Part shown: piece after piece, positions 1-64,000 of the stretch | Layout of the letters: each line of letters opens with the position of its first letter | Position numbering within the stretch: the stretch's first letter is position 1 | DNA from: Alteraurantiacibacter buctensis | GTDB lineage: Bacteria > Pseudomonadota > Alphaproteobacteria > Sphingomonadales > Sphingomonadaceae | NCBI RefSeq assembly: GCF_009827655.1 | Contig: NZ_WTYV01000003.1 | Coordinates: 248,001 to 312,000, forward strand | DNA length: 64,000 bases | Direction: 5' to 3' | Notes under the pieces: model-generated | Database searches by the model: none | Seen by the model: the letters and a program-made list of their open reading frames with translations, nothing else | Told to the model about the DNA's origin: nothing | Program-made: the position numbers and the translations under genes

Positions 1-2
1 TG

Positions 3-1073
3 GCGCTGAAGGAAGATGCGCTGCCTTATGTGGTCGATCCCGATACCTTGCGCACCGAAGGCACGAACGATTTCGGCGGTGACTACAAGGCCCCCACTTT
101 CACCGCGCATCCCAAGGTGGATGGGCAGAGCGGCGAAATGGTCACCTATGGCTACGAGGCCGAGGGACTGGCCAGCAATGCCATCTGGATTTACACGATC
201 GCACCTGACGGCACGGTGACAAGCGAGCGCAAGATCGCCGCGCCCTATCTGTCGATGGTCCACGATATCGCCATTTCGCAGAACTACATCCTGATCCCGG
301 TCTACGGCATGGTTTCCAGCATGGAGCGCCTGCGGGAAGGCAAGGTCCACTGGGTCTGGGATGATACCGTGCCCAGCTATATCGGCGTGATGCCGCGGCG
401 CGGCGACGGCGAGGTGGTGTGGATTGCCGGGCCGGAGATGGCCATGGTCCACACTTTCTCGGCGACGGACGAGGGCGGGGTGATCACCCTGCACGCGGCA
501 GTCAGCGACTCGAACCCGTTCCCGTTCTTCCCGGACGTTCACGGCAAACCGTTCAACGGTGCGAAAGCGCGCACCACGGTGCGCAAGTATGTGATCGATC
601 TCTCCCGCCCGCAGGATGGCTGGCAGGAGGAAGTGCTTTTCCCCGAATACGCCGGTGCCCTGTCGCGCATTGATGACCGGTTCCAGGGCCATCCGTTCCG
701 CTACGGTTTCCTCAGCGCCTCGCACCCCTCGCTGGCATACGACGCGCAGGTGATGGGCCCGCGTGCGCCCAGCAATGGCATCTGCCGGTTCGATTTCCAG
801 ACCGGGCAGGTGGACACGATGCATGCCGGCCCGACCGTGGCCCTGTCCGAAGTGGTCTTCGCCCCGCGCTCGCCGGATGCGCCCGAGGGCGATGGCTGGG
901 TGCTGGCCTTCGCCACCGACTATGCCGACATGAAATCGCAGGTGATTATCGGCGACACGGCCAACTTGGCGGCCGGCCCCGTGGCGCGGATCAAGCTGCC
1001 GTTCCGCGCGCCGGGGCAGATCCACGGTAACTGGGTGCCGCAATGGATGATGCCGGGAGAAGGACAGGCATGA
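3..1073 (+). CDS. Carotenoid cleavage dioxygenase family protein (lignostilbene dioxygenase type), 5'-partial
   Basis: The frame is open from the first bases, so the gene starts before the window; about 356 C-terminal residues are visible against roughly 480-500 for the family. It is a non-haem Fe(II) beta-propeller dioxygenase that cleaves a C=C bond in carotenoids or in stilbenes. Four histidines in the right contexts can be seen: TAHPK, MVHD, MVHT and, near the C-terminus, IHGN, matching the four-His iron site. No signal peptide can be judged. It is the first visible gene of an eight-gene overlapping operon, and its TGA overlaps the next ATG (ATGA). With an aryl-alcohol flavoprotein next to it, a lignin-derived stilbene is a more likely substrate than a carotenoid; this is inference. 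Confidence 0.88.
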   Translation, partial: ALKEDALPYVVDPDTLRTEGTNDFGGDYKAPTFTAHPKVDGQSGEMVTYGYEAEGLASNAIWIYTIAPDGTVTSERKIAAPYLSMVHDIAISQNYILIPVYGMVSSMERLREGKVHWVWDDTVPSYIGVMPRRGDGEVVWIAGPEMAMVHTFSATDEGGVITLHAAVSDSNPFPFFPDVHGKPFNGAKARTTVRKYVIDLSRPQDGWQEEVLFPEYAGALSRIDDRFQGHPFRYGFLSASHPSLAYDAQVMGPRAPSNGICRFDFQTGQVDTMHAGPTVALSEVVFAPRSPDAPEGDGWVLAFATDYADMKSQVIIGDTANLAAGPVARIKLPFRAPGQIHGNWVPQWMMPGEGQA

Positions 1074-2611
1074 TCCCGATCCCGCCCGAGACGCTGGCCC
1101 GCGCGCTGGCCGAATTTGCCCGCATTGTCGGCGCAGACAATGTCTGGTCCGGCGATACCGCGCGCACGTCTTACGCCGATGCCATGGCCCCGCGCGATCC
1201 CGCCAGCTATGCGCCCGATGCCGCCGTCGCTCCCGCCAGCACCGATGAGGTGCAGGCGATCGTCCGAGTGGCGGCAGAGCTGGGCGTGCCGCTGTGGCCG
1301 ATCAGCCGGGGCAAGAACTTCGGCTATGGCGGGGCCGCGCCGCATATCCCCAATGTGGTGATGCTGGACATGGTCCGCATGAACCGCATCCTCGAATGCA
1401 ATGTCGAGATGGGCTATGTGGTTGTGGAGCCGGGGGTCAGCTTCGATGACCTCTACCACTACCTGGTGGACAACGACATTCCGCTGTGGATGTCCGCCCC
1501 TGCGCACACCTGGGGCAGCGTGCTGGGCAACGCGCTGGAGCGCGGTGTTGGCTATACCCCGTATGGCGAGCATGCCTCCAAGGTCTGCGGCATGGAAGTG
1601 GTGACCGCCGATGGCAGCCTCCTGCGCACCGGCATGGGGGCGATGGCAGGCAGCCAGACCTGGCATGGCTTCCCTTATGGCTATGGCCCCTCGTGGGACC
1701 CGGCCTTCATGCAGAGCAACTTCGGCGTGGTCACCCGCATGGGCCTGTGGCTGATGCCGCGCCCGGCGCAGACGCTGAACCTGGCGATGAAGCTGGACCG
1801 GGTGGAGGACCTGTCGCCCGCCATCGATGTGCTGCGGCCCCTGAAGCTGGATGGAACGGTCCAAGCCAACCCCTCGCTGGGCAACGTCATCCGATCGCTG
1901 GCGACGCGCGGCCCGCGGTCGGCGCTGTGGCAGGGGAGCGGGCCGATGCCGGCGGACGTGCTCGATGCCGCGCGCCAACAGGCCGGGGTGGGGCACTGGA
2001 ACTTCGGCATCCGCCTGTTCGGCGATCCGGACGTCAACGCCATCAACGCCCGCAAGGTCCGCGCGGCCTTTGCCGGCAAGGTGCAGGCTGAGTTCGAGGA
2101 GAGCGAGTGGACCGGCGGCGACCTGCGCGGATCGGGCCATCCGACCCCTACGCTGGCCGCGCTGGGCGTAGTCGACTGGCTGGGCGGGCCTGGAGGACAC
2201 TTGACCTTCTCGCCCGTCTCGGCCTTCTCCGGCGCCGAAGCGTGGAAGCAGTACACGCTGGTGCGCGGGATGTATGAGGAGGCGGGCTTCGACTACTACG
2301 GCGGCTTCACCGCCGGCCAGCGTTACCTCAACCACATCACCATGATCCTGTTCAACCGCAACGATCAGGACATGTGCGACCGCGCCAACAGCCTGTTCAC
2401 CCGCCTGATCGAGGTGGGGGCGCAGAACGGCTGGGGTGAATACCGCACCCACACCCTGTTCTATGACGAGGTGGCCCGCAGCTATGATTACAACAACGGG
2501 GCCATGCGCCGCTGGAACGAAAGGGTGAAGGACGCTGTGGACCCGCAGGGCATCATCGCGCCAGGCAAGATGGGCATCTGGCCGCGCCGCTATCGGGAGG
2601 CCGGGGAATGA
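1070..2611 (+). CDS. FAD-linked oxidase of the vanillyl-alcohol oxidase / 4-cresol dehydrogenase family
   Basis: A 513-residue protein. The N-terminal FAD_binding_4 domain carries the family signature GKNFGYGGAAP (about residue 83) followed by VVVEPGVSFDDLY. The C-terminal half has the conserved GWGEYRTH segment near the covalent-flavin region and ends IIAPGKMGIWP. Family members oxidise or hydroxylate para-alkylphenols (p-cresol, eugenol, vanillyl alcohol). PCMH-type members hand electrons to a small cytochrome c, and here the next gene is such a cytochrome, so a dehydrogenase is more likely than an H2O2-forming oxidase. The ATG at 1070 was chosen because it overlaps the preceding TGA and has GGAGAAGG upstream. 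No export signal is seen in this subunit. The exact substrate cannot be read from sequence. Confidence 0.9.
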   Translation: MIPIPPETLARALAEFARIVGADNVWSGDTARTSYADAMAPRDPASYAPDAAVAPASTDEVQAIVRVAAELGVPLWPISRGKNFGYGGAAPHIPNVVMLDMVRMNRILECNVEMGYVVVEPGVSFDDLYHYLVDNDIPLWMSAPAHTWGSVLGNALERGVGYTPYGEHASKVCGMEVVTADGSLLRTGMGAMAGSQTWHGFPYGYGPSWDPAFMQSNFGVVTRMGLWLMPRPAQTLNLAMKLDRVEDLSPAIDVLRPLKLDGTVQANPSLGNVIRSLATRGPRSALWQGSGPMPADVLDAARQQAGVGHWNFGIRLFGDPDVNAINARKVRAAFAGKVQAEFEESEWTGGDLRGSGHPTPTLAALGVVDWLGGPGGHLTFSPVSAFSGAEAWKQYTLVRGMYEEAGFDYYGGFTAGQRYLNHITMILFNRNDQDMCDRANSLFTRLIEVGAQNGWGEYRTHTLFYDEVARSYDYNNGAMRRWNERVKDAVDPQGIIAPGKMGIWPRRYREAGE

Positions 2612-2940
2612 GGGCGCTGGTCTCCCTTGGACTGGCGGCCAGCCTGGCGCTGGGTGCCGCCGCCGTGGCGCAGGATGCGCCCGTTCCGGAGCCTTCCGAC
2701 GAGGCGCTGTTCGTGGAGAAATGCGGCTTGTGTCACCTTGAGGGCGGTTTCGGCACCCGTGTGCTGTCGCGCCGTGTGCCTGAAGGGCAGGCACTGCTGC
2801 AGGATCGAGAGGTCCTGCCTGCCGCTTTCACCACCATGGTGGTCCGCCGGGGAATCGGCTCGATGCCGCAGATCCGTGCGGCGGAACTGGGCGATGCGCA
2901 ACTGGCGGCCATCGCCCGCTATCTGGAGGCAGGACAATGA
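2608..2940 (+). CDS. Small c-type cytochrome, probable electron-acceptor subunit of the upstream flavoprotein
   Basis: 110 residues with a Sec signal peptide (hydrophobic to about residue 22, AVAQD cleavage context) and one haem c motif, CGLCH, at about residue 39. The methionine in GIGSMPQ is a plausible sixth ligand. Size and position fit the PchC/EhyA-type cytochrome that accepts electrons from p-cresol methylhydroxylase and eugenol hydroxylase. The start overlaps the flavoprotein stop by 4 nt (ATGA), which suggests coupled translation and fixed stoichiometry. The family assignment is strong; the partnership follows from gene order. Confidence 0.88.
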   Translation: MRALVSLGLAASLALGAAAVAQDAPVPEPSDEALFVEKCGLCHLEGGFGTRVLSRRVPEGQALLQDREVLPAAFTTMVVRRGIGSMPQIRAAELGDAQLAAIARYLEAGQ

Positions 2941-3326
2941 TCGGCATGACCCGGCGCGGCGTGATGAAGGGCGGGGCGGGGGTGCTGGCCGTGTCCGCGA
3001 TGACTCCCGGCGCGGTGCTGGCGGCTGGCGGAGACATGGCGCTGTTCGTGTTCGATGCGCGGCTGCCGCTTTCGCAGACGGCTGCGCAGGACATGGCAGC
3101 ATCGGGGGTGAACCTGCTCGACCCGCGCACCAGTGACCTGGGAGTGGCTTGGCGCAGGCAGATCCCCGCCGCCCTGGCCGCTGGCGGGGCGGTTTCCGGG
3201 CTGACCTTGTGGAGCGACTGCCTGATCAGCCAGATCTTCGCCCGCGAACAGGGGCTGCCGTTTTCCTATGCCGAGTTGCCACAGGATGCCGAGGGTCTGC
3301 CGCTCTATCACTGGAGGGCAGGGTGA
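2937..3326 (+). CDS. Small exported protein with twin-arginine leader, unknown function
   Basis: 129 residues. The N-terminus has TRRGVMKGG followed by a hydrophobic stretch and an AxA-type site (VLAAGG), consistent with a Tat signal peptide. The remaining ~98 residues (starting DMALFVFDARLPLS) match no family I recognise; there is no haem motif and only one cysteine. It sits between the cytochrome and a 57-codon reading frame, with 4-nt overlaps on both sides, so it is very likely translated. Its place in the operon suggests an accessory role for the VAO/cytochrome pair, for example assembly or electron transfer, but that is a guess. Confidence 0.72.
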   Translation: MIGMTRRGVMKGGAGVLAVSAMTPGAVLAAGGDMALFVFDARLPLSQTAAQDMAASGVNLLDPRTSDLGVAWRRQIPAALAAGGAVSGLTLWSDCLISQIFAREQGLPFSYAELPQDAEGLPLYHWRAG

Positions 3327-3496
3327 GGTTGTCACGCCGCGCATTCCTGGTCGGCGGTTCGCTGGCCGCCATGCCCTGCCTGCCGCTCGGCGCGGCCACT
3401 CCCGTGGATCAACCCAAGGTCGTGGGTGAGCTGTGGGGCATGCCCTATCTCGCCCCTGGCGCGCTGGGTAACCTGCCGGCGGGTTCGCGCACGTGA
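3323..3496 (+). CDS. 57-residue Tat-leader-like peptide, unknown function
   Basis: This frame opens with GTG at 3323 inside the preceding stop (GTGA) and closes with a TGA that overlaps the next gene's GTG at 3493. It encodes 57 residues: LSRRAFLVGGSLAAMP resembles a twin-arginine signal, followed by only about 30 more residues ending PAGSRT. The following CapA-like protein lies in another frame and has no leader. Either this is a genuine small exported protein, or it is the detached signal region of the CapA-like protein left by a frameshift. The clean overlaps at both ends favour a functional small gene. Confidence 0.55.
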   Translation: MRLSRRAFLVGGSLAAMPCLPLGAATPVDQPKVVGELWGMPYLAPGALGNLPAGSRT

Positions 3497-4614
3497 CCCA
3501 CGTTTTTCTCGCCACCGGCGACCTGGCGATGGACCGCGCCGATTATGACGAGAGCTTCGTCGCCACGCGGGACGTGCTGCGCGCGGCAGACGTGACTTTC
3601 GGTCAGCTCGAGACCTCCTTTGCCAGCAAAGGCGTGCGCCTGCCGCAGGCCCGCCATGCGGTGCTGGCGCGGCCAGATGGCGCGGCCGCGCTGGGCCGGG
3701 CCGGGTTCAACGTCATCTCGATGGCTGGCAACCACTGCATGGACTGGGGGGCAGAGGCTTTTCACGAAACCCGCGCCAACCTCAAGGCGGCAGGGATCAG
3801 CGTGGTGGGGGCCGGCGCCAATATCGCCGAGGCGCGCGAGCCCGCGCTGTTCACGCTGGGCGACGGCACCAGGCTGGCGGTCCTGTCCTATTCCAGCATC
3901 CTGCCACATTCCTACTGGGCGGACGAGCGCCGGCCCGGCTGCGTGCCGATGCGGGCGCATACGGTTTACGAGCAGATCGAGCATGACCAGCCCGGCACGC
4001 CGGCGCGCGTCCACACCTATCCCCACCGCCAGGACCTGGACGCCATGCAGGCCGATATCCGCGCGGCGAAGGAGCAGGCCGACGTGGTCGTTGTCTCGCA
4101 GCACTGGGGCATTCACTTCGTGCGCGCCGTGATCGCGGACTATGAGCATGACGTGGCCCGCGCCGCGATCGAGGCTGGGGCCGATGCGGTGATCGGTGGC
4201 CATCCGCACATCATCAAGGGTTGCCAGGTGATCCACGGCAAGCCTGTGTTCCATTGCCTGTGCAACTTCGCCACCGACCTGGCGATGGATGAGGCGCACG
4301 CCAAGTCGAAGAGCTGGAACGAAATCCGCGTGCTGGCCGAAGAGTGGGAGCCCGATTTCGAGGGGCTCTACAACTTCCCCAAGGCCAGCCGGCTGGCGCT
4401 GGTGGCACGGCTGGAAATCGCCGGGGGCAAGCTGCTGAAGGCGGGCGTCATGCCGCTATACATCGGCCGGGATGCCGTGCCGCACTTTGCTCCGCAGGGC
4501 AGCGCCGAGCATCAGGCTGTGATCGATTACCTGGCTGCCGTGACGCAGGAGGCTGGCCTTAACGGGCGGTACCGGCAGGGTGCGGACATGGTCGAACTGA
4601 AAGGCGTGGCATGA
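3493..4614 (+). CDS. CapA/PgsA-like metallophosphatase (PGA_cap family)
   Basis: 373 residues. It has the PGA_cap fold markers: TGDLAMDR near the N-terminus, a MAGNHCMDWG motif (around residue 75), QHWGIHF and GADAVIGGHPHIIKG, which supply the His/Asp/Asn metal ligands of calcineurin-like phosphoesterases. Named members act in poly-gamma-glutamate capsule export, but homologues inside aromatic catabolic operons are common and have no settled role. There is no signal peptide from this GTG start, which overlaps the preceding TGA. No capsule synthesis genes are nearby, so a capsule role is unlikely here. Confidence 0.82.
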   Translation: MTHVFLATGDLAMDRADYDESFVATRDVLRAADVTFGQLETSFASKGVRLPQARHAVLARPDGAAALGRAGFNVISMAGNHCMDWGAEAFHETRANLKAAGISVVGAGANIAEAREPALFTLGDGTRLAVLSYSSILPHSYWADERRPGCVPMRAHTVYEQIEHDQPGTPARVHTYPHRQDLDAMQADIRAAKEQADVVVVSQHWGIHFVRAVIADYEHDVARAAIEAGADAVIGGHPHIIKGCQVIHGKPVFHCLCNFATDLAMDEAHAKSKSWNEIRVLAEEWEPDFEGLYNFPKASRLALVARLEIAGGKLLKAGVMPLYIGRDAVPHFAPQGSAEHQAVIDYLAAVTQEAGLNGRYRQGADMVELKGVA

Positions 4615-5630
4615 CCGGGCCGGGCAAGGGGTGGAATCTCAGCCTTGAAAGCTGGGTGGGCATCTATCTGCTGCTGTACCTGCCCAATGTGATGATCACC
4701 CGCTTCATCACCACCAATCCGCACCCCGATCTGGGCCGCCCGCTGACCGGTCTGGAGACGCTGCCCGCATCGCTGATCATCAGCACGGTGCTGACTTATA
4801 TCTTCATCTGGGCATCGGGCTGGCACCGCGATGCCAACGGCGTGCAGATGGGCAGGTATCGCGTGCCGGTGCCAACTAGGTTCACCCTGCTGTCAAGTGT
4901 GGGCACGGCACTGGTGCTGTTCACGGTGCCGCTCAGCTTCACCATTCCGGATGTGTCGATTCCCTTCATGCAGCTGCTGATGCGGGGCGACATTCTGGTG
5001 ATAGCGCCGCTGCTGGACATCGCGTTCGGTCGCCGCGTGCGCTGGTGGAGCTGGCTGGCGCTGGTGATGGTGCTGGGGGCGCTGGCCCTGACCCTGCTTG
5101 ACCGGGGCGGGTTCAAGCTGCCTCCCTTGGCCATCCTGGTGGTGGTGCTCTACACCTTCGGCTATTTCCTGCGCCTGGCGGTGATGAACCGCATTTCCAA
5201 GAACGGCGATCCGGCGACCGTGCGACGCTATTTCGTGGAGGAGAAGGTGGTGGCCCTGCCGCTGGCGGTGGTGATCCTGGCGCTCATCTCCGCCTCGGGC
5301 ATCGGCGGCCAGTCGAACGAGCTGCGCTGGGGTTTCATCGACGTGTGGACCGATCCGGTGATCTGGGAAATCTTCCTCATCGGCAGCACGCTGACGCTGA
5401 TCTCGATCGCCGCGATCATCATCCTGCTTGACCCGCACGAGAACGCCTATTGCGTGCCGCTGGAGCGCGCGGCCAGCCTGCTGGCGGGCGTGGCCGGATC
5501 GGTGCTGCTGGCCTGGTTCTGGGATGGCGAGATGCCGCGCAGTGCCGAGCTGTGGGGCGCGGCCATCCTGATCGGGGCGATCGTTCTGCTTTCGCTCGCC
5601 CCGCGGCTGTCGCGCGGCAAGGACCGGTGA
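4611..5630 (+). CDS. Polytopic inner-membrane protein, unknown function
   Basis: 339 residues with roughly nine or ten hydrophobic segments spread over the whole length and short polar loops, so an integral inner-membrane protein. A cytoplasmic-type loop with several charged residues (around RRYFVEEK) lies mid-protein. I do not recognise the family; the size and layout recall drug/metabolite-transporter folds, but no diagnostic motif was found. It starts at an ATG overlapping the capA-like stop (ATGA) and ends in a GTGA overlap with the MmgE/PrpD gene. Transport of the operon's substrate or product is a reasonable inference only. Confidence 0.7.
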   Translation: MTGPGKGWNLSLESWVGIYLLLYLPNVMITRFITTNPHPDLGRPLTGLETLPASLIISTVLTYIFIWASGWHRDANGVQMGRYRVPVPTRFTLLSSVGTALVLFTVPLSFTIPDVSIPFMQLLMRGDILVIAPLLDIAFGRRVRWWSWLALVMVLGALALTLLDRGGFKLPPLAILVVVLYTFGYFLRLAVMNRISKNGDPATVRRYFVEEKVVALPLAVVILALISASGIGGQSNELRWGFIDVWTDPVIWEIFLIGSTLTLISIAAIIILLDPHENAYCVPLERAASLLAGVAGSVLLAWFWDGEMPRSAELWGAAILIGAIVLLSLAPRLSRGKDR

Positions 5631-7000
5631 GGGGGCTTTCGGACGCGATCTGCCGCCAGGTGGCAGAGTTCAGGGCGGCTGCGCTGCCGCCCGCAGCGGC
5701 GGAGGCCGCCAAGCTGGCGCTGCTGGATGCCACGGGCGTGATGCTGGCCGCCAGCGGCCTGTCACCAGAAGTGCAACCGTTCGTGTCACTGGCCAAGGCC
5801 GGGGGGAGTGGACCTTGTGGCGTGCTGGGCACCGGCATTTCAGCGACCGCTCCGATGGCGGCGTTGGCCAACGGGGCGATGGCCCATGCGCTCGATTTCG
5901 AGGATGCCTTTGATCGCTCTCCCGGGCACCCCAACGCCAGCCTGGTTCCGGCGCTGATCGCACTGGCCCACGCTGAAGGACCAGTTGATGGAATTCGGTA
6001 CCTGACCGCGCTGGCGCTGGGTGGTGACCTGTCGTGCCGCCTGGGCCTGGCGCTGCGACAGGAGATGGAGCAGGGCGGCTGGTATCCACCGCCGATCCTG
6101 GCCGGCCTGGGCGCGGCCGTGGGGGCGGCAAAGCTGCTGGGGCTGGATGCCACCGCCACGCGCGATGCGCTGTCGCTGATGCTGTGCCAGTCGGTCATGC
6201 CCGGCGAGATCAAGCATAGCCAGGGCACCGTGATCCGCGCCGTGCGCGAAGGGTTTCCGGCGCAGGGAGCGGTCATCTCGGCCCTGCTGGCGCGCGAGGG
6301 CGTGGCTGGTTTCGAGGAGCCCCTGGAAGGATGCAGCGGGTTCTATGCGTTGTATGCTGGCGGCAAGTTTGCGCCGGAAGACCTCCTGGAAGGGCTGGGT
6401 GAGCGGTTCCACATCACCGAGCTGACCTTCAAGCCCTGGCCATCGTGCCGGGGCACCCATGCCTTCATCGAGCTGGCGCTGGAGTTGGCGGCGCGCCACG
6501 GCTTTGGCCCACGCGATGTGCTGGCCATCGAGGCAGGGATCGACCGGGTCCAGCAGATGCTGGTGGAGCCGCTTGCCCGCAAGCAGGCTCCGGCCACTGT
6601 GATCGATGCCAAGTTCTCCATCCCCTTCTGCATTGCCGTTGCGATCGGGCAGGGAGGCGTCGATCTCGACAGCTTCAGCGCCAGTGCGCTGCGCGATCCT
6701 GCGCTGTTGGACCTGTCTGGCAAGGTTTCCGCGATAATGGATGACAACCTAGGTTGGCAGCGCGGCACCGGCGGGCGGTTGGCCATTACCCTGGCAGACG
6801 GACGTCGCCTGGAAGCGAGCTGCACGACTGCGCTCGGCAGCCCGGAGAAGCCGCTGGGTTCCGAGCGGCTGATAGCCAAGTTTGTCGATTGTGCGGGGCG
6901 CGCGGCGAGGCCGCTGGCCGAGGACAAGGCGCGCGCACTGGCAGACCGCATCCTCGATCTGGAGAACTGCGCCGACGTAGGCGCGCTCCTGCGGGCTTAA
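5627..7000 (+). CDS. MmgE/PrpD family protein
   Basis: 457 residues from the GTG at 5627, which overlaps the previous TGA; the frame stays open further upstream inside that gene but this start fits the family length. Markers include AHALDFEDAFD near residue 85 and KPWPSCRGTHAFIE near residue 270. The family includes 2-methylcitrate dehydratase, cis-aconitate decarboxylase and many uncharacterised members of aromatic catabolic clusters. No methylcitrate cycle genes are adjacent, so the specific PrpD reaction should not be assumed. It is the last gene of the operon; a hairpin follows at once. Confidence 0.83.
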   Translation: MRGLSDAICRQVAEFRAAALPPAAAEAAKLALLDATGVMLAASGLSPEVQPFVSLAKAGGSGPCGVLGTGISATAPMAALANGAMAHALDFEDAFDRSPGHPNASLVPALIALAHAEGPVDGIRYLTALALGGDLSCRLGLALRQEMEQGGWYPPPILAGLGAAVGAAKLLGLDATATRDALSLMLCQSVMPGEIKHSQGTVIRAVREGFPAQGAVISALLAREGVAGFEEPLEGCSGFYALYAGGKFAPEDLLEGLGERFHITELTFKPWPSCRGTHAFIELALELAARHGFGPRDVLAIEAGIDRVQQMLVEPLARKQAPATVIDAKFSIPFCIAVAIGQGGVDLDSFSASALRDPALLDLSGKVSAIMDDNLGWQRGTGGRLAITLADGRRLEASCTTALGSPEKPLGSERLIAKFVDCAGRAARPLAEDKARALADRILDLENCADVGALLRA

Positions 7001-7006
7001 GCGGGA

Positions 7007-7032
7007 AGGGGGCTTCCTTGCGAAAGCCCCCT
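7007..7032. terminator. Hairpin between convergent genes
   Basis: A perfect 9-bp stem (AGGGGGCTT / AAGCCCCCT) with an 8-nt loop lies between the stop codons of the MmgE/PrpD gene and the TonB receptor gene. There is no long T-run on either side, so it may act as a weak bidirectional terminator or a 3'-end stabiliser. Confidence 0.55.
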
Positions 7033-7040
7033 CCAAACGG

Positions 7041-9236
7041 TCAGTCGCCGAATTCGACCTTCAGGCGCAGGCCATAGGTGCGCGGCGCACCATAGATGAT
7101 GCCGCCATCGGCGCTGGAGCTGTTCTGGATCTGCGAGGCGATATAGACCTCGTCGGTCAGGTTGTTGGCAAAGGCTTCCAGCTTGTAGCGGTCACCGATG
7201 TCGAAGGTGATGCGCGCATCCAGCAGGTCACGCCCCGGCACGATGGTGTTCACCGAGACGAAAGGGGTGGCAAGCTGGCCGGAGAGGTGCGACCACTGCA
7301 CGCGCGGGGTCACGTCCACGCTGCCCAGCGCGAAAGTGTACTGCATGCCGGCATTGATCGTCCATTCGGGCGAGAACGGCAGCACCGCACCCTTGGGCAC
7401 GAAGCGCAGGTTGGTGGGACAGCCCACGTCCGTGCCGGGCGAGTTGGTGTCCGAGATGCAGGCTCCGTTGGAGAATTCTGCATCAAGATAGCCAAGGCCG
7501 CCATTGGCCTGGAAGCCGCCGAACTGCACCGTGGCTTCCAGCTCCGCACCCCAGCTTTCACCGGCCAGGGCATTCTGCGTCACCGGCAGGCCGCCGACCA
7601 GGCTGGCGAGCTGGATGTCCTGGTAGTCCGACATGAACACCGCACCATTCAGGCGCAGGTGCCGATCAAGCAGTTCCGTCTTGAAGCCGGCTTCGTAGAC
7701 CTTGTTGGTTTCCGGCAGGAACGGCGCGGTATCAGGCGTCAGGTTGACGCCGCCTGCCTTGTAGCCCTTGGAAGCCGAGACATAGAGCAGGCCATTGTTG
7801 GCCAGATGATAGTTGAGGCCGATCTTGCCGGTCCACTCGCTGCTGGAAAAATCGCTGGTATAGGGCAGGACGAAGGTCTGCCCCGGACCGCGCGGAACGG
7901 CGAAGCGGGTGTAGACCTGCTTGTCCCAGCTGTGCCGCGCACCTGCCAGCACTTCCAGGCTGTCGGTCAGGAAGTAATTCACCTGGCCGAAGACCGATTG
8001 CGACGTGTTGATCGCGCGCGCGATGATGTCGCTGCTGGACGAGACGAAGTTGCGCGTGTTGCGGTTGTCGCGCAGCAGGGTGACGGGCACGTTCTCGTCC
8101 ATCACGAAGGCGCCGAACACCCACTGGAACGGACCCTCGTCCAGCGACAGCAGGTTGAATTCTGCCGTGAAGGTCTCGAATACCGTGTCGCCCACGCTCA
8201 CGCGGCCGGGGAAGTTGCGCGTGTTGGTGCCGTTGGTGGGCAGATTGGCGGGCACGCCAACTGCGGTGGCGGTGCGATCGCCATCGGTCTGGTCGTGGGT
8301 ATAGCCGTCCTGGAACGAGACCAGCATGCGGCTGCCGACGTTCGGGGTCACTTCGTATTCCAGCTCGGCCGAGACGCGATAGCCGGCCTGGTTGAGGAAC
8401 GAGAGCGCATCCTCCTGGATCACGAACGGATCGGTGCTGACGGTATCGCCGCGCCGCTTTACCGCGTTGTTGTCGCTGCGCATGTTGAAGTATTCGCCGC
8501 GCAGGTTCAGCGTCAGGTTGCCTTCGGGCGACTGGGCGCGCGCGGTGACACGCACGGCATCCAGTTCCATGTTGCCCGGCTGGCTCTGCGCGTTGGGGGC
8601 GATGTTGGTGGTAAAACTGTCGCGCTCGTCGTGCACATAGGCGATGCGCACGGCGGCATTTTCCACGCCCAGGTTGGCGGTCAGCACAGCGCGGTAGCGG
8701 TCAAAATTGCCGACCGTGAAATCCCCGCCAAAGCTGAATGATTCGAATTCCGGCGCCGGGGTGCGCACGTAGATCGCGCCGCCGGTTGAATTCTGGCCGG
8801 TCAGCGTGCCCTGCGGACCGCGCAGCACCTCGATGGTGCCGATGTCGTAGAAGCTGTGGCCGATGAACTGTTCGTGCGGGATCAGCTGACCATCGATGTA
8901 ATATGCGACGCCCGGATTGGACGTGGGGGCGGACTGGGCGATGCCCACGCCGCGGATGTTGATGTAGGTCGAGCGGTTGAAAGTGTTGATCGCCACCGAC
9001 GGCGCAACCTGCTGCACATCGTTCAGGTTGACGACGCCGCGCTGCTGCAACTGTTCGCCGGTCAGCACGGTAGCGGCGATCGGCACGTCCTGCAGGTTCT
9101 GCTCGCGCCGTTCTGCGGTAACTACGATCTGGTCCAGGCCGCCGGTCTCGCCGGCCGCATCGCTCTGGGCCAGGGCGGGCATCGAAACGCCGGCCAGCAG
9201 CATGGCCAGGCCGGTCTTGTAAATCATGCGGTTCAT
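7041..9236 (-). CDS. TonB-dependent outer-membrane receptor
   Basis: 731 residues from an ATG with GGAGGA 7 nt upstream. A signal peptide ends at PALAQ (about residue 24). The plug domain follows: IVVTAERREQNLQDVP, then INIRGVGIAQ and VEVLRGPQGTL-type motifs (about residues 35-160). The remainder is a 22-strand beta-barrel ending KVEFGD, so the last residue is Asp rather than the usual aromatic. Sphingomonads use many such receptors for aromatic and lignin-derived compounds as well as siderophores. It lies 29 bp downstream of two MFS genes on the same strand, which suggests a shared uptake operon; an aromatic substrate is inferred from context. Confidence 0.92.
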   Translation of the reverse strand: MNRMIYKTGLAMLLAGVSMPALAQSDAAGETGGLDQIVVTAERREQNLQDVPIAATVLTGEQLQQRGVVNLNDVQQVAPSVAINTFNRSTYINIRGVGIAQSAPTSNPGVAYYIDGQLIPHEQFIGHSFYDIGTIEVLRGPQGTLTGQNSTGGAIYVRTPAPEFESFSFGGDFTVGNFDRYRAVLTANLGVENAAVRIAYVHDERDSFTTNIAPNAQSQPGNMELDAVRVTARAQSPEGNLTLNLRGEYFNMRSDNNAVKRRGDTVSTDPFVIQEDALSFLNQAGYRVSAELEYEVTPNVGSRMLVSFQDGYTHDQTDGDRTATAVGVPANLPTNGTNTRNFPGRVSVGDTVFETFTAEFNLLSLDEGPFQWVFGAFVMDENVPVTLLRDNRNTRNFVSSSSDIIARAINTSQSVFGQVNYFLTDSLEVLAGARHSWDKQVYTRFAVPRGPGQTFVLPYTSDFSSSEWTGKIGLNYHLANNGLLYVSASKGYKAGGVNLTPDTAPFLPETNKVYEAGFKTELLDRHLRLNGAVFMSDYQDIQLASLVGGLPVTQNALAGESWGAELEATVQFGGFQANGGLGYLDAEFSNGACISDTNSPGTDVGCPTNLRFVPKGAVLPFSPEWTINAGMQYTFALGSVDVTPRVQWSHLSGQLATPFVSVNTIVPGRDLLDARITFDIGDRYKLEAFANNLTDEVYIASQIQNSSSADGGIIYGAPRTYGLRLKVEFGD

Positions 9237-9265
9237 AAGAGTCCTCCACTCCCGGAATGCCCGCA

Positions 9266-10471
9266 TCAATAGGTCCACGTGCGCGTTATGCAAGCCCTTG
9301 CACGGGCTCCCGCCCGGTGTGACACAATTGCCGCACTTGCCGCAACGAGCCCGGCAATGGTCAGGCCGATGCCCAGCTTCACCTCGTCTAAGGGTGCGAA
9401 ATGGCTGAAAAGCCATGAACTGAGCGCGCTGACCAGCATCTGGAAAGCGCCGGCGATAGACGTGGCCGTGCCGGCAATGCCGGGCTGTGCACCGGTAATG
9501 CGGGCAAATCCCGCTGGCCCGCTGATCCCCGCGCCAAGGCCCAGGATCATCGTCGGACACAGGAAGCCGACGAGGCTGGTGACGCCAGAAAGGGCCGCCA
9601 GCATCAAGGCAATGCCGCCGGCGGCCGTCAGCGCCGAGCCGGTCATCAGCGCCCGCCCGCGCCGGTCGAGCGGGGCGACGAGGAAGGTGCCGCCAATGCT
9701 GGTTGTAGCCACGGCCATCAGGCACAGGCCCACATCGCGGGCTGACAGGCCGAAATCGCGCGACAGCAGGAAGGGCGCGCTGGAAAGGTAGATGTACAGC
9801 GCAGAACTGCCTGCGGCCACGGTGACGCAAAGGGCTAGGAAACGCCGGTTGCGAACCAGTTGAACGAGGCTCCGGCGCAGCGTCCAGCGGCTGTGCTGCT
9901 CCAACTCCACAGGGTGGCGGGGCAGGGTGGCCAGCACGAGCAACGAACAGGCAACTCCGCCTGCGGCCAGCATGGCGAACAGCATCCGCCAGCCGGTCCA
10001 GTCGGTCAGCAGTCCGCCGACTACCGGGGCCACAGCGGGGGAAATCAGCACCACGGCCATCAGCGTTGCCTGCCGGGCGCTGGCTTCCTCGGGCGGGAAC
10101 AGGTCGCGGACCAGCACACGCGCTCCGACGATGCCGGCCGCGCCGCCGACCGCCTGAACCAGTCGCGCCGCCAGCAGCACCGGCAGGCTGGCGGCAACGG
10201 CAGCCAGGGCCGACCCGCAGCAATAGATCGCCAGACCCGCCAGCAGCACCGGCCGCCGCCCATAGCGATCGGACAGCGGCCCGGTGAGCAATTGCCCCAG
10301 GCCAAGGCCGATCAGGAACAGGCTGACCACAAGTTGCGTATCGCTCGGCCCGGAAGCCAGGTCGCGCGAGATGGCCGGCAGGGCGGGGACCAGCAATTGC
10401 GTGGCCAGCGAACCCAGGGAAGCAATGGCCGCCAGCAGCAGGATCGTCCCGCGGCCGGCCTTCAGCGTCAT
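9266..10471 (-). CDS. MFS transporter, Bcr/CflA drug-resistance type
   Basis: 401 residues with 12 predicted membrane segments. The loop 2-3 signature GPLSDRYGRRPVLL (about residue 70) is that of the DHA1 branch, and the N-terminal LLVPALPAIS matches Bcr/CflA proteins. It probably exports small molecules by proton antiport. Start ATG at 10471 overlaps the stop of the upstream MFS gene by 4 nt (ATGA). The pairing of an importer-type and an exporter-type MFS with a TonB receptor suggests handling of a toxic aromatic substrate. Confidence 0.85.
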   Translation of the reverse strand: MTLKAGRGTILLLAAIASLGSLATQLLVPALPAISRDLASGPSDTQLVVSLFLIGLGLGQLLTGPLSDRYGRRPVLLAGLAIYCCGSALAAVAASLPVLLAARLVQAVGGAAGIVGARVLVRDLFPPEEASARQATLMAVVLISPAVAPVVGGLLTDWTGWRMLFAMLAAGGVACSLLVLATLPRHPVELEQHSRWTLRRSLVQLVRNRRFLALCVTVAAGSSALYIYLSSAPFLLSRDFGLSARDVGLCLMAVATTSIGGTFLVAPLDRRGRALMTGSALTAAGGIALMLAALSGVTSLVGFLCPTMILGLGAGISGPAGFARITGAQPGIAGTATSIAGAFQMLVSALSSWLFSHFAPLDEVKLGIGLTIAGLVAASAAIVSHRAGARARACITRTWTY

Positions 10472-11784
10472 GCAGTGGCGTCCAGTTGCCGCAACTGGCG
10501 GCGGGCGACCAGGCACAGCGTGGCGCAGACCGTGGCGATGCCCAGCAGCAGCAAGGTCGGCGGCAGGAACGACCCGCTCTGGTCGCGCAGCCATCCCATG
10601 GCAGCGGGGACGGTCGCGCCCGCGAAGCTGCCAACCATGTTGATCATCACCACCCCCATCGCCAATGCCTGCGGCGGCAACAGCTTGGTTGGTATGGCCC
10701 AGAAGGCCGCCACCGTGCAACCGGTACAGGCTCCGCCAATGATCAGCATGGCAAGGCCCGGCAGACCCGGACCCACCAGGTAGGCCACCACCAGGCCGAT
10801 GCCGCCGGCAAGCGCGGGAATGGCCACGTGCAGCACCCGCTCGCCGGTCTTGTCCGAGTGGCGGGCGTTTAGCACCAGGCCGATGGCGGTGGCGAAATTG
10901 GGCAGGGCCACCACCAGTCCGGTCTGCGTGGGCGTGAGGCCGGCCATGCCGCTGACGATCTGGGGCAGCCAGAAGATGATGCCGTAATTGCTGGCCAGGA
11001 TGCAGAACCAGATCGCCGCGCAGGTCCAGCCCACGGGGCTTTTCAAGGCGTCCCAGCGTCCCTCGCGCGATTGCTGGGCCTTCGGATCGGCAGCGCCACG
11101 GGTGTTGGCGGCCAGCCAGGTGCGCTGGTCTGGCGAGAGCCAGCGGGCCTCAGTCGGCCGATCAACGAAATAGAGCAGGGCAAACAGCGCCAGGCCCAGC
11201 GCGGGCAGCCCTTCCACCAGGAACATGAAGCGCCACGAACTCATGCCCAGCGGCTGATCAAGGTCAAGCAGCACGCCCGACAGGGGGGCGCCGATCACCT
11301 GGGCGACCGAGATCGACATGATCGGGATGGCCAGGATCGTCGCCCGCCACCGCTCGGTGGCCCAGTGGCTGAGGTAGATCATCAGGCCGGACGAAAGGCC
11401 CCCTTCCGCAAAACCGATCAGCACGCGCAGGGCATAAAGGTGCCAATCGGTCTGGATCGCGGCCATCGCGCAGGCGGCCAGGCCCCAGACGAAGCTGATC
11501 AGCGCCAGCCACTTGCGCAAGCCCAGCGCCTCGTAAACCAGCACGCTGGGATACTTGGCCAGAACGTAGCCGACAAACAGCACACCGGCACCAAAGCCAT
11601 ACTGGCTGGAACTGAGACCCAGCTCGGCGTTCATGTGCAGGGCGGCAAACCCGACATTGGTGCGGTCGATCGCGCCCACCAGGATATACAGCGCACAAGG
11701 CAACACCAGCCGCCACAGCACGCGGCCGCCGACAATCTGTTCCATATCCTTCGCGGAACCTGCGGCGGTGCCGGTGGCTGTCAT
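10468..11784 (-). CDS. MFS transporter, anion:cation symporter type
   Basis: 438 residues, 12 predicted membrane segments. The first helix carries DRTNVGFAALHM, typical of the ACS branch (phthalate, tartrate and 4-hydroxyphenylacetate permeases), which imports organic acids with protons. Start ATG at 11784 has GGGAGAGGG upstream. First gene of the uptake operon; its promoter must lie in the short space shared with the divergent P450 gene, where a LacI-type operator is seen. The substrate is most likely an aromatic or other organic acid. Confidence 0.87.
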   Translation of the reverse strand: MTATGTAAGSAKDMEQIVGGRVLWRLVLPCALYILVGAIDRTNVGFAALHMNAELGLSSSQYGFGAGVLFVGYVLAKYPSVLVYEALGLRKWLALISFVWGLAACAMAAIQTDWHLYALRVLIGFAEGGLSSGLMIYLSHWATERWRATILAIPIMSISVAQVIGAPLSGVLLDLDQPLGMSSWRFMFLVEGLPALGLALFALLYFVDRPTEARWLSPDQRTWLAANTRGAADPKAQQSREGRWDALKSPVGWTCAAIWFCILASNYGIIFWLPQIVSGMAGLTPTQTGLVVALPNFATAIGLVLNARHSDKTGERVLHVAIPALAGGIGLVVAYLVGPGLPGLAMLIIGGACTGCTVAAFWAIPTKLLPPQALAMGVVMINMVGSFAGATVPAAMGWLRDQSGSFLPPTLLLLGIATVCATLCLVARRQLRQLDATA

Positions 11785-11810
11785 ACCCTCTCCCTTGGTC
11801 TGTCGGGGAA

Positions 11811-11824
11811 TGATAGCGCTTGCA
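11811..11824. promoter_or_regulatory. Putative LacI/GalR-family operator
   Basis: The 14-mer TGATAGCGCTTGCA differs at one position from the LacI-family consensus TGNAANCGNTTNCA, including the central CG step. It lies between the divergent MFS and P450 genes, and a LacI-family regulator gene follows the P450. It probably controls transcription in both directions. It also overlaps the first possible P450 ATG at 11824, which argues for the later start. Confidence 0.65.
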
Positions 11825-11856
11825 TGTATTCCCGTCGAGCCATATGCCGCAGCATC

Positions 11857-13041
11857 ATGGCAACGCGAACCATCGATTTCCAGCCCGATCCGGTCGAGAC
11901 GTTCGACAGCGCGTGGGAGCAGTTCGCAAGTCTGCGCAGCCGCTGCCCGGTGGCCCACACCGATGCGATGGGCAGCTTCTGGGCGCTGACCCGGTATGAG
12001 GACGTGAAGCGCGCGGCCAGCGATCCGGCCACTTTCGTCACATCCGTGCAGAACGTGGTGCCCAAGGTGGCCTTTACCGGTCGGCGGCCGCCGCTGCATC
12101 TCGATCCGCCGGAACACACCCCCTACCGCCGCACCCTGACACCCTTGCTATCGGCCGAGCGTTCCGAGGCACTGGCCGGCTATGCGCGCGATTGCGCGGA
12201 CCGGCTGCTGCGCCCGCTGGTGGAGCGGGGCGGGGGCGACATCTGCGGCGAGGTGGCCAGTTACCTGCCGGTTCAGGTGTTCGGCGAATGGATGAACGTG
12301 CCGGAGAACTGGGTGGACCGGCTGCACGATTCCGGACGCGCTTTCATCCTTGCGGTAAACCTGAACGATCCCGAGGCCATGAAGCGCACCAGCCTGACGC
12401 TGTACGACATGGCGCGCGAGCTGATCGCCCTGCGGCAGGAACACCCGCTGGACCCGGCGACCGATATCACCACAGCGCTCCTCGCCAACCGCGACCGGGG
12501 CGAGCCGCTGGACCCGGAACTGATCGTGGGCATGGTCCGCCAGGTCCTGGTGGTGGGGATCGTGGCCCCCACGGTGACCACGGGCAGCATTGCCGTGCAC
12601 CTCTCGCGCGATCGCGCCCTGCAGGATTTCCTGCGCGCCAACCCTCAGCGGATCGGTGCCGCGGTGGAGGAATTCCTGCGGCTCTATACGCCTTATCGCG
12701 GCTTTGCCCGCACGGCGGTTCACCCGGTGGAATTCGGCGATGTAACCATCCCGGAGCGCGAGGCGATTGCGCTGGTCTATGCCTCGGCCAACCGCGACGA
12801 GACGGTGTTTCCCAATGGCTCCAGCTTCGAGCTGGACCGGCCCAACATTGCCGATCACCTGGCTTTCGGGCGCGGGCCGCACCATTGCCCCGGGCGGCAC
12901 CTGGGGCGCATGGAACTGCGGGTCATGCTGCAGGCGCTGCTGGAAGCGACCCCGGGCGGGTTCGAGCTGGCGGGCGAGCCGGTGCCCGCGCGCTGGCCGG
13001 AAATCGGCGCGATCAGCGTGCCATTGCGCTTCCTGCCCTGA
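11857..13041 (+). CDS. Cytochrome P450
   Basis: 394 residues from ATG 11857; an ATG at 11824 would add 11 residues but overlaps the operator. The haem-thiolate loop FGRGPHHCPG (about residue 343) and the K-helix ExxR (EEFLR) are intact, as is RPPLHLDPPEH of the soluble bacterial class I P450s. The I-helix reads VVGIVAPTVTTG: aligned with the usual AGxET, both the conserved acid and the following threonine appear replaced by hydrophobic residues. No ferredoxin or reductase is adjacent. A likely role is O-demethylation or hydroxylation of an imported aromatic acid; the unusual I-helix might mean altered oxygen activation or peroxide use. Confidence 0.92.
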   Translation: MATRTIDFQPDPVETFDSAWEQFASLRSRCPVAHTDAMGSFWALTRYEDVKRAASDPATFVTSVQNVVPKVAFTGRRPPLHLDPPEHTPYRRTLTPLLSAERSEALAGYARDCADRLLRPLVERGGGDICGEVASYLPVQVFGEWMNVPENWVDRLHDSGRAFILAVNLNDPEAMKRTSLTLYDMARELIALRQEHPLDPATDITTALLANRDRGEPLDPELIVGMVRQVLVVGIVAPTVTTGSIAVHLSRDRALQDFLRANPQRIGAAVEEFLRLYTPYRGFARTAVHPVEFGDVTIPEREAIALVYASANRDETVFPNGSSFELDRPNIADHLAFGRGPHHCPGRHLGRMELRVMLQALLEATPGGFELAGEPVPARWPEIGAISVPLRFLP

Positions 13042-13059
13042 TCGGCTTATCTGCGCCGG

Positions 13060-14058
13060 ATGACCATGCCGGCGCGCAACCCCACTCTGGAAGACGTGGC
13101 CCAGCGTGCCCGTGTTTCTACCGCCACCGTCAGCCGCTTCGTCAACAATGCCGCCGTGGTCGCGCCTGACACGGCGGAGCGTATCCGCGAGGCGATTGCC
13201 GAGACGGGCTATATCCCCAACATGCTGGCGGGCGGCCTGGCTTCCTCCAAAAGCCGCATGGTCTCGGTGCTGATCCCGCACTTGAGCGATTCGATGTTCA
13301 ACGACACGATCGAGGCGATGGTGGAGGACCTGTCCACCGCCGGCCTCAACGTGATGCTGGGGATCACCGGCGTATCCGCCGAGCGCACGGAACAACTGAT
13401 CCGCGATGCCCTGAGCCGCCGGGTCGATGCGGTGATCTCGTCGGGCCCGCTCAATGCGGAAACCCGCGAACTGGTGCGGCGCAGCCCCGCGCTGTTCATC
13501 CAGATATGGGAACTTCCCGCCGATCCCATTGGCATTGCCGTAGGCTTTTCGCACGCCGCCGCCGGGCGCGATATTGCCCGCTTTGCCGTCTCGCGCGGAT
13601 ACCGAAGGCCCCATCTGGTAACTGCCGACGGGGCCCGGGCGATGGAACGGCGCGATGCCTTCCTGGCCGAGTGGCGCGAGATCGCCAGCGGCGAGCCCAG
13701 CCTGTCTACCGTCGACATCCCTTCGCGCTTTGGCCACGCTCGTCGTGCCTTTGCCGAGATGCGTCGCCTGCCGCAGATGCCCGATGTGGTGATCTGCGGA
13801 TCGGATTACCTGGCAATGGGCCTGGTGATCGAGGCGCAATCGGCCGGGCTGCGCGTGCCCGATGATCTGGCAGTAATGGGCTTTGGCAACAGTGCGATTG
13901 CCGGGGAGATGCGCCCCACCATCACTACCGTAGATGTGGACGGGCGGCGCATCGCGCGCGAGGCGATTGCCGCCATCACCAGCCACCAGAAGGGCACCTT
14001 GCCAGATCAGCGCCTGATCGATGTGGGCTTCCGCATCATTGCCCGCGAAAGCGCCTGA
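13060..14058 (+). CDS. LacI/GalR-family transcriptional regulator
   Basis: 332 residues. The N-terminal helix-turn-helix TLEDVAQRARVSTATVSRFV and the hinge helix (about residue 55, NMLAGGLASSKS) are canonical. The rest is a periplasmic-binding-protein-like effector domain similar to gluconate-repressor (GntR of the LacI family) proteins. It follows the P450 gene by 18 bp on the same strand, so it is probably cotranscribed. It is the natural candidate to bind the operator at 11811-11824 and repress both the uptake operon and P450 until an inducer appears. Confidence 0.92.
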   Translation: MTMPARNPTLEDVAQRARVSTATVSRFVNNAAVVAPDTAERIREAIAETGYIPNMLAGGLASSKSRMVSVLIPHLSDSMFNDTIEAMVEDLSTAGLNVMLGITGVSAERTEQLIRDALSRRVDAVISSGPLNAETRELVRRSPALFIQIWELPADPIGIAVGFSHAAAGRDIARFAVSRGYRRPHLVTADGARAMERRDAFLAEWREIASGEPSLSTVDIPSRFGHARRAFAEMRRLPQMPDVVICGSDYLAMGLVIEAQSAGLRVPDDLAVMGFGNSAIAGEMRPTITTVDVDGRRIAREAIAAITSHQKGTLPDQRLIDVGFRIIARESA

Positions 14059-14093
14059 ATCATCGCGTATCAAGACAATTCAGCCTATGGTAA

Positions 14094-14744
14094 ATGGCGC
14101 TGATAACACCTACACTTACTGGCATGGGACAAGTCCTCAATCTCGCAGCGGACGAACAGGTGGCCAACCTGATTGCCGCTTCGCCGATCGCTTCGGTGAT
14201 CAGCGATCCGCGCCAGCCCGATAACCCCATCATCGCCTGCAACCAGGCCTTCCTGGACCTGACGGGATACGGAGTGGAAGAGGTGCTGGGCCGCAACTGT
14301 CGCTTCCTGGCCGGCCCGGCCACCGAACCCTGGCTGACCGACGTGATCCGGGAGGGAGTGCGCGACAGGAAATCGGTGCTGGTAGAGATCCTGAACTACA
14401 AGAAGGATGGCACCCCTTTCCGCAACGCGGTGCTGGTGGCCCCGATCTTCGACGAGCAGGACGAGCTGCAATACTTCGTCGGCTCGCAGGTGGAACTTGC
14501 AGAAGGGTCGCCCGGCCCGAGTGTTAACCGCCGGGCTCGTGCGTCCGAGCGGGTGAACCAGCTTTCGCCGCGCCAGCTTGAGGTTCTGCGGCTGGTGGCG
14601 GGTGGCCTGCGCAACAAGCAGATTGCCTGGGAACTGGGCCTGTCGGAGAAGACGGTGAAGATGCACCGCGGTATCGCGATGGAAAAGCTGGGCGTACAAA
14701 GCTCGGCCGACATGATCCGGCTGGCGGTGGAAGCGGGCATCTGA
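14094..14744 (+). CDS. LOV-HTH blue-light-responsive transcription factor, EL222-like
   Basis: 216 residues. The N-terminal PAS/LOV domain (about 25-145) carries GRNCRFLAG with the photoactive cysteine and the [16 protein letters not shown] segment. The C-terminal LuxR/GerE helix-turn-helix (about 155-216) has [12 protein letters not shown] and [11 protein letters not shown]. Domain order, spacing and many motifs match EL222 of Erythrobacter litoralis, in which blue light forms a Cys-flavin adduct, frees the HTH and permits dimerisation on DNA. ATG 14124 is an alternative start. No clear Shine-Dalgarno sequence precedes either. Which genes it controls is unknown; the LacI/P450 genes are adjacent upstream. 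Confidence 0.93.
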
Positions 14745-14926
14745 ACCCCCGCCCTTGGTCGGCATGGGCCAAGGTCCATGTTTCCCCTTCCGGCGATGTG
14801 TTGCATCAGGACCATGCACCGCAGCCGGGCTGTGGCGGGACATACCTTCCCCCCTCAAAGGTCCCGCTGCCGACTTCCCACTCCACTCCACCGGCTGCGG
14901 TGTCCCACCTCCAGGAGGAAGCCGCC

Positions 14927-15280
14927 ATGCCGCAGGGCCGGGTGACAGTCTGGCACGATAGCCAGTGCCCGCTGTGCCGCCGCGAGATCGCCCTGCTGCG
15001 GCGGCTGGACCGGCGCGGTTCCATTTCCTTTGTCGACCTGCACGGGGCCGAGGGGCAGTCATGCCCCGTTTCCCGGCAGGAGGCCCTGGCCCGTTTTCAC
15101 GCGCTGGAGGATGGACGCCTGCTCAGCGGCGCGGCGGCCTTTGCGGCGATGTGGCGGGCCATTCCGCTGCTGCGCCCGCTGGGGCTGCTCGCCCGCAACC
15201 GCCGGGTGCTGGCCCTGCTTGAGGCGATGTACCTGCGCTTCCTGACCGTACGGCCCCGCTTGCAGCGCTGGCTGCGTTAG
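14927..15280 (+). CDS. DCC-family (DUF393) thiol-disulfide oxidoreductase-like protein
   Basis: 117 residues. The N-terminal strand and motif HDSQCPLCRREI is the DxxCxxC signature of the DCC/DUF393 family, small thioredoxin-like proteins of uncertain function. Start ATG 14927 was chosen for the AGGAGGAA sequence 6 nt upstream; the frame is open further upstream, but in poor context. Its stop codon overlaps, in the opposite sense, the stop of the convergent esterase gene. Confidence 0.8.
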   Translation: MPQGRVTVWHDSQCPLCRREIALLRRLDRRGSISFVDLHGAEGQSCPVSRQEALARFHALEDGRLLSGAAAFAAMWRAIPLLRPLGLLARNRRVLALLEAMYLRFLTVRPRLQRWLR

Positions 15281-16476
15281 TCGCCCCAGTTCAGCCGCGG
15301 CACGAAGTCCGCCAGGTAGCGCCGCCAGTTGATCCAGGTGTGGCCGCCGTCGGTCTCGTTATAGTGATAGGCAATGCCATAGCGGTCGAGCATCTCGCGC
15401 GTGGGGGCCACGGTGCCATAAAGGAAATCGTCCTTGCCCATCGCGTAATAGACCAGGTCCAGTTCCTGTGCGGAACGGCGCAGGGCAGCATCGTTGGCGG
15501 CGACATAGTCCGGTACGTCGCCGGGCTGCATGCCCAGGCCCATCGAGAAGATCCCCAGGCGGCTGAACACATCGGGCCGGGTCAGGCCGAAGCGGATGGT
15601 GTGCGCGCCGCCCATGCTGAGGCCCGCCATGGCCCGGTGGTCGGCATCGGCAATGGTGCGGAACTGGCCGTCAATCTGCGGGATCAGCGCCTGATGCAGA
15701 TCTGCACCGAAATCGCCATTGGCCAGCAGGCCTGCCAGCGGCGCATCGGCGCGCTGCGGGGTATGGCCAAAGGGCATGACCACGATCATTGGCTGCGCGC
15801 GTCCGGCAGCGATCAGGTTGTCGATGATCGTGTTGGCGTGGCCCACTTGCGTCCAGCTATCCGCCGAATCGCCGGCACCATGCACCAGGTAGAGCACCGG
15901 GTAGCGATCGGTGCCGTTCATGTAGCCGGGCGGGGTATAGACATAGGCCCCGCGCCGCACGCCCAGCGGCTCGCTCCAGTAATCCACGCGGGTCACGGTG
16001 CCGTGCGGCACATCGGCATGCCAGGCCTGGAAGGCACCGGCCTCGCCCGGCAGGTCCACCGTTGAATTGACGCCCACCCGCTCGCGGCTGAAGGTGGTCG
16101 CCATCGGATCAGGCACTTTCACACCATCGATCTGGAAGTTGTAGCGATAGTTGTCCGCCGGAACGGGCAGCGCGGTGGTCGCACTCCACAGGCCGGTGGC
16201 GTCCTTTGTCATGGCAAGACCCCGCTCGGTCCCCGGGGCAAAGCCCGCCGGAACCCACGGATCCAGGTCGTTGCTGGTCACCCGCACGTCGTCCGCTTCG
16301 GGCGCGCAGAGGCGGAATGTAACGCGTCCGTCGGGCAGTTGTTCGACCGAGGTGTATTCGGGAATCGCAAAGGCTGCCTGCGGCAGGCACGACGGGGCGG
16401 GGGTGTCCTGGGCATAGGCGGGGGCGGCAGAAGCCAGCAGCAGGCTGGTGCCCAGGGCAGCGCGGGTCACGATCAT
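15277..16476 (-). CDS. Secreted esterase, enterochelin/feruloyl-esterase type with N-terminal E-set domain
   Basis: 399 residues. A signal peptide ends near AYAQD. Residues about 45-140 form a CBM48/E-set immunoglobulin-like domain (VTFRLCAPEADDVRV). An esterase D-type alpha/beta hydrolase follows, with nucleophile GLSMGG and a C-terminal GGHTWINW histidine, as in CE1 feruloyl esterases and Fes-like enzymes. It is exported, so it probably acts on esters outside the cytoplasm, such as hydroxycinnamate esters of plant cell wall. Start ATG 16476 follows GGAGAGGAAAG. It is convergent with the DCC gene, the two stop codons overlapping. Confidence 0.87.
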   Translation of the reverse strand: MIVTRAALGTSLLLASAAPAYAQDTPAPSCLPQAAFAIPEYTSVEQLPDGRVTFRLCAPEADDVRVTSNDLDPWVPAGFAPGTERGLAMTKDATGLWSATTALPVPADNYRYNFQIDGVKVPDPMATTFSRERVGVNSTVDLPGEAGAFQAWHADVPHGTVTRVDYWSEPLGVRRGAYVYTPPGYMNGTDRYPVLYLVHGAGDSADSWTQVGHANTIIDNLIAAGRAQPMIVVMPFGHTPQRADAPLAGLLANGDFGADLHQALIPQIDGQFRTIADADHRAMAGLSMGGAHTIRFGLTRPDVFSRLGIFSMGLGMQPGDVPDYVAANDAALRRSAQELDLVYYAMGKDDFLYGTVAPTREMLDRYGIAYHYNETDGGHTWINWRRYLADFVPRLNWGD

Positions 16477-16553
16477 GTCTTTCCTCTCCAGGGGGTTGGC
16501 GCCGGTATTGCCCGCGCGCGACCTGCTGGCAAGGATCGAGCGACGAACCGGGC

Positions 16554-16952
16554 TCAGCGGCGACGTGTCAAGATTTCGCGCCCGCGGTCGCTGGTGCCGG
16601 TGTTGTAGATGGCCCATTCGCCGATCCACCGGTCGCCCTCGCGGCGATAGCTGACTACGCCGAACCAGCCTTCCTCCAGGTTGGCGTAGGAGCCGTGAAG
16701 CTGCTGGGTGCGCTCGTCATAGAGGGCCACGGCGGAGAAGCGCTGGTTGCGGCCGACCACCCAGTCGATGGTGCACACGTCGGCCCCGCGTTCCGCAATG
16801 GTCACGCGCGCCTGGTAGCTGGGTTCGCCATCGGCCGGTCCGCCGGGATTCCAGCCGACCGCTTCGTACTGGCCAACCGGGCAGGCTGCCAGTGCCGGGG
16901 TGGCGACGGCCAGGCCGAGGGCAGCGGCCAGAGTGCGGATGGCGGTATGCAT
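16554..16952 (-). CDS. Small secreted protein, unknown function
   Basis: 132 residues with a clear Sec signal (cleavage after PALAA, about residue 23). The mature part has two cysteines (in AACPVG and DVCTID) that could form a disulfide, and several aromatic-rich strands (GWFGVVSYRR, WIGEWAIYN) suggesting a small beta-barrel. I recognise no named family. It lies 77 bp upstream of the esterase on the same strand and may be cotranscribed with it. Confidence 0.65.
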   Translation of the reverse strand: MHTAIRTLAAALGLAVATPALAACPVGQYEAVGWNPGGPADGEPSYQARVTIAERGADVCTIDWVVGRNQRFSAVALYDERTQQLHGSYANLEEGWFGVVSYRREGDRWIGEWAIYNTGTSDRGREILTRRR

Positions 16953-17063
16953 GTGTAGTCAATTTCCCAAAGATGACGCCCCCGGGGACTGGCCGATTGC
17001 CACTCGGTCCGCAAGCGACGCCGATCGTTATCTCGATGACATTCGCTGTCAGGCCCACCAACG

Positions 17064-17092
17064 AAAACGGGGGCTCCCGAAGGAACCCCCGC
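17064..17092 (-). terminator. Rho-independent-type terminator for the DUF6152 gene
   Basis: On the - strand a GC-rich stem of about 11 bp (left arm CGGGGGTTCC, with a small mismatch) closes on a short CTTCG-type loop and is followed by TTTTCG. It lies about 35 bp past the stop of the DUF6152 gene and so probably ends the quinoprotein operon that begins at 20397. Confidence 0.7.
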
Positions 17093-17127
17093 TTCGTCTC
17101 GCTCGCCCGGAGGCGACGATGATCGGA

Positions 17128-17556
17128 TTAGTTGCCCTGCGCGCGGCGGGCGGCAGCGGCCACGGCTTCCGTGGTCGGGTTGCCGAGCGACAGCTCGCGA
17201 CCGTTCGGGAAGCGGATTTCGGCAGCCGAGGCGCGGGTGTCACCGTCGCGGGCCTGGAAGGCGTCCACGATGATGTCGGTCCCAGCCGGCAGCGAGTTCC
17301 TGTTCCAGCCACGGCGCAGCAGGGCCGAGGGGGCACCGCCTTCCACGCGCCAGCGCTCGACACGGCCGTTGCGGCGCACGTCGATGTGGATCCACGAGTG
17401 CGGGTTGACCCACTCGAACATCACCACCTTGCCTTCCAGTCGGATCGGGCGGTTGCGGTCAAACTCGGTAGCGAACGAGTGGTGGGCTGCCGCCCCCACC
17501 GCCGTCACCGCGAGCACGGCGCCGATCGCGGCAGCGCTGAGCTTCTTCAGTTGCAT
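17128..17556 (-). CDS. DUF6152 family periplasmic protein
   Basis: 142 residues with a Sec signal ending AAAHHSF. The mature N-terminus HHSFATEFD, then FEWVNPHSWIHIDV, is the signature of DUF6152, a small periplasmic family repeatedly found next to quinoprotein dehydrogenases and related secreted proteins. Function is unknown. The paired histidines at the mature N-terminus could bind a metal, which is inference. It is the last gene of a three-gene set with the quinoprotein at 18487-20397. Confidence 0.8.
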   Translation of the reverse strand: MQLKKLSAAAIGAVLAVTAVGAAAHHSFATEFDRNRPIRLEGKVVMFEWVNPHSWIHIDVRRNGRVERWRVEGGAPSALLRRGWNRNSLPAGTDIIVDAFQARDGDTRASAAEIRFPNGRELSLGNPTTEAVAAAARRAQGN

Positions 17557-17620
17557 GGCAGGTAACTCCTTGGTTTCACTCTTCAGTGTGTCAGGCGGGA
17601 CAACCCCACACAGTGTTCTA

Positions 17621-18463
17621 TCACTGTGCGGATTGGCCCTCGATTAAGTCGCCGTACAACAGCTGTTCAGAGAACGGCACGCACTTGAACTCAAGCAGTT
17701 GCGCGTTCGCGTCGACGTTGCGGTACAGCGGCATGCGAATGGTCCACGGGCGCGAATAGACGGTCGGATCCTCGATCGTCGCTTCGTAGTCCATGTGGTT
17801 GGGGCCACGCGGGGTGAAGCGTTCGATCACCGTGGCGTGGTTGGTCAGATAGTTGCCAGCGCGGTCCAGCCAGGTCACGCCTTCTTCCATCTCGCCGCCC
17901 GGCAGCTTTACCAGGCCCGGGCCCAGCGCGAGGGTGGTGACAACGAGGGTATCGCCTTCCCACTGGCCGTAGGAGGTGCCCATCCAGGTATCGATCGGCG
18001 GAATGCCGACCTCTTCCATGTGGATCACGCGGTTGGCCGAGGCATACTGATAGGCCACCAGGATGTCGTCATCGTTGCCCTGGATGATCTGGAACGGGTA
18101 GGGCATGTAGGTCGCCCGCGGGATGCCCGGCAGGTAGCAGGCGGCTTCCGGATCGTGGCGGATCACATTGGCGCGGTTGCGCTCCAGACGCTCGCGCGCT
18201 TCGGGCAGATAGGGGATTTCGCCCCCGTCCACCACGCCCAGGCCGGCCGGGATGGCGCCGATCGCGCCCACCAACCGGTCAGCCACCGGGTTCGGGCCGG
18301 CGCTGTGCGGCTCAAGGTTCCAGTTGGCGGTGTTCATCGCCTGCCAGATGCCGTTGATATTGGGCGCATCGCCGATGCGGTCCTGAGCCGAAGCGGCACC
18401 GCTGCCCAGCGCAATCAGCGCCGCTGCCGCCACTGCCGTCGTAAAACGCTTAATCCCCTGCAT
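17621..18463 (-). CDS. Periplasmic protein of an unnamed family, divergent paralogue 1 of 4
   Basis: 280 residues, Sec signal ending ASAQD. It shares with the proteins at 25862-26971, 27030-28136 and 28133-29167 the order: a cysteine before GIP/GFP, a strand region PYPFQIIQG, the motif GQWEGDTLVV, the block RFTPRGPNHMDYEATIEDP, and a second cysteine in LLEFKCVP. It is shorter and lacks the WGxPDLRG block of the others. No catalytic motif is recognised. Start ATG 18463 follows AGGAGAGG. It lies 23 bp downstream of a quinoprotein gene, so a role as partner or substrate-handling protein of that enzyme is plausible. Confidence 0.75.
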   Translation of the reverse strand: MQGIKRFTTAVAAAALIALGSGAASAQDRIGDAPNINGIWQAMNTANWNLEPHSAGPNPVADRLVGAIGAIPAGLGVVDGGEIPYLPEARERLERNRANVIRHDPEAACYLPGIPRATYMPYPFQIIQGNDDDILVAYQYASANRVIHMEEVGIPPIDTWMGTSYGQWEGDTLVVTTLALGPGLVKLPGGEMEEGVTWLDRAGNYLTNHATVIERFTPRGPNHMDYEATIEDPTVYSRPWTIRMPLYRNVDANAQLLEFKCVPFSEQLLYGDLIEGQSAQ

Positions 18464-18486
18464 AACCTCTCCTGTATGCAAAAACT

Positions 18487-20397
18487 TCACTGATCCAACG
18501 AATACACCATGATAACGCCGCTGGCGTTGATGGCGACATATTGTTTGCCGTCCTTGCCCCGATAGGTCATCGGGTTGGCATTGGCGTTGCCGTTCAGCGC
18601 GGTTTCCCACAACTGCTCGCCGGTGGCCGCGTCGAAGGCGCGGAAACGGCGGTCATTGGTGGCCCCCACGAAGACCAGGCCCCCGGCCGTGACAGTAGGA
18701 CCGGCGCTGCCGGAGTTGCCCCAGGCACGCGGGCCTTCCGGCGTATCGAAGGTGCCCAGCGGCACGGCCCACAGGATCTCGCCGGTGTTGGCGTTGACCG
18801 CGGTCAGCCTGCTCCACGGCGGCTTGTAGCACGGCGCGGTTACGCCCACCGGGCGGTTGTTGGCGTCGTACTCGCCCGACAGCGGGGCGCTGAAGCTGAA
18901 GAACGGACCCTTGCCGTCCACGCTGGCCCGGTCATACGCGGGGGAACTGGTGGCATCGAAGCTGTAGGGACGGTCACCCTCCACGCGTTCAACCCAACCG
19001 ACCAGGCTGGTGTCCTGCGCGTTGACATAGACGATGCCGGTGGTGGGATCGGCCGCCGGGCCGCCCCAGTTGACCCCGCCCGTGCCGCCGGGAAGTTGGA
19101 TGGTCGATTGCGCCGGAGCGCCCGCCGCGCGGAAATTGAACGGGGTGTAGATCCCGAAGTTCAGGTAGCCGCCGGCGCGATCCCACATGGCGTGGCAGGC
19201 CGCAGAGTGCGCCGCGTTGGTGTCTTCGGCCGAGACGATGTCGGCATAGGTCATGCTGACCCGGCTGAGCGGCGGGGTGGCCTGCGGGATCGGCTGGGTG
19301 GGGCTGTACCATTCACCCGGCACGTTGCCCTGCGGCACGGGCTTTTCCGCCACCGGCAGGACCGGCTCGCCATCTTGCGCATCAATCAGGAAGAACAGGC
19401 TGGACTTGCCGATATTGGCCAGCGCCTGGTGCCGCCCGTCCGGCCCGCGCACCGGAATCAACGGGCCCGCATGGCTCATGTCGATGTCCCACAGGTCGTG
19501 GTGCACGGTCTGGAAGTGCCACTTGTAGGCACCGGTGCGCATGTCCACGGCCACGATGGAGTTGCCGTAGAGATTGTTGCCGGGGCGGTCGCCACCGTAA
19601 TAATTGTGCGCCGGGCCGGCGATGGGCAGATAAACGGTGTTGCTGGCCGCATCCACGGTGGCCGCAAAGCCCCACATGTTGGTGCCGCCGCGCCCGGCAG
19701 AGCTGCCTGCGCCCCAGGTTTCGCTGCCCGGATGGCCGGGATCTGGCGTGGTGTCGAATTCCCACAACTTGGCTCCGGTCACCACGTCGAAGGCACGCGG
19801 GTTGCCGGCGGCCCCCTGCGGGTTCTCCAGGCTGGCCGCGCCGATCACCGCCACGTTGCCGTTGATTGTGGGCGTGCCGCCATAGGCAACGCCGACTTCA
19901 ACCTCGCCATTGGTGCCGAAGCTGGTGACCGGTTCCCCGGTGGCGGCATCCAGCGCGATCAGCTTGTTGCCCCGCATGACCAGGATGCGCGGAGCCATCC
20001 CGCGCTGGCCGGGCCAGTAGCCCACGCCGCGGCTGGAAAAGCCGCCGCCGCCCATGCCTTGCGCCTGGTCGGCGGGAGGGGTCACTTCATGAACCCAGAT
20101 TTCCGTGCCGGTAGCGGCGTCCAGCGCCAGCACGCGATTTTGCGCGGGCATGTACATCACCCCGTCCACCACCAGGGGAACTGCGGTGTTGAAGGCGCGC
20201 AGCGGATAGGTCCAGGCCTGCTGCAGGCTGGCCACGTTACTGCGGTTGATGTCGTTCAGCGGCGAATAGCGGGTGGCAGCCAGGTCACGGTTGATCGTCC
20301 GCCAGTCCCCGGCGGGCAAGGCATCCTGCGCCTGGCCGGCCCCGGTCATCACCGTTGCCAGCAGCGCAGCACCCGTCAACCATCGGCTTAATGCCAT
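18487..20397 (-). CDS. PQQ-dependent quinoprotein dehydrogenase, membrane-glucose-dehydrogenase-like propeller, soluble
   Basis: 636 residues. A signal peptide ends GAGQAQD, and the rest is an eight-bladed PQQ propeller with repeated tryptophan-docking motifs (e.g. ALDAATGTEIW). It has the mGDH-class active-site motif HHDLWDID and no N-terminal membrane helices, so it should be a soluble periplasmic enzyme. There is no haem motif and no vicinal Cys-Cys pair. It needs exported PQQ and a divalent metal and must pass electrons to a separate acceptor. It heads an operon with the unnamed-family protein and DUF6152. The divergent DUF6644 pair across 360 bp may be its membrane partner. The substrate is unknown; an alcohol or aldose-like compound is usual. 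Confidence 0.9.
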   Translation of the reverse strand: MALSRWLTGAALLATVMTGAGQAQDALPAGDWRTINRDLAATRYSPLNDINRSNVASLQQAWTYPLRAFNTAVPLVVDGVMYMPAQNRVLALDAATGTEIWVHEVTPPADQAQGMGGGGFSSRGVGYWPGQRGMAPRILVMRGNKLIALDAATGEPVTSFGTNGEVEVGVAYGGTPTINGNVAVIGAASLENPQGAAGNPRAFDVVTGAKLWEFDTTPDPGHPGSETWGAGSSAGRGGTNMWGFAATVDAASNTVYLPIAGPAHNYYGGDRPGNNLYGNSIVAVDMRTGAYKWHFQTVHHDLWDIDMSHAGPLIPVRGPDGRHQALANIGKSSLFFLIDAQDGEPVLPVAEKPVPQGNVPGEWYSPTQPIPQATPPLSRVSMTYADIVSAEDTNAAHSAACHAMWDRAGGYLNFGIYTPFNFRAAGAPAQSTIQLPGGTGGVNWGGPAADPTTGIVYVNAQDTSLVGWVERVEGDRPYSFDATSSPAYDRASVDGKGPFFSFSAPLSGEYDANNRPVGVTAPCYKPPWSRLTAVNANTGEILWAVPLGTFDTPEGPRAWGNSGSAGPTVTAGGLVFVGATNDRRFRAFDAATGEQLWETALNGNANANPMTYRGKDGKQYVAINASGVIMVYSLDQ

Positions 20398-20757
20398 AAC
20401 GCCTCTTCTCCCGCCTGTTCAGACCAGCTCCCGTAGCAGGTGGGCGACCCTGGGATCGCCGCTGCTCGTTGATTCTGTCCTAAAGGCGCAACCCAACTTT
20501 GACAATGGCCTGTCGCCTGTTCTAGCAGCCCTCGCACAGAGTCTGCATTTGAACTTGTCCGGCATCCGTTGCGAAATGCGCGGGGCAAAGTCGAGGGTGA
20601 CTTTGTGATAAATTGTCGCGCTTGGTCGCATTTGCTCCCTGCCTCTTGGCGGGGACCTGTAGAGTCGCTAGCGCGTTTGCGCTGGATCAAGGTTGCCGGC
20701 TGTCATGTCCGCAAGGACTGTGGCGGACCGTAGAGTCAAAATCTGGGGGAGCCCACC
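20398..20757. other. Divergent intergenic region with near-direct repeat
   Basis: 360 bp separate the quinoprotein (-) from the DUF6644 pair (+), and no credible gene lies within. A near-direct repeat is visible: GGACCTGTAGAGTC at 20653-20666 and GGACCGTAGAGTC at 20725-20737, spaced 72 bp, close to the + strand start. GGGGGAG precedes the ATG at 20758. Promoters for both directions must lie here, but no convincing -35/-10 pair stands out. Confidence 0.5.
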
Positions 20758-21294
20758 ATGTTCGATTTGCTGTTCAATATAACGGATTGGTTGAGGAACA
20801 CGTTTCTCCTCGACCTCGCCTTCTGGATCACGGAGACGCCGCTGAGCCTCTTCATGGTCGAGAATTTCTGGAACGTGCCGCTGGCCCAGGTGGTGCACAT
20901 CCTGGGTATCGGTGCAACCTTCGGGGCCACGCTGATGCTGTCGCTGCGGGTGCTGGGCAAGGCTGGCACGCACCAGACGCTGACCGCCCAGGCCGACCGT
21001 TATATCAGTTGGACCTGGTGGGGCCTGCTGGTGATCGTGATCAGCGGCCTGCTGATGATCACTGCCGAGCCGATCCGCAACATGGTCAACGCCGTGTTCT
21101 GGATCAAGATGGTGGCCCTGCTGCTGGTGGTGCTGCTGTCGATCGGCTTCCAGAAGAAGGTTCGCGCTGCCGGTGCTTCGGGCGCGGTGGACGGCCAGGT
21201 CACCGGCGGGATGAAGGGCAGCGCCTGGCTGATCCTCTTCCTGTGGGCTCTGATCATGCTGTGCGGTCGCTGGATCGCCTACGTGCCGGTGTAA
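20758..21294 (+). CDS. DUF6644-type integral membrane protein
   Basis: 178 residues with about four or five transmembrane helices. A conserved histidine sits early in a helix (AQVVHILGIGATFG) and a lysine in FWIKMVALLL. This arrangement recalls small cytochrome-b-like or CopD-like four-helix membrane proteins, and I assign it to DUF6644 on that pattern with moderate certainty. The next gene encodes a paralogue in tandem 15 bp downstream. Because it is divergent from a soluble quinoprotein, a membrane electron acceptor is a testable possibility. Confidence 0.7.
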   Translation: MFDLLFNITDWLRNTFLLDLAFWITETPLSLFMVENFWNVPLAQVVHILGIGATFGATLMLSLRVLGKAGTHQTLTAQADRYISWTWWGLLVIVISGLLMITAEPIRNMVNAVFWIKMVALLLVVLLSIGFQKKVRAAGASGAVDGQVTGGMKGSAWLILFLWALIMLCGRWIAYVPV

Positions 21295-21309
21295 GGGGGA
21301 GTAATCGCA

Positions 21310-21819
21310 ATGTATCCGCAACCGACCAATATCTGGGAATCGATCGAGTACTCCTCGCTCGGTATTTCCATCGCCGAAAGCCTGTGGGCTTTCCCCATGA
21401 TCGAGACCATCCACGTGATCGCGCTGGTCACCGTGCTGGGCACCCTGCTGGTCATGGACCTGCGCATGCTGGGGTGGGCCAGCACCGCAGTGCCGATCCG
21501 CAAGGTGTCGGAAGACACGCTGAAGTGGACCTGGATGGCCTTCGTCGTGGCCGCCATTACCGGCACCCTGCTGTGGATCAGCAAGACCAGCTCCTACATG
21601 ATCAACCCCTACTTCTTGACGAAGATGGGCCTGATGGCAGTGGCTGGCCTGAACATGCTGTTCTTCCACTTTGTCACCTACAAGACGGTGGACCAATGGG
21701 ACACGGCCGCAAGCCCGCCGACTGCGGTGAAGCTGTCGGCAGTGCTGTCGCTGGTACTGTGGATGGTGATCGTGTTCTGCGGCCGTGCCATCGGCTTCAC
21801 GCTGGGGATCTACTACTGA
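21310..21819 (+). CDS. DUF6644-type integral membrane protein, paralogue of the preceding gene
   Basis: 169 residues, four or five transmembrane helices. It matches its neighbour block by block: ETIHVIALVTVLGTLL aligns with the VVHILGIG helix, and YFLTKMGLMAVAG with the FWIKM helix; an additional histidine occurs in FFHFVTYKT. The tandem pair probably forms a heterodimer. A strong terminator follows at 21849. Function unknown; see the previous entry for the electron-transfer hypothesis. Confidence 0.7.
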   Translation: MYPQPTNIWESIEYSSLGISIAESLWAFPMIETIHVIALVTVLGTLLVMDLRMLGWASTAVPIRKVSEDTLKWTWMAFVVAAITGTLLWISKTSSYMINPYFLTKMGLMAVAGLNMLFFHFVTYKTVDQWDTAASPPTAVKLSAVLSLVLWMVIVFCGRAIGFTLGIYY

Positions 21820-21848
21820 TCCCTGCGTCGTTCGCAGCCTGAAACAGG

Positions 21849-21884
21849 AAAGGGCCGCTTCCCCAGCCGGGAAGCGGCCCTTTT
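21849..21884. terminator. Strong bidirectional intrinsic terminator
   Basis: A perfect 15-bp stem (AAAGGGCCGCTTCCC and its complement) with a 5-nt loop is followed by TTTTGTTT on the + strand and flanked by A/T on the other. It lies between the convergent DUF6644 gene and the cytochrome-quinoprotein gene and can serve both. Confidence 0.92.
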
Positions 21885-21899
21885 GTTTGCCTCCGGATT

Positions 21900-23996
21900 T
21901 TACTGTCCGCCGTCGAGCGCGAAGACGGTGACGCTGGCCGAGTTGACTTCGGGCACCGGCAGTTCGGGCGTGAAGTTGGGCAGGCCGAAAGCCAGCGGAT
22001 TGCCCATGCCGGTAACCACCGCGACATACTGACGGCCGTTCACCGAGTAGGTGATGGGGGAGGCGTTGGGCACGCCGCTAAGCCCTGTGCGCCACACCTG
22101 CCGACCGGTCGCCTGGTCGAAGGCCATGAACTCCCGGTCCATTGCCCCGCTGAACAGCAGGCCGCCTGCCGTGGCCAGCATCCCGGCGTTGTACGGCGCA
22201 CGGCGGCGGTGCTCCCAGCGGACGGTGCCGGTGGCCATGTCCATCGCCTGCAGGATGCCGAAGTTGCCATCGCTGTCGGCCGGAGCGGAATAGTAGATGT
22301 CCACGCCGGTCGACAGGAAGCCGCCGTCGGCGCGCGGGCGCAGCTCCATGCAGGTATCGCGATAGTTCATGAACAGCGTGTCGGTGGCATCGTCGAAGGC
22401 GCCCGGGCTCCAGTTGCGGCCGCCGCCCGCGTGCGGGCACATGAACACGGCATCACGGTCCCGCCCCGGGACCAGCGCCGGGTCCACCTGCTTTCGGCCC
22501 GTCACCGGGTCGATCGCGGTGATGAAGGTCTGGTAGCCCATGTCGGCCGTGGTGATGTAGCGCCCGGTAGCGGCGTCGAGGGTGTCGAGCAGCCCTTCCT
22601 TGCCGCCGGTCATCACCACGTGGCGGCCGTTGACCTCGCCCAGCGTGCGCTCGAACACCCAGTCCAGGTCATACTGGTCGTTAGGCATGTGCTGGAAGTA
22701 CCACACCAGCTCGCCAGTGCGCGGGCGGAAAGCCAGGGTGCTGTTGGTGAACAGCCCGTCGTTGTTCTGTCCCGGCACCAAGTCGCGCAGGGCTGCCGTG
22801 TCGTAAGTCTGCGCCACGCCCCACAGGGCAAGGCCCGTCTGCGGATCGAAGCTGCCGCTGGTCCACACCGATCCGCCGCGCCGCTGGTTGTCGGGCAGGC
22901 CGTTCCACGTGTTACCGCCCGGCTCATCGGCATGGGCGACGGTGTTGAAGCTCCACAGGTGCTGGCCACTGGCGGCGTCGAAGGCGGCGATGAAGGCCCC
23001 TTCGTCGGCCTGGGTGGCGAGGCCGATCATCACCGCGCCATCGGCCACCAGCGTGCCGCCATTCAGGCGCAGGCCGCCGCGTCCCTGCGTGGGGATCGCC
23101 ACGTCCCACACCGGGCGGCCAGTGCGCGCATCCAGCGCCATCACGTGCAGGTCGCTGGTGGCCAGGATCACCCTGTCATCCCAAAGCGATATGGTCTTCT
23201 TGCCCAGCGGCATGGTGCCTTCAGGCAATTGCCGGCGATAGCGCCAGATCTGCCGGCCGGTGGCGGCATCGAAGGCGAACACCTCGTCGCCGAAGGCGTG
23301 GACATACATCACCCCATCGCGCACCAGCGGCTCGGCCAGCGTGGGGCCGGCGGGCAGGGCCTGCGCCCAGGCCACGGCGAGGCGGCTGACATTCTGGGTG
23401 GTCACCTGCGCCAGCGGCGAATAGCCCTGGCCAAGCTGGCTGCGCCGCCAGGCCACCCAGTCCTCGGGCGCGGGATTGACCAGCTCGTCCTGGGTCACCG
23501 GGGTATAGCCGGCGAAAGGATCCGGTATGGTCGGGGCAGCGGGGAAGGGGTAGCGGCTGGATACGCCGGGCAGGCCCAGGCCGCTGCCTTCTTCGCCCTG
23601 GCCGCGCGGAGGCAGGGGAATCTCGGCCGTTGCCAGTGCCACATCCCCGGCAAAACCGTTCTCGGCCAGGATCAGCGCAGCCAGCGCATTATACTGCGCC
23701 GCCGACAGCCGCCCTCCGCCGCCCGGCGGCATCGAGGTGGCGATATAATTGACCAGTGCGCTGGCGGGCTGGCCGCCCCAGCGGGCAAGGAAGGCCGGGC
23801 CCTTTACACCGGTGGCGAACTGGCCACCGGTCAGGTCCGCCCCGTGGCAGGCCGCGCAATTGGCGGCGAACAGCGCCCGGCCGGTGCTGATCTGGTCGGC
23901 AAACGCCTCATCGCTCGCCTGGGCCGAAGCGCCTGCCGCGCCCAGCGCTGCAAGGGCCACGGCCGAGGCCAGCAGGCCGCGTGTCACATGTGCCAA
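21900..23996 (-). CDS. Quinohaemoprotein dehydrogenase: N-terminal cytochrome c fused to a PQQ propeller
   Basis: About 698 residues. A signal peptide ends ASAQA, a cytochrome c domain follows with CAACH (about residue 45) and a Met in ATSMPPGG, then a PQQ propeller. Most quinohaemoproteins carry the haem domain at the C-terminus, so this order is reversed. The catalytic region reads NDQYDLDWVFE; the second Asp two residues after the catalytic one resembles the lanthanide-type signature of XoxF and PedH. The proposed start is TTG at 23996 because GGGGAGG lies 8 nt upstream; no ATG suits. It is an exported alcohol dehydrogenase-like enzyme able to pass electrons through its own haem. Confidence 0.88.
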   Translation of the reverse strand: MAHVTRGLLASAVALAALGAAGASAQASDEAFADQISTGRALFAANCAACHGADLTGGQFATGVKGPAFLARWGGQPASALVNYIATSMPPGGGGRLSAAQYNALAALILAENGFAGDVALATAEIPLPPRGQGEEGSGLGLPGVSSRYPFPAAPTIPDPFAGYTPVTQDELVNPAPEDWVAWRRSQLGQGYSPLAQVTTQNVSRLAVAWAQALPAGPTLAEPLVRDGVMYVHAFGDEVFAFDAATGRQIWRYRRQLPEGTMPLGKKTISLWDDRVILATSDLHVMALDARTGRPVWDVAIPTQGRGGLRLNGGTLVADGAVMIGLATQADEGAFIAAFDAASGQHLWSFNTVAHADEPGGNTWNGLPDNQRRGGSVWTSGSFDPQTGLALWGVAQTYDTAALRDLVPGQNNDGLFTNSTLAFRPRTGELVWYFQHMPNDQYDLDWVFERTLGEVNGRHVVMTGGKEGLLDTLDAATGRYITTADMGYQTFITAIDPVTGRKQVDPALVPGRDRDAVFMCPHAGGGRNWSPGAFDDATDTLFMNYRDTCMELRPRADGGFLSTGVDIYYSAPADSDGNFGILQAMDMATGTVRWEHRRRAPYNAGMLATAGGLLFSGAMDREFMAFDQATGRQVWRTGLSGVPNASPITYSVNGRQYVAVVTGMGNPLAFGLPNFTPELPVPEVNSASVTVFALDGGQ

Positions 23997-24075
23997 GATT
24001 GTATCCTCCCCATTCTCTCCGGCATCCTTATGGCGCAAGCACCCGGTGCCGGAAAGAGGGGGCAGGCGGCTCGCT

Positions 24076-25740
24076 TCAGTTGCCGGTAGGCAGGCCCAGC
24101 GGAGTGGCCACGCGCTGGTTGAACTGCGCGGTGTAGAGCGCGTCCTGTGCCTCGGTCAGCCACGGGCCCACGCCGGAGCCATCACCGTCCAGCCGCATCA
24201 CCTCGCGCCGCGACAGTTCGGTGATCGAAGGCCAGTGGGGCAGGCCGGGGCCATTGGGATTGCCGGTGGCAGCAAAATTCACCCAGTACTGCGACACCTG
24301 GCTGGCAAAGGCTTCCTCGGCCGGGTTGCCGCACATCAGCGTGACCGAAGAGCCGCCCGGGAATGTCCGCGGGGCACAAAGGTTGCCGAAGGCATAGGGG
24401 ATTTCGCCCGTGTGCGCGGCACCCAGGTTGGGCTTGTCGGGATCGTACAGGGGATCGTGGGTGAAGAAATACTGGTAGGCGTTGCGGCCCAGCCGCGCCT
24501 GGCCCTCGGCGTACTGGCGCATGTGCCAGGTCATCGCATCACTGAACGGGCGCACGGCCTGGGCGGCGGCCTCGGCATCGCTGGCGGCGGGATAGGCCGC
24601 GCGGCCCAGTTCCACGTTGCTTTCACCCCAGCGCTGGGCTTCGCCCGAAGTCCAGCCTTCCAGCGTTACCGGCGGGCCGAAACCGGCGGTGAAGCTGCCT
24701 TCGTCCTCGTTCGATCCGGCGAGCACGTCCCACGGGTTCTGCCGCCCTTCGGCCACAACGCGGGTCACGTCCTCGGGAATCACGTGGCCGTCCACGATCA
24801 TCCCCGCACCGCGCAGCTTCTGGTGGATTTCGGCGGCAGGCAGGGCGCGCAAAGCCGCGAGGCTGGTGGTGCCGAACTGCGTTTGCGCCGCGGTCATCAC
24901 CGCCTGCTCGGCCCGTTCGCGCGTGTTCATCGGCGCAATGCCAAGGCCCATCCAGGCCCCCGACTGCGGAATCGCGCGGGTGACCAGATCGCGCGCCTCG
25001 GGTGCGCCCACCAGGCCGCCGGCAATGGCTGCGCCGGCGCTTTCGCCAAAGATCGTCACGCGGGACGGGTCGCCACCAAAGGCGCGGATGTTTTCCTGCA
25101 CCCAGCGCAGTGCGGCAATGGTATCGCCGATTGCCTGGTTGCCCGATGCGCCGTGCGGGCTGGCGGCGGTCAGTTCGGGGTGGCTGAAGAAGCCCAGCGC
25201 GCCCACGCGGTAATTGATGGTCACCAGCACCACGCCCTTGGCCGCCAGCTGGTTGCCCTGGCTGAATGGCGCGGAGCCGCCACCTTCGTTGTAGGCCCCG
25301 CCATAGATCCACACCATCACCGGCAGGTTCTCGGCGCCGGTCGTCGCCGGGGTCCAGACGTTGAGATACAGGCAATCTTCCGAAATGCCGGGGCTGTCGG
25401 GCATGTCGGTGGCGGAGTTGACGGGGAACCGCTGAGGGGCGGGGTTCTGCACGCAGTTGTCACCCCACGTGTCGGCCATGCGGACACCGTCCCAGTTGAC
25501 AGGCGGTCGGGGCTGTTCCCAGCGCAGGTCACCGACCGGCGGGGCGGCGAAGGGCAGGCCCTTGAACACCGTGATCCCCGGCAGATCACCTGGCACGCCG
25601 CGCACCAGGCCCTGTGCCGTGCGGACGGGGCTGCTGGCGATAGTGTCCTGCGCCTGCGCCGGGAGGTCGGTGGTGGCACAGGCTGTTGCGGTGGCCAGCA
25701 GCAGGGCGGCAAGGGCGGGCTGGCGAAGAGTGAAGGTCAT
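24076..25740 (-). CDS. Type-B carboxylesterase, exported
   Basis: 554 residues. The N-terminus (LLLATATACATT) is a signal peptide with a possible lipobox cysteine. The carboxylesterase B fold has VRGVPG and FKGLPFAAPPVGDLR, the oxyanion motif YGGAYNEGG, nucleophile FGESAGA (about residue 235), and the EDCLYLNVW block. These enzymes hydrolyse aryl and alkyl esters. Being exported and beside several periplasmic dehydrogenases, it could release alcohols or acids that those enzymes then oxidise. It lies 121 bp after the three-paralogue operon on the same strand. Confidence 0.9.
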   Translation of the reverse strand: MTFTLRQPALAALLLATATACATTDLPAQAQDTIASSPVRTAQGLVRGVPGDLPGITVFKGLPFAAPPVGDLRWEQPRPPVNWDGVRMADTWGDNCVQNPAPQRFPVNSATDMPDSPGISEDCLYLNVWTPATTGAENLPVMVWIYGGAYNEGGGSAPFSQGNQLAAKGVVLVTINYRVGALGFFSHPELTAASPHGASGNQAIGDTIAALRWVQENIRAFGGDPSRVTIFGESAGAAIAGGLVGAPEARDLVTRAIPQSGAWMGLGIAPMNTRERAEQAVMTAAQTQFGTTSLAALRALPAAEIHQKLRGAGMIVDGHVIPEDVTRVVAEGRQNPWDVLAGSNEDEGSFTAGFGPPVTLEGWTSGEAQRWGESNVELGRAAYPAASDAEAAAQAVRPFSDAMTWHMRQYAEGQARLGRNAYQYFFTHDPLYDPDKPNLGAAHTGEIPYAFGNLCAPRTFPGGSSVTLMCGNPAEEAFASQVSQYWVNFAATGNPNGPGLPHWPSITELSRREVMRLDGDGSGVGPWLTEAQDALYTAQFNQRVATPLGLPTGN

Positions 25741-25861
25741 CTTGTGGGCATCCCCGTGCCGACCGCGTCTGGCAGCGGTCCGGTCATGTTAAGCAATGGC
25801 AGGCGCAGGGAGAGGGGCAGCGACCGTACCGGCCAGGCCCACCCCTCCCGGTTCCCGTCGC

Positions 25862-26971
25862 CTATTCCACGCCGCCGCGTTCGCCCGAAAGCTGCACGCC
25901 GGCGCGGCTGGCATTGATGTAGTTGCGGATCTGCACGTTGCCTTCATGGCAGGCGTATTCGAAGAAGGCGTATTCCTCGTTGCGCGTCCAGTCGAGACGG
26001 GCGGTCCACGGGGCGGTGAACACTTCCGGATCGGTGTAGGTCACTTCGTATACGATCGAGTCCGGCCCCGTCATGGTCAGGCGCTCGACAGAGCGAGCCT
26101 GCTTGCTGGTGGGGATAGTGTTGAACGGCGGCACGCCCAGCGTGGCCATGTTCAGTGGCGAGCCGTTGCGGGCAAAGGCATCGCGGGTGGCGCTGTCACC
26201 GCTCTTGATGTTGGTGGTCTCGATCACCAGGGTGTTGCCTTCCCACCAGCCGATCGACTGGCCCATCCAGGCTTCCACCGCAGCAGGCCAGCGGCGTGCA
26301 TCTGCCGCAGCCTTGTTGGCCACGATCGGGATCACGCGGGCATCGTGGATCATCTCAAGGTTGATCACCACGTAGCCCGGGCTCTGCTTGACCTGGATGC
26401 CGTTGTTGTAGCGGAAGGGGAACATGCTGGCGGGGAAGCCGCGGCTGACGCAGCGATCCCAGCTATCGAATTCGGTCACCCAGTTGAACTGGGTGTTGGG
26501 CGTCCACGAGCTGCGGCCGGCGCTGTAGAGGGCCTGGGCCTGCGGCGTCAGCGGGGGAAGCTGACCGTTGGCGGGCGAGACCACCAGGTTGGTGCGGCGG
26601 CCGGAGCTGTCCGATTCCACCCAGTGGCCCATGCCGATGGTGCCACTTTCGTCTTCGGCAGCATAGGCCTGGTCGGAGCGGTTGGCCTGTGCGGCGCGGG
26701 CGGCATATTCCTCGTCGGTCAGCCAGAAGCGGTCACCGTATTGCGCCGGGCGGTTCATCGGCAGGCTGGCAATATTGTCGATCGGCCACATGCCACGCAG
26801 GTCCGGATCGCCCCAGGCGGTGCGGCCCGGCTGATAGTCGGTCGATACCGGGGGCATCACGGTCAGGTCTTCGGGCACGGCCTGGGCGGCAACCGGAGCG
26901 CTGGCGGCGGTCAAGGCCAGGGCGGCGGCAGAAAGCGCCATCAGCGACTTGGTAATGGTGAACTTGGTCAT
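25862..26971 (-). CDS. Periplasmic protein of an unnamed family, paralogue 2 of 4
   Basis: 369 residues with a Sec signal ending VAAQA. Blocks shared with the next two genes: WGDPDLRGMWPID, NRPAQYGDRFW, GHWVE, a Cys in DRCVSRGFPASMFPF, YNNGIQ, GWWEGNTLVIETTN, and a C-terminal FEYACHEGNVQIRNYI with a second conserved Cys. No enzyme signature is recognised. Start ATG 26971 follows AGGAGAG. It is the last of three tandem paralogues downstream of a lipoprotein quinoprotein, so it is probably part of that complex or pathway; a disulfide between the two conserved cysteines is likely in the periplasm. Confidence 0.78.
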   Translation of the reverse strand: MTKFTITKSLMALSAAALALTAASAPVAAQAVPEDLTVMPPVSTDYQPGRTAWGDPDLRGMWPIDNIASLPMNRPAQYGDRFWLTDEEYAARAAQANRSDQAYAAEDESGTIGMGHWVESDSSGRRTNLVVSPANGQLPPLTPQAQALYSAGRSSWTPNTQFNWVTEFDSWDRCVSRGFPASMFPFRYNNGIQVKQSPGYVVINLEMIHDARVIPIVANKAAADARRWPAAVEAWMGQSIGWWEGNTLVIETTNIKSGDSATRDAFARNGSPLNMATLGVPPFNTIPTSKQARSVERLTMTGPDSIVYEVTYTDPEVFTAPWTARLDWTRNEEYAFFEYACHEGNVQIRNYINASRAGVQLSGERGGVE

Positions 26972-27029
26972 TGCGGTTTTCTCTCCTGAAAGTCCCGGAC
27001 GCAGGCCAGCGGCGCGCGCCCGCAAAAGC

Positions 27030-28136
27030 CTAGTCGCGCCGCCTGAGGCCACCGGCGGCAGGGTCCATCGCCGGGGGCGGGCCGGTGTTGGGATCGACCG
27101 GTTCCAGCATGCGGCCGCGGCGGTATTCGTCCTCGCGCCGCACGCGGTCGGATGTGATGTAGCCGCGCAGCTGCACGTTGCCTTCGTGGCAGGCGTATTC
27201 GAAAATCTCGTAGCTGTCGTCGCGCGTCCAGTCGACGCGCAGGGTGAACGGCGCGGTCCAGACGATGGGATCCTCGTAGGTCATCTCGTAGGTGATGGTG
27301 TTCGGCCCCACCATCGAGAAGCGCTCCACCACGCGGGCCTGTTCGCTGACCGGTGTGGTGTTGTTGATCGGCACGCCGCCGGTGCCGTTGCTGAACACCG
27401 ATGCGCCGGTCTTGAGGTTGGTGGTTTCCACCTCCAGCGTGTTGTGATCGATCCAGCGGCCACGGCTGGAGCCGTACCAGCCGGTAACGGCAGCGGGCCA
27501 GTGGCCGCCTTCACCCACCGGGATCACGCGCATGCCCAGCATCTCGATCTGGATGGCCACCGTGCCGGGCGACTGGAAGATGCGGATGCCGTTGTTGTAG
27601 CGAGCCGGATACATGGCGGCGGGGAAGCCGCGCGTGATGCACCGGTCATAGGTGTCGAAATCGTCTGTCCAGTCGTAAGTCTGGCCGATGATCCAGCTCG
27701 ACCGCATCAGTGCCGAGCGGCGGCGGCCCTCGTCCGTCCAGGCGGGCAGGCGGCCGTTGGCAGGCGAGACTACCATCGAGGTGCGGGTGACGCCGGCGGT
27801 GTATTCGATCCAGTGGCCAAGACCGATGGTCGCGTCCTCTTCCTCGGCCTTGTAGGCTTCCTCCAGCGTTTCCACGCGGCCCTGTTCGGCGGCAATCTCC
27901 TCCGGGGTTTTCCAGAAACGGTCACCGAAACGGTCGGGGCGGTTGACCGGCAGGTCGGCAATGTCGTTGATCGGCCAAGTGCCGCGCAGGTCCGGATCGC
28001 CCCAGGCCGTGGTGGCCGGATGATAATCGTCCGACACCGGCGGCATCGTTGTCAGGTCGGCAGGGACCTGGCTCTGCGCCAGCGCCGGTACGGCGAACAG
28101 AGCGGCGGAGCAGGCGAGTGCGGCGATCAGTTTCAT
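27030..28136 (-). CDS. Periplasmic protein of an unnamed family, paralogue 3 of 4
   Basis: 368 residues, Sec signal ending PALAQ. It is strongly similar to the flanking paralogues: WGDPDLRGTWPIND, NRPDRFGDRFW, IGLGHWIEY, a Cys in DRCITRGFPAAMYP, RYNNGIRIFQSPG, and YEIFEYACHEGNVQL near the C-terminus. GRWIDHNTLEVETTN replaces the GxWEG motif. The C-terminal tail after residue about 330 is longer and proline/arginine-rich. Start ATG 28136 overlaps the stop of the upstream paralogue (ATGA), indicating coupled translation. Function unknown. Confidence 0.78.
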   Translation of the reverse strand: MKLIAALACSAALFAVPALAQSQVPADLTTMPPVSDDYHPATTAWGDPDLRGTWPINDIADLPVNRPDRFGDRFWKTPEEIAAEQGRVETLEEAYKAEEEDATIGLGHWIEYTAGVTRTSMVVSPANGRLPAWTDEGRRRSALMRSSWIIGQTYDWTDDFDTYDRCITRGFPAAMYPARYNNGIRIFQSPGTVAIQIEMLGMRVIPVGEGGHWPAAVTGWYGSSRGRWIDHNTLEVETTNLKTGASVFSNGTGGVPINNTTPVSEQARVVERFSMVGPNTITYEMTYEDPIVWTAPFTLRVDWTRDDSYEIFEYACHEGNVQLRGYITSDRVRREDEYRRGRMLEPVDPNTGPPPAMDPAAGGLRRRD

Positions 28137-29167
28137 TGGCTGGTTCCCCCGGCAGCCGCCGCGCGCTCGGCCCGGCTGGCATTTATGTAGTTTCGAATCT
28201 GCACGTTGCCTTCGTGGCAGGCATATTCGAAGATGCCATAATCGTCGTCGCGCTGCCACTCCAGGCGGGCAGACCACGGCTGCTGGAACACCACCGGGTC
28301 TTCCCAGGTGAATTCGTAGATGATCTGGTCAGGCCCCACCATGTGGAACCATTCGGTCATCCGGGCGGAGGCGCTGACCGGCGTCTTGTTCTCCGGCGGG
28401 GAGCCGGTGGTGCCGATGTTGGTGGCGCTGGGGCCGGGCAGGAAGTTGGTGGTGGTCACCTTTAGCGTGTTGTGATCCACCCATTCGCCCCGGCTTTCAC
28501 CCAGCCACTGGCCGATCTGCGCCGGAATGCCCGGGCGGCCATCGGTATAGATCACGCGCGTTTCGTGGACCATTTCCATCTGCAGTGCGAACACGCCGGG
28601 GGCCTGGAACACGCGCATCCCGTTGTTGTACATGAAGGGGAACATGCTCGCCGGCAGACCACGCGTGATGCAACGGTCCCAACTGTCGAAATCGGCCGGG
28701 CTGTCAAACTGCTGGCCGCGCGCCCAGGTGCTGCGCATGGCGGCGGACAGGCGCTCGCCTTCCGCCGTGTAGGCCGGCAGGCGGCCATCGGCGGGAGCGG
28801 TGATCCAGCTTGTACGGCGGTTGGCGGCGGCCACTTCGGCCCAGTGGCCAATACCCATGGTGCCGTTGGTGTCCTCGTTCTGGTAACGCTGTTCCAGCGC
28901 CTCCACCGCCTCAGCGCGGGCGGCGTATTCCTCCTGCGTCAGCAGTTGCCGGTTGCCGTGTTCGGGCGCGCGTTGCAGCGGGGTCCGCCCGTTCAGGTGG
29001 TCGATAGGCCAGCCGCCGCGCAGGTCAGGCTCGCCCCATGGCGTTTGCGACGGGCGATAGTCGTCCGAAGCGGGCGGCAGCCGGGTCAGGTCTTCCTCCT
29101 GCGCCACGGCGTTGCCGCTGGCCAAGGCCAGCACCAGCGTCGCGGCGGAGAGGAGCGGGCTACGCAT
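28133..29167 (-). CDS. Periplasmic protein of an unnamed family, paralogue 4 of 4
   Basis: 344 residues, Sec signal ending NAVAQ. It shares WGEPDLRGGWPIDH, MGIGHWAEV, a Cys in DRCITRGLPASMFP, MYNNGMRVFQAPG, GEWVDHNTLKVTTTN and FEYACHEGNVQIRNYI with the two genes downstream. Its ATG overlaps the stop of the quinoprotein gene and its stop overlaps the next start, so the four genes 31143 to 25862 form one operon. Tandem duplication followed by divergence is evident; separate substrates or subunits of one assembly are both possible. Confidence 0.78.
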   Translation of the reverse strand: MRSPLLSAATLVLALASGNAVAQEEDLTRLPPASDDYRPSQTPWGEPDLRGGWPIDHLNGRTPLQRAPEHGNRQLLTQEEYAARAEAVEALEQRYQNEDTNGTMGIGHWAEVAAANRRTSWITAPADGRLPAYTAEGERLSAAMRSTWARGQQFDSPADFDSWDRCITRGLPASMFPFMYNNGMRVFQAPGVFALQMEMVHETRVIYTDGRPGIPAQIGQWLGESRGEWVDHNTLKVTTTNFLPGPSATNIGTTGSPPENKTPVSASARMTEWFHMVGPDQIIYEFTWEDPVVFQQPWSARLEWQRDDDYGIFEYACHEGNVQIRNYINASRAERAAAAGGTSQ

Positions 29168-31143
29168 CAGTTCCCCCGTGCGGGATTGGGTGCCGGCAGG
29201 GCGAAGGTGATGTAGCGGCCGGGGCCCGGATCGGGCATGTCCAGACCGCCCAGGAAGTGGCCTTCGCCGCCTACGGGGATGGTCACGTACTGGCGGCCAT
29301 TGACCATGTAGGTGGCGGGCACGCCTTCAGTGGCAGCATCAAGCTGGTATTCCCACAGCACGCGGCCGGTATCGGCATCGCGGGCGCGGAACATCCGGTC
29401 GCTGGCGGTGCCCACGAACAGCAGGCCCCCGGCGGTGGCGACGGGGCCGCCGCGCGGGGTCTGCGCGCCGGTATCGTTGATGCCCTGCTCCATCAGTTGC
29501 ATCATCCCGCCATTGGGGATCTGATAGAGCTGCTCGCCGGTGTTCATGTCATAAGCGGTGATCGTGGAGAACGGCGGCTTCATCGCGCCCATGCCGTTCG
29601 ATTGCAGCAGGAAGTTCACCGGCCAGCGATAGACCCGGTCCACATCGTCATGGTTGGGCATGGCAGCCAGCGATTCCGGCCGGTTGTCGGTGTTCAGCTT
29701 CAGCAGGATGGGCAGCTCGCGGCTGACTACGTAGAGGCGCCCGCGCACCGGATCGGCCGCCACTTCGCCCCAGTTGGCACCGCCGTTGTGGCCGGGCATC
29801 GACACCGAACCGCGCAGGGAGGGCGGGGTGAAGATGCCCTCGTTGCGCCACACCTCGGTCAGGTTGCGGCGCAGTTCGGCCTGGTCTGCCTCTGGCAGGT
29901 AGGGGTTGATGTCATCCACGGTGAAGGTCTGGCGCATGAAGGGCTGCGGCCAGGTGGGGAAGGGCTGTGTGGGGCTGGCCACCTCGCCCGGAATGTCGCT
30001 GGCGGGAACCGGCCGTTCCTCGATCGGCCACACCGGCTCGCCCGTCAGGCGTTGGAAGGCGAACACGAAGCCGTGCTTGGTCACCTGCACCACGATCGGG
30101 ATGCGCTGGCCATCCTTGGTGATGGTCATCAGCTTGGGGGCCACCGGCAGGTCGAAATCCCACAGGTCATGGTGCACGATCTGGTAGTGCCACAGCCGCT
30201 GGCCGGTGTTGGCGTCCAGCGCGATCAGCGAGTTGCCGAACAGGTTGTCGCCTTCGCGGTTGCCGCCGTAGAAATCGTAACGCGGGGTGCCGGTGGGGAT
30301 GAAGACGATGCCGTTCTCCACGTCCACGGTCGATTCCGACCAGTTGTGGACGCCGCCATAGCGGTGATGGTCGGGGCCGGCTTCCCAGGTGTCATAGCCG
30401 AATTCGCCTTCACGTGGGACGACGTTGAAGGTCCACTTCAACTGGCCGGTGATCACGTCATAGGCCTGGATGTTGGCCGGGGCCGAGGCATAGTCATAGG
30501 CACCCGCCGGCAGCGACATGACGATGGTGTTCTGGTAGATGCGGCCGGGGTTGTCCGTCATCATCGGGCTGGCCGGGATCACCGCATCGCGCGGCAGGGC
30601 ATCGCGCAAGTCCACCCCGCCATTGGTGCCGAAGGTGCTGATCACCTGCCCGTTGGTGGCATCAATTGCCCGCAGCATGCCGTTGTTGAGCACCATGAGG
30701 CGCTGCTGGCTGCCATCGGCGCTCTGCCAGTAGTTGATGCCGCGCGCGCCAATCCGGCCTTCCAGCGCGGTAACCCAGAGCTGGCGACCAGTGGCCGGAT
30801 CAAGCGCGGCGATCTGGTTGGCGCCGGTGATGACGTACATCCGTCCGCCGCCCAGCGTGGGGTTGAAGCGCGGCGGCTGACCGGGGCCGGTCTCGAACGT
30901 CCAGGCGACCTGGAGCTGGTTCACGTTGCTGCGGTTGATCTGGTCTAGCGAAGAATACTGGCTGGAATCCGCCCCGCTGCCGCTGGCATCCCAGGTGGCA
31001 TAGTCCGGGGCCATCCCGGTGGCACGGGAAGGTCCGTCGGTGGCGGAAGCGGTGGTGCCGCCCGTGGTCGCGCAGGCCGCCAGCGCCACAGCAAGCGCCG
31101 TGGTTGCCGCCAGGCGCGCAGTGCGCCGTGCCGAAATGAACAT
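29167..31143 (-). CDS. PQQ-dependent quinoprotein dehydrogenase, lipoprotein form
   Basis: 658 residues. The signal peptide ends in the lipobox LAAC (about residue 24) with Ala at +2, predicting an outer-membrane-sorted lipoprotein, after which an ~30-residue Gly/Ser/Thr-rich linker leads to the propeller. The propeller has repeats such as ALDPATGRQLW, the mGDH-class motif HHDLWDFD and NGGANWGE. There is no haem and no vicinal cysteine pair. It leads an operon with three unnamed-family paralogues. Lipid anchoring of a quinoprotein is unusual and would fix it at the inner face of the outer membrane, near substrate entry. Confidence 0.88.
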   Translation of the reverse strand: MFISARRTARLAATTALAVALAACATTGGTTASATDGPSRATGMAPDYATWDASGSGADSSQYSSLDQINRSNVNQLQVAWTFETGPGQPPRFNPTLGGGRMYVITGANQIAALDPATGRQLWVTALEGRIGARGINYWQSADGSQQRLMVLNNGMLRAIDATNGQVISTFGTNGGVDLRDALPRDAVIPASPMMTDNPGRIYQNTIVMSLPAGAYDYASAPANIQAYDVITGQLKWTFNVVPREGEFGYDTWEAGPDHHRYGGVHNWSESTVDVENGIVFIPTGTPRYDFYGGNREGDNLFGNSLIALDANTGQRLWHYQIVHHDLWDFDLPVAPKLMTITKDGQRIPIVVQVTKHGFVFAFQRLTGEPVWPIEERPVPASDIPGEVASPTQPFPTWPQPFMRQTFTVDDINPYLPEADQAELRRNLTEVWRNEGIFTPPSLRGSVSMPGHNGGANWGEVAADPVRGRLYVVSRELPILLKLNTDNRPESLAAMPNHDDVDRVYRWPVNFLLQSNGMGAMKPPFSTITAYDMNTGEQLYQIPNGGMMQLMEQGINDTGAQTPRGGPVATAGGLLFVGTASDRMFRARDADTGRVLWEYQLDAATEGVPATYMVNGRQYVTIPVGGEGHFLGGLDMPDPGPGRYITFALPAPNPARGN

Positions 31144-31285
31144 GTATGCCTCCCGAACAAGTCACAGGGCGGGCAGAATCCGCCCGTCTCTCTCGGTCTG
31201 CAGCCTAGCCGCAACCGGGGCTGCTCAACAAGGCCAAACAGGTCGGTGAATTTGACTTAATCCGGTTTTTTTGTCGCCAAATGTA

Positions 31286-31954
31286 TCATTCGGCGGCGCT
31301 GTCCGGCTGCTGCATCTGGTGGCCTGCGGCGCTGCCTTCAACCGTATTCTCCACGCCTTCCAACGGGCGATCCACCTCACCCATGGAGGTGAACAGGGTG
31401 GAGGTGGTCATGGCGCCGCTGGCTTCCAGCCGCAAGGTGACTGTGTCCAGACTGCGGTTCTGCCAGTACCAGCCGTGGATGCCGGTAAACGGCGCAGTAT
31501 AGATGCCCTGCATGGCCTGGGCTTCGGACACGCCATAGCTCTCGGTCATCTCGGTGCCGCCGTCGAAGGGGTGGCCATGCATGTCATAGTGCAGGGGCGC
31601 GCTGCCTTGCCAGTTGAATGCCATCTTGCCGCCCTGCGGGATGGTGTACTTGAACTCGATCCCTTCGAACGGTGGCAGTTCATATTCCCATACGTCGGTG
31701 GCACCGGGCTGGGCGGCGGGGGCGGCATCGGACAGTTCCAGCACCGTCTCGCGCTCCATCCGGGCCATCCCGCGCTGCTGCTCCTCGTTCACCGGGTCGG
31801 CGATCTCCACCAGACCCAGCGCTTTGCCAACGCCGGTGGGATCCCACCCGGTCTCTGCCGGCAGGACGAACATCACGGCCCCGGCAGCCACGGCAACAAG
31901 GGCGATGCCGCCGATCAGCAGCGGCTTCTTCGAACGGGGAGCAGTCTGGGTCAT
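31286..31954 (-). CDS. Membrane-anchored periplasmic protein, unknown function
   Basis: 222 residues. One N-terminal transmembrane helix after a basic cytoplasmic tail (APRSKKPLLIGG) leads to a periplasmic domain with a histidine-rich strand, LHYDMHGHPFDGG, and IHGWYWQNRS. It ends in a polar tail with HQMQQP. Proteins of this kind are often labelled only as transmembrane anchor. The ATG overlaps the stop of the HupE-like gene. The HxxxHGHP-like cluster could bind a metal, which would fit the metal-permease-like neighbour; this is inference. Confidence 0.65.
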   Translation of the reverse strand: MTQTAPRSKKPLLIGGIALVAVAAGAVMFVLPAETGWDPTGVGKALGLVEIADPVNEEQQRGMARMERETVLELSDAAPAAQPGATDVWEYELPPFEGIEFKYTIPQGGKMAFNWQGSAPLHYDMHGHPFDGGTEMTESYGVSEAQAMQGIYTAPFTGIHGWYWQNRSLDTVTLRLEASGAMTTSTLFTSMGEVDRPLEGVENTVEGSAAGHQMQQPDSAAE

Positions 31955-32643
31955 GCGGCAAGGTATCCCTGTATCTGGATGGTGGTGAGCCACAGGCCAA
32001 CGGCAATCAGCAGCACGTTGGCGGCAAAGGCATAACGGGTGAAGCTGGGCCGGTCACGCCACAGCGAAAACAGGTAGACCACGAAAGAGAGCACGATCAC
32101 CTGCCCCAGTTCCACGCCCACGTTGAAAGCGATGAGGTTGGCCAGCAGGCCATCGCGCGACATCTCCAGGTCCTGCACCTTGCTGGCCAGGCCCAGCCCG
32201 TGAAACAAGCCGAAGACCAGGACGACCACCTTGGTGTTGATGGCCAGGCCCAGCTTCTGGAAGCCGCCCACGTTCTCGAACCCCTTGTACACCACTGACA
32301 GGCCGATGATCGCATCGATGAGGTAGCTGTTGACACCAAAGCCCAGCAGCACGCCCGCCAGCAGGGTGGTGGAATGGCCCAGGGTAAACAGCGAGACGTA
32401 GAGCACCACGTCTTTCAGGCGGCGCAGGAAGAACACCACGCCGACAAGGAAGGCGATATGATCGTAGCCCGTCACCATGTGCTTGGCGCCAAGGTACAGG
32501 AACTGCGGGATGGCGGGGCCGCTGATGGATGACACGAACGCCTTGTCGCTCTGCGCCACGTCATGGGCCAGGGCGGCCACCGGCACCAACAGCGCCAGCA
32601 CGGCGAGGGTCAGCAGGCGGCTGCTATCAAGGCGCCCGGTCAC
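31951..32643 (-). CDS. HupE/UreJ-family membrane protein
   Basis: 230 residues, about six or seven transmembrane helices. HupE-type motifs are visible: KHMVTGYDHIAFL (about residue 50), FTLGHSTTLL (about 83) and LFGLFHGLGLAS-like (about 140), whose histidines line a metal path in NiCoT-like permeases. An N-terminal signal-like helix ends ALAHDV, leaving a His near the mature N-terminus. Start GTG 32643 overlaps the previous stop (GTGA). No hydrogenase or urease genes are present, so the metal, if any, may serve other envelope enzymes. Confidence 0.82.
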   Translation of the reverse strand: MTGRLDSSRLLTLAVLALLVPVAALAHDVAQSDKAFVSSISGPAIPQFLYLGAKHMVTGYDHIAFLVGVVFFLRRLKDVVLYVSLFTLGHSTTLLAGVLLGFGVNSYLIDAIIGLSVVYKGFENVGGFQKLGLAINTKVVVLVFGLFHGLGLASKVQDLEMSRDGLLANLIAFNVGVELGQVIVLSFVVYLFSLWRDRPSFTRYAFAANVLLIAVGLWLTTIQIQGYLAA

Positions 32644-32990
32644 AGGCGAATTCCAAATCGCGGTGTGGCCAGCACCAGCAAGCCATAGAGCGCCACGGTC
32701 AGCACGCAGCCCAGCGCCAGCGCCGGCCAGAAACCCATGCCCCCGCGCAGCAGGCGCGGGAGCAGCAGGAACATGGGCAGGCTGGGCAGCACGTACCAGA
32801 AGGTGGCCCCGGCGTGCAGCGCCAACCGCTCCGGATCCTGGGTGTCGCGCCACAGCCAGATCATCGCCAGCAGCGATACGAGCGGCAGCGATACGATCAA
32901 CGCGCCTGCACCCGGCCAGCGGCGCGAGACTTCGGAAGCGATGGCGATGATCACACCAGAGAGCAGGGCCTTGGCGGCGAGATAGAGCAC
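32640..32990 (-). CDS. DUF3147 family membrane protein
   Basis: 116 residues, four transmembrane helices with few polar residues. LAAKALLSGVIIAIASEVSRRWPGAGALIVSLP-like beginnings and a WRDTQDP loop fit DUF3147, a small inner-membrane family of unknown function. The start is GTG 32990, 10 nt after the cytochrome gene's stop, and the end overlaps the HupE-like gene. The four genes 33504 to 31286 appear to be one operon. Confidence 0.72.
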   Translation of the reverse strand: MLYLAAKALLSGVIIAIASEVSRRWPGAGALIVSLPLVSLLAMIWLWRDTQDPERLALHAGATFWYVLPSLPMFLLLPRLLRGGMGFWPALALGCVLTVALYGLLVLATPRFGIRL

Positions 32991-33000
32991 CGTCCCGACC

Positions 33001-33504
33001 CTACTGGTCCGGGGTCATGTCCACCGGCTCGCCCGGGATGCCGGCTTCCGGCGGGAAGGCCTGGTGGCAGGCGGAGCACACGGCATAGAGCGTGCCGCCC
33101 GCCTCGAACACGGCATCGGCATCCTTGCTCTGCGCGGCCTGTTCGGCGCGGGTTGCGGCTTCGGCCATGCCTTCGGTGAAATCGGTCCAGCCCGCATCGC
33201 GGCCTTCGGCATAGGCGGGGCTGCCCATCGTGTTGGCCAGATCGCGCAGCTTGGCGGCGGATGCGGCCACGGCCTGCCATTCGGCGTCGGTTTCGGGCTG
33301 CCATTCGCGGAACACCGGCTGGCCATCCACCAGCTCGCTGGCCGATCCGACCGCGCCCCAATAGATGTCCGCCGTGGGCTGGACTTCGTTGGCCATCATC
33401 TGCTGGACCGTGCCAAAGGGCAGGTCCACCGGCTCCTTGGCGCACGAGGCAAGGGCGAGGGTTGCGGCAAGGCTGCCGGCAACAACGCGGAAATTGATTT
33501 TCAC
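33001..33504 (-). CDS. Lipoprotein c-type cytochrome, C-terminal-haem (c'/c-556-like)
   Basis: 167 residues. The signal ends in lipobox LASC (about residue 21, Ala at +2), so outer-membrane sorting is predicted. The mature protein is helical, and the single haem motif CSACH lies near the C-terminus (about residue 143), the layout of four-helix-bundle cytochromes c' and c-556. It is first in an operon with DUF3147, HupE-like and membrane-anchor genes. It may accept electrons from the lipidated or soluble quinoproteins encoded nearby. Confidence 0.8.
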   Translation of the reverse strand: MKINFRVVAGSLAATLALASCAKEPVDLPFGTVQQMMANEVQPTADIYWGAVGSASELVDGQPVFREWQPETDAEWQAVAASAAKLRDLANTMGSPAYAEGRDAGWTDFTEGMAEAATRAEQAAQSKDADAVFEAGGTLYAVCSACHQAFPPEAGIPGEPVDMTPDQ

Positions 33505-33716
33505 CGTATGTCAGACCTTTCGTATGCGGTCGATCCTCAGCCCGAAACCTGACACTAGCCTGACGGTCTCCCTGTGACAATGGTTGACAATGTCCGAAAA
33601 CTACCGCTAGGCGAACGCCGCATAAATCGGCGGTAAATCTCGGCTCACCTATTCCCTTGGTGGACCAAGTCGGTAAAGGGCCGCCGGGCCAAAGGATCAG
33701 GAAGGGTTTTCGATCA

Positions 33717-34106
33717 ATGACTGCAATTGTCGGCAAGTGGCACAAGCTGGGCCTTGCTACTCTGGGCGCCGCCTCGCTGGCGATCCCGCTGGCCGTGGCG
33801 CTGGCGCAAGGGCCGGAGTTCCAGGAGCAGGCGACCGAAGCAACCGGAGAGGCGCTGACTGCCGAGCAGGTGGCCCAGGGCCGCAGCCTGTTCAACTCCT
33901 GGTCTTGCGGCGCCTGCCACGTGCTGGGCGATGCCAATGCCCACGGCCAGATCGGCCCGGCGCTGGATGGCAATGCCACGATCGACAAGGCTTTCGTGGT
34001 CGGTCGCATCACCAACGGCCAGGGCGCAATGCCTGGCTTTGGCGGCCAGCTTTCTGATGAAGAGATCGACCTGCTTGCCGCCTACATCGTGCAGGTGAAG
34101 CAGTAA
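33717..34106 (+). CDS. Soluble class I cytochrome c
   Basis: 129 residues. The signal peptide ends VALAQ (about residue 31). Haem motif CGACH lies at about residue 65 and the sixth ligand is the Met of GAMPGFGGQLSDEEI. This is a typical small periplasmic electron carrier, also seen as a stand-alone partner of quinoprotein alcohol dehydrogenases. ATG 33717 was chosen with GGAAGGG upstream, although the frame is open earlier. It is divergent from the lipoprotein cytochrome, and a 212-bp spacer holds a TTGACA at 33584 without a convincing -10. Confidence 0.9.
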   Translation: MTAIVGKWHKLGLATLGAASLAIPLAVALAQGPEFQEQATEATGEALTAEQVAQGRSLFNSWSCGACHVLGDANAHGQIGPALDGNATIDKAFVVGRITNGQGAMPGFGGQLSDEEIDLLAAYIVQVKQ

Positions 34107-34133
34107 GCCAATCCGCCAGCCGGAAACGAAAGA

Positions 34134-34160
34134 GGGGGCCGGGAGACCGGCCCCCTTTTT
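34134..34160. terminator. Intrinsic terminator between convergent genes
   Basis: A perfect 9-bp stem GGGGGCCGG / CCGGCCCCC with a GAGA tetraloop, followed on the + strand by five T residues. It ends the cytochrome c transcript; lying just past the VOC gene stop it may also act on the - strand operon. Confidence 0.92.
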
Positions 34161-34167
34161 GTGTCCC

Positions 34168-35151
34168 TCAGTTGGCCCCGCGCGCGGTGCGGCTGGTGGG
34201 GCCGACCTGCGCGAAATAGTTGGTCACGCCATCGGGATCGTTCAGCCAGATGGTCGTCAGGTCAAACCCGCGCAGCCGGTTGAGCGGGGTTTCCACCGCC
34301 ACGCTGCGGTGCGCCGCCATGGCCGCCACATAAGGCGCATCGCTGACCACGTACTGGATGCCGCTACTGCCGGTATCGGCAGGTAGGCCGGCAGCCACCT
34401 GGTGCAGGTAGATCGTGGTCTGCTGGTGGCGGAAGGGATGGACCATCACGCCGAGCGCCTCGTTTCGCATGGGTGCAAGTTCTTCCAGGCCCACGAAGCC
34501 GCGATAGAACTCCTGGCTGCGCGCCAGGTCGGCCACGCCGATGCCGATCCCCACGCCATCGTCGGAATGGTCCTGCGCATCGGGATCGATCACCAGCAGG
34601 ATCGGCAGGCCGGCCGGGTCATTGACAAGCGCCTGCTGGCCCTGCGGCGTGGTGCGGAATTCGGGCGCGGCAAGGCCGGCGGCGGTGAACCGGCCGCTGA
34701 CAGCGGCGGCATCGGGATAGGTCAGCCGCAGGTAACGGATGCCGGTGCCGCCGGTTACGCCGCCAGACAGGTTGTAGAGTCGCTCCCCCTCCTGCCCGGC
34801 AGACAGCTTGATCTGCCCGCTGCCAACCCCGGTCAGGATCATCTGCTGGGTGCTGGTGAGCTGGATGGGGTTCAGCGAGCGGAGTGCCAGGGCGTTGACG
34901 TAGAAGTTGACCATCTGCTCGGTCATCCCGCGCGGAAAACGGCGGAAGACGTTGGCCGATGTCTGGCGGAACAGGTGATGCGCGGTGCCGTGCAACTGCG
35001 CTTCGGACAAAGCGCCCACCGGATAGGCGAGGCCGTGATCGAGGTCCATCACTGCGCCTTCGGGCGTACGGGTGGTGCTCTGACCCAGCGCGGGGCCGGC
35101 CAGCAGGGCCAGCGCGGCAGCGCCTGCGGCGATCAGGGTTTTTGTGGTCAT
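34168..35151 (-). CDS. Exported VOC (glyoxalase/dioxygenase) superfamily protein
   Basis: 327 residues with a Sec signal ending PALGQ, unusual for a VOC protein since most are cytoplasmic. Two paired modules are seen: an N-terminal one (about 55-185, FYVNALALRSL, IRYLRLTYPD) and a C-terminal one (about 200-325, GIGVADLARSQEFYRGFVGL, WLNDPDGVTNYFAQ). The superfamily includes ring-cleavage dioxygenases, glyoxalases and binding proteins, and the residue pattern does not settle which. It overlaps the upstream quinoprotein gene by 4 nt and so is probably coupled to it. Confidence 0.8.
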   Translation of the reverse strand: MTTKTLIAAGAAALALLAGPALGQSTTRTPEGAVMDLDHGLAYPVGALSEAQLHGTAHHLFRQTSANVFRRFPRGMTEQMVNFYVNALALRSLNPIQLTSTQQMILTGVGSGQIKLSAGQEGERLYNLSGGVTGGTGIRYLRLTYPDAAAVSGRFTAAGLAAPEFRTTPQGQQALVNDPAGLPILLVIDPDAQDHSDDGVGIGIGVADLARSQEFYRGFVGLEELAPMRNEALGVMVHPFRHQQTTIYLHQVAAGLPADTGSSGIQYVVSDAPYVAAMAAHRSVAVETPLNRLRGFDLTTIWLNDPDGVTNYFAQVGPTSRTARGAN

Positions 35152-37142
35152 CGGCGGTCTCTCCCATGTTCCCCCGCCCGGGGCAGGGCCCAGACGATCA
35201 GGCTTTCTTCATTGGCCGGAGCCCCGGCCTCGTTGCGCGGCGTGCCCTTTGCGGTGCCGCCCGTGGCCAGCACGGCAATATACTGGCGGCCATCCTTCCC
35301 CTTGTAGGAGATGGGGATGGTGTTGGTGGTGTAATCGAGCTGTTCCTGCCACGCCAGTTCGCCGGTAGTAGCGTCGAAGGCGCGGAACACGGCATCGCTG
35401 GTGGCCCCGATGAACACCAGGCCGCCGGCGGTAACCATCGAGCCACCGGCCGAATTGTTGGCCCCCGTCTCGCGCCGCCCTTCGGGCAGTTGCGGCGATG
35501 TGCCCAGCGGCACGGCCCAGGCGATGTTGCCGGTGTTGGCATCCACCGCGATCATCCGCCCCCATGGCGGGCGGATGCAGGGCAGGGTGGCCTGCCGCCC
35601 GCTGGCATCGGTGAAGCGGGCGTTGAAGCCGGAATAGGCGCCCGGGCCGATCAGGCTGCCGCGGTCGTAAGGCTGGTTGGAGCCATCGGTGCCGCTGCCG
35701 TAGTTGCCGTTGGGATCGCGCTCCTCGATCCAGCCGATCGAGCCGCCCTCGCTGATGTTGACATAGACATAGCCGGTGGTGGGATCGGCCGAACTGCCAC
35801 CCCAAACCGACCCGCCGTTGTGCGGCATGTTGATGGAGGCGCGCGGGGGATCGCCTTCCTTGTGCAGGAAGAACGGGGTGAAGGGGCCCGCGTTGAAGAA
35901 GGTGCCACCATAGCTGTCGAGCAGGGCGCGGCAGGCGGCGGCGTGCTCGGGGGTGGTGTCCTCTGCCGTCACCACGTCGTCCGGGCTCCAGTGCATTCGC
36001 TGCAGGGGTTCGGGGCGCACGGGGAAGGGCTGGGTGGGGCTGTACCATTCGCCCGGCACGTCACCGCGCGCCACCAGCATCTCGTTCACGCCGTGGATCG
36101 GCTCACCCGTGCGGCGGTTAAGGATATACATCAGGCCGTTCTTACCGGTCTCCGCCAGGGCGGGGATGCGCTGCCCGTCGATGGTCACGTCAAACAGCAC
36201 CGGCGGGGCGGGCAGGTCCCAGTCCCACAACTCGTGGTGGATCGTCTGGAAGTGCCAGCGATAGGCACCGGTCTCGATGTCCACCGCCACCACGGAATTG
36301 GAGTAGAGGTTGTCGCCTGGCCGGTCGCCGCCGTAATAGTTGGGGCCGGGGCTGCCCAGCGTCATGTAGAGCATGCCCGTTTCCACGTCCGCCGTGGTGT
36401 ACCACACCCACATGTTGGCTCCGGGCCGGTCGCGCCAGCTGTCGTTGCCCCAGGTCTCGTTGCCCGGTTCGCCCGGATGCGGAATGGTGTTGAAGCGCCA
36501 CTTGAAGGCCCCGGTGCGGGCATCGAAGGCGCGGGTGTCACCATCGCCCCCATCCACCTCGGAAACAATCGGGCGCTCGGGTGTCCAGGCACCGATCACC
36601 AGGGTGTTGCGGAAAATGCTGGGCGGATAGGGATAGCTGGCGCCGTCCCACGTCAGCTCGCCATCGTTGGCAAAACGCCGGTCCACCCGGCCGGTGCGGG
36701 CATCCAGCGCCACAATGGAATTGCCGGGATTGTAGTAGACGCGCGGGCGGGTGTGCCGGTCGCCGGGCCAGTAGGTGACGGAACGGCGCGCCAGTTGCCC
36801 CTCGCCCAGCGGATGGCGCCATATCTCGCGGCCGGTATCGGCTTCCAGCGCCACTATGGCATTGCCCAGCGGCACGTACATTACCCCATCGACTACCACG
36901 GGCACGGTGCCGGCCAGGATCGTCGCCCCGCCTTCGGGGCGCAGGCGGAACGACCAGGCGCGTTGCAACCGGTTCACGTTGCTCCGGTCGATCTGGGTGA
37001 GGGGGGAATAGCGCTGGCCGGAATGGTCACGCGCATAGAGCGGCCAGTCACCCGGATCGGCATCCTGCGCCGTCAGCGGGGTGGAGAGGACGGTGGCCGC
37101 CAGCGCCAGCACCGCCAGCCTGCTTGCATGAACCTTCACCAT
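35148..37142 (-). CDS. PQQ-dependent quinoprotein dehydrogenase, mGDH-like soluble form
   Basis: 664 residues. A signal peptide ends PLTAQD, then the PQQ propeller, with repeats (LEADTGREIW, ALDARTGRV), motif HHELWDWDLPAPP (about residue 320), and GGSVWGGSSADP. No haem motif, no vicinal cysteines and no membrane helices beyond the signal. It resembles the quinoprotein at 18487-20397 in layout. Its stop overlaps the exported VOC gene start. An inverted repeat 43 bp upstream of the start may regulate it. Confidence 0.9.
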   Translation of the reverse strand: MVKVHASRLAVLALAATVLSTPLTAQDADPGDWPLYARDHSGQRYSPLTQIDRSNVNRLQRAWSFRLRPEGGATILAGTVPVVVDGVMYVPLGNAIVALEADTGREIWRHPLGEGQLARRSVTYWPGDRHTRPRVYYNPGNSIVALDARTGRVDRRFANDGELTWDGASYPYPPSIFRNTLVIGAWTPERPIVSEVDGGDGDTRAFDARTGAFKWRFNTIPHPGEPGNETWGNDSWRDRPGANMWVWYTTADVETGMLYMTLGSPGPNYYGGDRPGDNLYSNSVVAVDIETGAYRWHFQTIHHELWDWDLPAPPVLFDVTIDGQRIPALAETGKNGLMYILNRRTGEPIHGVNEMLVARGDVPGEWYSPTQPFPVRPEPLQRMHWSPDDVVTAEDTTPEHAAACRALLDSYGGTFFNAGPFTPFFLHKEGDPPRASINMPHNGGSVWGGSSADPTTGYVYVNISEGGSIGWIEERDPNGNYGSGTDGSNQPYDRGSLIGPGAYSGFNARFTDASGRQATLPCIRPPWGRMIAVDANTGNIAWAVPLGTSPQLPEGRRETGANNSAGGSMVTAGGLVFIGATSDAVFRAFDATTGELAWQEQLDYTTNTIPISYKGKDGRQYIAVLATGGTAKGTPRNEAGAPANEESLIVWALPRAGEHGRDRR

Positions 37143-37184
37143 GGCGACTCCCCCCAGATTGATCTTGTCTGTCTTGCCGCGATC

Positions 37185-37207
37185 AATCGTTCATTACCAT
37201 AACGATT
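37185..37207. promoter_or_regulatory. Inverted repeat upstream of a quinoprotein gene
   Basis: Perfect 7-bp arms AATCGTT and AACGATT separated by 9 bp, within the 63-bp gap before the quinoprotein start and reaching into the stop codon of the preceding hydrolase gene. The length and symmetry suit a dimeric repressor such as a MarR- or TetR-type protein. On the - strand the centre reads TGGTAATGA, which could also serve as an extended -10 element. Confidence 0.45.
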
Positions 37208-38300
37208 ACAAGTCCTGCCGCGCGATCCACCCCTCGATCACGGCGGCGACGTCGTCGCTGTTCTTCTCAAGCTGAATGGCATGGCCATTGCCGTGGATGC
37301 CGTGCTCGGCCAGCTTCAGGTGCTCCACGCTGGCGCCAGCCTGGCGCAGGAAATGGACGATGGCGTGGTTGTCCGCCGCCATCCAGCTTGCCTCCGCCGT
37401 CACTACCACGACGGGCATGCGGGAGAGCGCGGGCAAGCGGCGGGCGGGTTCAGCCTGCACCTTGTAGGCCACCAGGTCAGGGCCGGGGCTGGGCAGATCC
37501 ATGCTGGCCAGAACCTCGCCATCGGCCAGCGGCGGATCGAAGGTGAGCGGGGCATGGGTGATGCCAAAGGGCAGGGCGCCGCTGATGGCGCTGAACGGTG
37601 GGCCGAGCGGCTCCACCGCCACCAGCGCCTTGACCAGATCGGGCCGCGCATCGGCAATCAGCCAGCCCGGCGGGCCACCGGCGGAGTGGGTCAGCAGCAC
37701 TGCGGGTCCGATGCGGCACAGCAGCTCCGCCCCTGCGCGCTGGGCATCCTTCTGCCACTGCGCGGGATCGGCCAGCGTGGGCCCGGTGCCCGCCAGGAAC
37801 GACAGGAACGCCGGGTCCTCCAGCGTGCCGCTGCCCGGCCACTGGGTGTGCAGGCGTGCCTGCGGGTAATTGTCGGGGAACGCCTCGGGGCGCGAGAACA
37901 GCCGCTCCAGTGCAATGTTCGGGCCAGGCGCGGCTATCTCGCCCTGCACCGCAGGGTGGAACGGGCTGCGGCCGTGCTGCGGGCGATCCACCACGTAGAC
38001 CGCCCAGCCGCGGCGCACGAACCAGTGGACCCAGCCTTCGCGCCCGTCCGCCGTGCCCAGGAAGTCGGTGCCCTGGCCGCCGCCGCCGTGGATCATCACG
38101 ATCGGCAGGGGATGGCGCAATTCCTGCGGGATCCAGTATTCCACGTACTGCTGCCCGCGCATGGCCTTGCCCGCCTGCGGATGGTCGACCAGCTCGCCCC
38201 CGGTCCAGAAGAAGCCCTGCGCGGCCAGCCGCAGCGGATTGGCCTGGCCTGCCGCGTGCAGGTCAGCCGGGCGATAGGATCTGCGGCCAGTCTCACTCAT
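37206..38300 (-). CDS. Alpha/beta hydrolase
   Basis: 364 residues, no signal peptide. The oxyanion region is MIHGGGGQGTDF (about residue 70), the nucleophile elbow THSAGGPPGW (about 225), and the catalytic histidine lies in GIHGNGHAIQ (about 338). The family includes esterases, C-C hydrolases and lactonases, and no feature decides between them. GAGGAGG precedes the ATG at 38300. It sits 10 bp after the flavin monooxygenase gene, so a cytoplasmic hydroxylation-then-hydrolysis pair is plausible. Confidence 0.83.
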   Translation of the reverse strand: MSETGRRSYRPADLHAAGQANPLRLAAQGFFWTGGELVDHPQAGKAMRGQQYVEYWIPQELRHPLPIVMIHGGGGQGTDFLGTADGREGWVHWFVRRGWAVYVVDRPQHGRSPFHPAVQGEIAAPGPNIALERLFSRPEAFPDNYPQARLHTQWPGSGTLEDPAFLSFLAGTGPTLADPAQWQKDAQRAGAELLCRIGPAVLLTHSAGGPPGWLIADARPDLVKALVAVEPLGPPFSAISGALPFGITHAPLTFDPPLADGEVLASMDLPSPGPDLVAYKVQAEPARRLPALSRMPVVVVTAEASWMAADNHAIVHFLRQAGASVEHLKLAEHGIHGNGHAIQLEKNSDDVAAVIEGWIARQDL

Positions 38301-38310
38301 GCGAACCTCC

Positions 38311-39564
38311 TCAATGAATCTGGCCCTTGCGGTCACGGATGTTGATCGCCACCCGGTCGCTGGGGTCGGCATCGGCCCAGCGGCTGGCGGGCCGCAGCAC
38401 ATCACCGATCACCTTGTAGGCAAACAGCATCAGCAGCGCGCCGCTTTCCGGATTGCTATCCAGCGCCTTGATGAAGCCCAGGTCCTTCTGCCGCTGCTCC
38501 GGGTCCTTTTCCTGCAACATCCGCTTGTTCTCGGTGGCGGCGGGGGAGACGACTTCCCAGAACACCCGCCGCCGCTCATCGCTGAACCGCTGCAGGATGC
38601 CTTCATCCTCTTCCCCACGCAGCACCGCGCCCAGCACATCGGCCAGGACCACGCCGGTCCACAGCCCGCTGGTAAGGCCCAGCCCACCGCACGGGTTGGT
38701 GGCGTGGGCGGCATCGCCCGCCAGCAGCACGTGGCCTTTCACCAGCGTTTCCGCCGCCCGCTGGTGCAGCATGTAGGGGCTGGCGGAGACGATCTGGTAA
38801 TCCTTGCGTCCCTGCATGAACCACTCGTACCGCTGGTGGATGCGCTCCTCGAAGCTTTCCTCCGGCAATGCGGAATCCTCCATGTAGGTGCAGCGCCACA
38901 GCCCGTGCGTATCAAGCTGGGCAATCACCGCCATGTTCACCGGGTCGCACACGAAGTTGGCCTGCTGGTAGCCGAGTTCGGTGAAGGGGAATTTGACGTT
39001 GGTGGCCACGAACCGCTCCGGCCAGGTGTGGCCCTCGAATTCGATGCCTGCCAACTTGCGCACGGTGCTGCGCGCGCCATCGCAGCCGATCAGCCACTTC
39101 GCGGCGAATGTCTCCGCCCCGTCCGGCCCGTGGACCTGCGCCACTACCCCGTCTGCGCCATCGGTGAACGAGAGGAGTTCGCGCCCGAACAGCACCTCCA
39201 CCCCCAGCTTCTGCGCGTGTTCCATGGCTACGCGCGCAACATCGTGCTGGCCCACGTGGATCTGGTAATCGTACTTGATGCCCTCCACCGGCTGGGTGAT
39301 GACCACCGAGCTGTAGCCGAATTCGGGGACATGGGTGCCAAAGGCGCGGTTGCGAAAGCCGATCGCGTCAAGATCGTCCAGGATCCCCAGTTCCTCCAGC
39401 ACCACCAGTGTGGAGGGGAAATAGACGGCGGCGCGGGGGCTGTTGATGATGTGGGGCTCACGCTCGATCACCCGCACGCTGGCTCCGCCCTGTGCTAGGG
39501 TGAGGGCGGTGAGCATTCCCACCGGGCCCGCACCGACAATCAGGACATCGGTCTTCGCAGTCAT
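38311..39564 (-). CDS. FAD-dependent aromatic monooxygenase (PHBH/UbiH-MhpA class A type)
   Basis: 417 residues. The N-terminal Rossmann motif DVLIVGAGPVGML, the middle DG motif (IGCDGARSTVR, about residue 160) and the GD motif LLAGDAAHATNPCGGLGL (about 285) define a class A flavoprotein hydroxylase that uses NAD(P)H and O2 to hydroxylate phenolic rings. There is no signal, so it is cytoplasmic. GGAGGAG precedes the ATG, which overlaps the quinohaemoprotein stop by one base (TGATG). Its probable substrate is an imported phenolic acid. Confidence 0.88.
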   Translation of the reverse strand: MTAKTDVLIVGAGPVGMLTALTLAQGGASVRVIEREPHIINSPRAAVYFPSTLVVLEELGILDDLDAIGFRNRAFGTHVPEFGYSSVVITQPVEGIKYDYQIHVGQHDVARVAMEHAQKLGVEVLFGRELLSFTDGADGVVAQVHGPDGAETFAAKWLIGCDGARSTVRKLAGIEFEGHTWPERFVATNVKFPFTELGYQQANFVCDPVNMAVIAQLDTHGLWRCTYMEDSALPEESFEERIHQRYEWFMQGRKDYQIVSASPYMLHQRAAETLVKGHVLLAGDAAHATNPCGGLGLTSGLWTGVVLADVLGAVLRGEEDEGILQRFSDERRRVFWEVVSPAATENKRMLQEKDPEQRQKDLGFIKALDSNPESGALLMLFAYKVIGDVLRPASRWADADPSDRVAINIRDRKGQIH

Positions 39565-41669
39565 CAATTCTCCTCCGCCGCGCGGCGTTCTGCTTCGGTT
39601 ACGACATAGGCGCGCACGGCCTCGATCTGGCTGTCGCTCAACCACGGGCTGAAGCTGATCATGCCGCGCTGGGCCAGGGTGCCGCCAGCCACCACGGCCT
39701 TCCATGCCTGCGCACTGGTGGCCACGGGGCTGCGCATCAGGTTGGGGTTGACCGGGCCATTGTGGCAAATGGTGCAGAACGCCAGGTATTGCGCCTGCCC
39801 CTCGGCCACCTGCGAAGGGGTAAACTGTTCGTCTGTGGAGACATAGGGCGGCGGCACATAGGGCGGCAATTCGGGCAGCGTGCCCGTGCCGCCGATGCGG
39901 AACACCAGCAGCATGCCGTTGGCGGCAGGACGGCGCATCTGGTCGCTCTGGCTGGCCATACCCATCGACCCGCCATAGCCGGCCAGCACCGCCACATACT
40001 GCACCCCGTCGGCGCGGAAGGTGATCGGCCCGGCCATGATCCCGCGCTCCTGCCGGAAGGTCCACAGCTCCTTCCCATCGCGCGCGTCATAGGCATGGAA
40101 GGTGCCATCGGCCGTGCCCTGGAACACCAGGTTGCCGCCGGTCGCCAGCGTGCCGCCGCTCCACGGCCAGTCGCGGTCGATCCCCCATACTTCACGCTGG
40201 TTCACCGGGTCCCAGGCCACCAGCCGGCCCTTGGTGCGTGCGGTCAGGTAGGCGCGGCGCGCTTCCGGGGTGGCGCCCGGCACCATGCCTTCGGGCGGAG
40301 CCAGGAACGAGACGCCCGTGTTCCAGCGGCCGATGTGGCGTTCGAAATCGCTGTCATCGGCATAGGCGCTGGGCACCTGCATGGAGGGGATATAGACGAG
40401 GCCCGTCTGCGGCGAATAGCTCATCGGGTGCCAGGCGTGGGCACCAAGGCCGCTGGGGGTGATCAGGAACGGGGCATCGGCAAAGCGCGCCTCGGGCACT
40501 TCCACGGGGCGGCCGGTGGCCAGATCAATCCGTTCGGCCCAGGTCTGGTCGGTAAACTCCTCGGCGCTGATCAGCTTTCCGTTGCTGCGGTCGATGACAT
40601 AGAAGAACCCGTTCTTCGGCGCCTGCATCACCACCTTGCGGGGCTGGCCGTCGATAGTGAGATCGGCCAGCGTCATCTGCTGGGTGGCGGTATAGTCCCA
40701 TGTCTCGCCGGGATTGAGCTGGTAGTGCCACTTGTAGGCCCCGGTATCGGGATCGAGCGCCAGGATGGATGTGAGGAACAGGTTGTCGCCCACCCCGTCG
40801 CTGCGCACCCGGTGGTTCCAGGGGCTGCCGTTGCCCACGCCTATCAGCAACTGGTCGAAATCCGCGTCATACACGATCGAATCCCACACAGTCCCGCCGC
40901 CGCCCAGCTCCCACCAGTCGCCGCTCCAGGTGCTCTGCGCCATGCGGGCCATGATCTCGTCGCTTGCGGCCCCGTCCGGCCCGTCTGCCGGGTTGCCGGG
41001 CACGGTGTAGAAGCGCCACACCATGTCGCCGCTGTCCGCATCGTAGGCCGAGACATAGCCGCGCACGCCCATTTCCGCGCCGGAATTGCCGATGATCACC
41101 TTGCCCCGCACCACGCGCGGTGCGCCGGTGATGGTATAGGGCTTGGCCTGGTCCACCGTTACCACGTCCCACAGCTTGCTGCCGTCTGCGGCATCTAGCG
41201 CGATCAGTCGCCCGTCGATGGTGCCGATGAAGACCTTGCCTTCCCACACGGCCACGCCGCGGTTGACCACATCGCAACAGGCATGGGCGCCCTTGGCCCC
41301 GTCAACTTGCGGATCGAAGCGCCACAGCACCTCGCCGGTGGCGGCGTTTACGGCCAGAACCTTGTCCCACGCGGTGGACAGGTACATCGTGCCGTCGACT
41401 ACGATGGGAGTGGCTTCCTGCCCGCGGTTGGTATCGAACTCCACCGCATAGGCGAGGGATAGCTGGCCCACGTTATCGGTGGTGATGTCGTCCAGCGGGC
41501 TGAAGCGGTCCTCGGCATAGGTGCGGCCGTGGCTCAGCCAGTTGTCGGGATCCCCGGCGGCGGCGAGCAGGCGCTCCTCGGTGACGTTACCGTATTCGGG
41601 TTGCGCGTCACAGCCCGCCAGCAGCAGCGCCACGGCGGCAAAAATCAGGGTCTTGCGGCCCACAATCAT
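39564..41669 (-). CDS. Lipoprotein quinohaemoprotein alcohol dehydrogenase (PQQ propeller plus C-terminal cytochrome c)
   Basis: 701 residues. Lipobox LLAGC (about residue 19) is followed by Asp at +2, which in the E. coli Lol rule predicts retention on the inner membrane. The propeller has the vicinal cysteine pair in HACCDVV and the active-site PGETWDYTATQ, both hallmarks of PQQ alcohol dehydrogenases; D-Y-T fits a Ca2+ rather than lanthanide site. The C-terminal cytochrome domain carries CTICH (about residue 635) and Met in RGMISFSP. It can oxidise primary alcohols in the periplasm and pass electrons through its haem. Start ATG 41669 follows GGGGAG. Confidence 0.92.
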   Translation of the reverse strand: MIVGRKTLIFAAVALLLAGCDAQPEYGNVTEERLLAAAGDPDNWLSHGRTYAEDRFSPLDDITTDNVGQLSLAYAVEFDTNRGQEATPIVVDGTMYLSTAWDKVLAVNAATGEVLWRFDPQVDGAKGAHACCDVVNRGVAVWEGKVFIGTIDGRLIALDAADGSKLWDVVTVDQAKPYTITGAPRVVRGKVIIGNSGAEMGVRGYVSAYDADSGDMVWRFYTVPGNPADGPDGAASDEIMARMAQSTWSGDWWELGGGGTVWDSIVYDADFDQLLIGVGNGSPWNHRVRSDGVGDNLFLTSILALDPDTGAYKWHYQLNPGETWDYTATQQMTLADLTIDGQPRKVVMQAPKNGFFYVIDRSNGKLISAEEFTDQTWAERIDLATGRPVEVPEARFADAPFLITPSGLGAHAWHPMSYSPQTGLVYIPSMQVPSAYADDSDFERHIGRWNTGVSFLAPPEGMVPGATPEARRAYLTARTKGRLVAWDPVNQREVWGIDRDWPWSGGTLATGGNLVFQGTADGTFHAYDARDGKELWTFRQERGIMAGPITFRADGVQYVAVLAGYGGSMGMASQSDQMRRPAANGMLLVFRIGGTGTLPELPPYVPPPYVSTDEQFTPSQVAEGQAQYLAFCTICHNGPVNPNLMRSPVATSAQAWKAVVAGGTLAQRGMISFSPWLSDSQIEAVRAYVVTEAERRAAEEN

Positions 41670-41735
41670 GCTAACTCCCCACCCAATCAATGCGCCTCTT
41701 GGCGGGCGTCATTATCACGAACGTTAGAATCAAAT

Positions 41736-42611
41736 TCAGCCCGACGCGAGTCCCTTCACGGGTCCGTGCGGTGTCTGGTCGGGGCCAATGCGGAACACGA
41801 TGTCCGCCTGGTCCGGCAGCGCGGCCAGCATGTGCCGGGTCAGCCGTTCGTAATGCTGGCAGAAGCGGGCGAGGGCGGCCTGGTCCATCAGCCCCGGTGC
41901 ATCGGGGCGGGTGGCGCGCAGCCGGTCTTCCTGCCGCTGGCGGTTGGCAAGTACCGCATCGAAACCATCGACGGCCAGCATGACCAGCAGGTCCAGCCGG
42001 GCAAACAGAGCGGCATAGTCACCCTTCAGCCAGATGTTGGCGACGCTGCGCCACACACCGTCCGAATCCTCGCCCTGCTCCAGCCGGTTGACGGGTTGCA
42101 GCAGGTCCATGTCGGCCTGCGGCGGGCATCCCACGCACCAGCCTTCGAACAGCAGCACGTCAACGGGCCCCTCGATGCGTTCGGTGACGTTCAGGGGCTC
42201 GTCCGTTCCCTTGTCGAAGCGGGGCAGGGCCAGGTTGCGGCCCGCCGCGAGGTCGTCGAAGATCGCCAGCCCCCGCGCGGGAGCATGGGTGCCGGGCACG
42301 CCGCGCGTGGCGAACAGCGGATGGACCTGCTCTGCCAGCCGCTGCCGGTCTGCCTTGCCGAGGTAGAGATCATCCAGCGAAAGGGTGGCGGCTTTCAACC
42401 CGTGCTCGTCCAGCAGCACTTCAAGGAACGCGCAAAGCGTAGACTTGCCAGAGCCTTGCGCGCCATTGATGCCAACGATCACAGGATTCTTGCGGTCGGT
42501 CTGCCGGGCGATCTCGTCCGCCAGCGGGCGCCAGTAGCGGTCCACCACCATCCGGTAAGTGCCGGGCAGGCGATGCTGGGCAATCAGCGCGGCAACCGGA
42601 TCGTCGTTCAT
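41736..42611 (-). CDS. D-glycerate 3-kinase-like P-loop kinase
   Basis: 291 residues. Walker A is GAQGSGKST (about residue 50), then SLDDLYLGKADRQ and LLFEGWCVGC (about 155), a layout typical of the plant-type D-glycerate 3-kinase family, related to uridine and pantothenate kinases. It phosphorylates glycerate to 3-phosphoglycerate. The ATG at 42611 overlaps the stop of the upstream 2-hydroxyacid dehydrogenase (TGATG). Dehydrogenase and kinase together give a route from glyoxylate or hydroxypyruvate to central metabolism. Confidence 0.82.
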   Translation of the reverse strand: MNDDPVAALIAQHRLPGTYRMVVDRYWRPLADEIARQTDRKNPVIVGINGAQGSGKSTLCAFLEVLLDEHGLKAATLSLDDLYLGKADRQRLAEQVHPLFATRGVPGTHAPARGLAIFDDLAAGRNLALPRFDKGTDEPLNVTERIEGPVDVLLFEGWCVGCPPQADMDLLQPVNRLEQGEDSDGVWRSVANIWLKGDYAALFARLDLLVMLAVDGFDAVLANRQRQEDRLRATRPDAPGLMDQAALARFCQHYERLTRHMLAALPDQADIVFRIGPDQTPHGPVKGLASG

Positions 42612-43567
42612 CAAACAGCGTTTGGCAGGTCCGCCCCTTCAACGAAAGCTTCCACGTTGGCCAGGGCGCAGAAACCCATCGCCTCGCGCGTTTCGCGGTT
42701 GGCGCTGCCCAGGTGGGGGAGGAGGACAACGTTCTCCAGCCCCAGCAGTTCTGCGGGCACCTGCGGCTCTGCGGGATAGACGTCTAGCCCCGCACCGGCG
42801 AGGTGACCGGAACGCAGGGCAGCGGCCAGCGCGGCGTGGTCCACCAGCGTGCCGCGCGCGGTGTTGATCAGGTAGGCGCCCGGCTTCATCGCGGCGATGG
42901 CGCCTGCATCGATCATGTTGGCCGTGCCCGCACCGCCGGGGGCGTGCAGCGAAACCACGTCAGAAGTGGCCAACAGGCTGTTGAGATCAGGGTGAAAGGT
43001 TGCGCCAAGTTCCGCTGCAACGGCGTCCTCGCAAGGCCGCCGCCCGTAATAGGCGATCTTCATGCCGAAGCCGTGGTGTGCGCGGCGCGCTGTGGCGATG
43101 CCGATGCGGCCGAAGCCCACGCAGCCCAGCACCTTGCCCTTCAGCGCCTGCCCCACGAGGTGGGTGGGCCGCCAGCCGCTCCACTGGCCGGCGCGCAGTT
43201 CGCGCTCGCCTTCCCCGGCGCGGCGGGTGGCCATGAGGATCAGGGTCAGGGCGATGTCCGCCGTGGCATCGGTCAGCACGCCGGGGGTGTTGGTGACCGC
43301 GATGCCCTTGGCCCGCGCTGCCGCCAGGTCGATGTGATCGAAGCCCACGCCATAGTTGGCGATCAGGCGCACCCTGTCTCCACCGGCGATCACGCCGGCG
43401 TCGATCCGGTCGGACACGGTGGGACACAGCACGTCGTATGCGCCCATCGCCGCCGCCAGGTCGTCCTGGCTCAGCGGCTTGTCGCCATCGTTGAAGGTCA
43501 CGTCAAAGCGCGCGGCCAGGGCGGCTTCGACCGCTTCCGGCCAGCGGCGGGTTACCAGTACGCGCAA
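42611..43567 (-). CDS. D-isomer 2-hydroxyacid dehydrogenase (glyoxylate/hydroxypyruvate reductase type)
   Basis: 318 residues. The NAD(P) site is GCVGFGRIG (about residue 149). Catalytic residues appear as Arg in NTARGTLVD, Glu in DVYPAEP and His in LPHLGSA, the full set for this family. Start is TTG 43567 with AAGGA upstream, 4 nt past the GST stop. Next to a glycerate kinase it most likely reduces glyoxylate or hydroxypyruvate; the family is broad, so other 2-oxoacids are possible. Confidence 0.87.
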   Translation of the reverse strand: MRVLVTRRWPEAVEAALAARFDVTFNDGDKPLSQDDLAAAMGAYDVLCPTVSDRIDAGVIAGGDRVRLIANYGVGFDHIDLAAARAKGIAVTNTPGVLTDATADIALTLILMATRRAGEGERELRAGQWSGWRPTHLVGQALKGKVLGCVGFGRIGIATARRAHHGFGMKIAYYGRRPCEDAVAAELGATFHPDLNSLLATSDVVSLHAPGGAGTANMIDAGAIAAMKPGAYLINTARGTLVDHAALAAALRSGHLAGAGLDVYPAEPQVPAELLGLENVVLLPHLGSANRETREAMGFCALANVEAFVEGADLPNAV

Positions 43568-43571
43568 ACGG

Positions 43572-44405
43572 TCAGTCCTTCTTCGTGATGTGTTCGGTTT
43601 CGGCGCGGGTGGATGCCGGGCCGGTGTTGCGCTTGTAGATCCCGCCGCGCCAGCTTTCGCGCATGTAGGGTTCCGGCCCGCCTTCCGGCACCTTCAGGCC
43701 ATAGAGGTTTATCAGGCCAGGATGGCGGCCAAGCCCGCCGAACAGGTCACGGCAGCGCTCGATCCAGTCGCGCAGGGGGTCGTCCTCGGCCAGCGAGGGG
43801 ACCTTGCCCACCGATGCCAGGAACAGGATCGGCCCAAGGATGCGGTAGTCCGCATAGTTGGGGCTGGACCCGCCCAGCCACTGGTGTTCGCGCAGGGCCA
43901 TGCGCAGCGGCTCGATCGCGGCGGAGATCTGCGGCAGCCGCTCCTCACGGCCCGCCTGCATGTCTTCCAGCTTCATCCCCAGCATCTTCTCGCGGCTGGT
44001 GGTGACGTAGTCCTTGTCATGCTCGAAGCACAGGTCGCGATAGTCGGCGCAGAAGCAGCGCATCCACGGCCCCACGGCGGTGGGCCACCACCACGCATCG
44101 AGCGCCTTGGTCAGCGCGGCCACGCTCTCGTGCGGGATCAGCATCGGCCGGTCGGGGTAGGTGGCATCGAGGTATTCGACGATGCCCCAGCTATCCAGCA
44201 CCCACTTGCCATCGTCCACGATGGCCGGCAGCCGCTCGGTCTTGCCGCCGGTCCGCTCAAGGATGCCGGTGAAGCCGCCGGGCACCACGTCGATATCGAA
44301 GCCCTTGTGCTTCAACGCATACTTGGTGGCCCAGACGAACGGACTGGTCGTGGCCCCGTGCGCCATGGTCAGATCATAGAAGGTGATGGTGTTGTTGGCC
44401 GCCAT
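43572..44405 (-). CDS. Glutathione S-transferase, LigE/LigP-type beta-etherase homologue
   Basis: 277 residues. The N-terminal thioredoxin-like domain carries NNTITFYDL, KYALKHKGFDID, VPGGFTGILERTGG and WVLDSWGIVEYLD, a run of motifs that closely follows the sphingomonad beta-etherase LigE; the C-terminal helical domain has GGSSPNYADY and DDPLRDWIERC. LigE and LigP cleave the beta-aryl ether bond of lignin dimers using glutathione. GAGAGGA lies upstream of the ATG. It heads a run of same-strand genes that may continue to 34168. Whether it cleaves ethers or does another GSH conjugation needs an assay, but the similarity is strong. Confidence 0.88.
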   Translation of the reverse strand: MAANNTITFYDLTMAHGATTSPFVWATKYALKHKGFDIDVVPGGFTGILERTGGKTERLPAIVDDGKWVLDSWGIVEYLDATYPDRPMLIPHESVAALTKALDAWWWPTAVGPWMRCFCADYRDLCFEHDKDYVTTSREKMLGMKLEDMQAGREERLPQISAAIEPLRMALREHQWLGGSSPNYADYRILGPILFLASVGKVPSLAEDDPLRDWIERCRDLFGGLGRHPGLINLYGLKVPEGGPEPYMRESWRGGIYKRNTGPASTRAETEHITKKD

Positions 44406-44762
44406 GACGCGAGTCCTCTCGTTGAGTTTGTCCGGTTGGTTATGCGGCCATGGGGCAAAAGGGAAGGGGCTGGCTTTGATCGGGATCACAAAGCGGCTGA
44501 AACGGGTGGATGTGGAACGTGGAACGGCGTTTTTGTTTGGTGTGACCTTTGGCGCAAGGTGCTGGGATAAAGCCGGAATTTGCGGAAAAGTGGTGTGGCA
44601 TGTGTGACCTTTCGCGGGGCAGGTGTGCCACGTTGCGGGAGGCGTGGGTGCGGGAAGGGGCATGGACTGGCGGGCGGGTGTAGGAAAGGGTGATGTGCCG
44701 TGACGGGTGATTGTCACTTGCTGGCGAACGGCCGCATTGGGGGTGAAAAGCGGACGCGCGCT
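44406..44762. other. Intergenic region with a 15-bp direct repeat
   Basis: No credible gene lies in these 357 bp. A direct repeat with one mismatch is visible: GTGTGACCTTTGGCG at 44540-44554 and GTGTGACCTTTCGCG at 44602-44616, 62 bp apart, upstream of the LigE-like operon start. Composition is less GC-rich than the surroundings. The promoter of the operon should lie here. Confidence 0.5.
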
Positions 44763-45116
44763 TTACTGGATCATGTGAGCGTTTTTGAGGACGTAAGGTT
44801 GGCACACTGTAAGGCAGATCAGCTCGTCGCCACAGCCGCTCTTTTCCAAAAACCCAGCGACACGCACGGCATCGCGATGCTGTGCGGGAAGGATGGGTTC
44901 CACCGAAACGCATTGCTCTGGAGCATCCCGATACCATCGATTGCCGAAGTAGATGCCAGTGGCCTCATGTTGGGATGACCAGTAGCCCACCAAGGTTACA
45001 TTCTGACCCAACTGTCCCTCAAGGTCCGCGTAGCGGCGCAGACCGGACGAGGGTGGATAGGTGGTGCAACTGAATGCGCTCGCCAAAATGATCAGGATGG
45101 CGCTCATTCGTTTCAT
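44763..45116 (-). CDS. Small exported protein, possible lipoprotein, unknown function
   Basis: 117 residues from ATG 45116; the frame is open a little further upstream. A hydrophobic leader ends in ASAFSC, a weak lipobox. The mature part has further cysteines (EQCVSV, SGCGDELICLTVC) that could pair. No family is recognised. The region around it is lower in GC than its neighbours. It is unlinked to the adjacent genes by spacing. Confidence 0.55.
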   Translation of the reverse strand: MKRMSAILIILASAFSCTTYPPSSGLRRYADLEGQLGQNVTLVGYWSSQHEATGIYFGNRWYRDAPEQCVSVEPILPAQHRDAVRVAGFLEKSGCGDELICLTVCQPYVLKNAHMIQ

Positions 45117-45195
45117 GCGGGAAGAATAGCCCTGGCATGCAGGTCCGCAATGGGGTCGTTTGCGGGATGTCAGCTTTCGCCCGCACACCAAACCC

Positions 45196-46113
45196 TCACC
45201 CCAACTTCGCCTCTTCCAGCTTCACCAGATGCCACAGCGTCCGCGTGACCGGCGCGGCCAGACCCTTGGCCTCTGCCGCCAGCACGATTGCGCCGTTGAT
45301 GGCATCCACCTCGGTGCGGCGGCCCGCCTTCACGTCTTGCAACATGGAGGCTTCGTGATCGGCGTGGTCGGTCATGGAGACTTCGGTCAGGGCATGGATC
45401 GGCGCGGGGTCGATCATGCGGCCGTTGGCATGGGCGGCGGCGACGCCTTCCTCCACCACGGCGCGGATGGTGGCGCGGGCTTCCGGGTTGGCGCCCAGGA
45501 AGCCGGGGGTGCGGCGGGTGAGGGCGCACAGCGGGTTCATCGCCGCGTTGAAGATCACCTTGGACCAGATCGCCTCGTGAATGGCGGGGTCGAGCTGGGT
45601 GTCCAGCCCGCCGCGGGTCAGCGCATCGGCCACCGCTTCCGCCCTGGCCGGATTGCCCCCGAAGGCGGGGTACAGGCGGGAATGACCATCACCGTGGCTG
45701 CGCACCTTGCCGGGGCCGACAAGATCGCTGGGCATCATGGATGCGCCCACCATCACCTGCGCGTCGGGCACGAAACCGGCCAGCTTCTCGGCATTGCCCA
45801 GGCCGTTCTGCAGGGACAGCAGGTGCGTATCCGGCCCGATGGCATGGGCCAGCCCCTGCAACGCGCCTTCGGTATGGAAAGTCTTGGTGAAGACCACCAC
45901 CAGGTCAAACGGCCCTTCCGCATCGGCAGGCAGGCGGGCGGGGATGGGCAGATGCTCCACCCCGCCGCGCAGGTCCAGCTCCAGCCCGGAGGCGTTGATC
46001 GCATCGACATGCGGCTGGCTGACGTCCACCAGCGTGACATCGCAGCCTGCCCGGTGAAAGGCCGCGCCGAACAGGCAGCCCATTGCGCCCGAGCCAAGAA
46101 TGGCAACCTTCAT
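45196..46113 (-). CDS. 2-dehydropantoate 2-reductase family protein (ApbA/PanE)
   Basis: 305 residues. The N-terminal nucleotide site MKVAILGSGAMGCLFGAA and the C-terminal domain with WSKVIFNAAMNPLCAL, containing the conserved Lys and Asn, match ketopantoate reductases that make D-pantoate for CoA. Many bacteria have several paralogues, so the pantothenate role is not certain. It begins 4 nt after the Nudix gene stop, suggesting cotranscription. Confidence 0.83.
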   Translation of the reverse strand: MKVAILGSGAMGCLFGAAFHRAGCDVTLVDVSQPHVDAINASGLELDLRGGVEHLPIPARLPADAEGPFDLVVVFTKTFHTEGALQGLAHAIGPDTHLLSLQNGLGNAEKLAGFVPDAQVMVGASMMPSDLVGPGKVRSHGDGHSRLYPAFGGNPARAEAVADALTRGGLDTQLDPAIHEAIWSKVIFNAAMNPLCALTRRTPGFLGANPEARATIRAVVEEGVAAAHANGRMIDPAPIHALTEVSMTDHADHEASMLQDVKAGRRTEVDAINGAIVLAAEAKGLAAPVTRTLWHLVKLEEAKLG

Positions 46114-46117
46114 GCTG

Positions 46118-46657
46118 TCATACTCCCAGAAGCTGCGGGCCGAGCACGGCCAGCAAGCGCACATCCATCGCCACGCCGCGTGCGCGGAACGGGGCCAGCG
46201 CCTCGGCAAAGCCCGCCAGCGGCAGGCGGTGGACCACGATGTTCTCGGCTTCCGTGCCGCCGCCTTCGCCCACCTTCGTCAGGTCCGTGGCCTTCAGCAG
46301 GGTGAAGGTCTCGCCGGTCAGGCCGGGCGAGCTCTGGAACACGCCGCAATCCTCCCAGTGGGCGGCGGCATAGCCGGTTTCCTCGATCAGCTCGCGTTGC
46401 GCGGAATCGATCGCTGCTTCGCCCTCGGTTCCGTCCTCGTCACCCACCAGCCCGGCCGGCAGTTCCAGCACCGGGCCGCCCACGGGCACGCGGTATTGCT
46501 CAACCAGGATCACGTGATCGCCGTCCAGTGCCAGGATCACCGCCGCCTTGATGCCGCGCGCTCGGGAGACGTATTCCCACTTGCCGCGCCGGTGGGCGGT
46601 AATCCACTTGCCCGCCCACATGGTCTCTTCGGGCGCATCTGCGTCTTCAACTGTCAT
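46118..46657 (-). CDS. Nudix hydrolase, ADP-ribose pyrophosphatase-like
   Basis: 179 residues. The Nudix box is present as SAQRELIEETGY with the upstream Glu correctly spaced, though two extra residues lie before it. LVEQYRVPVGGPVLELPAG, just before the box, is typical of ADP-ribose/NDP-sugar hydrolases. It probably hydrolyses ADP-ribose or a similar nucleotide sugar. The start overlaps the TPM-domain gene stop by 4 nt. Confidence 0.85.
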   Translation of the reverse strand: MTVEDADAPEETMWAGKWITAHRRGKWEYVSRARGIKAAVILALDGDHVILVEQYRVPVGGPVLELPAGLVGDEDGTEGEAAIDSAQRELIEETGYAAAHWEDCGVFQSSPGLTGETFTLLKATDLTKVGEGGGTEAENIVVHRLPLAGFAEALAPFRARGVAMDVRLLAVLGPQLLGV

Positions 46658-47340
46658 GCCGACAGCTCATAAAGGACGATCAGGCGATCCGGCAACTCGT
46701 TCACGTCATCGGACCCGCGTGGGAATTTCTCGGCCAGCACGGCCCCCACGTCACGCACCCCGGCGGCGATGCCTTCGGCCACGCACCCCTTGCGGATTTC
46801 CACCAGCATGTCGGCCATGGCCACGCCCCATACCTCGGCGGGAACCTGCGCGGCGATGGCCTCGTCAGCCACGATTTCGGCCCGATGCTCGTCCATCGAC
46901 AGGTAGATCAGCACCCCGGTGCGCCCGTGGGTGCGCCGCTCCGCCCCCACCTTGAAATGGCGCACGGCGGCGTTGCGCACGCGGGCGGCCTTGATCGGGC
47001 GGGGGATCAGGAACAGCCGCAGCGGCTTCCACCATTGCAGCGCCTGCATGGCGGCGAATTTCAGCACGCCCACGGCCAGCACCAGCGTCAGCACCTGGCC
47101 GGGCGTCCAGTCGCTCGACCAGCCGGAATGGAACAGCGCGTCCCACAGGCCGGTGTAGAAATCGGCGAACACGGCCACGAACGACATGGCGGTAAAGGCC
47201 ACCCCGACCGACCACCACAGGGCTACGTCGGCATAGCCGTCAGACTGCGCGGCCAGCACGGTCACGATCTCGCCACTGGTATTCTGCTCGGCTGCCGCGA
47301 CTGCCTGGGTCACGATCCTCTGGCTGTCCTGGTCCAGCAT
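46654..47340 (-). CDS. TPM-domain membrane protein
   Basis: 228 residues. An N-terminal acidic helical region (TQAVAAAEQNTSGEIVTVLA) is the TPM fold opening, followed by two or three transmembrane helices (about 40-115) and a cytoplasmic or periplasmic tail with RRTHGRTGVLIYLS. It overlaps the stop of the second TPM gene (TGATG). The pairing of two TPM proteins with LemA is a conserved membrane group of unclear function. Confidence 0.75.
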   Translation of the reverse strand: MLDQDSQRIVTQAVAAAEQNTSGEIVTVLAAQSDGYADVALWWSVGVAFTAMSFVAVFADFYTGLWDALFHSGWSSDWTPGQVLTLVLAVGVLKFAAMQALQWWKPLRLFLIPRPIKAARVRNAAVRHFKVGAERRTHGRTGVLIYLSMDEHRAEIVADEAIAAQVPAEVWGVAMADMLVEIRKGCVAEGIAAGVRDVGAVLAEKFPRGSDDVNELPDRLIVLYELSA

Positions 47341-48191
47341 CACCACCCCCCGGAGGCGCCACCGCCCCCTGACATGCCGCCGCCGAAGCCGCCGAAGCCG
47401 CCGCCCCCGCCACCGCCGAAGCCGCCGCCACCCCAGCCGCCGCCGTTGTCGGACAGCCCGCGCGAGATCGCCTTTCCGGCCTCCCACAGCACGATGTTGG
47501 TCACCGCATCGCCCCCTCCGCTGCCGCGGTAGCGCCGCCGCCCGCCGCGCCCGCTCATGGCGGGCAGGATGAAGAAGAAGAACAGGAAGCCCAGCCAGAT
47601 CAGCAGGCCGAAGGGGAAACCGCCCTCGCTCTGTTCATTCGCCTGCGCGGCTTCCGCCGCCTCGGCCACGGCGGCCGCATCGGCGGGGCTGCGGTTGAGG
47701 TGCTCCATGATGGCATCGATGCCGCTGGTCACGCCGCCGTCGAAATCGCCCGCCTTGAAGCGGGGCGTAATCACATCGTTGATCACGCGTCCAGCCATGA
47801 TCCCGCCGAAATAGGGGTGGAGGCCATAGCCGACCTCGATCCGCAGCTTGCGGTCATCGCGGGCGATCAGCAGCAGCAGGCCCTGGTCGCGCGCCGCGCC
47901 GCCGATGCCCCATTCGGTGAACAGGCCGGTGGCATAGGGCTCGATCACCTGTCCGTTCAGGCTGGGCACCGTGGCCACTACCAGCGCGCGGCCCGTCTCG
48001 GCATTGTAGGCGCGCAGCCGCTGGTCAAGCTGCGCCTCCACGGCGGGGGAGAGCATGTCCGCCCCGTCATAGACCGGGCCTTCCGGGCGCGGCGGATAGT
48101 CCTGCGCCTGCGCCGGCAGGACCAGCAGCGCCGCCATCAGCAGCGCTGCCAGGGCCGCCAGCCACCGCGTGGGGGCCAGGGTGCGGATCAT
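47340..48191 (-). CDS. TPM-domain protein, YgcG-like, with Gly-rich C-terminus
   Basis: 283 residues. Signal peptide ends AQAQD; the TPM domain (about 35-155) has VYDGADMLSP and LLLLIARDDRKLRIEVGYGL; a transmembrane helix (GLLIWLGFLFFFFILP) follows; the last 30 residues are almost all Gly with Phe/Trp. This layout is standard for the YgcG family that accompanies LemA. The low-complexity tail is normal for the family. Confidence 0.83.
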   Translation of the reverse strand: MIRTLAPTRWLAALAALLMAALLVLPAQAQDYPPRPEGPVYDGADMLSPAVEAQLDQRLRAYNAETGRALVVATVPSLNGQVIEPYATGLFTEWGIGGAARDQGLLLLIARDDRKLRIEVGYGLHPYFGGIMAGRVINDVITPRFKAGDFDGGVTSGIDAIMEHLNRSPADAAAVAEAAEAAQANEQSEGGFPFGLLIWLGFLFFFFILPAMSGRGGRRRYRGSGGGDAVTNIVLWEAGKAISRGLSDNGGGWGGGGFGGGGGGGFGGFGGGMSGGGGASGGW

Positions 48192-48201
48192 GGTCGCGCG
48201 A

Positions 48202-48822
48202 TCAATTGGCCGAGGCCGCGCCGCCGGTGATCCCGTCGAAGTTGACCTCCGGGTTCTCCTCGGCACCCTCGGCCGCCTCGAAGTATTCCAGCGGCTCCGC
48301 GCCGTAGATCACGTTGGCGGCGATGGTGGCGGGGAAGGTGCGGATCTCGGTGTTATAATCGCGCGCCATCTCGTTGTAGCGGTTGCGCTCGGTGCTGATC
48401 AGGTTGTTGCTCTCGTCCAGCGCCACCATCAGGTCGCCAAAGCGCGGCTGGCTGGCGAGCTGGGGGTAGTTTTCCACCACGGTGCGCAACTGGCCCAGCG
48501 CCTGGGTGAGCTGGTTCTGCGAGTCCTGGAAGCGGCGGAATTCCTCCGGGTTCGACAGGTCTTCGGTGGTGATGTTGATGCTGGTGGCGCTGGCGCGCGC
48601 CTCGGTCACGCGGGCCAGAATATCGCCTTCGGAGATGGCGGCGGCCTGCACCACGGAGACCAGGTTGGGGATCAGGTCGCTGCGGCGCTGCAGGGCGTTC
48701 TCCACGTTGGCCCACTGGGCCTTGGCGGCTTCCTCCTTGCTGGGCACCGAATTGATGCCGCAACCGGCCAGCGCCATGCTGGCAACGGCGACCAGCGCCA
48801 GGCGGGGAATGCGGGTGACCAT
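48202..48822 (-). CDS. LemA family lipoprotein-like protein
   Basis: 206 residues. Lipobox ALAGC (about residue 20). LemA signature: QWANVENALQRRSDLIPNLVSVV (quoted in part here as NALQRRSDLIPNLV), then long coiled helices, NRYNEMARDYN, and a C-terminal FPATIAANVIYG. LemA proteins are widespread envelope proteins with unknown function, often with TPM proteins as here. Start ATG 48822 follows GGAGG. Confidence 0.86.
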   Translation of the reverse strand: MVTRIPRLALVAVASMALAGCGINSVPSKEEAAKAQWANVENALQRRSDLIPNLVSVVQAAAISEGDILARVTEARASATSINITTEDLSNPEEFRRFQDSQNQLTQALGQLRTVVENYPQLASQPRFGDLMVALDESNNLISTERNRYNEMARDYNTEIRTFPATIAANVIYGAEPLEYFEAAEGAEENPEVNFDGITGGAASAN

Positions 48823-48970
48823 TGTGCTCTCGTCCTCCAATATCCCTGATCCTCTCAGGTGTATTGCGGATATAGCACGGCTGGACCCGCTTTCAAGAAC
48901 TGCGGCCCCTGCTTGCCGTTAACCATCTTTCATGCAATTCAGCCGGTTAGACGAGGAGGAGGAACAGACG

Positions 48971-49390
48971 ATGGGAATGCTTACCGAGTTCAAGGAGTTC
49001 ATCAATCGCGGCAACGTGCTGGACCTGGCCGTCGGCGTGATCATCGGCGGGGCCTTCGGCACCATCGTCAAGTCGCTGACCGATGACCTGATCATGCCGC
49101 TGGTGGGCCGCGTGTTCGGCAACATGGATTTCTCGAACCTCTACGTGGTGCTCAGCGGCGAAGTGGCACCCGGCACCTCGCTGGCCGCCGCGCGCGAGGG
49201 CGGGGCCAACGTGCTGGCCTATGGCAATTTCATCAGCACCTTCATCAACTTCCTGATCCTGGCCTTCGTGATCTTCCAGATCGTGAAGGCGGCCAACCGC
49301 CTGATGCCCAAGAAGGAGGCACCCGCCGCGCCTGCCGGCCCGACCGAGGTGGAGCTGCTGGCCGAGATCCGCGACGCGCTGAAAAAGTAG
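48971..49390 (+). CDS. mscL: Large-conductance mechanosensitive channel
   Basis: 139 residues. [20 protein letters not shown], the pore helix [13 protein letters not shown], and the second transmembrane helix [17 protein letters not shown] match MscL throughout; the C-terminal helix is [14 protein letters not shown]. It forms the pentameric emergency pore opened by membrane tension. ATG 48971 was chosen because GAGGAGGAACAG precedes it; an upstream in-frame ATG would add 13 residues across the RBS. Confidence 0.95.
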
Positions 49391-49406
49391 GCGCGGGCAA
49401 CCATCT

Positions 49407-49449
49407 CGTCATTGCGGGTGCAGGCACTGGTTGCCGCCCCGCAATGACG
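49407..49449. repeat. Long inverted repeat after mscL
   Basis: Perfect 12-bp arms CGTCATTGCGGG and CCCGCAATGACG around a 19-nt loop, 16 bp past the mscL stop. There is no T-run, so it is more like a REP-type palindrome than a classical terminator. Confidence 0.7.
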
Positions 49450-49509
49450 GGCTCGGGGCCAAGCATACACTTCCAATTCAGGATCGGTCGCCTATATGGG
49501 TCCTGCCGG

Positions 49510-49587
49510 TTTCGGCCGGCTATGGCGATAAATTGCGGTGTGCAATAGGCACAGCGGACCCGGGGGCAGTACCCGGCGGCTCCACCA
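49510..49587 (+). ncRNA. ssrA: tmRNA acceptor piece (permuted ssrA)
   Basis: The 3' end is well defined: a 5-bp T-stem CCGGG/CCCGG with a 7-nt loop (49560-49576), then the acceptor strand CGGCTCC, discriminator A and encoded CCA ending at 49587. The acceptor strand pairs over 7 bp (one G-U) with GGGGCCG at 49637, downstream, which shows the circularly permuted order found in alphaproteobacteria. The 5' end is approximate. Confidence 0.82.
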
Positions 49588-49636
49588 TCACCACCCGGTG
49601 CACGCACCGGGGCCCTGTTGTCGCAGGGGTGTTGAC

Positions 49637-49835
49637 GGGGCCGAACCAGGATCGACGTGTGTTGAAAAGCACTGTTTTCGCCCGGGCTGAGTAACCCGTT
49701 AAAGGCTCAAAACACACAAGTGCCAACGACAACGAAGCACTCGCTCTTGCCGCGTAACATGACGGCCTAACGGCCAGACGTTACAAAGCTTAAGCGCGGT
49801 TGGACCGACCGGGCAACAGAACGGATTCCGGGGGC
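49637..49835 (+). ncRNA. ssrA: tmRNA coding piece (permuted ssrA)
   Basis: Begins with GGGGCCG, which pairs with the acceptor piece. The tag reading frame at 49722-49757 encodes ANDNEALALAA followed by TAA, a typical proteolysis tag ending in LAA-type residues for ClpXP. Hairpins follow (e.g. GGCCTAACGGCC). The intervening segment 49588-49636 would be processed out to give two RNAs. The 3' end is approximate. It rescues stalled ribosomes with SmpB, whose gene is not in the window. Confidence 0.88.
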
Positions 49836-50058
49836 CCGGGGGAGCCTAGCAACAGAATCCCCCACCTTCCTTTGCCCGCAATTCCGTCCATGCCGGGTTG
49901 CGAATTCCACCGCTCTGCGTTTCCGGTGCTCACGGCCCATGAGACCGCTGCGCGCCGGTCCTCGCCACTCACCCTTCTCGGCTCGTTCTGAAGGCAGACC
50001 AGCGGCAAATCGCCTGCTATCTCGCCACCCCGGGCTTGATCGGGGGGCTCGGCAGGGC

Positions 50059-50298
50059 TCAGCCCTCTGCCACCGCTTCGCGCTCGGCCCGCTCGTACTT
50101 CAGGCAGTCGAGGATCTTGGCGCCCGCGATGAAGACCGCGCCGGTGCAGGCCAGGAACAGCAGCCAGCCGCCGGTTCCGGGGAACTGTTCCAGGTAATGC
50201 GCGCCGCGGGTGCAGGCACCCAGCGCCAGGGCATAGATGATCAGGAAGGCTTCAACCCGCGTCTTGATCGTGAACAGCCGTGAGACCTTGCGCAGCAT
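50059..50298 (-). CDS. Small membrane protein, unknown function
   Basis: 79 residues from ATG 50298, preceded by AAGGG. Two transmembrane helices (FLIIYALALGAC and WLLFLACTGAVFIAGA) are joined by a short polar loop; the C-terminus is charged. No family recognised; similar short two-helix proteins are conserved near housekeeping genes in sphingomonads. Alone on its strand between tmRNA and astB. Confidence 0.7.
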   Translation of the reverse strand: MLRKVSRLFTIKTRVEAFLIIYALALGACTRGAHYLEQFPGTGGWLLFLACTGAVFIAGAKILDCLKYERAEREAVAEG

Positions 50299-50420
50299 TG
50301 CCAACCCTTTTTTTCCTTAACACCTGCATCCGCAAAACCCGTGCCAGTGGCAGAATCGTGCGGTTACCGATGGTTAACCGCCGACCGGGTGTAAGGCAAT
50401 CCGACAGGTCTAGGGGAAAC

Positions 50421-51671
50421 TCAGGAAAGGGCGGAAAGGTCCAGCGCTTCGAGCAAGCGCGCCCGTGCCGCGATGACCGTGGTGGCCAGCGCCTCGCTGC
50501 CCACGTCTGCCGTATCGATCTGTTCGGGCCAGTATCGGGCCACCACCTGCTCGATCATATCGGCGCGCCGCTCGTCCAGCAGGAAGCGCGGGTCCACCGT
50601 GGCGGGATCGGCCACCACGCGCAGCCGCAGGCAGGCAGGGCCGCCGCCGTTGGCCATCGACTGGCGCACGTCCACCACTTCCACCCGGCGGATCGGGCCG
50701 CTCCCTGACAGCATGTCCTGCAGGTAACTCCAGACCGGCGCGCTCTCGCGGCATTCGCCGGGTACCACCAGCGCCTGCTGCCCGCCGGGCAGGGTGAGGA
50801 GCTGGGCGTTGAACAGGTAGGACCGGATCGCCTCTGCCAGCGGCACCGCGCTGGCGGGCACTTCCACGATCTGCGCGCCCGGGCAGGCGGCGCGGATTGC
50901 GGCACAGGCGGCCGCAGGATCGGCGAAGGCCTGTTCGTGGGTGAACAGCGTCAGCCCGTCGGCCACGGCCACCACATCGTTGTGGAAGGCGCCGGCGGCA
51001 ATCGCCTCGGGGCTCTGTTCGATGAACAAAACGCGGGCGGGATCAAGGCCATGGCGGCGGGCGATGATGCGGCTGGCCTCCACGTTCTGGCGGGCGGGGA
51101 AGGGGCCACCGGGGCGGCCATAGACGAACACCTCCACGCCCGGTGCGCCGTGCCCGCCGCACAGCCGCATGTGGTTGGCCGCGCCTTCATCCCCGAAGGT
51201 GGGCGGCACCGGGCCGTGCACGGCGAAATGCGCCCTGTCGGCAAAGGCCAGTTGCAACTGGCGCAGCGTGTCTGGCCATTCGTGGCTGCGGTGCGGCATG
51301 GTGACGAGGTTGGCGACCGACAGGTGGCAGCGCCCGTCTGCCGTATCGGGCGCGGGGCTGACGGTGGCGGCATTGGCGGTCCACATGCTGCTGGCCGACC
51401 AGGCGCCCGCCACCAGTGCGGGATCGGTGGCGCTGTCGGCTGCAAGCTGCTCCAGCCAGCCGGTGCTGGGACGGGGCAGGGGGACGAAGAAACCCTGCGC
51501 CAGGCCCAGCCCGCGGTTACCGCGCATCTTGGCCAGTCCCTGCAAGGCCGCCGAGCGCGGATAGCTGGGGGCCCCGGCGTTCCTCGTAGCCGCCAGGTTG
51601 CCCAGGCTGAGGCCGGCATAGTTGTGGCTGGGGCCCACGATGCCATCGAAGTTGATTTCCACCAGCGGCAT
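50421..51671 (-). CDS. astB: N-succinylarginine dihydrolase
   Basis: 416 residues. EINFDGIVGPSHNYAGLS at the N-terminus, SSMWTANAATVSPA, FHNDVVAVAD and SMANGGGPACLRLR are AstB hallmarks; the catalytic Cys lies in GGGPACLRLR and catalytic His in FHND. It converts succinylarginine to succinylornithine, CO2 and ammonia. ATG 51671 is the family-like start; GTG 51680 overlapping the astA stop is an alternative. Third of three overlapping ast genes. Confidence 0.94.
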   Translation of the reverse strand: MPLVEINFDGIVGPSHNYAGLSLGNLAATRNAGAPSYPRSAALQGLAKMRGNRGLGLAQGFFVPLPRPSTGWLEQLAADSATDPALVAGAWSASSMWTANAATVSPAPDTADGRCHLSVANLVTMPHRSHEWPDTLRQLQLAFADRAHFAVHGPVPPTFGDEGAANHMRLCGGHGAPGVEVFVYGRPGGPFPARQNVEASRIIARRHGLDPARVLFIEQSPEAIAAGAFHNDVVAVADGLTLFTHEQAFADPAAACAAIRAACPGAQIVEVPASAVPLAEAIRSYLFNAQLLTLPGGQQALVVPGECRESAPVWSYLQDMLSGSGPIRRVEVVDVRQSMANGGGPACLRLRVVADPATVDPRFLLDERRADMIEQVVARYWPEQIDTADVGSEALATTVIAARARLLEALDLSALS

Positions 51672-51676
51672 GGCGC

Positions 51677-52705
51677 TCACCACCGCGCCACGTGGGTGAT
51701 GCTGTCACCCTCGGCCACGCCAAGCGCGGCAGCGCAGGCGGGGTCGATGGCCACGCCGTCTTCGCCAGACTGCACCCAGCCATAGGCGGCCCGGAATCCC
51801 GCGAGCCTTCCGGCGGAAACAAGGCGCTTGTCGCCCTGGCCTTCGCACAGCGACGGATCGATGCGCGCTACCGGGCTTTCCACCGCCTCGCGCACGGAGC
51901 GGATCTGGTCGGTCCGCGCGGTCATGGTGGGGCCGCCGTCAAAGATGTCGACGTAGTTTTCCCAGGCGAACCCTTCATCCTCCAGCATTCGCATGGCGGC
52001 GCGGCCCGATGGGTGGGGCTTGCCGATCACGCTGCGGGCGTGCTCGGACAGCATGGCGATATAGACCGGGTGCTTGGGCATCAGGTCGGCGATGAACTGG
52101 TTGCCGTACTTGGCGTTGAACTCGTCGGCTTCCTGGAAGCTCATGCCGAAGAAGCGACCCGCCACCCCGTCCCAGAACGGCGATCCGCCTGCCTCGTCGA
52201 TCACCCCGCGCAGTTCGGCCAGCGTGCGATCGGCAAAGCGGGCGCGGTGGTTGCGGATGAACAGGTAGCGGCTGCGGGCGATCAGCATCCCCAGGCCGCC
52301 CGCGCGTTCCCCCGGATGCAGGAACAGGCCGCCCACCTCGCTGGCCCCTTCCAGGTCGGTGGAGAGGTTGAGGATATCGGCGCGGAACGTGCGGCCCAGT
52401 TCCTCGCTGTGCTGGGTCAGCGCGCCGATGCGGTAGGAATAGAAGGGCCACTTCTGTCCCACCATGGCAAAGACCTGGCAGGTGCCGCGCACTTCGCCGG
52501 TGGCAACGTTTTCCAGCACGAAGACGAAAAGGTCATCCGCCGGTTCGTCATCATCGCGGGTGAAAGCGGCGGCGCTCTTTTCCAGCTTGGTAATCAGTGC
52601 CTTGCGATCGGGCGGCAGGTTGGTGAACCCGCCCCCGGTCAGCTTGGCCATTTCATAGAGCGCCTGCAGATCCCCCGGCGTGGCGGCGCGGATGCGGTGT
52701 GTCAC
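51677..52705 (-). CDS. astA: Arginine N-succinyltransferase
   Basis: 342 residues. RIRAATPGDLQALYEMA, GGGFTNLPPD, SEVGGLFLHPGERAGGLG-like acyl-CoA site (GGLFLHP) and FWDGVAGRFFGMSF are typical of AstA, a GNAT-like enzyme that transfers succinyl-CoA to arginine, the first AST step. Start is GTG 52705 in a GTGA overlap with the upstream M20 hydrolase. Enzymes AstC and AstD are not in the window. Confidence 0.94.
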   Translation of the reverse strand: MTHRIRAATPGDLQALYEMAKLTGGGFTNLPPDRKALITKLEKSAAAFTRDDDEPADDLFVFVLENVATGEVRGTCQVFAMVGQKWPFYSYRIGALTQHSEELGRTFRADILNLSTDLEGASEVGGLFLHPGERAGGLGMLIARSRYLFIRNHRARFADRTLAELRGVIDEAGGSPFWDGVAGRFFGMSFQEADEFNAKYGNQFIADLMPKHPVYIAMLSEHARSVIGKPHPSGRAAMRMLEDEGFAWENYVDIFDGGPTMTARTDQIRSVREAVESPVARIDPSLCEGQGDKRLVSAGRLAGFRAAYGWVQSGEDGVAIDPACAAALGVAEGDSITHVARW

Positions 52706-53913
52706 AACAGTTCCCCTTCGGCCAGCCGCGCCAGGACCAGGGCGGACAGCGCGGCCCGTTCGTGCAGCGACGGCACGATCATGAATTCCTGCGGCGAATG
52801 GATCGATCCGCCGCGCACCCCCATTGTATCGACCACCGGCACCCCGCAGGCGGCGATGTTGTTGCCATCGCACACTCCCCCGGAGTCCTGCCAGCCGATT
52901 GTCTGCCCCAGTGCTGCCCCGCAATCACGCACCAGGGCGAAGAGCTGCGCGGCACGGCTGTCAACCGGCTTGGGCGGGCGGGTGATGCCGCCATGGCAGT
53001 GGATCGATACTTCGTGCAGCCGCTCAATAACCTGCAGCAAATCGTTGAAGTCCGAAAGGAAATCCTCGGCCGCCTGATCGGTGCGCGGGCGGATGTTGAA
53101 GCGCAGCACGGCGTGGTCGGGCACCACGTTGTTGGCCGATCCGCCTTCGATCCTGGCCGGGTTGATGGGCAGGTCCGCGTGGCTCATCAGCTTCAGCCGC
53201 ACCGCGCAGTCGGCTGCCGCGACCAGCGCGTTGCGCCCGTCCTGCGGATTGCGCCCGGCATGGGCGGAGCGGCCGGTGAAGCATACCGAATAATTGCCGC
53301 TGCCGCCACGGGCATAGGCCAGCGTGCCATCGGCCAGGGCGCTGGGTTCATAGGTAAGCGCGGCGAACTTGCCCCGCGCCAGGCTGGCGATCAGCGGGGC
53401 CGAGGAGAGCGAGCCCGTCTCCTCGTCCGAATTGATCAGCACGTCGTAACCGCAAGCCTTGGCCTGGGGCAGCGTCTCGAACGCCTGCAGCGCGCCCAGG
53501 ATCACGGCAATGCCGCCCTTCATGTCGGCGGTGCCGGGGCCGTTCAGGGTGGCATCATCCAGCCATGCGACCTGCTGGAACGGGTGATCGGCCGGGAACA
53601 CCGTGTCCATGTGCCCGGTCAGCAGGAAGCGCCGTTCCGCCTCGGGCCGGACGCGCAGCAGCAGGTGGCGGCCATGCGGCTTTTCCACCTTCTTGCCCGT
53701 AGCGTCGAGCGCGGTGACGGTGGCCGGCTCGCGCAGCGAAACCTCGCCCGGCAGCACGCTGAAGGCGTGGGCCAATTGGTCTGCCAGCAGGGCCAGCCCC
53801 GCAAGGTTTCCGGTCCCGGTATTGATCGCCGCCCAGCCCAGCGTGTGCTGCAGCATGGGCGCAGCATCGATGCGGTCGATCAGGCTGGCTTCGGGGGCGG
53901 TCAGTTGTTTCAT
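52702..53913 (-). CDS. M20-family metallohydrolase in the ast operon
   Basis: 403 residues. Metal ligands are visible: TGHMDTVFP, GPGTADMKGG and SDEETGS; SAHAGRNPQ marks the dimerisation domain, and the C-terminal HSPQEF His is present. The family includes ArgE, DapE and carboxypeptidase G2. Its 4-nt overlap with astA argues that it acts in the same arginine succinyl pathway, perhaps in place of the succinylglutamate desuccinylase AstE. This is inference from gene order. Confidence 0.88.
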   Translation of the reverse strand: MKQLTAPEASLIDRIDAAPMLQHTLGWAAINTGTGNLAGLALLADQLAHAFSVLPGEVSLREPATVTALDATGKKVEKPHGRHLLLRVRPEAERRFLLTGHMDTVFPADHPFQQVAWLDDATLNGPGTADMKGGIAVILGALQAFETLPQAKACGYDVLINSDEETGSLSSAPLIASLARGKFAALTYEPSALADGTLAYARGGSGNYSVCFTGRSAHAGRNPQDGRNALVAAADCAVRLKLMSHADLPINPARIEGGSANNVVPDHAVLRFNIRPRTDQAAEDFLSDFNDLLQVIERLHEVSIHCHGGITRPPKPVDSRAAQLFALVRDCGAALGQTIGWQDSGGVCDGNNIAACGVPVVDTMGVRGGSIHSPQEFMIVPSLHERAALSALVLARLAEGELL

Positions 53914-54032
53914 GTGCAACCGGGTTTAAGGCAGAGTTCCCGCCTGTCAATCGTGCCATCGGTGCAGGCTTAACGGGCGGGTAGGAACTTGTGCGCTAGG
54001 GCGCGTGCGGGCTGCACAGAAAGGCACGAGCC

Positions 54033-54515
54033 ATGTTTGCTGCCAACAATCCCCGGGTGGAACCGCGCACGCGCGCGATGGTGCGTGCCCGCCTGCGCGA
54101 CGCCCAGGGCGAGCGGGACGTGTGCCTGATAGACATTTCCACGCGCGGCGTGCTGGCCACGGCAGAACATCCCCCAAGGCGCGGCGAATTCGTCGAGCTG
54201 CAGATCGGGCGCAACCGGCTGGCAGGGCAGGTCAAGTGGACGGGTGACCACCGCTTCGGGGTATCCCTGCGCGAACGGGTAAGCGTGGCGGCGATGGCCG
54301 AAGGCGGCAACGAGCCGGTGGAGCTGGCCCGATCGGTCAGCCAGGTCCGCGCGCGGCGTTCCACCGGCGATGCCTTGCTCAGCAACCCGCAGATGCTGGG
54401 GCGAATGTTCGATTTTGCCCTGCGCGTGGTGGCGGTGGCCTGCGTGGGCTACATCGCGTTCGATTCGATCGGCGAGGCCTTCGCCCCGCTGCAGGAAGCG
54501 ATGCGCGCGCGCTAG
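54033..54515 (+). CDS. PilZ-domain protein with C-terminal membrane helix
   Basis: 160 residues. The PilZ domain (about 5-90) has [25 protein letters not shown] and FGVSLRE; the RxxxR and (D/N)xSxxG motifs needed for cyclic-di-GMP binding are approximately present (RTRAMVR, DISTRG). A hydrophobic helix ([13 protein letters not shown]) lies near the C-terminus. It probably senses cyclic-di-GMP at the membrane. Convergent with rsmA, overlapping it by 4 nt. Confidence 0.82.
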
Positions 54516-55333
54516 CGCGGGCCCAGCTTGCGGGCCAGCGCCACGAAATCGGCCACCGCCAGCGTTTCGGCGCGGCGGGTGGGGTCGATCCCCAGGCCTT
54601 CCAGCGCCTCGACGGCCCCTGGCAGGCCCTTCAGGCTCTGCCGCAGCATCTTGCGTCGCTGGCCGAATGCCGCTTCGGTCACCTGCGCCAGCCGTTTTGC
54701 GGATACCCCTTCGGGCATGGCGGCGGGGGTTACGTGGACGATGGCGCTCATCACCTTGGGCGGGGGCGTGAAGGCGCTGCGGTGCACCTTCATCGCCAGC
54801 CGGGCGTTGCTGCGCCACTGGGCCAGGACGGCGAGGCGGCCATAGGCGCCGCTGTCCGGATCGGCGACAATCCGCTGCGCCACTTCCTGCTGGAACATCA
54901 GCGTCAGGCTGGTCCACAGCGGCGGCCAGCCTTCTCCGTCAAGCCAGCGGGTGAACAGCGCGGTGCCCACGTTGTAGGGCAGGTTGCTGGCAATGGCGAA
55001 GGGCTCGCCCATCAGCTCGGCATGGTTGATGGCCAGGGCATCGCCCTCGATCACCCGCAGCTTTCCGGGAAAGGCTTCGCCTAGTTCGGCGAGGGCAGGC
55101 AGGCAGCGCCGGTCCATCTCGATGGCGGTTACGCGGGCCCCGGCGCGCAGCAGGGCGCGAGTCAGGCCGCCGGGGCCGGGGCCCACTTCCAGCACGGCCT
55201 TGTCCGAAAGATCGCCCGGGATGGCGGCAATGCGGTCCAGCAACTGTTCGTCGAACAGGAAGTTCTGCCCCAGCGCCTTGCTGGCGCTGAGCCCGTGGCG
55301 GGCGATGACTTCACGTAAGGGCGGCAGGCTCAC
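54512..55333 (-). CDS. rsmA: 16S rRNA dimethyladenosine transferase
   Basis: 273 residues. [20 protein letters not shown] site [12 protein letters not shown] (about residue 49) and catalytic NLPYNVGT (about 115) define RsmA/KsgA, which dimethylates two adjacent adenines at the 3' end of 16S rRNA. ATG overlaps the pdxA stop. Part of the conserved lptD-surA-pdxA-rsmA order. Confidence 0.96.
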
Positions 55334-56397
55334 CTGCTGGCAGCCCGGTGCGCGACGGCCTGCGCGGCCATCCGCAGGGCGGCCACCAGCGAGGCCGGGT
55401 TGGCGATGCCCTGTCCGGCGATGTCGATGGCGGTGCCGTGATCGGGCGATGTGCGCACGATGGGCAGGCCCAGCGTCATGTTCACGCCCTCGTCGAAATC
55501 GAGCGTTTTCAGCGGCACCAGCGCCTGGTCGTGATACATGGCCAGCGCCACGTCATAGGTGCCGCGCTTGTGGGGGGCGAACATCGTATCGGCGGGGTGC
55601 GGGCCGGTGGCGGCGATCCCTTCGGCAATCAGGCGGCCGATGGCGGGGCCGATAATCTCGCGTTCCTCCATCCCCATCCGGCCCTTCTCGCCCGCATGGG
55701 GATTGAGGCCGGCCACGGCGATGCGCGGGGCGGCAAGGCCGAAATCGCGCCGCAGCGCCCGGTCGATCACCCGCGCGCGGCGCAGGATCAGCTCTTGCGT
55801 AATCAGGCCGGCGACTTCGGATATGGCGACGTGGATGGTCAGCGGCACGGCCTTGAGGCTGGGGCCGGCCAGCAGCATCACCGCGTCATCCTCAGGCACA
55901 TCGCAGGCATGGGCGAGGTATTCGGTCTGGCCGGGGAAGGCAAAGCCCACTTCGGCGAGCGCCGCCTTGCTGACGGGGGCGGTGACCACCGCCGAAGCTG
56001 CGCCGGACAGGGCCAGCGAGGTGGCCAGTTCCAGCGAATGCAGCGCCAGCGCCGCACCTTCACGGTCGGGCTTGCCGGGAGTGTAGCGGCCATCGCCGCC
56101 CGCTCCCAGCACCGGCAGGGCGTGGGCATACATGGCCAGGGCTTCGCGCGGGTCCTCGATAATGCGTACGGGCACGTCCAGCCCGCGCGACTTGGCCGCC
56201 GCTTCGAGCACATGGGCCCCGCCCGCCACCAGGAAGGGCGGCAGGTCCAGCGCCGCGCGGTCTGCCCAGGCAGCAGCGATCAGTTCCGGGCCTACGCCCG
56301 CCGGATCGCCCAGGGACACGGCAAGGGGCGACAGGGCGAGAGGCGCGTTGGCGAGTGGAGCCACGGCGCGCGCGTCAGTCGTAATCGATGACCGCAT
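55330..56397 (-). CDS. pdxA: 4-hydroxythreonine-4-phosphate dehydrogenase
   Basis: 355 residues from ATG 56397, which lies 23 bp inside surA; a GTG at 56364 beyond the surA stop is an alternative that would shorten the N-terminus by 11 residues. [39 protein letters not shown] and [10 protein letters not shown] are PdxA hallmarks with the zinc-binding histidines. It oxidises 4-phosphohydroxy-L-threonine in pyridoxal phosphate biosynthesis. Confidence 0.95.
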
Positions 56398-57721
56398 CGC
56401 GCCGCAGGTCGCGCAGATAGCTTTGCGCGCGGCGGTTGATGCGTTCCTGCTCCAGCGAGTTCATCAACTGGTCGAACTGCGGGGCCTGCGCCTGTGCCGG
56501 CGGATCGTCACGCCCGCACAGCAGCAGCACGCGCACCCCGTTCTGCAGGTCACCGAAGGGCGGGGTAGCCTCGCCCACGTTCATCCGCAGCAGCAGGGTT
56601 TGCAGGGCCTCGGGCAAGTCACGAGCCGACATCTGGTCGTTTTGCTGCACCGTCGCGCCGATGGCGGCGGCGCGGGCATCGGCATCGCCGCATCCCTGGA
56701 ACTGCTCGACCGCGCTGGCGAACTGTTCGGCGCGCAGCTGGGCCTCCGTCTCGGTGGTGCCGGGGGCGAACTCGATCGACACCTGCTTCAGGCTGAGCAC
56801 GGCATCGCGTGGATCGGACATGCCGATCTGGCGCTTGTCGATCAGGTAGATGATCGAAAAGCCGCCGGGAATTTCCAGCGGGCCGACAAGCTGGCCGGGC
56901 ACCATCTCGCGCACCGCGCCTTCCATCGTCGGGTTCTGCAACCGTTCCAGCTGCAGCCAGCCAAGGTCACCGCCGGTCACCTTGCTCGACGCTTCGGAAT
57001 AGGTCTGCGCGGCAGCCACGAACGAGCCGCCCTGGCGCAGCAGGTTGACGATCTGCTGGGCGTTAGCGCGCACCTGGTCACGCGTGTTGGGGTTGGCCGA
57101 GAGGTAGATCTCGCCGATGCGGTATTCAAACTGGCCGCGCGATGCCTGCATCTGGGCCAGCAGTTCGTTCACCTCCTCCGCCGACACGTTGATGAAGGGG
57201 GTGACATTGCGGCGCAGCAGCCGTTCCCAGGCAAGCTGGCCCTGGATCTGCCGCTTCATCGTGCGCGGGCTGGCACCGATGGAGGTGAGGAACTCGTCCA
57301 TCTGCTCGGGCGTGCGGTTGAACTGCTCCAGCGCATAGCTGGCATAGCTCTCGTTCACTTCCTCGGCCGTGACTTCCATTTCCTGGGCCACGGCTTCCTG
57401 CACCTGCAGCGTCTCGTCGATCAGGCTGCGCAGCACCTGCAGGCGCAGGCTCTGCATCTGCTCGGGCGGGATCTGCGCCTCGTTGGAAGCAACGATCAGG
57501 GCCACGCGGTGGTCCACGTCAGTCCCGGTGATGATGTTGCCGTTCACCCGCGCGGTGGCGCGGCGCAGGTTGGGATCGGGCTGCTGCAAGAAATTGATGT
57601 CGTCAGGGAAATTGAACCCGTCGCTCTGGGCGGCCGCGCCAATCGGCAACAGCATGGCCAGTGCCAGCGGCGCGGCGAGCACGCGGCCAAAGAGAAGGTG
57701 GTTCCGGGCAAACCTGATCAC
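56375..57721 (-). CDS. surA: Periplasmic chaperone and peptidyl-prolyl isomerase
   Basis: 448 residues, start GTG 57721. Signal peptide ends GAAAQ. The SurA N-terminal helical domain (about 45-180) is followed by a parvulin rotamase domain (about 185-290; GGDLGWLQ and PGQLVGPLEIPGGFSIIYL-type motifs, here in part) and a degenerate second one (about 320-400). It helps fold outer-membrane proteins such as LptD, encoded just upstream. Confidence 0.92.
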   Translation of the reverse strand: MIRFARNHLLFGRVLAAPLALAMLLPIGAAAQSDGFNFPDDINFLQQPDPNLRRATARVNGNIITGTDVDHRVALIVASNEAQIPPEQMQSLRLQVLRSLIDETLQVQEAVAQEMEVTAEEVNESYASYALEQFNRTPEQMDEFLTSIGASPRTMKRQIQGQLAWERLLRRNVTPFINVSAEEVNELLAQMQASRGQFEYRIGEIYLSANPNTRDQVRANAQQIVNLLRQGGSFVAAAQTYSEASSKVTGGDLGWLQLERLQNPTMEGAVREMVPGQLVGPLEIPGGFSIIYLIDKRQIGMSDPRDAVLSLKQVSIEFAPGTTETEAQLRAEQFASAVEQFQGCGDADARAAAIGATVQQNDQMSARDLPEALQTLLLRMNVGEATPPFGDLQNGVRVLLLCGRDDPPAQAQAPQFDQLMNSLEQERINRRAQSYLRDLRRDAVIDYD

Positions 57722-57859
57722 TATGTTTTCAATCCTGTAAACGGTGCGCCGAGGGCGCCTTCTGGTCCTGCGCGGTCACCTGCATCCGGCAGGCTGAACC
57801 CAAGCTGATCGGCCTGATAGCCGCTTTGCCCGTGGATGCCAACGCGCGCAGCCCGGCTA

Positions 57860-60118
57860 TCAGCGGAATCCGATGTTGCGTAAGGAGAAATTGACGCGGA
57901 ACGAGTTGCCGCGCCGTGCATCGGCCAGCGCCACGAAATCCCGTCGCCAGGTGAAGCTCATCTCCAGGCAGTCGTCCGAATAGGCCACGCCCAGCCGGGT
58001 GCGCAGTGGCTCGAACCCGTCCGAGTTCAGCGTGGGATCTTCCGCCCGGTTGGTAAGGTTGGTCACCGCCGAGCCGAACACCGACCAGTAGCGGGCAAAG
58101 GTGACGCGGCCGGCCACGCGCAGTTCCTCGCGGTCCTGCAAATCCTCGAAGGTCACATCGACATCGCGGTTGAGGCGCAGGTAGCCCACTTCCACATAGT
58201 TGCGATCGTTGCCGAAGGTGGCGTCGATCTCGTTGCGGCGCACCGCCAGGTTGTCCTTGTCCAGCCGGAAGCGGTGGGTGAACTTGACCACGTCGCGATA
58301 GCGCACCGTGCTGCGGCCCACGAAGTCCGAGAACTGCTCGTTCAGGCCCGTGCCATCGGGGAACAGGGCGGCGCGGTCGGTGAGACGATAGGATTGCCCG
58401 AAGCTCGATTCCAGCCGCCAGCCGGGCAGGTTGGCCTGCCAGTCCAGGCCATAGGTCATGCGCACGCCGTCTTCCACCCGGTCATACCCGGCGAAGCGGT
58501 TGAGCGCGAAGAGGTTGCTGTCCTCCAGGTCGATGGCGCGGGCATCCTCGTTCGGGATGGCCAGGTTGCGTGTGGGCGGCGTGGCCACCAGTTGCACGCG
58601 CGGGGTTATCACCTGCGTGCCGCCCAGGAAATCGCCCAGCAGCGGCCACTTCACGTCCACCGCAGTCGTGGCCACGCCGCGCATCTGCCAGCCGGGCAGG
58701 CCGCGATAACTGGGCGTCTGCGTCAGCAGGTTCTGGTCGGAATTGTAGGCATCGCCGCGCACCAGTGCGGTCAGCGTCACCTCCTGGCCCAGCGGGGTGA
58801 TGCGGCGCATGTCCCACTGCGCGCGGACGAAGGCGCGCTGCGTGTCCTGCCCCTCGGCGCGGGTGATCGCCAGGGTGTTGGCCTGCAGGCTGACCCGCCC
58901 GCCGAGTACCGGATTGCGCAGCCGCAGCCGGTAATCCAGCAGCGGCAGGGCCAGCGGCACGGTCTTCTGGTCCTGCGGGATCAGCAGGGCCTGGGTGGCC
59001 CAGCCGCTGATCGACAGGTAGCTGTCGGCATCGATCCGCTCGATGTTGAAGGTGGAGCGCAGGCGATCCTCGCGCGTGATGTCGTACCGGCGCAGGAAGG
59101 TGCGGTCGCTCGCCACGCGCAGCGATCCGGTGACGCTCCAGTTGGGATCGAGCTGCCAGCGACCGTTGGTGAACAGGTAGCCGCGCAGTTCCTCCTGCGC
59201 GGTGGGCACGGTGGAATTGAGCGGAATGCGCGTGGAATAGGTGCCATAGGCGCTGACCTGGAAGGCCCCGGTCTGGTTCAGTTGCCGGTACTGGGCCGAC
59301 ACCATGGGCACCGCGCCGGTGTAGAAATAGCCCATCAGGGTCAGGTCGCGGTTCTCGGCCAGGCGCCAGTAATAACCCTGCGACAGCTCGAAGCCGTTGC
59401 TGGCGGAATAGCCGGCATCGGGCATCAGCACGCCGCTGGCGGGGCTGCCGTCGGCGCTGAGCACCAGGCCGGGCAGCGGCAGGACCTGCGCCCCGAACAG
59501 TTCCAGGTGCGCGCCCTCGAAGCGGATCCGCTGGGTGGTCGAATCGTAGAACACCCGTCGCGCGGTGACCCGCCAGCTCGGGTCCCTAGGGCAGCCCTCG
59601 GCATCGACCACGGCGCAACTGGAATAGGCGGCCATGTCCAGCACGATGTCGCCCGCATCGTCGCGCCGGGCCATGTCGGCGGCCAGCCGCCCGCCCTGGC
59701 GGAAGGCGAGCAGCATGTTGCTCATCGCGCCGGCCTTCAGCTCGTCGGTCAGTTCCAGCCGTTCGGTGAACAGCTGGTTGCCGTCATCGTCAACCAGTTG
59801 CACGTTGCCGGTGGCCACGATCTCGCCGCTGGTGCGGTTCCATGTGATGGCATCGGCACGCACCGACTGGTCGCCGGAACGGGCCAGTACATTGCCGGTG
59901 GCGGTCACCGTATCGGCGTTGTTGTCATAGGCCAGCCCGTCCGCCTCGAAAGCGATCTCGCGCCCGGCCAGCGGGTTTTCTGCCGCCTGCTCCTGGTCCT
60001 GCGCCGCCACGGGAGCGCCGTGGACGATAGATACGCCAAGCAGGCCGCAGGCAAGCAGGTGCCGGGCAGACAAGCAGGTGGGCAAGCCTTGCGGCGGCAA
60101 CTTGGCGGGGGGGAGCAT
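57860..60118 (-). CDS. lptD: LPS-assembly protein LptD
   Basis: 752 residues. Signal peptide ends PVAAQD (about residue 40). The OstA/LptA-like jellyroll (about 50-170; ATGNVLARSGDQ, VATGNVQLVDDDG) is followed by the 26-strand LptD barrel (LLPDAGY-type and SYRGLPGWQMRGVATTA-like segments). It inserts lipopolysaccharide into the outer membrane with LptE. Only a few cysteines are seen, around AYSSCAVVDAEGCP, so disulfide wiring differs from E. coli. Confidence 0.94.
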   Translation of the reverse strand: MLPPAKLPPQGLPTCLSARHLLACGLLGVSIVHGAPVAAQDQEQAAENPLAGREIAFEADGLAYDNNADTVTATGNVLARSGDQSVRADAITWNRTSGEIVATGNVQLVDDDGNQLFTERLELTDELKAGAMSNMLLAFRQGGRLAADMARRDDAGDIVLDMAAYSSCAVVDAEGCPRDPSWRVTARRVFYDSTTQRIRFEGAHLELFGAQVLPLPGLVLSADGSPASGVLMPDAGYSASNGFELSQGYYWRLAENRDLTLMGYFYTGAVPMVSAQYRQLNQTGAFQVSAYGTYSTRIPLNSTVPTAQEELRGYLFTNGRWQLDPNWSVTGSLRVASDRTFLRRYDITREDRLRSTFNIERIDADSYLSISGWATQALLIPQDQKTVPLALPLLDYRLRLRNPVLGGRVSLQANTLAITRAEGQDTQRAFVRAQWDMRRITPLGQEVTLTALVRGDAYNSDQNLLTQTPSYRGLPGWQMRGVATTAVDVKWPLLGDFLGGTQVITPRVQLVATPPTRNLAIPNEDARAIDLEDSNLFALNRFAGYDRVEDGVRMTYGLDWQANLPGWRLESSFGQSYRLTDRAALFPDGTGLNEQFSDFVGRSTVRYRDVVKFTHRFRLDKDNLAVRRNEIDATFGNDRNYVEVGYLRLNRDVDVTFEDLQDREELRVAGRVTFARYWSVFGSAVTNLTNRAEDPTLNSDGFEPLRTRLGVAYSDDCLEMSFTWRRDFVALADARRGNSFRVNFSLRNIGFR

Positions 60119-60216
60119 GGCTTGCCTATCGCACCGGCGCGCCTTAACTGCAACGCAGCAATTGGCGGCATTTCCAACAGGCCGCTGCTCCCCCGTTTCC
60201 GTTTGCCGGAGTTACC

Positions 60217-61680
60217 ATGGACATTTCCTTTACCGCTGCTGCCCTGTCCTCGCTGCCCCGCCTGCGGGCTCGCCTGGTCGACCAGGACAGCTTCCCCGCC
60301 GATCTGCCCGCCACCACGGCCGCCGCCGCTGCGGCCTCGCGCTTTTCCGGCAAGGTGGGCCAGGTGTTCGAGACTTTTGCGGACGAGGGCGGCACGCTGG
60401 TACGGCTGGCGCTGGTTGGCGGGGGCAAGGCGGCGGGCGAGGACCGCATCCCCAACCTGGAACGCGCCGGGGCGGCGCTGGCGGCGCGTTACCTGACTTC
60501 GGGCGAGGAAGCGCTGGTGCTTGAGGCGGACGGTTCCAGCATGGATGCGACCGGCGTGGCCGCCTTCCTGCTGGGCCTGCGCCTGCGCGCCTGGCGCTGG
60601 GATGCCTACCGTACCAAGCTGAAGGACGAGCAGAAGATCACGCTCAAGGCTGTCAGCGTAACCGGCGCGCCGGAAGGCACCGAAGCCGCCTGGGCCGAGG
60701 CCGGGGCGCTGGCCACCGGGGTGGAGTTCACCCGCGAACTTGTGGCCGAACCCGCCAACGTGATCTACCCGGAAAGCTTCGTGGAACGCTGCCAGGCCCG
60801 CTTTGCCGGAACCGGCGCGGAAGTGTCCGTGCTGGACGAAAAGCAGATGGCGGACCTGGGCATGGGCGCGCTGCTGGGCGTGGCCCAGGGCTCGGCCCGG
60901 CCGCCGCGCATGCTGGTGATCCGCTGGCAGGGCGGGGCTGCGGGCGAGGCGCCACTGGCCTTTGTGGGCAAGGGTGTCACCTTCGATACCGGCGGCATCA
61001 GCATCAAGCCCGCCGCCGGCATGGAAGACATGAAGTGGGACATGGGCGGTGCGGGCGCGGTGGCCGGGGCCATGCTGGCGCTGGTGCTGCGCAAGGCCAA
61101 GGCCAACGTGGTGGGCGTGTGCGGCCTGGTGGAGAACATGCCCGATGGCAATGCCCAGCGCCCCGGCGATATCGTGACCACGATGAGCGGGCAGACCGTG
61201 GAAGTTATCAACACCGACGCCGAAGGGCGGCTGGTGCTGTGCGACGCGCTCACCTGGGTGCAGCGCGAGTTCAAGCCGAAGACCGTGGTCGACTTCGCCA
61301 CCCTGACCGGGGCGATGATGATTGCGCTTGGCAGCGAGCACGCGGGCGTCTTCGCCAACACCGATGACCTGGCCGACAAGCTGCTGGCGGCCGGCAAGGC
61401 CAGCGGCGACAAGCTGTGGCGTTTCCCGCTGTCGGCCGAATACGACCGGCTGATCGACAGCCCGATTGCCGACATGAAGAACGTGGGGCCGCGCTTTGCC
61501 GGATCGATCACCGCGGCGCAGTTCATCCAGCGCTATGTGGAGTCGGGCGTGGCCTGGGCCCACTGCGACATCGCCGGCATGGTCTGGGCCGACAAGCCCG
61601 GCGCTACCTGGGACAAGGGTGCCACCGGCTATGGCGTGCGGCTGATGGACCAGTTCGTGCGCGCAACGGTGGAAGGGTAA
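60217..61680 (+). CDS. pepA: Leucyl aminopeptidase (M17)
   Basis: 487 residues. The C-terminal catalytic domain has VGKGVTFDTGGISIKP (metal-binding Lys and Asp), the NTDAEGRLVLCDAL signature and SDKLWRFPL-type ending motifs. It releases N-terminal leucine and other residues from peptides using two metal ions. No signal peptide, so cytoplasmic. Divergent from lptD, about 100 bp between starts. Confidence 0.95.
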   Translation: MDISFTAAALSSLPRLRARLVDQDSFPADLPATTAAAAAASRFSGKVGQVFETFADEGGTLVRLALVGGGKAAGEDRIPNLERAGAALAARYLTSGEEALVLEADGSSMDATGVAAFLLGLRLRAWRWDAYRTKLKDEQKITLKAVSVTGAPEGTEAAWAEAGALATGVEFTRELVAEPANVIYPESFVERCQARFAGTGAEVSVLDEKQMADLGMGALLGVAQGSARPPRMLVIRWQGGAAGEAPLAFVGKGVTFDTGGISIKPAAGMEDMKWDMGGAGAVAGAMLALVLRKAKANVVGVCGLVENMPDGNAQRPGDIVTTMSGQTVEVINTDAEGRLVLCDALTWVQREFKPKTVVDFATLTGAMMIALGSEHAGVFANTDDLADKLLAAGKASGDKLWRFPLSAEYDRLIDSPIADMKNVGPRFAGSITAAQFIQRYVESGVAWAHCDIAGMVWADKPGATWDKGATGYGVRLMDQFVRATVEG

Positions 61681-61701
61681 GCAGGCGGAAGGTCCGTTTT
61701 C

Positions 61702-61854
61702 ATGCCGAAGATGCGCAAGAAGGCGGACCTGCCCAGCAAGCTGTGCGCGGCTTGCGGCTTGCCGTTCGCCTGGCGCAAGAAGTGGGAGCGGGATTGGGAC
61801 AACGTGCGCTTCTGCTCTGAACGGTGCCGCAGCGCCAAAGGGAAAACCGTTTGA
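61702..61854 (+). CDS. DUF2256 family zinc-ribbon-like small protein
   Basis: 50 residues. [15 protein letters not shown] followed by RFCSERCR gives two CxxC/CxxxC pairs that could hold zinc, the pattern of DUF2256 proteins. It is very basic. It starts 21 bp after pepA and its stop overlaps the holC start (TGATG), so translation is probably coupled. Function unknown. Confidence 0.85.
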
Positions 61855-62291
61855 TGCGCCTCGGCTTCTATCTCTCCGGCAACCAGCCCGTGGAGCGGGT
61901 GCTGCCGCTGATCGCCCGCGCCGCGCTGGGGCAGGGGCAGCGGCTGCTGGTGGTCTCGGGCGATGACGAGCAGATCGTCCGGCTGGACAATGCGCTGTGG
62001 GAGCACCAGCCCGAGCATTTCCTGGCCCATGGCCTGGCGGGCGGCCCGCACGAGGCGCGCCAGCCGATCCTGCTGGCCGATGGCTGCGCTGCTGCCAACG
62101 GGGCCGAGCTGCTGGCCCTGGCCGATGGCGTGTGGCGCGAGGAAGCAGAAGCCTTTGCCCGCGTGTTCCTGTTCTTCGACGAGAGCGGCCGCGCCGCCGC
62201 CCGCCAGACATGGCGCCAGTTCGACAGGCGCGAGGACGTGGAGCGCGAATTCTACGAGCTGGACGGCGGCAAATGGGCCCGCAAGGCCTGA
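61854..62291 (+). CDS. holC: DNA polymerase III chi subunit
   Basis: 145 residues. [39 protein letters not shown] and QPILLADG match alphaproteobacterial HolC, which links the clamp loader to SSB. Start ATG 61854 was chosen because it overlaps the DUF2256 stop; the frame is open 30 nt upstream. Often next to pepA, as here. Confidence 0.9.
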   Translation: MRLGFYLSGNQPVERVLPLIARAALGQGQRLLVVSGDDEQIVRLDNALWEHQPEHFLAHGLAGGPHEARQPILLADGCAAANGAELLALADGVWREEAEAFARVFLFFDESGRAAARQTWRQFDRREDVEREFYELDGGKWARKA

Positions 62292-62310
62292 CCACGAGAG
62301 GACAAGACCC

Positions 62311-62772
62311 ATGCGTTTCCCAACCCTGATCGCCGCCGCCACCCTGCTGCTGGCCGCCTGCGGCTCTGCCGGAGACGATGCCGCCGCACCGTCGGCGCAG
62401 GCTTCCGCCGGGATCAGCATTACCGGCGATGATGGCGAGGAAGTGCAGGTAGCCGGGGGAGACGAGGCGCTGGCCGCGCTGCCGCCGGGCTTTACCGCCT
62501 ATCCCGGGGCACAGGTCACCAGCTCCACCGCCATAGCCACCGGCACCGGCGGCGGGGTGATCCTGGTGATGCAGACCGACGATCCGGTGGCGGACGTGAT
62601 CGAGTTCTATACCACCCAGGCCACCGCCGCCGGGGTGCGGCTGGATGGCACGGTGACCACCGGCTCCAACACGTTGATCGGCGGCGAGGGCGAAGATGGG
62701 CTGGCCTTTTCCGCCAGCGCGGCAGACGGGCCGGATGGCACGATCGTGCAGCTTACCGTGGGGCGTGACTGA
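62311..62772 (+). CDS. Lipoprotein, unknown function
   Basis: 153 residues. Lipobox LLAAC (about residue 17) and a short Gly/Ala-rich linker. The mature part has LPPGFTAYPGAQV and VIEFYTTQATAAGV, seen in small sphingomonad lipoproteins that share a conserved FYxxxxxxxG helix; I do not know a functional name. GAGGACAAG precedes the ATG. It follows holC by 19 bp. Confidence 0.75.
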   Translation: MRFPTLIAAATLLLAACGSAGDDAAAPSAQASAGISITGDDGEEVQVAGGDEALAALPPGFTAYPGAQVTSSTAIATGTGGGVILVMQTDDPVADVIEFYTTQATAAGVRLDGTVTTGSNTLIGGEGEDGLAFSASAADGPDGTIVQLTVGRD

Positions 62773-62856
62773 CGTTTCAGCACGCTTGCCCTGCGGCTGC
62801 GGGGCCGCTAGGGGCGCGCACCAGCAGATCACCCCCTTATATCGAAGGACAAGACC

Positions 62857-63279
62857 ATGGCGGTTACCCGCACTTTCTCGATCATCAAGCCCGATGCCAC
62901 GCGCCGCAACCTGACCGGCGCGGTCACCAAGATGCTGGAAGAAGCCGGCCTGCGCGTCGTCGCCTCCAAGCGCATCCACATGACCCGCGAACAGGCCGAA
63001 GGTTTCTATGCCGTGCACAAGGAACGCCCCTTCTTCGGCGAACTGTGCGAGTTCATGATGAGCGAGCCGGTGGTGGTGCAGGTGCTGGAAGGCGAGGATG
63101 CCGTGGCCCGCAACCGCGAAGTGATGGGCGCCACCAACCCGGCCGATGCTGCCGAGGGCACCATCCGCAAGACCCACGCCCTGTCGATCGGCGAGAACAC
63201 CGTCCACGGTTCGGATAGCGACGAGAACGCCGCGATCGAGATCGCCTACTTCTTCAAGCCGGAAGAAATCGTCGGCTGA
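62857..63279 (+). CDS. ndk: Nucleoside diphosphate kinase
   Basis: 140 residues. [14 protein letters not shown] at the N-terminus, [15 protein letters not shown] and NTVHGSDS with the phosphorylated histidine are all present, at full family length. It equilibrates nucleoside triphosphates. An intrinsic terminator lies 47 bp downstream. Confidence 0.97.
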
Positions 63280-63325
63280 TCCTGCCCTTCGGGGCAATTA
63301 ACCCTGATTTTTGATACCTTTGCTT

Positions 63326-63366
63326 CCGGGCGGCAGTCGTGATACGATTGCCGCCCGGCTGGTTTT
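63326..63366 (+). terminator. Intrinsic terminator after ndk
   Basis: A 15-bp stem (left arm 63326-63340, right arm 63344-63358, one G-U pair, 3-nt loop GAT) followed after 4 nt by TTTT. It lies before the ATG of the next gene. Confidence 0.85.
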
Positions 63367-63391
63367 CATCCAGCGGCAAGGGGGCTCTGCC

Positions 63392-63799
63392 ATGTTCGGT
63401 CGGCACCGTTCACCCAAGGATGTGGCATTGGCCTTTGTCGCGGCGTGCAACGCGCGCGATATCGCAGGCGTAAAGGCCCTGCTCGATCCCGCCATGGTGT
63501 TCAGCGACAGCCGGGGCGAACGGCTGGAGGGGGCCGCCGCCGTGCTGGAGGCCGTCGCGCGCGTCAACGCCGTGGCGCCCGACCTGCGGGTGGAGATCGA
63601 CCAGGCGGTGCAGCGCGGTGAGCTGGTCCTGCTGTCGGGCCGCTCGCTGTCTGCCAATCCTGCGCTTACTGTGGCCACCCAGTGGAGCGCGCGGGTACGC
63701 AAGGGGCTGCTGGTGGAATGGCAGGCTTTCGGCCGCCCGGCAGACGGTTCGCTGGTGGGCCTGCTGCGGGCGCTGGGCCATAACGGCGAAGGCAAATAG
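63392..63799 (+). CDS. SnoaL-like/nuclear-transport-factor-2-like protein
   Basis: 135 residues from ATG 63392, preceded by AAGGGGG; an earlier in-frame start would read through the ndk terminator. PKDVALAFVAACNARDIAGVKALLDPAMVFSDS (quoted in part as FVAACNARDIAGVKALL) is the alpha-beta start of SnoaL-like folds. These proteins act as isomerases, cyclases or binding proteins, with no safe prediction here. Confidence 0.75.
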   Translation: MFGRHRSPKDVALAFVAACNARDIAGVKALLDPAMVFSDSRGERLEGAAAVLEAVARVNAVAPDLRVEIDQAVQRGELVLLSGRSLSANPALTVATQWSARVRKGLLVEWQAFGRPADGSLVGLLRALGHNGEGK

Positions 63800-63882
63800 C
63801 GGGTTTGACCTCGCGCAAGGCGCGACGGCCCCGGGGCGCTAGACTTGTGCCAGACAACGGCAAGCAACAGGAGGATCAGCCC

Positions 63883-64000
63883 ATGTCCCACACCCCGCAC
63901 GAACTCGCCGCCGAATTTCCGCAGGATGCGGCCATCATTCACAAGCTGAAGATCAGCGACCCGCACTTCGCCAATCTGGCCGACACCTATCACGATCTGA
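63883..64000 (+). CDS. DUF465 (YdcH-like) small protein, 3'-partial
   Basis: The first 39 residues are in the window. HELAAEFPQDAAIIHKLK followed by DPHFANLADTYHDL matches DUF465, short helical-hairpin proteins of unknown function. AGGAGGATC precedes the ATG. The frame runs past the window end. Confidence 0.85.
   Translation, partial: MSHTPHELAAEFPQDAAIIHKLKISDPHFANLADTYHDL

Follow-up and report, generated by a model that had tools for sequence, protein, structure and literature searches.

A 64,000-nucleotide stretch of the Alteraurantiacibacter buctensis genome (the window) encodes four proteins that belong to one secreted family, as judged from sequence by homology, signal peptides and conservation. 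The steady partner of this family across phyla, read likewise from the sequences, is DUF6152, a protein absent from the original prediction for this DNA. We propose, tentatively and at slightly below even confidence, that the family is a ligand-binding barrel that serves as an accessory module for periplasmic oxidative catabolism and is paired with a metal-holding DUF6152.

Four genes of one family and their cluster

The four open reading frames are real and lie, all on the minus strand, where they had originally been placed. Three of a long type (L) stand in tandem (28133–29167, 27030–28136 and 25862–26971), the second and third supported by alignment, codon model and tree, and a fourth of a short type (S) adjoins a DUF6152 gene (17621–18463). 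The codon model sets their starts at 29167, 28136, 26971 and 18463; for three of the four, the start first assigned was probably too far 5'. In BLASTP comparisons the 17621 protein aligns in its C-terminal half with those at 28133 (E = 1e-11) and 25862 (E = 1e-13), and these values together with the tree rule out a chance resemblance.

The two cysteines that had suggested a common family are invariant or nearly so in the four proteins and near-invariant in 244 aligned relatives (C166 and C317 in 28133 numbering, 99% each), with exactly two cysteines in 230 of the 244. The GxW..xTL block shows the same conservation in all four (W229 98% and L235 97% among the relatives), and a further GxW lies close to the domain start (G51 95%, W53 82%). 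The proposed YNNG/PF strand is a less uniform feature: YNNG holds for the three tandem members, whereas 17621 has a PF/IIQG version. Three charged residues, R204 (98%), E272 (99%) and D290 (99%), are conserved as well, a pattern that could equally mark a catalytic site.

As had been supposed, the family is without a name: none of the four window proteins exceeds a curated Pfam or NCBIfam cut-off, none of seven distant members exceeds a Pfam cut-off, and a PHROGs search with 28133 returned nothing at E ≤ 0.1. We set aside as sub-threshold the matches of window members to PF06737 (18.2 bits against a cut-off of 27) and NF052454 (13.1 against 700), and those of distant members to PF05757, PF04952 and PF16101.

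The neighbouring genes match their original description, with the three tandem members behind a lipoprotein quinoprotein (29167–31143, minus strand; a full PF01011 match with a lipobox-like LAAC, by eye) and the short member behind a soluble one (18487–20397, listed also as 18487–20352, minus; PF01011 over its full length). Between these groups lie two DUF6644 membrane proteins recognized by Pfam (20758–21294 and a second copy at 21310–21819, both plus), a cytochrome c–quinoprotein also recognized by Pfam (21900–23987, minus) and a PF00135 carboxylesterase (24076–25740, minus). Beyond the lipoprotein are a protein with a His-rich stretch and no Pfam match that is kept in the cluster (31286–31954, minus), a HupE_UreJ_2 permease-like protein with an AxA-HD N-terminus, by eye (31951–32643, minus), a cytochrome c'-like protein just above threshold (33001–33504, minus; PF01322, 26.6 bits against 26.5), a cytochrome c (33717–34106, plus), a secreted VOC (glyoxalase-fold) protein (34168–35151, minus) and another quinoprotein (35148–37142, minus). 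The lipoprotein gene overlaps the first tandem gene by 1 base and the first overlaps the second by 4, so these three genes probably form one operon.

Of 15 same-genus loci, 14 retain this cluster, with two to five tandem copies. In a quick tree with SH-aLRT support only, the copies have positional orthologues across species, which leaves recent tandem amplification unsupported. They would instead be old paralogues kept in order, so that each probably has a substrate or step of its own.

DUF6152 as the steady partner

The window's DUF6152 protein (17128–17556, minus; PF19649, E = 1.2e-32) is distinct from the family whose member it adjoins. Outside sphingomonads, radial counts around family genes found 32 DUF6152 matches within 1.5 kb and 0 beyond, and all 52 distinct DUF6152 genes at these loci directly adjoin a family member (53 of 53 calls, L130 and L175 holding one gene). 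Regions L172–L183 were picked on DUF6152 positions alone, mostly high-scoring ones, and there 18 of 18 DUF6152 calls have a family neighbour; L102–L169 were fetched as family-bearing, and neighbour counts there are conditional on the family. Three surveys (profile A1 for the genus survey, A3 for the other two) yielded 39 distinct genomes with the family, and DUF6152 was present in every one; the pair also occurs on three named plasmids, where it is annotated as 'hypothetical protein'. In the host's own genome, 10 of 12 DUF6152 genes lie within 1 kb of a family member and 11 of 12 within 2.3 kb.

Seen from the family's side the pairing is lopsided. DUF6152 directly adjoins 66 of 201 non-sphingomonad family genes and lies within two genes of 101; it falls within 3 kb of 29 of the 64 family matches that have 3 kb on both sides, and within about 1 kb of 10 of the 17 members in the host genome (11 within 2.3 kb). 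Two genomes (G132 and G149) each hold at least 22 family matches against 4 of DUF6152. Conversely, a lone weak DUF6152 (35–46 bits) with no family match occurred in 13 of 159 genomes, in which a family member may have been missed as limited candidates were scored per genome. For the same reason (e.g. 14 of up to 40 candidates scored) copy numbers are lower bounds; they reach 91 DUF6152 copies in one 3.6 Mb genome. The taxa are a sample, since the wider family search kept the 80 best among 550 confirmed stretches; near-identical records from different assemblies (L142/L162; L128/L145/L155) make the counts partly non-independent, and the codon model used to call genes in distant genomes had been trained on the window.

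All 36 aligned DUF6152 sequences carry His-His right after a signal-peptidase-like site, which in the window protein follows Ala-Ala-Ala. As a sequence test of this cleavage site, we tabulated the 35 sequences that have a leader: position −1 is occupied by Ala in 34 of them and by Gly in the other, and position −3 by Leu in 4 and by Ala, Val, Ser or Gly in the remaining 31. In a set of 23 DUF6152 gene calls, four begin 3' of the His-His and are uninformative on it. Since mature DUF6152 should begin with His-His, it is probably a metal binder, with copper the likeliest metal.

Predicted folds and fused domains

DUF6152 is predicted to be a small secreted OB-fold protein: its model has OB-fold matches up to Z 8.3, while Foldseek gave no match at E ≤ 0.001 and a profile search of PDB sequences none at E ≤ 1. 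For the family, structure prediction, a check proposed at the outset, yielded a confident barrel (AF2 pLDDT 94.8 for 28133). Its structural matches, among the best 50, are mainly FABP/CRABP/CRBP and NanoLuc barrels, and other folds are possible. NanoLuc and FABP5 align at Z 7.6–7.7 over 114–118 residues at 2.9–3.2 Å, with no chain at Z 8 among the matches listed, and the best Foldseek E is 7e-4. This likeness is weak (Z 7.7, TM to the query about 0.24), a level that can mean a common arrangement only. A 95-row family profile found no relative among PDB sequences (best E 0.45 and 0.77).

The model places a large helical insert of about 130 residues between the first and second strands, and FABPs carry a helical lid at the matching place. 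A GxW at the first strand is a lipocalin signature, and the family's GxW near its domain start corresponds to it. Together these features predict a calycin (FABP/lipocalin-like) barrel with a helical insert, probably closed by a single disulfide. Of the two roles first suggested, lyase or binding protein, the predicted barrel suits the second better.

Fusions offer a further view of the family. A VOC-family domain sits N-terminal to the family domain in 14 gene calls (13 distinct) and in a host-genus locus, L083, and the window's VOC protein has a 60%-identical homologue in genome G005 that is fused to a family domain. Fusion to a metallo-beta-lactamase and self-duplication each occur once. 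Joining to such different enzymes suggests an accessory domain. Outside sphingomonads the neighbours are mixed; in a scan of 115 of 301 eligible neighbours the commonest Pfam families each account for only 4, so no single enzyme dominates.

Proposed role and comparable known proteins

In the role we propose, the periplasmic barrel would bind a small molecule of hydrophobic or aromatic character and hand it over to oxidizing machinery encoded alongside, with DUF6152 supplying or carrying a metal. The sphingomonad machinery would comprise quinoprotein dehydrogenases that pass electrons to cytochrome c, the carboxylesterase and the VOC protein; in other bacteria it would include the fused VOC or metallo-beta-lactamase domains.

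From a fixed association, the original prediction suggested a quinoprotein partner; such a partner might act in PQQ, calcium or lanthanide loading or in electron transfer. Sphingomonad loci bear out the association, as quinoproteins peak next to the family (9 matches within 1.5 kb, or 0.139 per kb, compared with 0.034–0.048 beyond), the operon with quinoproteins is conserved in the genus, and two same-genus members outside the cluster also lie near one (gaps of 1270 bases in L086 and 1745 bases for the member at 16948 in L083). All 23 family-bearing genomes of the genus and second-phylum surveys are rich in PF01011, with 13–27 matches in 16 of 16 in the genus against 0–7 in 25 genomes without the family, and PQQ is apparently scavenged, since PqqC exceeded its cut-off in none of 41 genomes. 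As a fixed link, however, the association fails elsewhere: outside sphingomonads the density of quinoproteins stays level as the distance from the family grows (0.040, 0.035, 0.038 and 0.032 per kb) and 13 of 201 family genes directly adjoin a quinoprotein, PF01011 occurs without the family in 45 of 99 second-phylum genomes, and in the host genome 4 of 17 members lie near a quinoprotein, all in the window (13–19 kb stretches around each). We therefore reject a fixed partnership outside sphingomonads, and consider a dedicated quinoprotein partner highly improbable.

A better contender, though an unlikely one, is an enzyme (isomerase, hydratase, lyase or hydrolase) that acts through the conserved Arg, Glu and Asp on products of the neighbouring oxidations, with DUF6152 as activator or second subunit. 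The near-invariance of those residues favours it, a VOC fusion could be a two-step enzyme, and calycin-type folds with enzymatic activity exist (AttH/CrtC-like proteins, allene oxide cyclase); the diversity of fused partners and neighbours nevertheless suits an accessory domain better. Copper capture or delivery, with the barrel as carrier or regulator and the quinoproteins and catabolic genes as bystanders, would account for the His-His terminus and the HupE_UreJ_2 protein in the cluster, but 91 DUF6152 copies in 3.6 Mb exceed what would be expected of a metal-acquisition route and the barrel's conserved residues are atypical copper ligands, making this reading quite unlikely. More speculatively, and very doubtfully, DUF6152 as a His-His OB-fold copper protein and the disulfide barrel as substrate holder may form a new periplasmic copper redox system that oxidizes or oxygenates hydrophobic natural products; it would have diversified into dozens of copies in some genomes and be coupled to quinoprotein, VOC or metallo-beta-lactamase reactions.

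The ligand-binding accessory role, if true, would put a name to a widespread layer in the degradation of dissolved organic matter and natural products, one that is annotated today as 'hypothetical protein'. Some genomes of environmental Gammaproteobacteria and Acidobacteriota carry the family in many copies, and its fusions would tie it to periplasmic oxidative catabolism. Neither the family nor DUF6152 has an assigned function in the libraries and papers searched: literature searches returned no paper naming DUF6152, DUF6644 or acido-empty-quinoprotein, nothing on expansion of PQQ-dependent dehydrogenase paralogues in Acidobacteria, nothing related, judged by listing, that joins quinoprotein, lipocalin and periplasm, and no 'quinoprotein' among the Erythrobacter/Altererythrobacter matches listed. 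Their pairing makes one testable unit of two uncharacterized proteins, with the concrete prediction that mature DUF6152 begins with His-His and binds metal.

In beginning with His after signal cleavage, DUF6152 would resemble the N-terminal-His metalloproteins LPMO, CopC, Ang-1 and DUF6702. The Ang-1 domain, attached to HupE_UreJ_2-type proteins, is described as binding copper via its N-terminal His (PMC12537917, whose main text does not name DUF6152); as described there it is an Ig-like beta-sandwich, whereas DUF6152 is a predicted OB-fold, and the window's HupE_UreJ_2 protein is too short for an Ang-1 domain. VOC (glyoxalase/extradiol dioxygenase) proteins contribute a fused partner domain separate from the family domain, and window members had no match to VOC models. 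The FABP/CRABP/lipocalin (calycin) barrels include the best structural matches, weak as these are, and resemble the family in the predicted barrel, the insert after strand one and the GxW; the family differs from them in lacking PDB sequence similarity and in the length of its insert, its two conserved cysteines and its DUF6152 partner.

The window cluster and its conservation

The four homologous open reading frames named in the original prediction are present in the window as it described them. They comprise a short-type member at 17621 and three long-type members in tandem at 25862, 27030 and 28133. Gene calling shifted three of the starts inward, giving chains with signal-peptide-like beginnings. 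The 17621 protein aligns with the tandem three at 27–29% identity (BLASTP E values of 1e-11 to 28133 and 1e-13 to 25862), and none of the four reaches Pfam or NCBIfam cut-offs. Their neighbors are two quinoproteins matching PF01011 over its full length (18487 and 29167), a quinoprotein fused to cytochrome c (21900), a carboxylesterase, two DUF6644 membrane proteins and the small secreted protein DUF6152 (PF19649; 17128–17556). Nearby, adjoining the lipoprotein quinoprotein at 29167, a gene at 31286–31954 without a Pfam match encodes an HYDMHGHP stretch and is kept in related loci (a 13-member protein cluster). Farther along, a glutathione S-transferase (43572–44489, Pfam GST match) may resemble the bacterial lignin beta-etherases LigE/LigP.

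We compared the cluster with 15 loci, drawn from the other 15 genomes that carry the family in a genus-centered survey. Fourteen share the order quinoprotein, tandem family members (2 to 5 copies across loci), carboxylesterase, cytochrome c quinoprotein and DUF6644 pair, and 13 of these also hold the short member and DUF6152; the fourteenth, L084, is cut by a contig end. The deviating locus, L083 of genome G005, carries a glyoxalase (VOC) protein fused to a long family domain (3935–5869), 39 bases behind a quinoprotein; its VOC part is 60% identical to the free-standing secreted VOC protein at 34168 in the window. In a 121-row tree, every window tandem copy clusters with its positional orthologues from other species, which argues that the copies, like the cluster, are old and have been kept apart.

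The family extends well beyond this cluster. The window's own genome has 17 matches. Six are near full length, four of these being the window members, and the other 11 align chiefly over the C-terminal half. For the best 80 of 550 loci in a scan of named genomes, record titles pointed to sphingomonads (Erythrobacter-like and others), Gammaproteobacteria (OM182 among them) and many Acidobacteria. The family is real, unnamed, large and, as described below, partnered.

DUF6152 as the steady partner

Family-bearing genomes and DUF6152-bearing genomes were the identical 16 of 41 in the genus-centered survey and the identical 7 of 99 in a survey of the phylum of a Bryobacterales genome. Across the window's own taxonomic family, DUF6152 was found in all 20 family-bearing genomes (of 159), and 13 further genomes had a single weak DUF6152 match (35–46 bits) and no family match. 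Pooling the three surveys, in which four genomes recur, DUF6152 accompanies the family in 39 of 39 distinct genomes. It was likewise present in all 13 genomes reached through family-bearing loci (including the recurring G044), at 1 to 91 copies: 91 in G046, the 3.6-Mb genome behind locus L130, 88 in G048 and 57 in G044. A divergent DUF6152-like gene in the window's own genome (G000:C20:171681, 38 bits) has no family match nearby; it and the weak matches of the 13 genomes may form a separate branch.

The association is physically close. Outside the sphingomonads, 32 DUF6152 matches fall within 1.5 kb of a family member and none in the 538 kb farther out, and a family member adjoins all 53 DUF6152 gene calls (52 distinct). 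The pairing is one-sided: in these loci every called DUF6152 has a family neighbor, but DUF6152 adjoins only 66 of 201 family genes and lies within two genes of 101, and genomes G132 and G149 each have at least 22 family matches against 4 of DUF6152. In the window's own genome, with 12 DUF6152 matches, 10 of the 17 family matches lie within 1 kb of one and another within 2.3 kb. On plasmids of the sphingomonads Novosphingobium humi, Croceibacterium atlanticum and Sphingobium sp. TomTYG65, too, DUF6152 lies next to family genes, which bear the annotation "hypothetical protein"; on two of the three a DUF6644 pair is close by. On pTomTYG65a (3682–7483), two family and two DUF6152 genes alternate before a DUF6644 pair, adjoining a monooxygenase, a peroxiredoxin and a TonB receptor. 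DUF6152 is the family's steady partner.

Quinoproteins and other enzymes

The original prediction proposed a fixed link to quinoproteins, which stands for sphingomonads and fails elsewhere. In sphingomonad loci quinoproteins peak beside the family (9 matches, 0.139 per kb, then 0.034–0.048), whereas in other loci their density is flat with distance (0.040, 0.035, 0.038 and 0.032 per kb) and a quinoprotein adjoins only 13 of 201 family genes. Genomes with the family are all the same rich in quinoproteins: the genus survey gave 13–27 PF01011 matches in family-bearing genomes versus 0–7 in the others. In the Bryobacterales-phylum survey each of the 7 family-bearing genomes had 10–12 scored matches, and PF01011 occurred without the family in 45 of the other 92. 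In the window's own genome, the 13–19-kb stretches read around family members contain a quinoprotein only for the four in the window; in two other genomes of the genus (loci L086 and L083) a non-cluster member lies 1.3–1.7 kb from one. Quinoproteins are company of the sphingomonad branch, a lineage-specific recruitment. Because PqqC was above cut-off in none of the 41 genus-survey genomes, despite up to 27 PF01011 matches per genome, PQQ is probably imported by these apparent scavengers, judging by PqqC; sub-threshold matches occurred in three genomes of other genera.

Other enzymes are joined to the family directly. Outside the sphingomonads, 16 of 203 calls of family genes (15 distinct) are longer than 450 residues, and nine that were scanned comprised seven with an N-terminal VOC domain, one with a C-terminal metallo-beta-lactamase and one double family domain. 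A VOC profile found 14 fusions, 13 distinct (L130 and L175 hold one gene), 8 of the 14 calls adjoining DUF6152; these fusions fill 11 of 12 rows of one tree clade (SH-aLRT 100). Since one domain joins several enzyme types, an accessory, ligand-holding role is suggested. The 115 neighboring genes scanned are otherwise mixed, each kind appearing in at most four (TonB receptors, DUF1592-type and ankyrin proteins, metallo-beta-lactamases, amidohydrolases and lactonases). Among ten neighbors of other family members in the genus are an RPE65-type oxygenase, an FMO-like monooxygenase, an alpha/beta hydrolase, a pirin, a cytochrome c-containing quinoprotein, CcmB and three proteins without a Pfam match. 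The family probably assists periplasmic catabolism of already known kinds.

Predicted folds and proposed metal binding

All 36 aligned DUF6152 proteins share an invariant His-His preceded by a signal-peptidase-like site; in the 35 with a leader, position −1 is Ala in 34 and Gly in one, and −3 is Ala, Val, Ser or Gly in 31 and Leu in four. A third histidine, within NPH, is also invariant. For the DUF6152 model (pLDDT 89.1) the likeness is to OB-folds (PriB and SSB, best Z 8.3), and the periplasmic haem chaperone CcmE is among the Foldseek matches listed, none of which reached E ≤ 0.001. From its predicted N-terminal His-His we infer that DUF6152 would bind metal. PMC12537917 looked for new metalloproteins by their N-terminal histidine; its main text does not contain the name DUF6152. 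The pairing and this testable metal prediction are together the most useful result. A HupE_UreJ_2 protein in the window (31951–32643) also has a predicted mature N-terminal His (AxA-HD, by eye); copper binding is reported for N-terminal-His domains attached to proteins of this type (PMC12537917), but the window protein is too short to carry such a domain.

In the family itself, C166 and C317 (28133 numbering) are each present in 99% of 244 long, short and distant members, 230 of which have exactly two cysteines past the first 24 residues; R204, G223, W229, L235, E272 and D290 are 97–100% conserved. A confident AF2 model from 95 sequences (pLDDT 94.8, pTM 0.91) places a long, partly helical insert between strands 1 and 2 and a helix at the C-terminal end. 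Among the matches listed by Foldseek and VIA-align, the model mainly resembles FABP, CRABP, CRBP and NanoLuc barrels, a coherent but weak likeness (best Z 7.7, none at 8).
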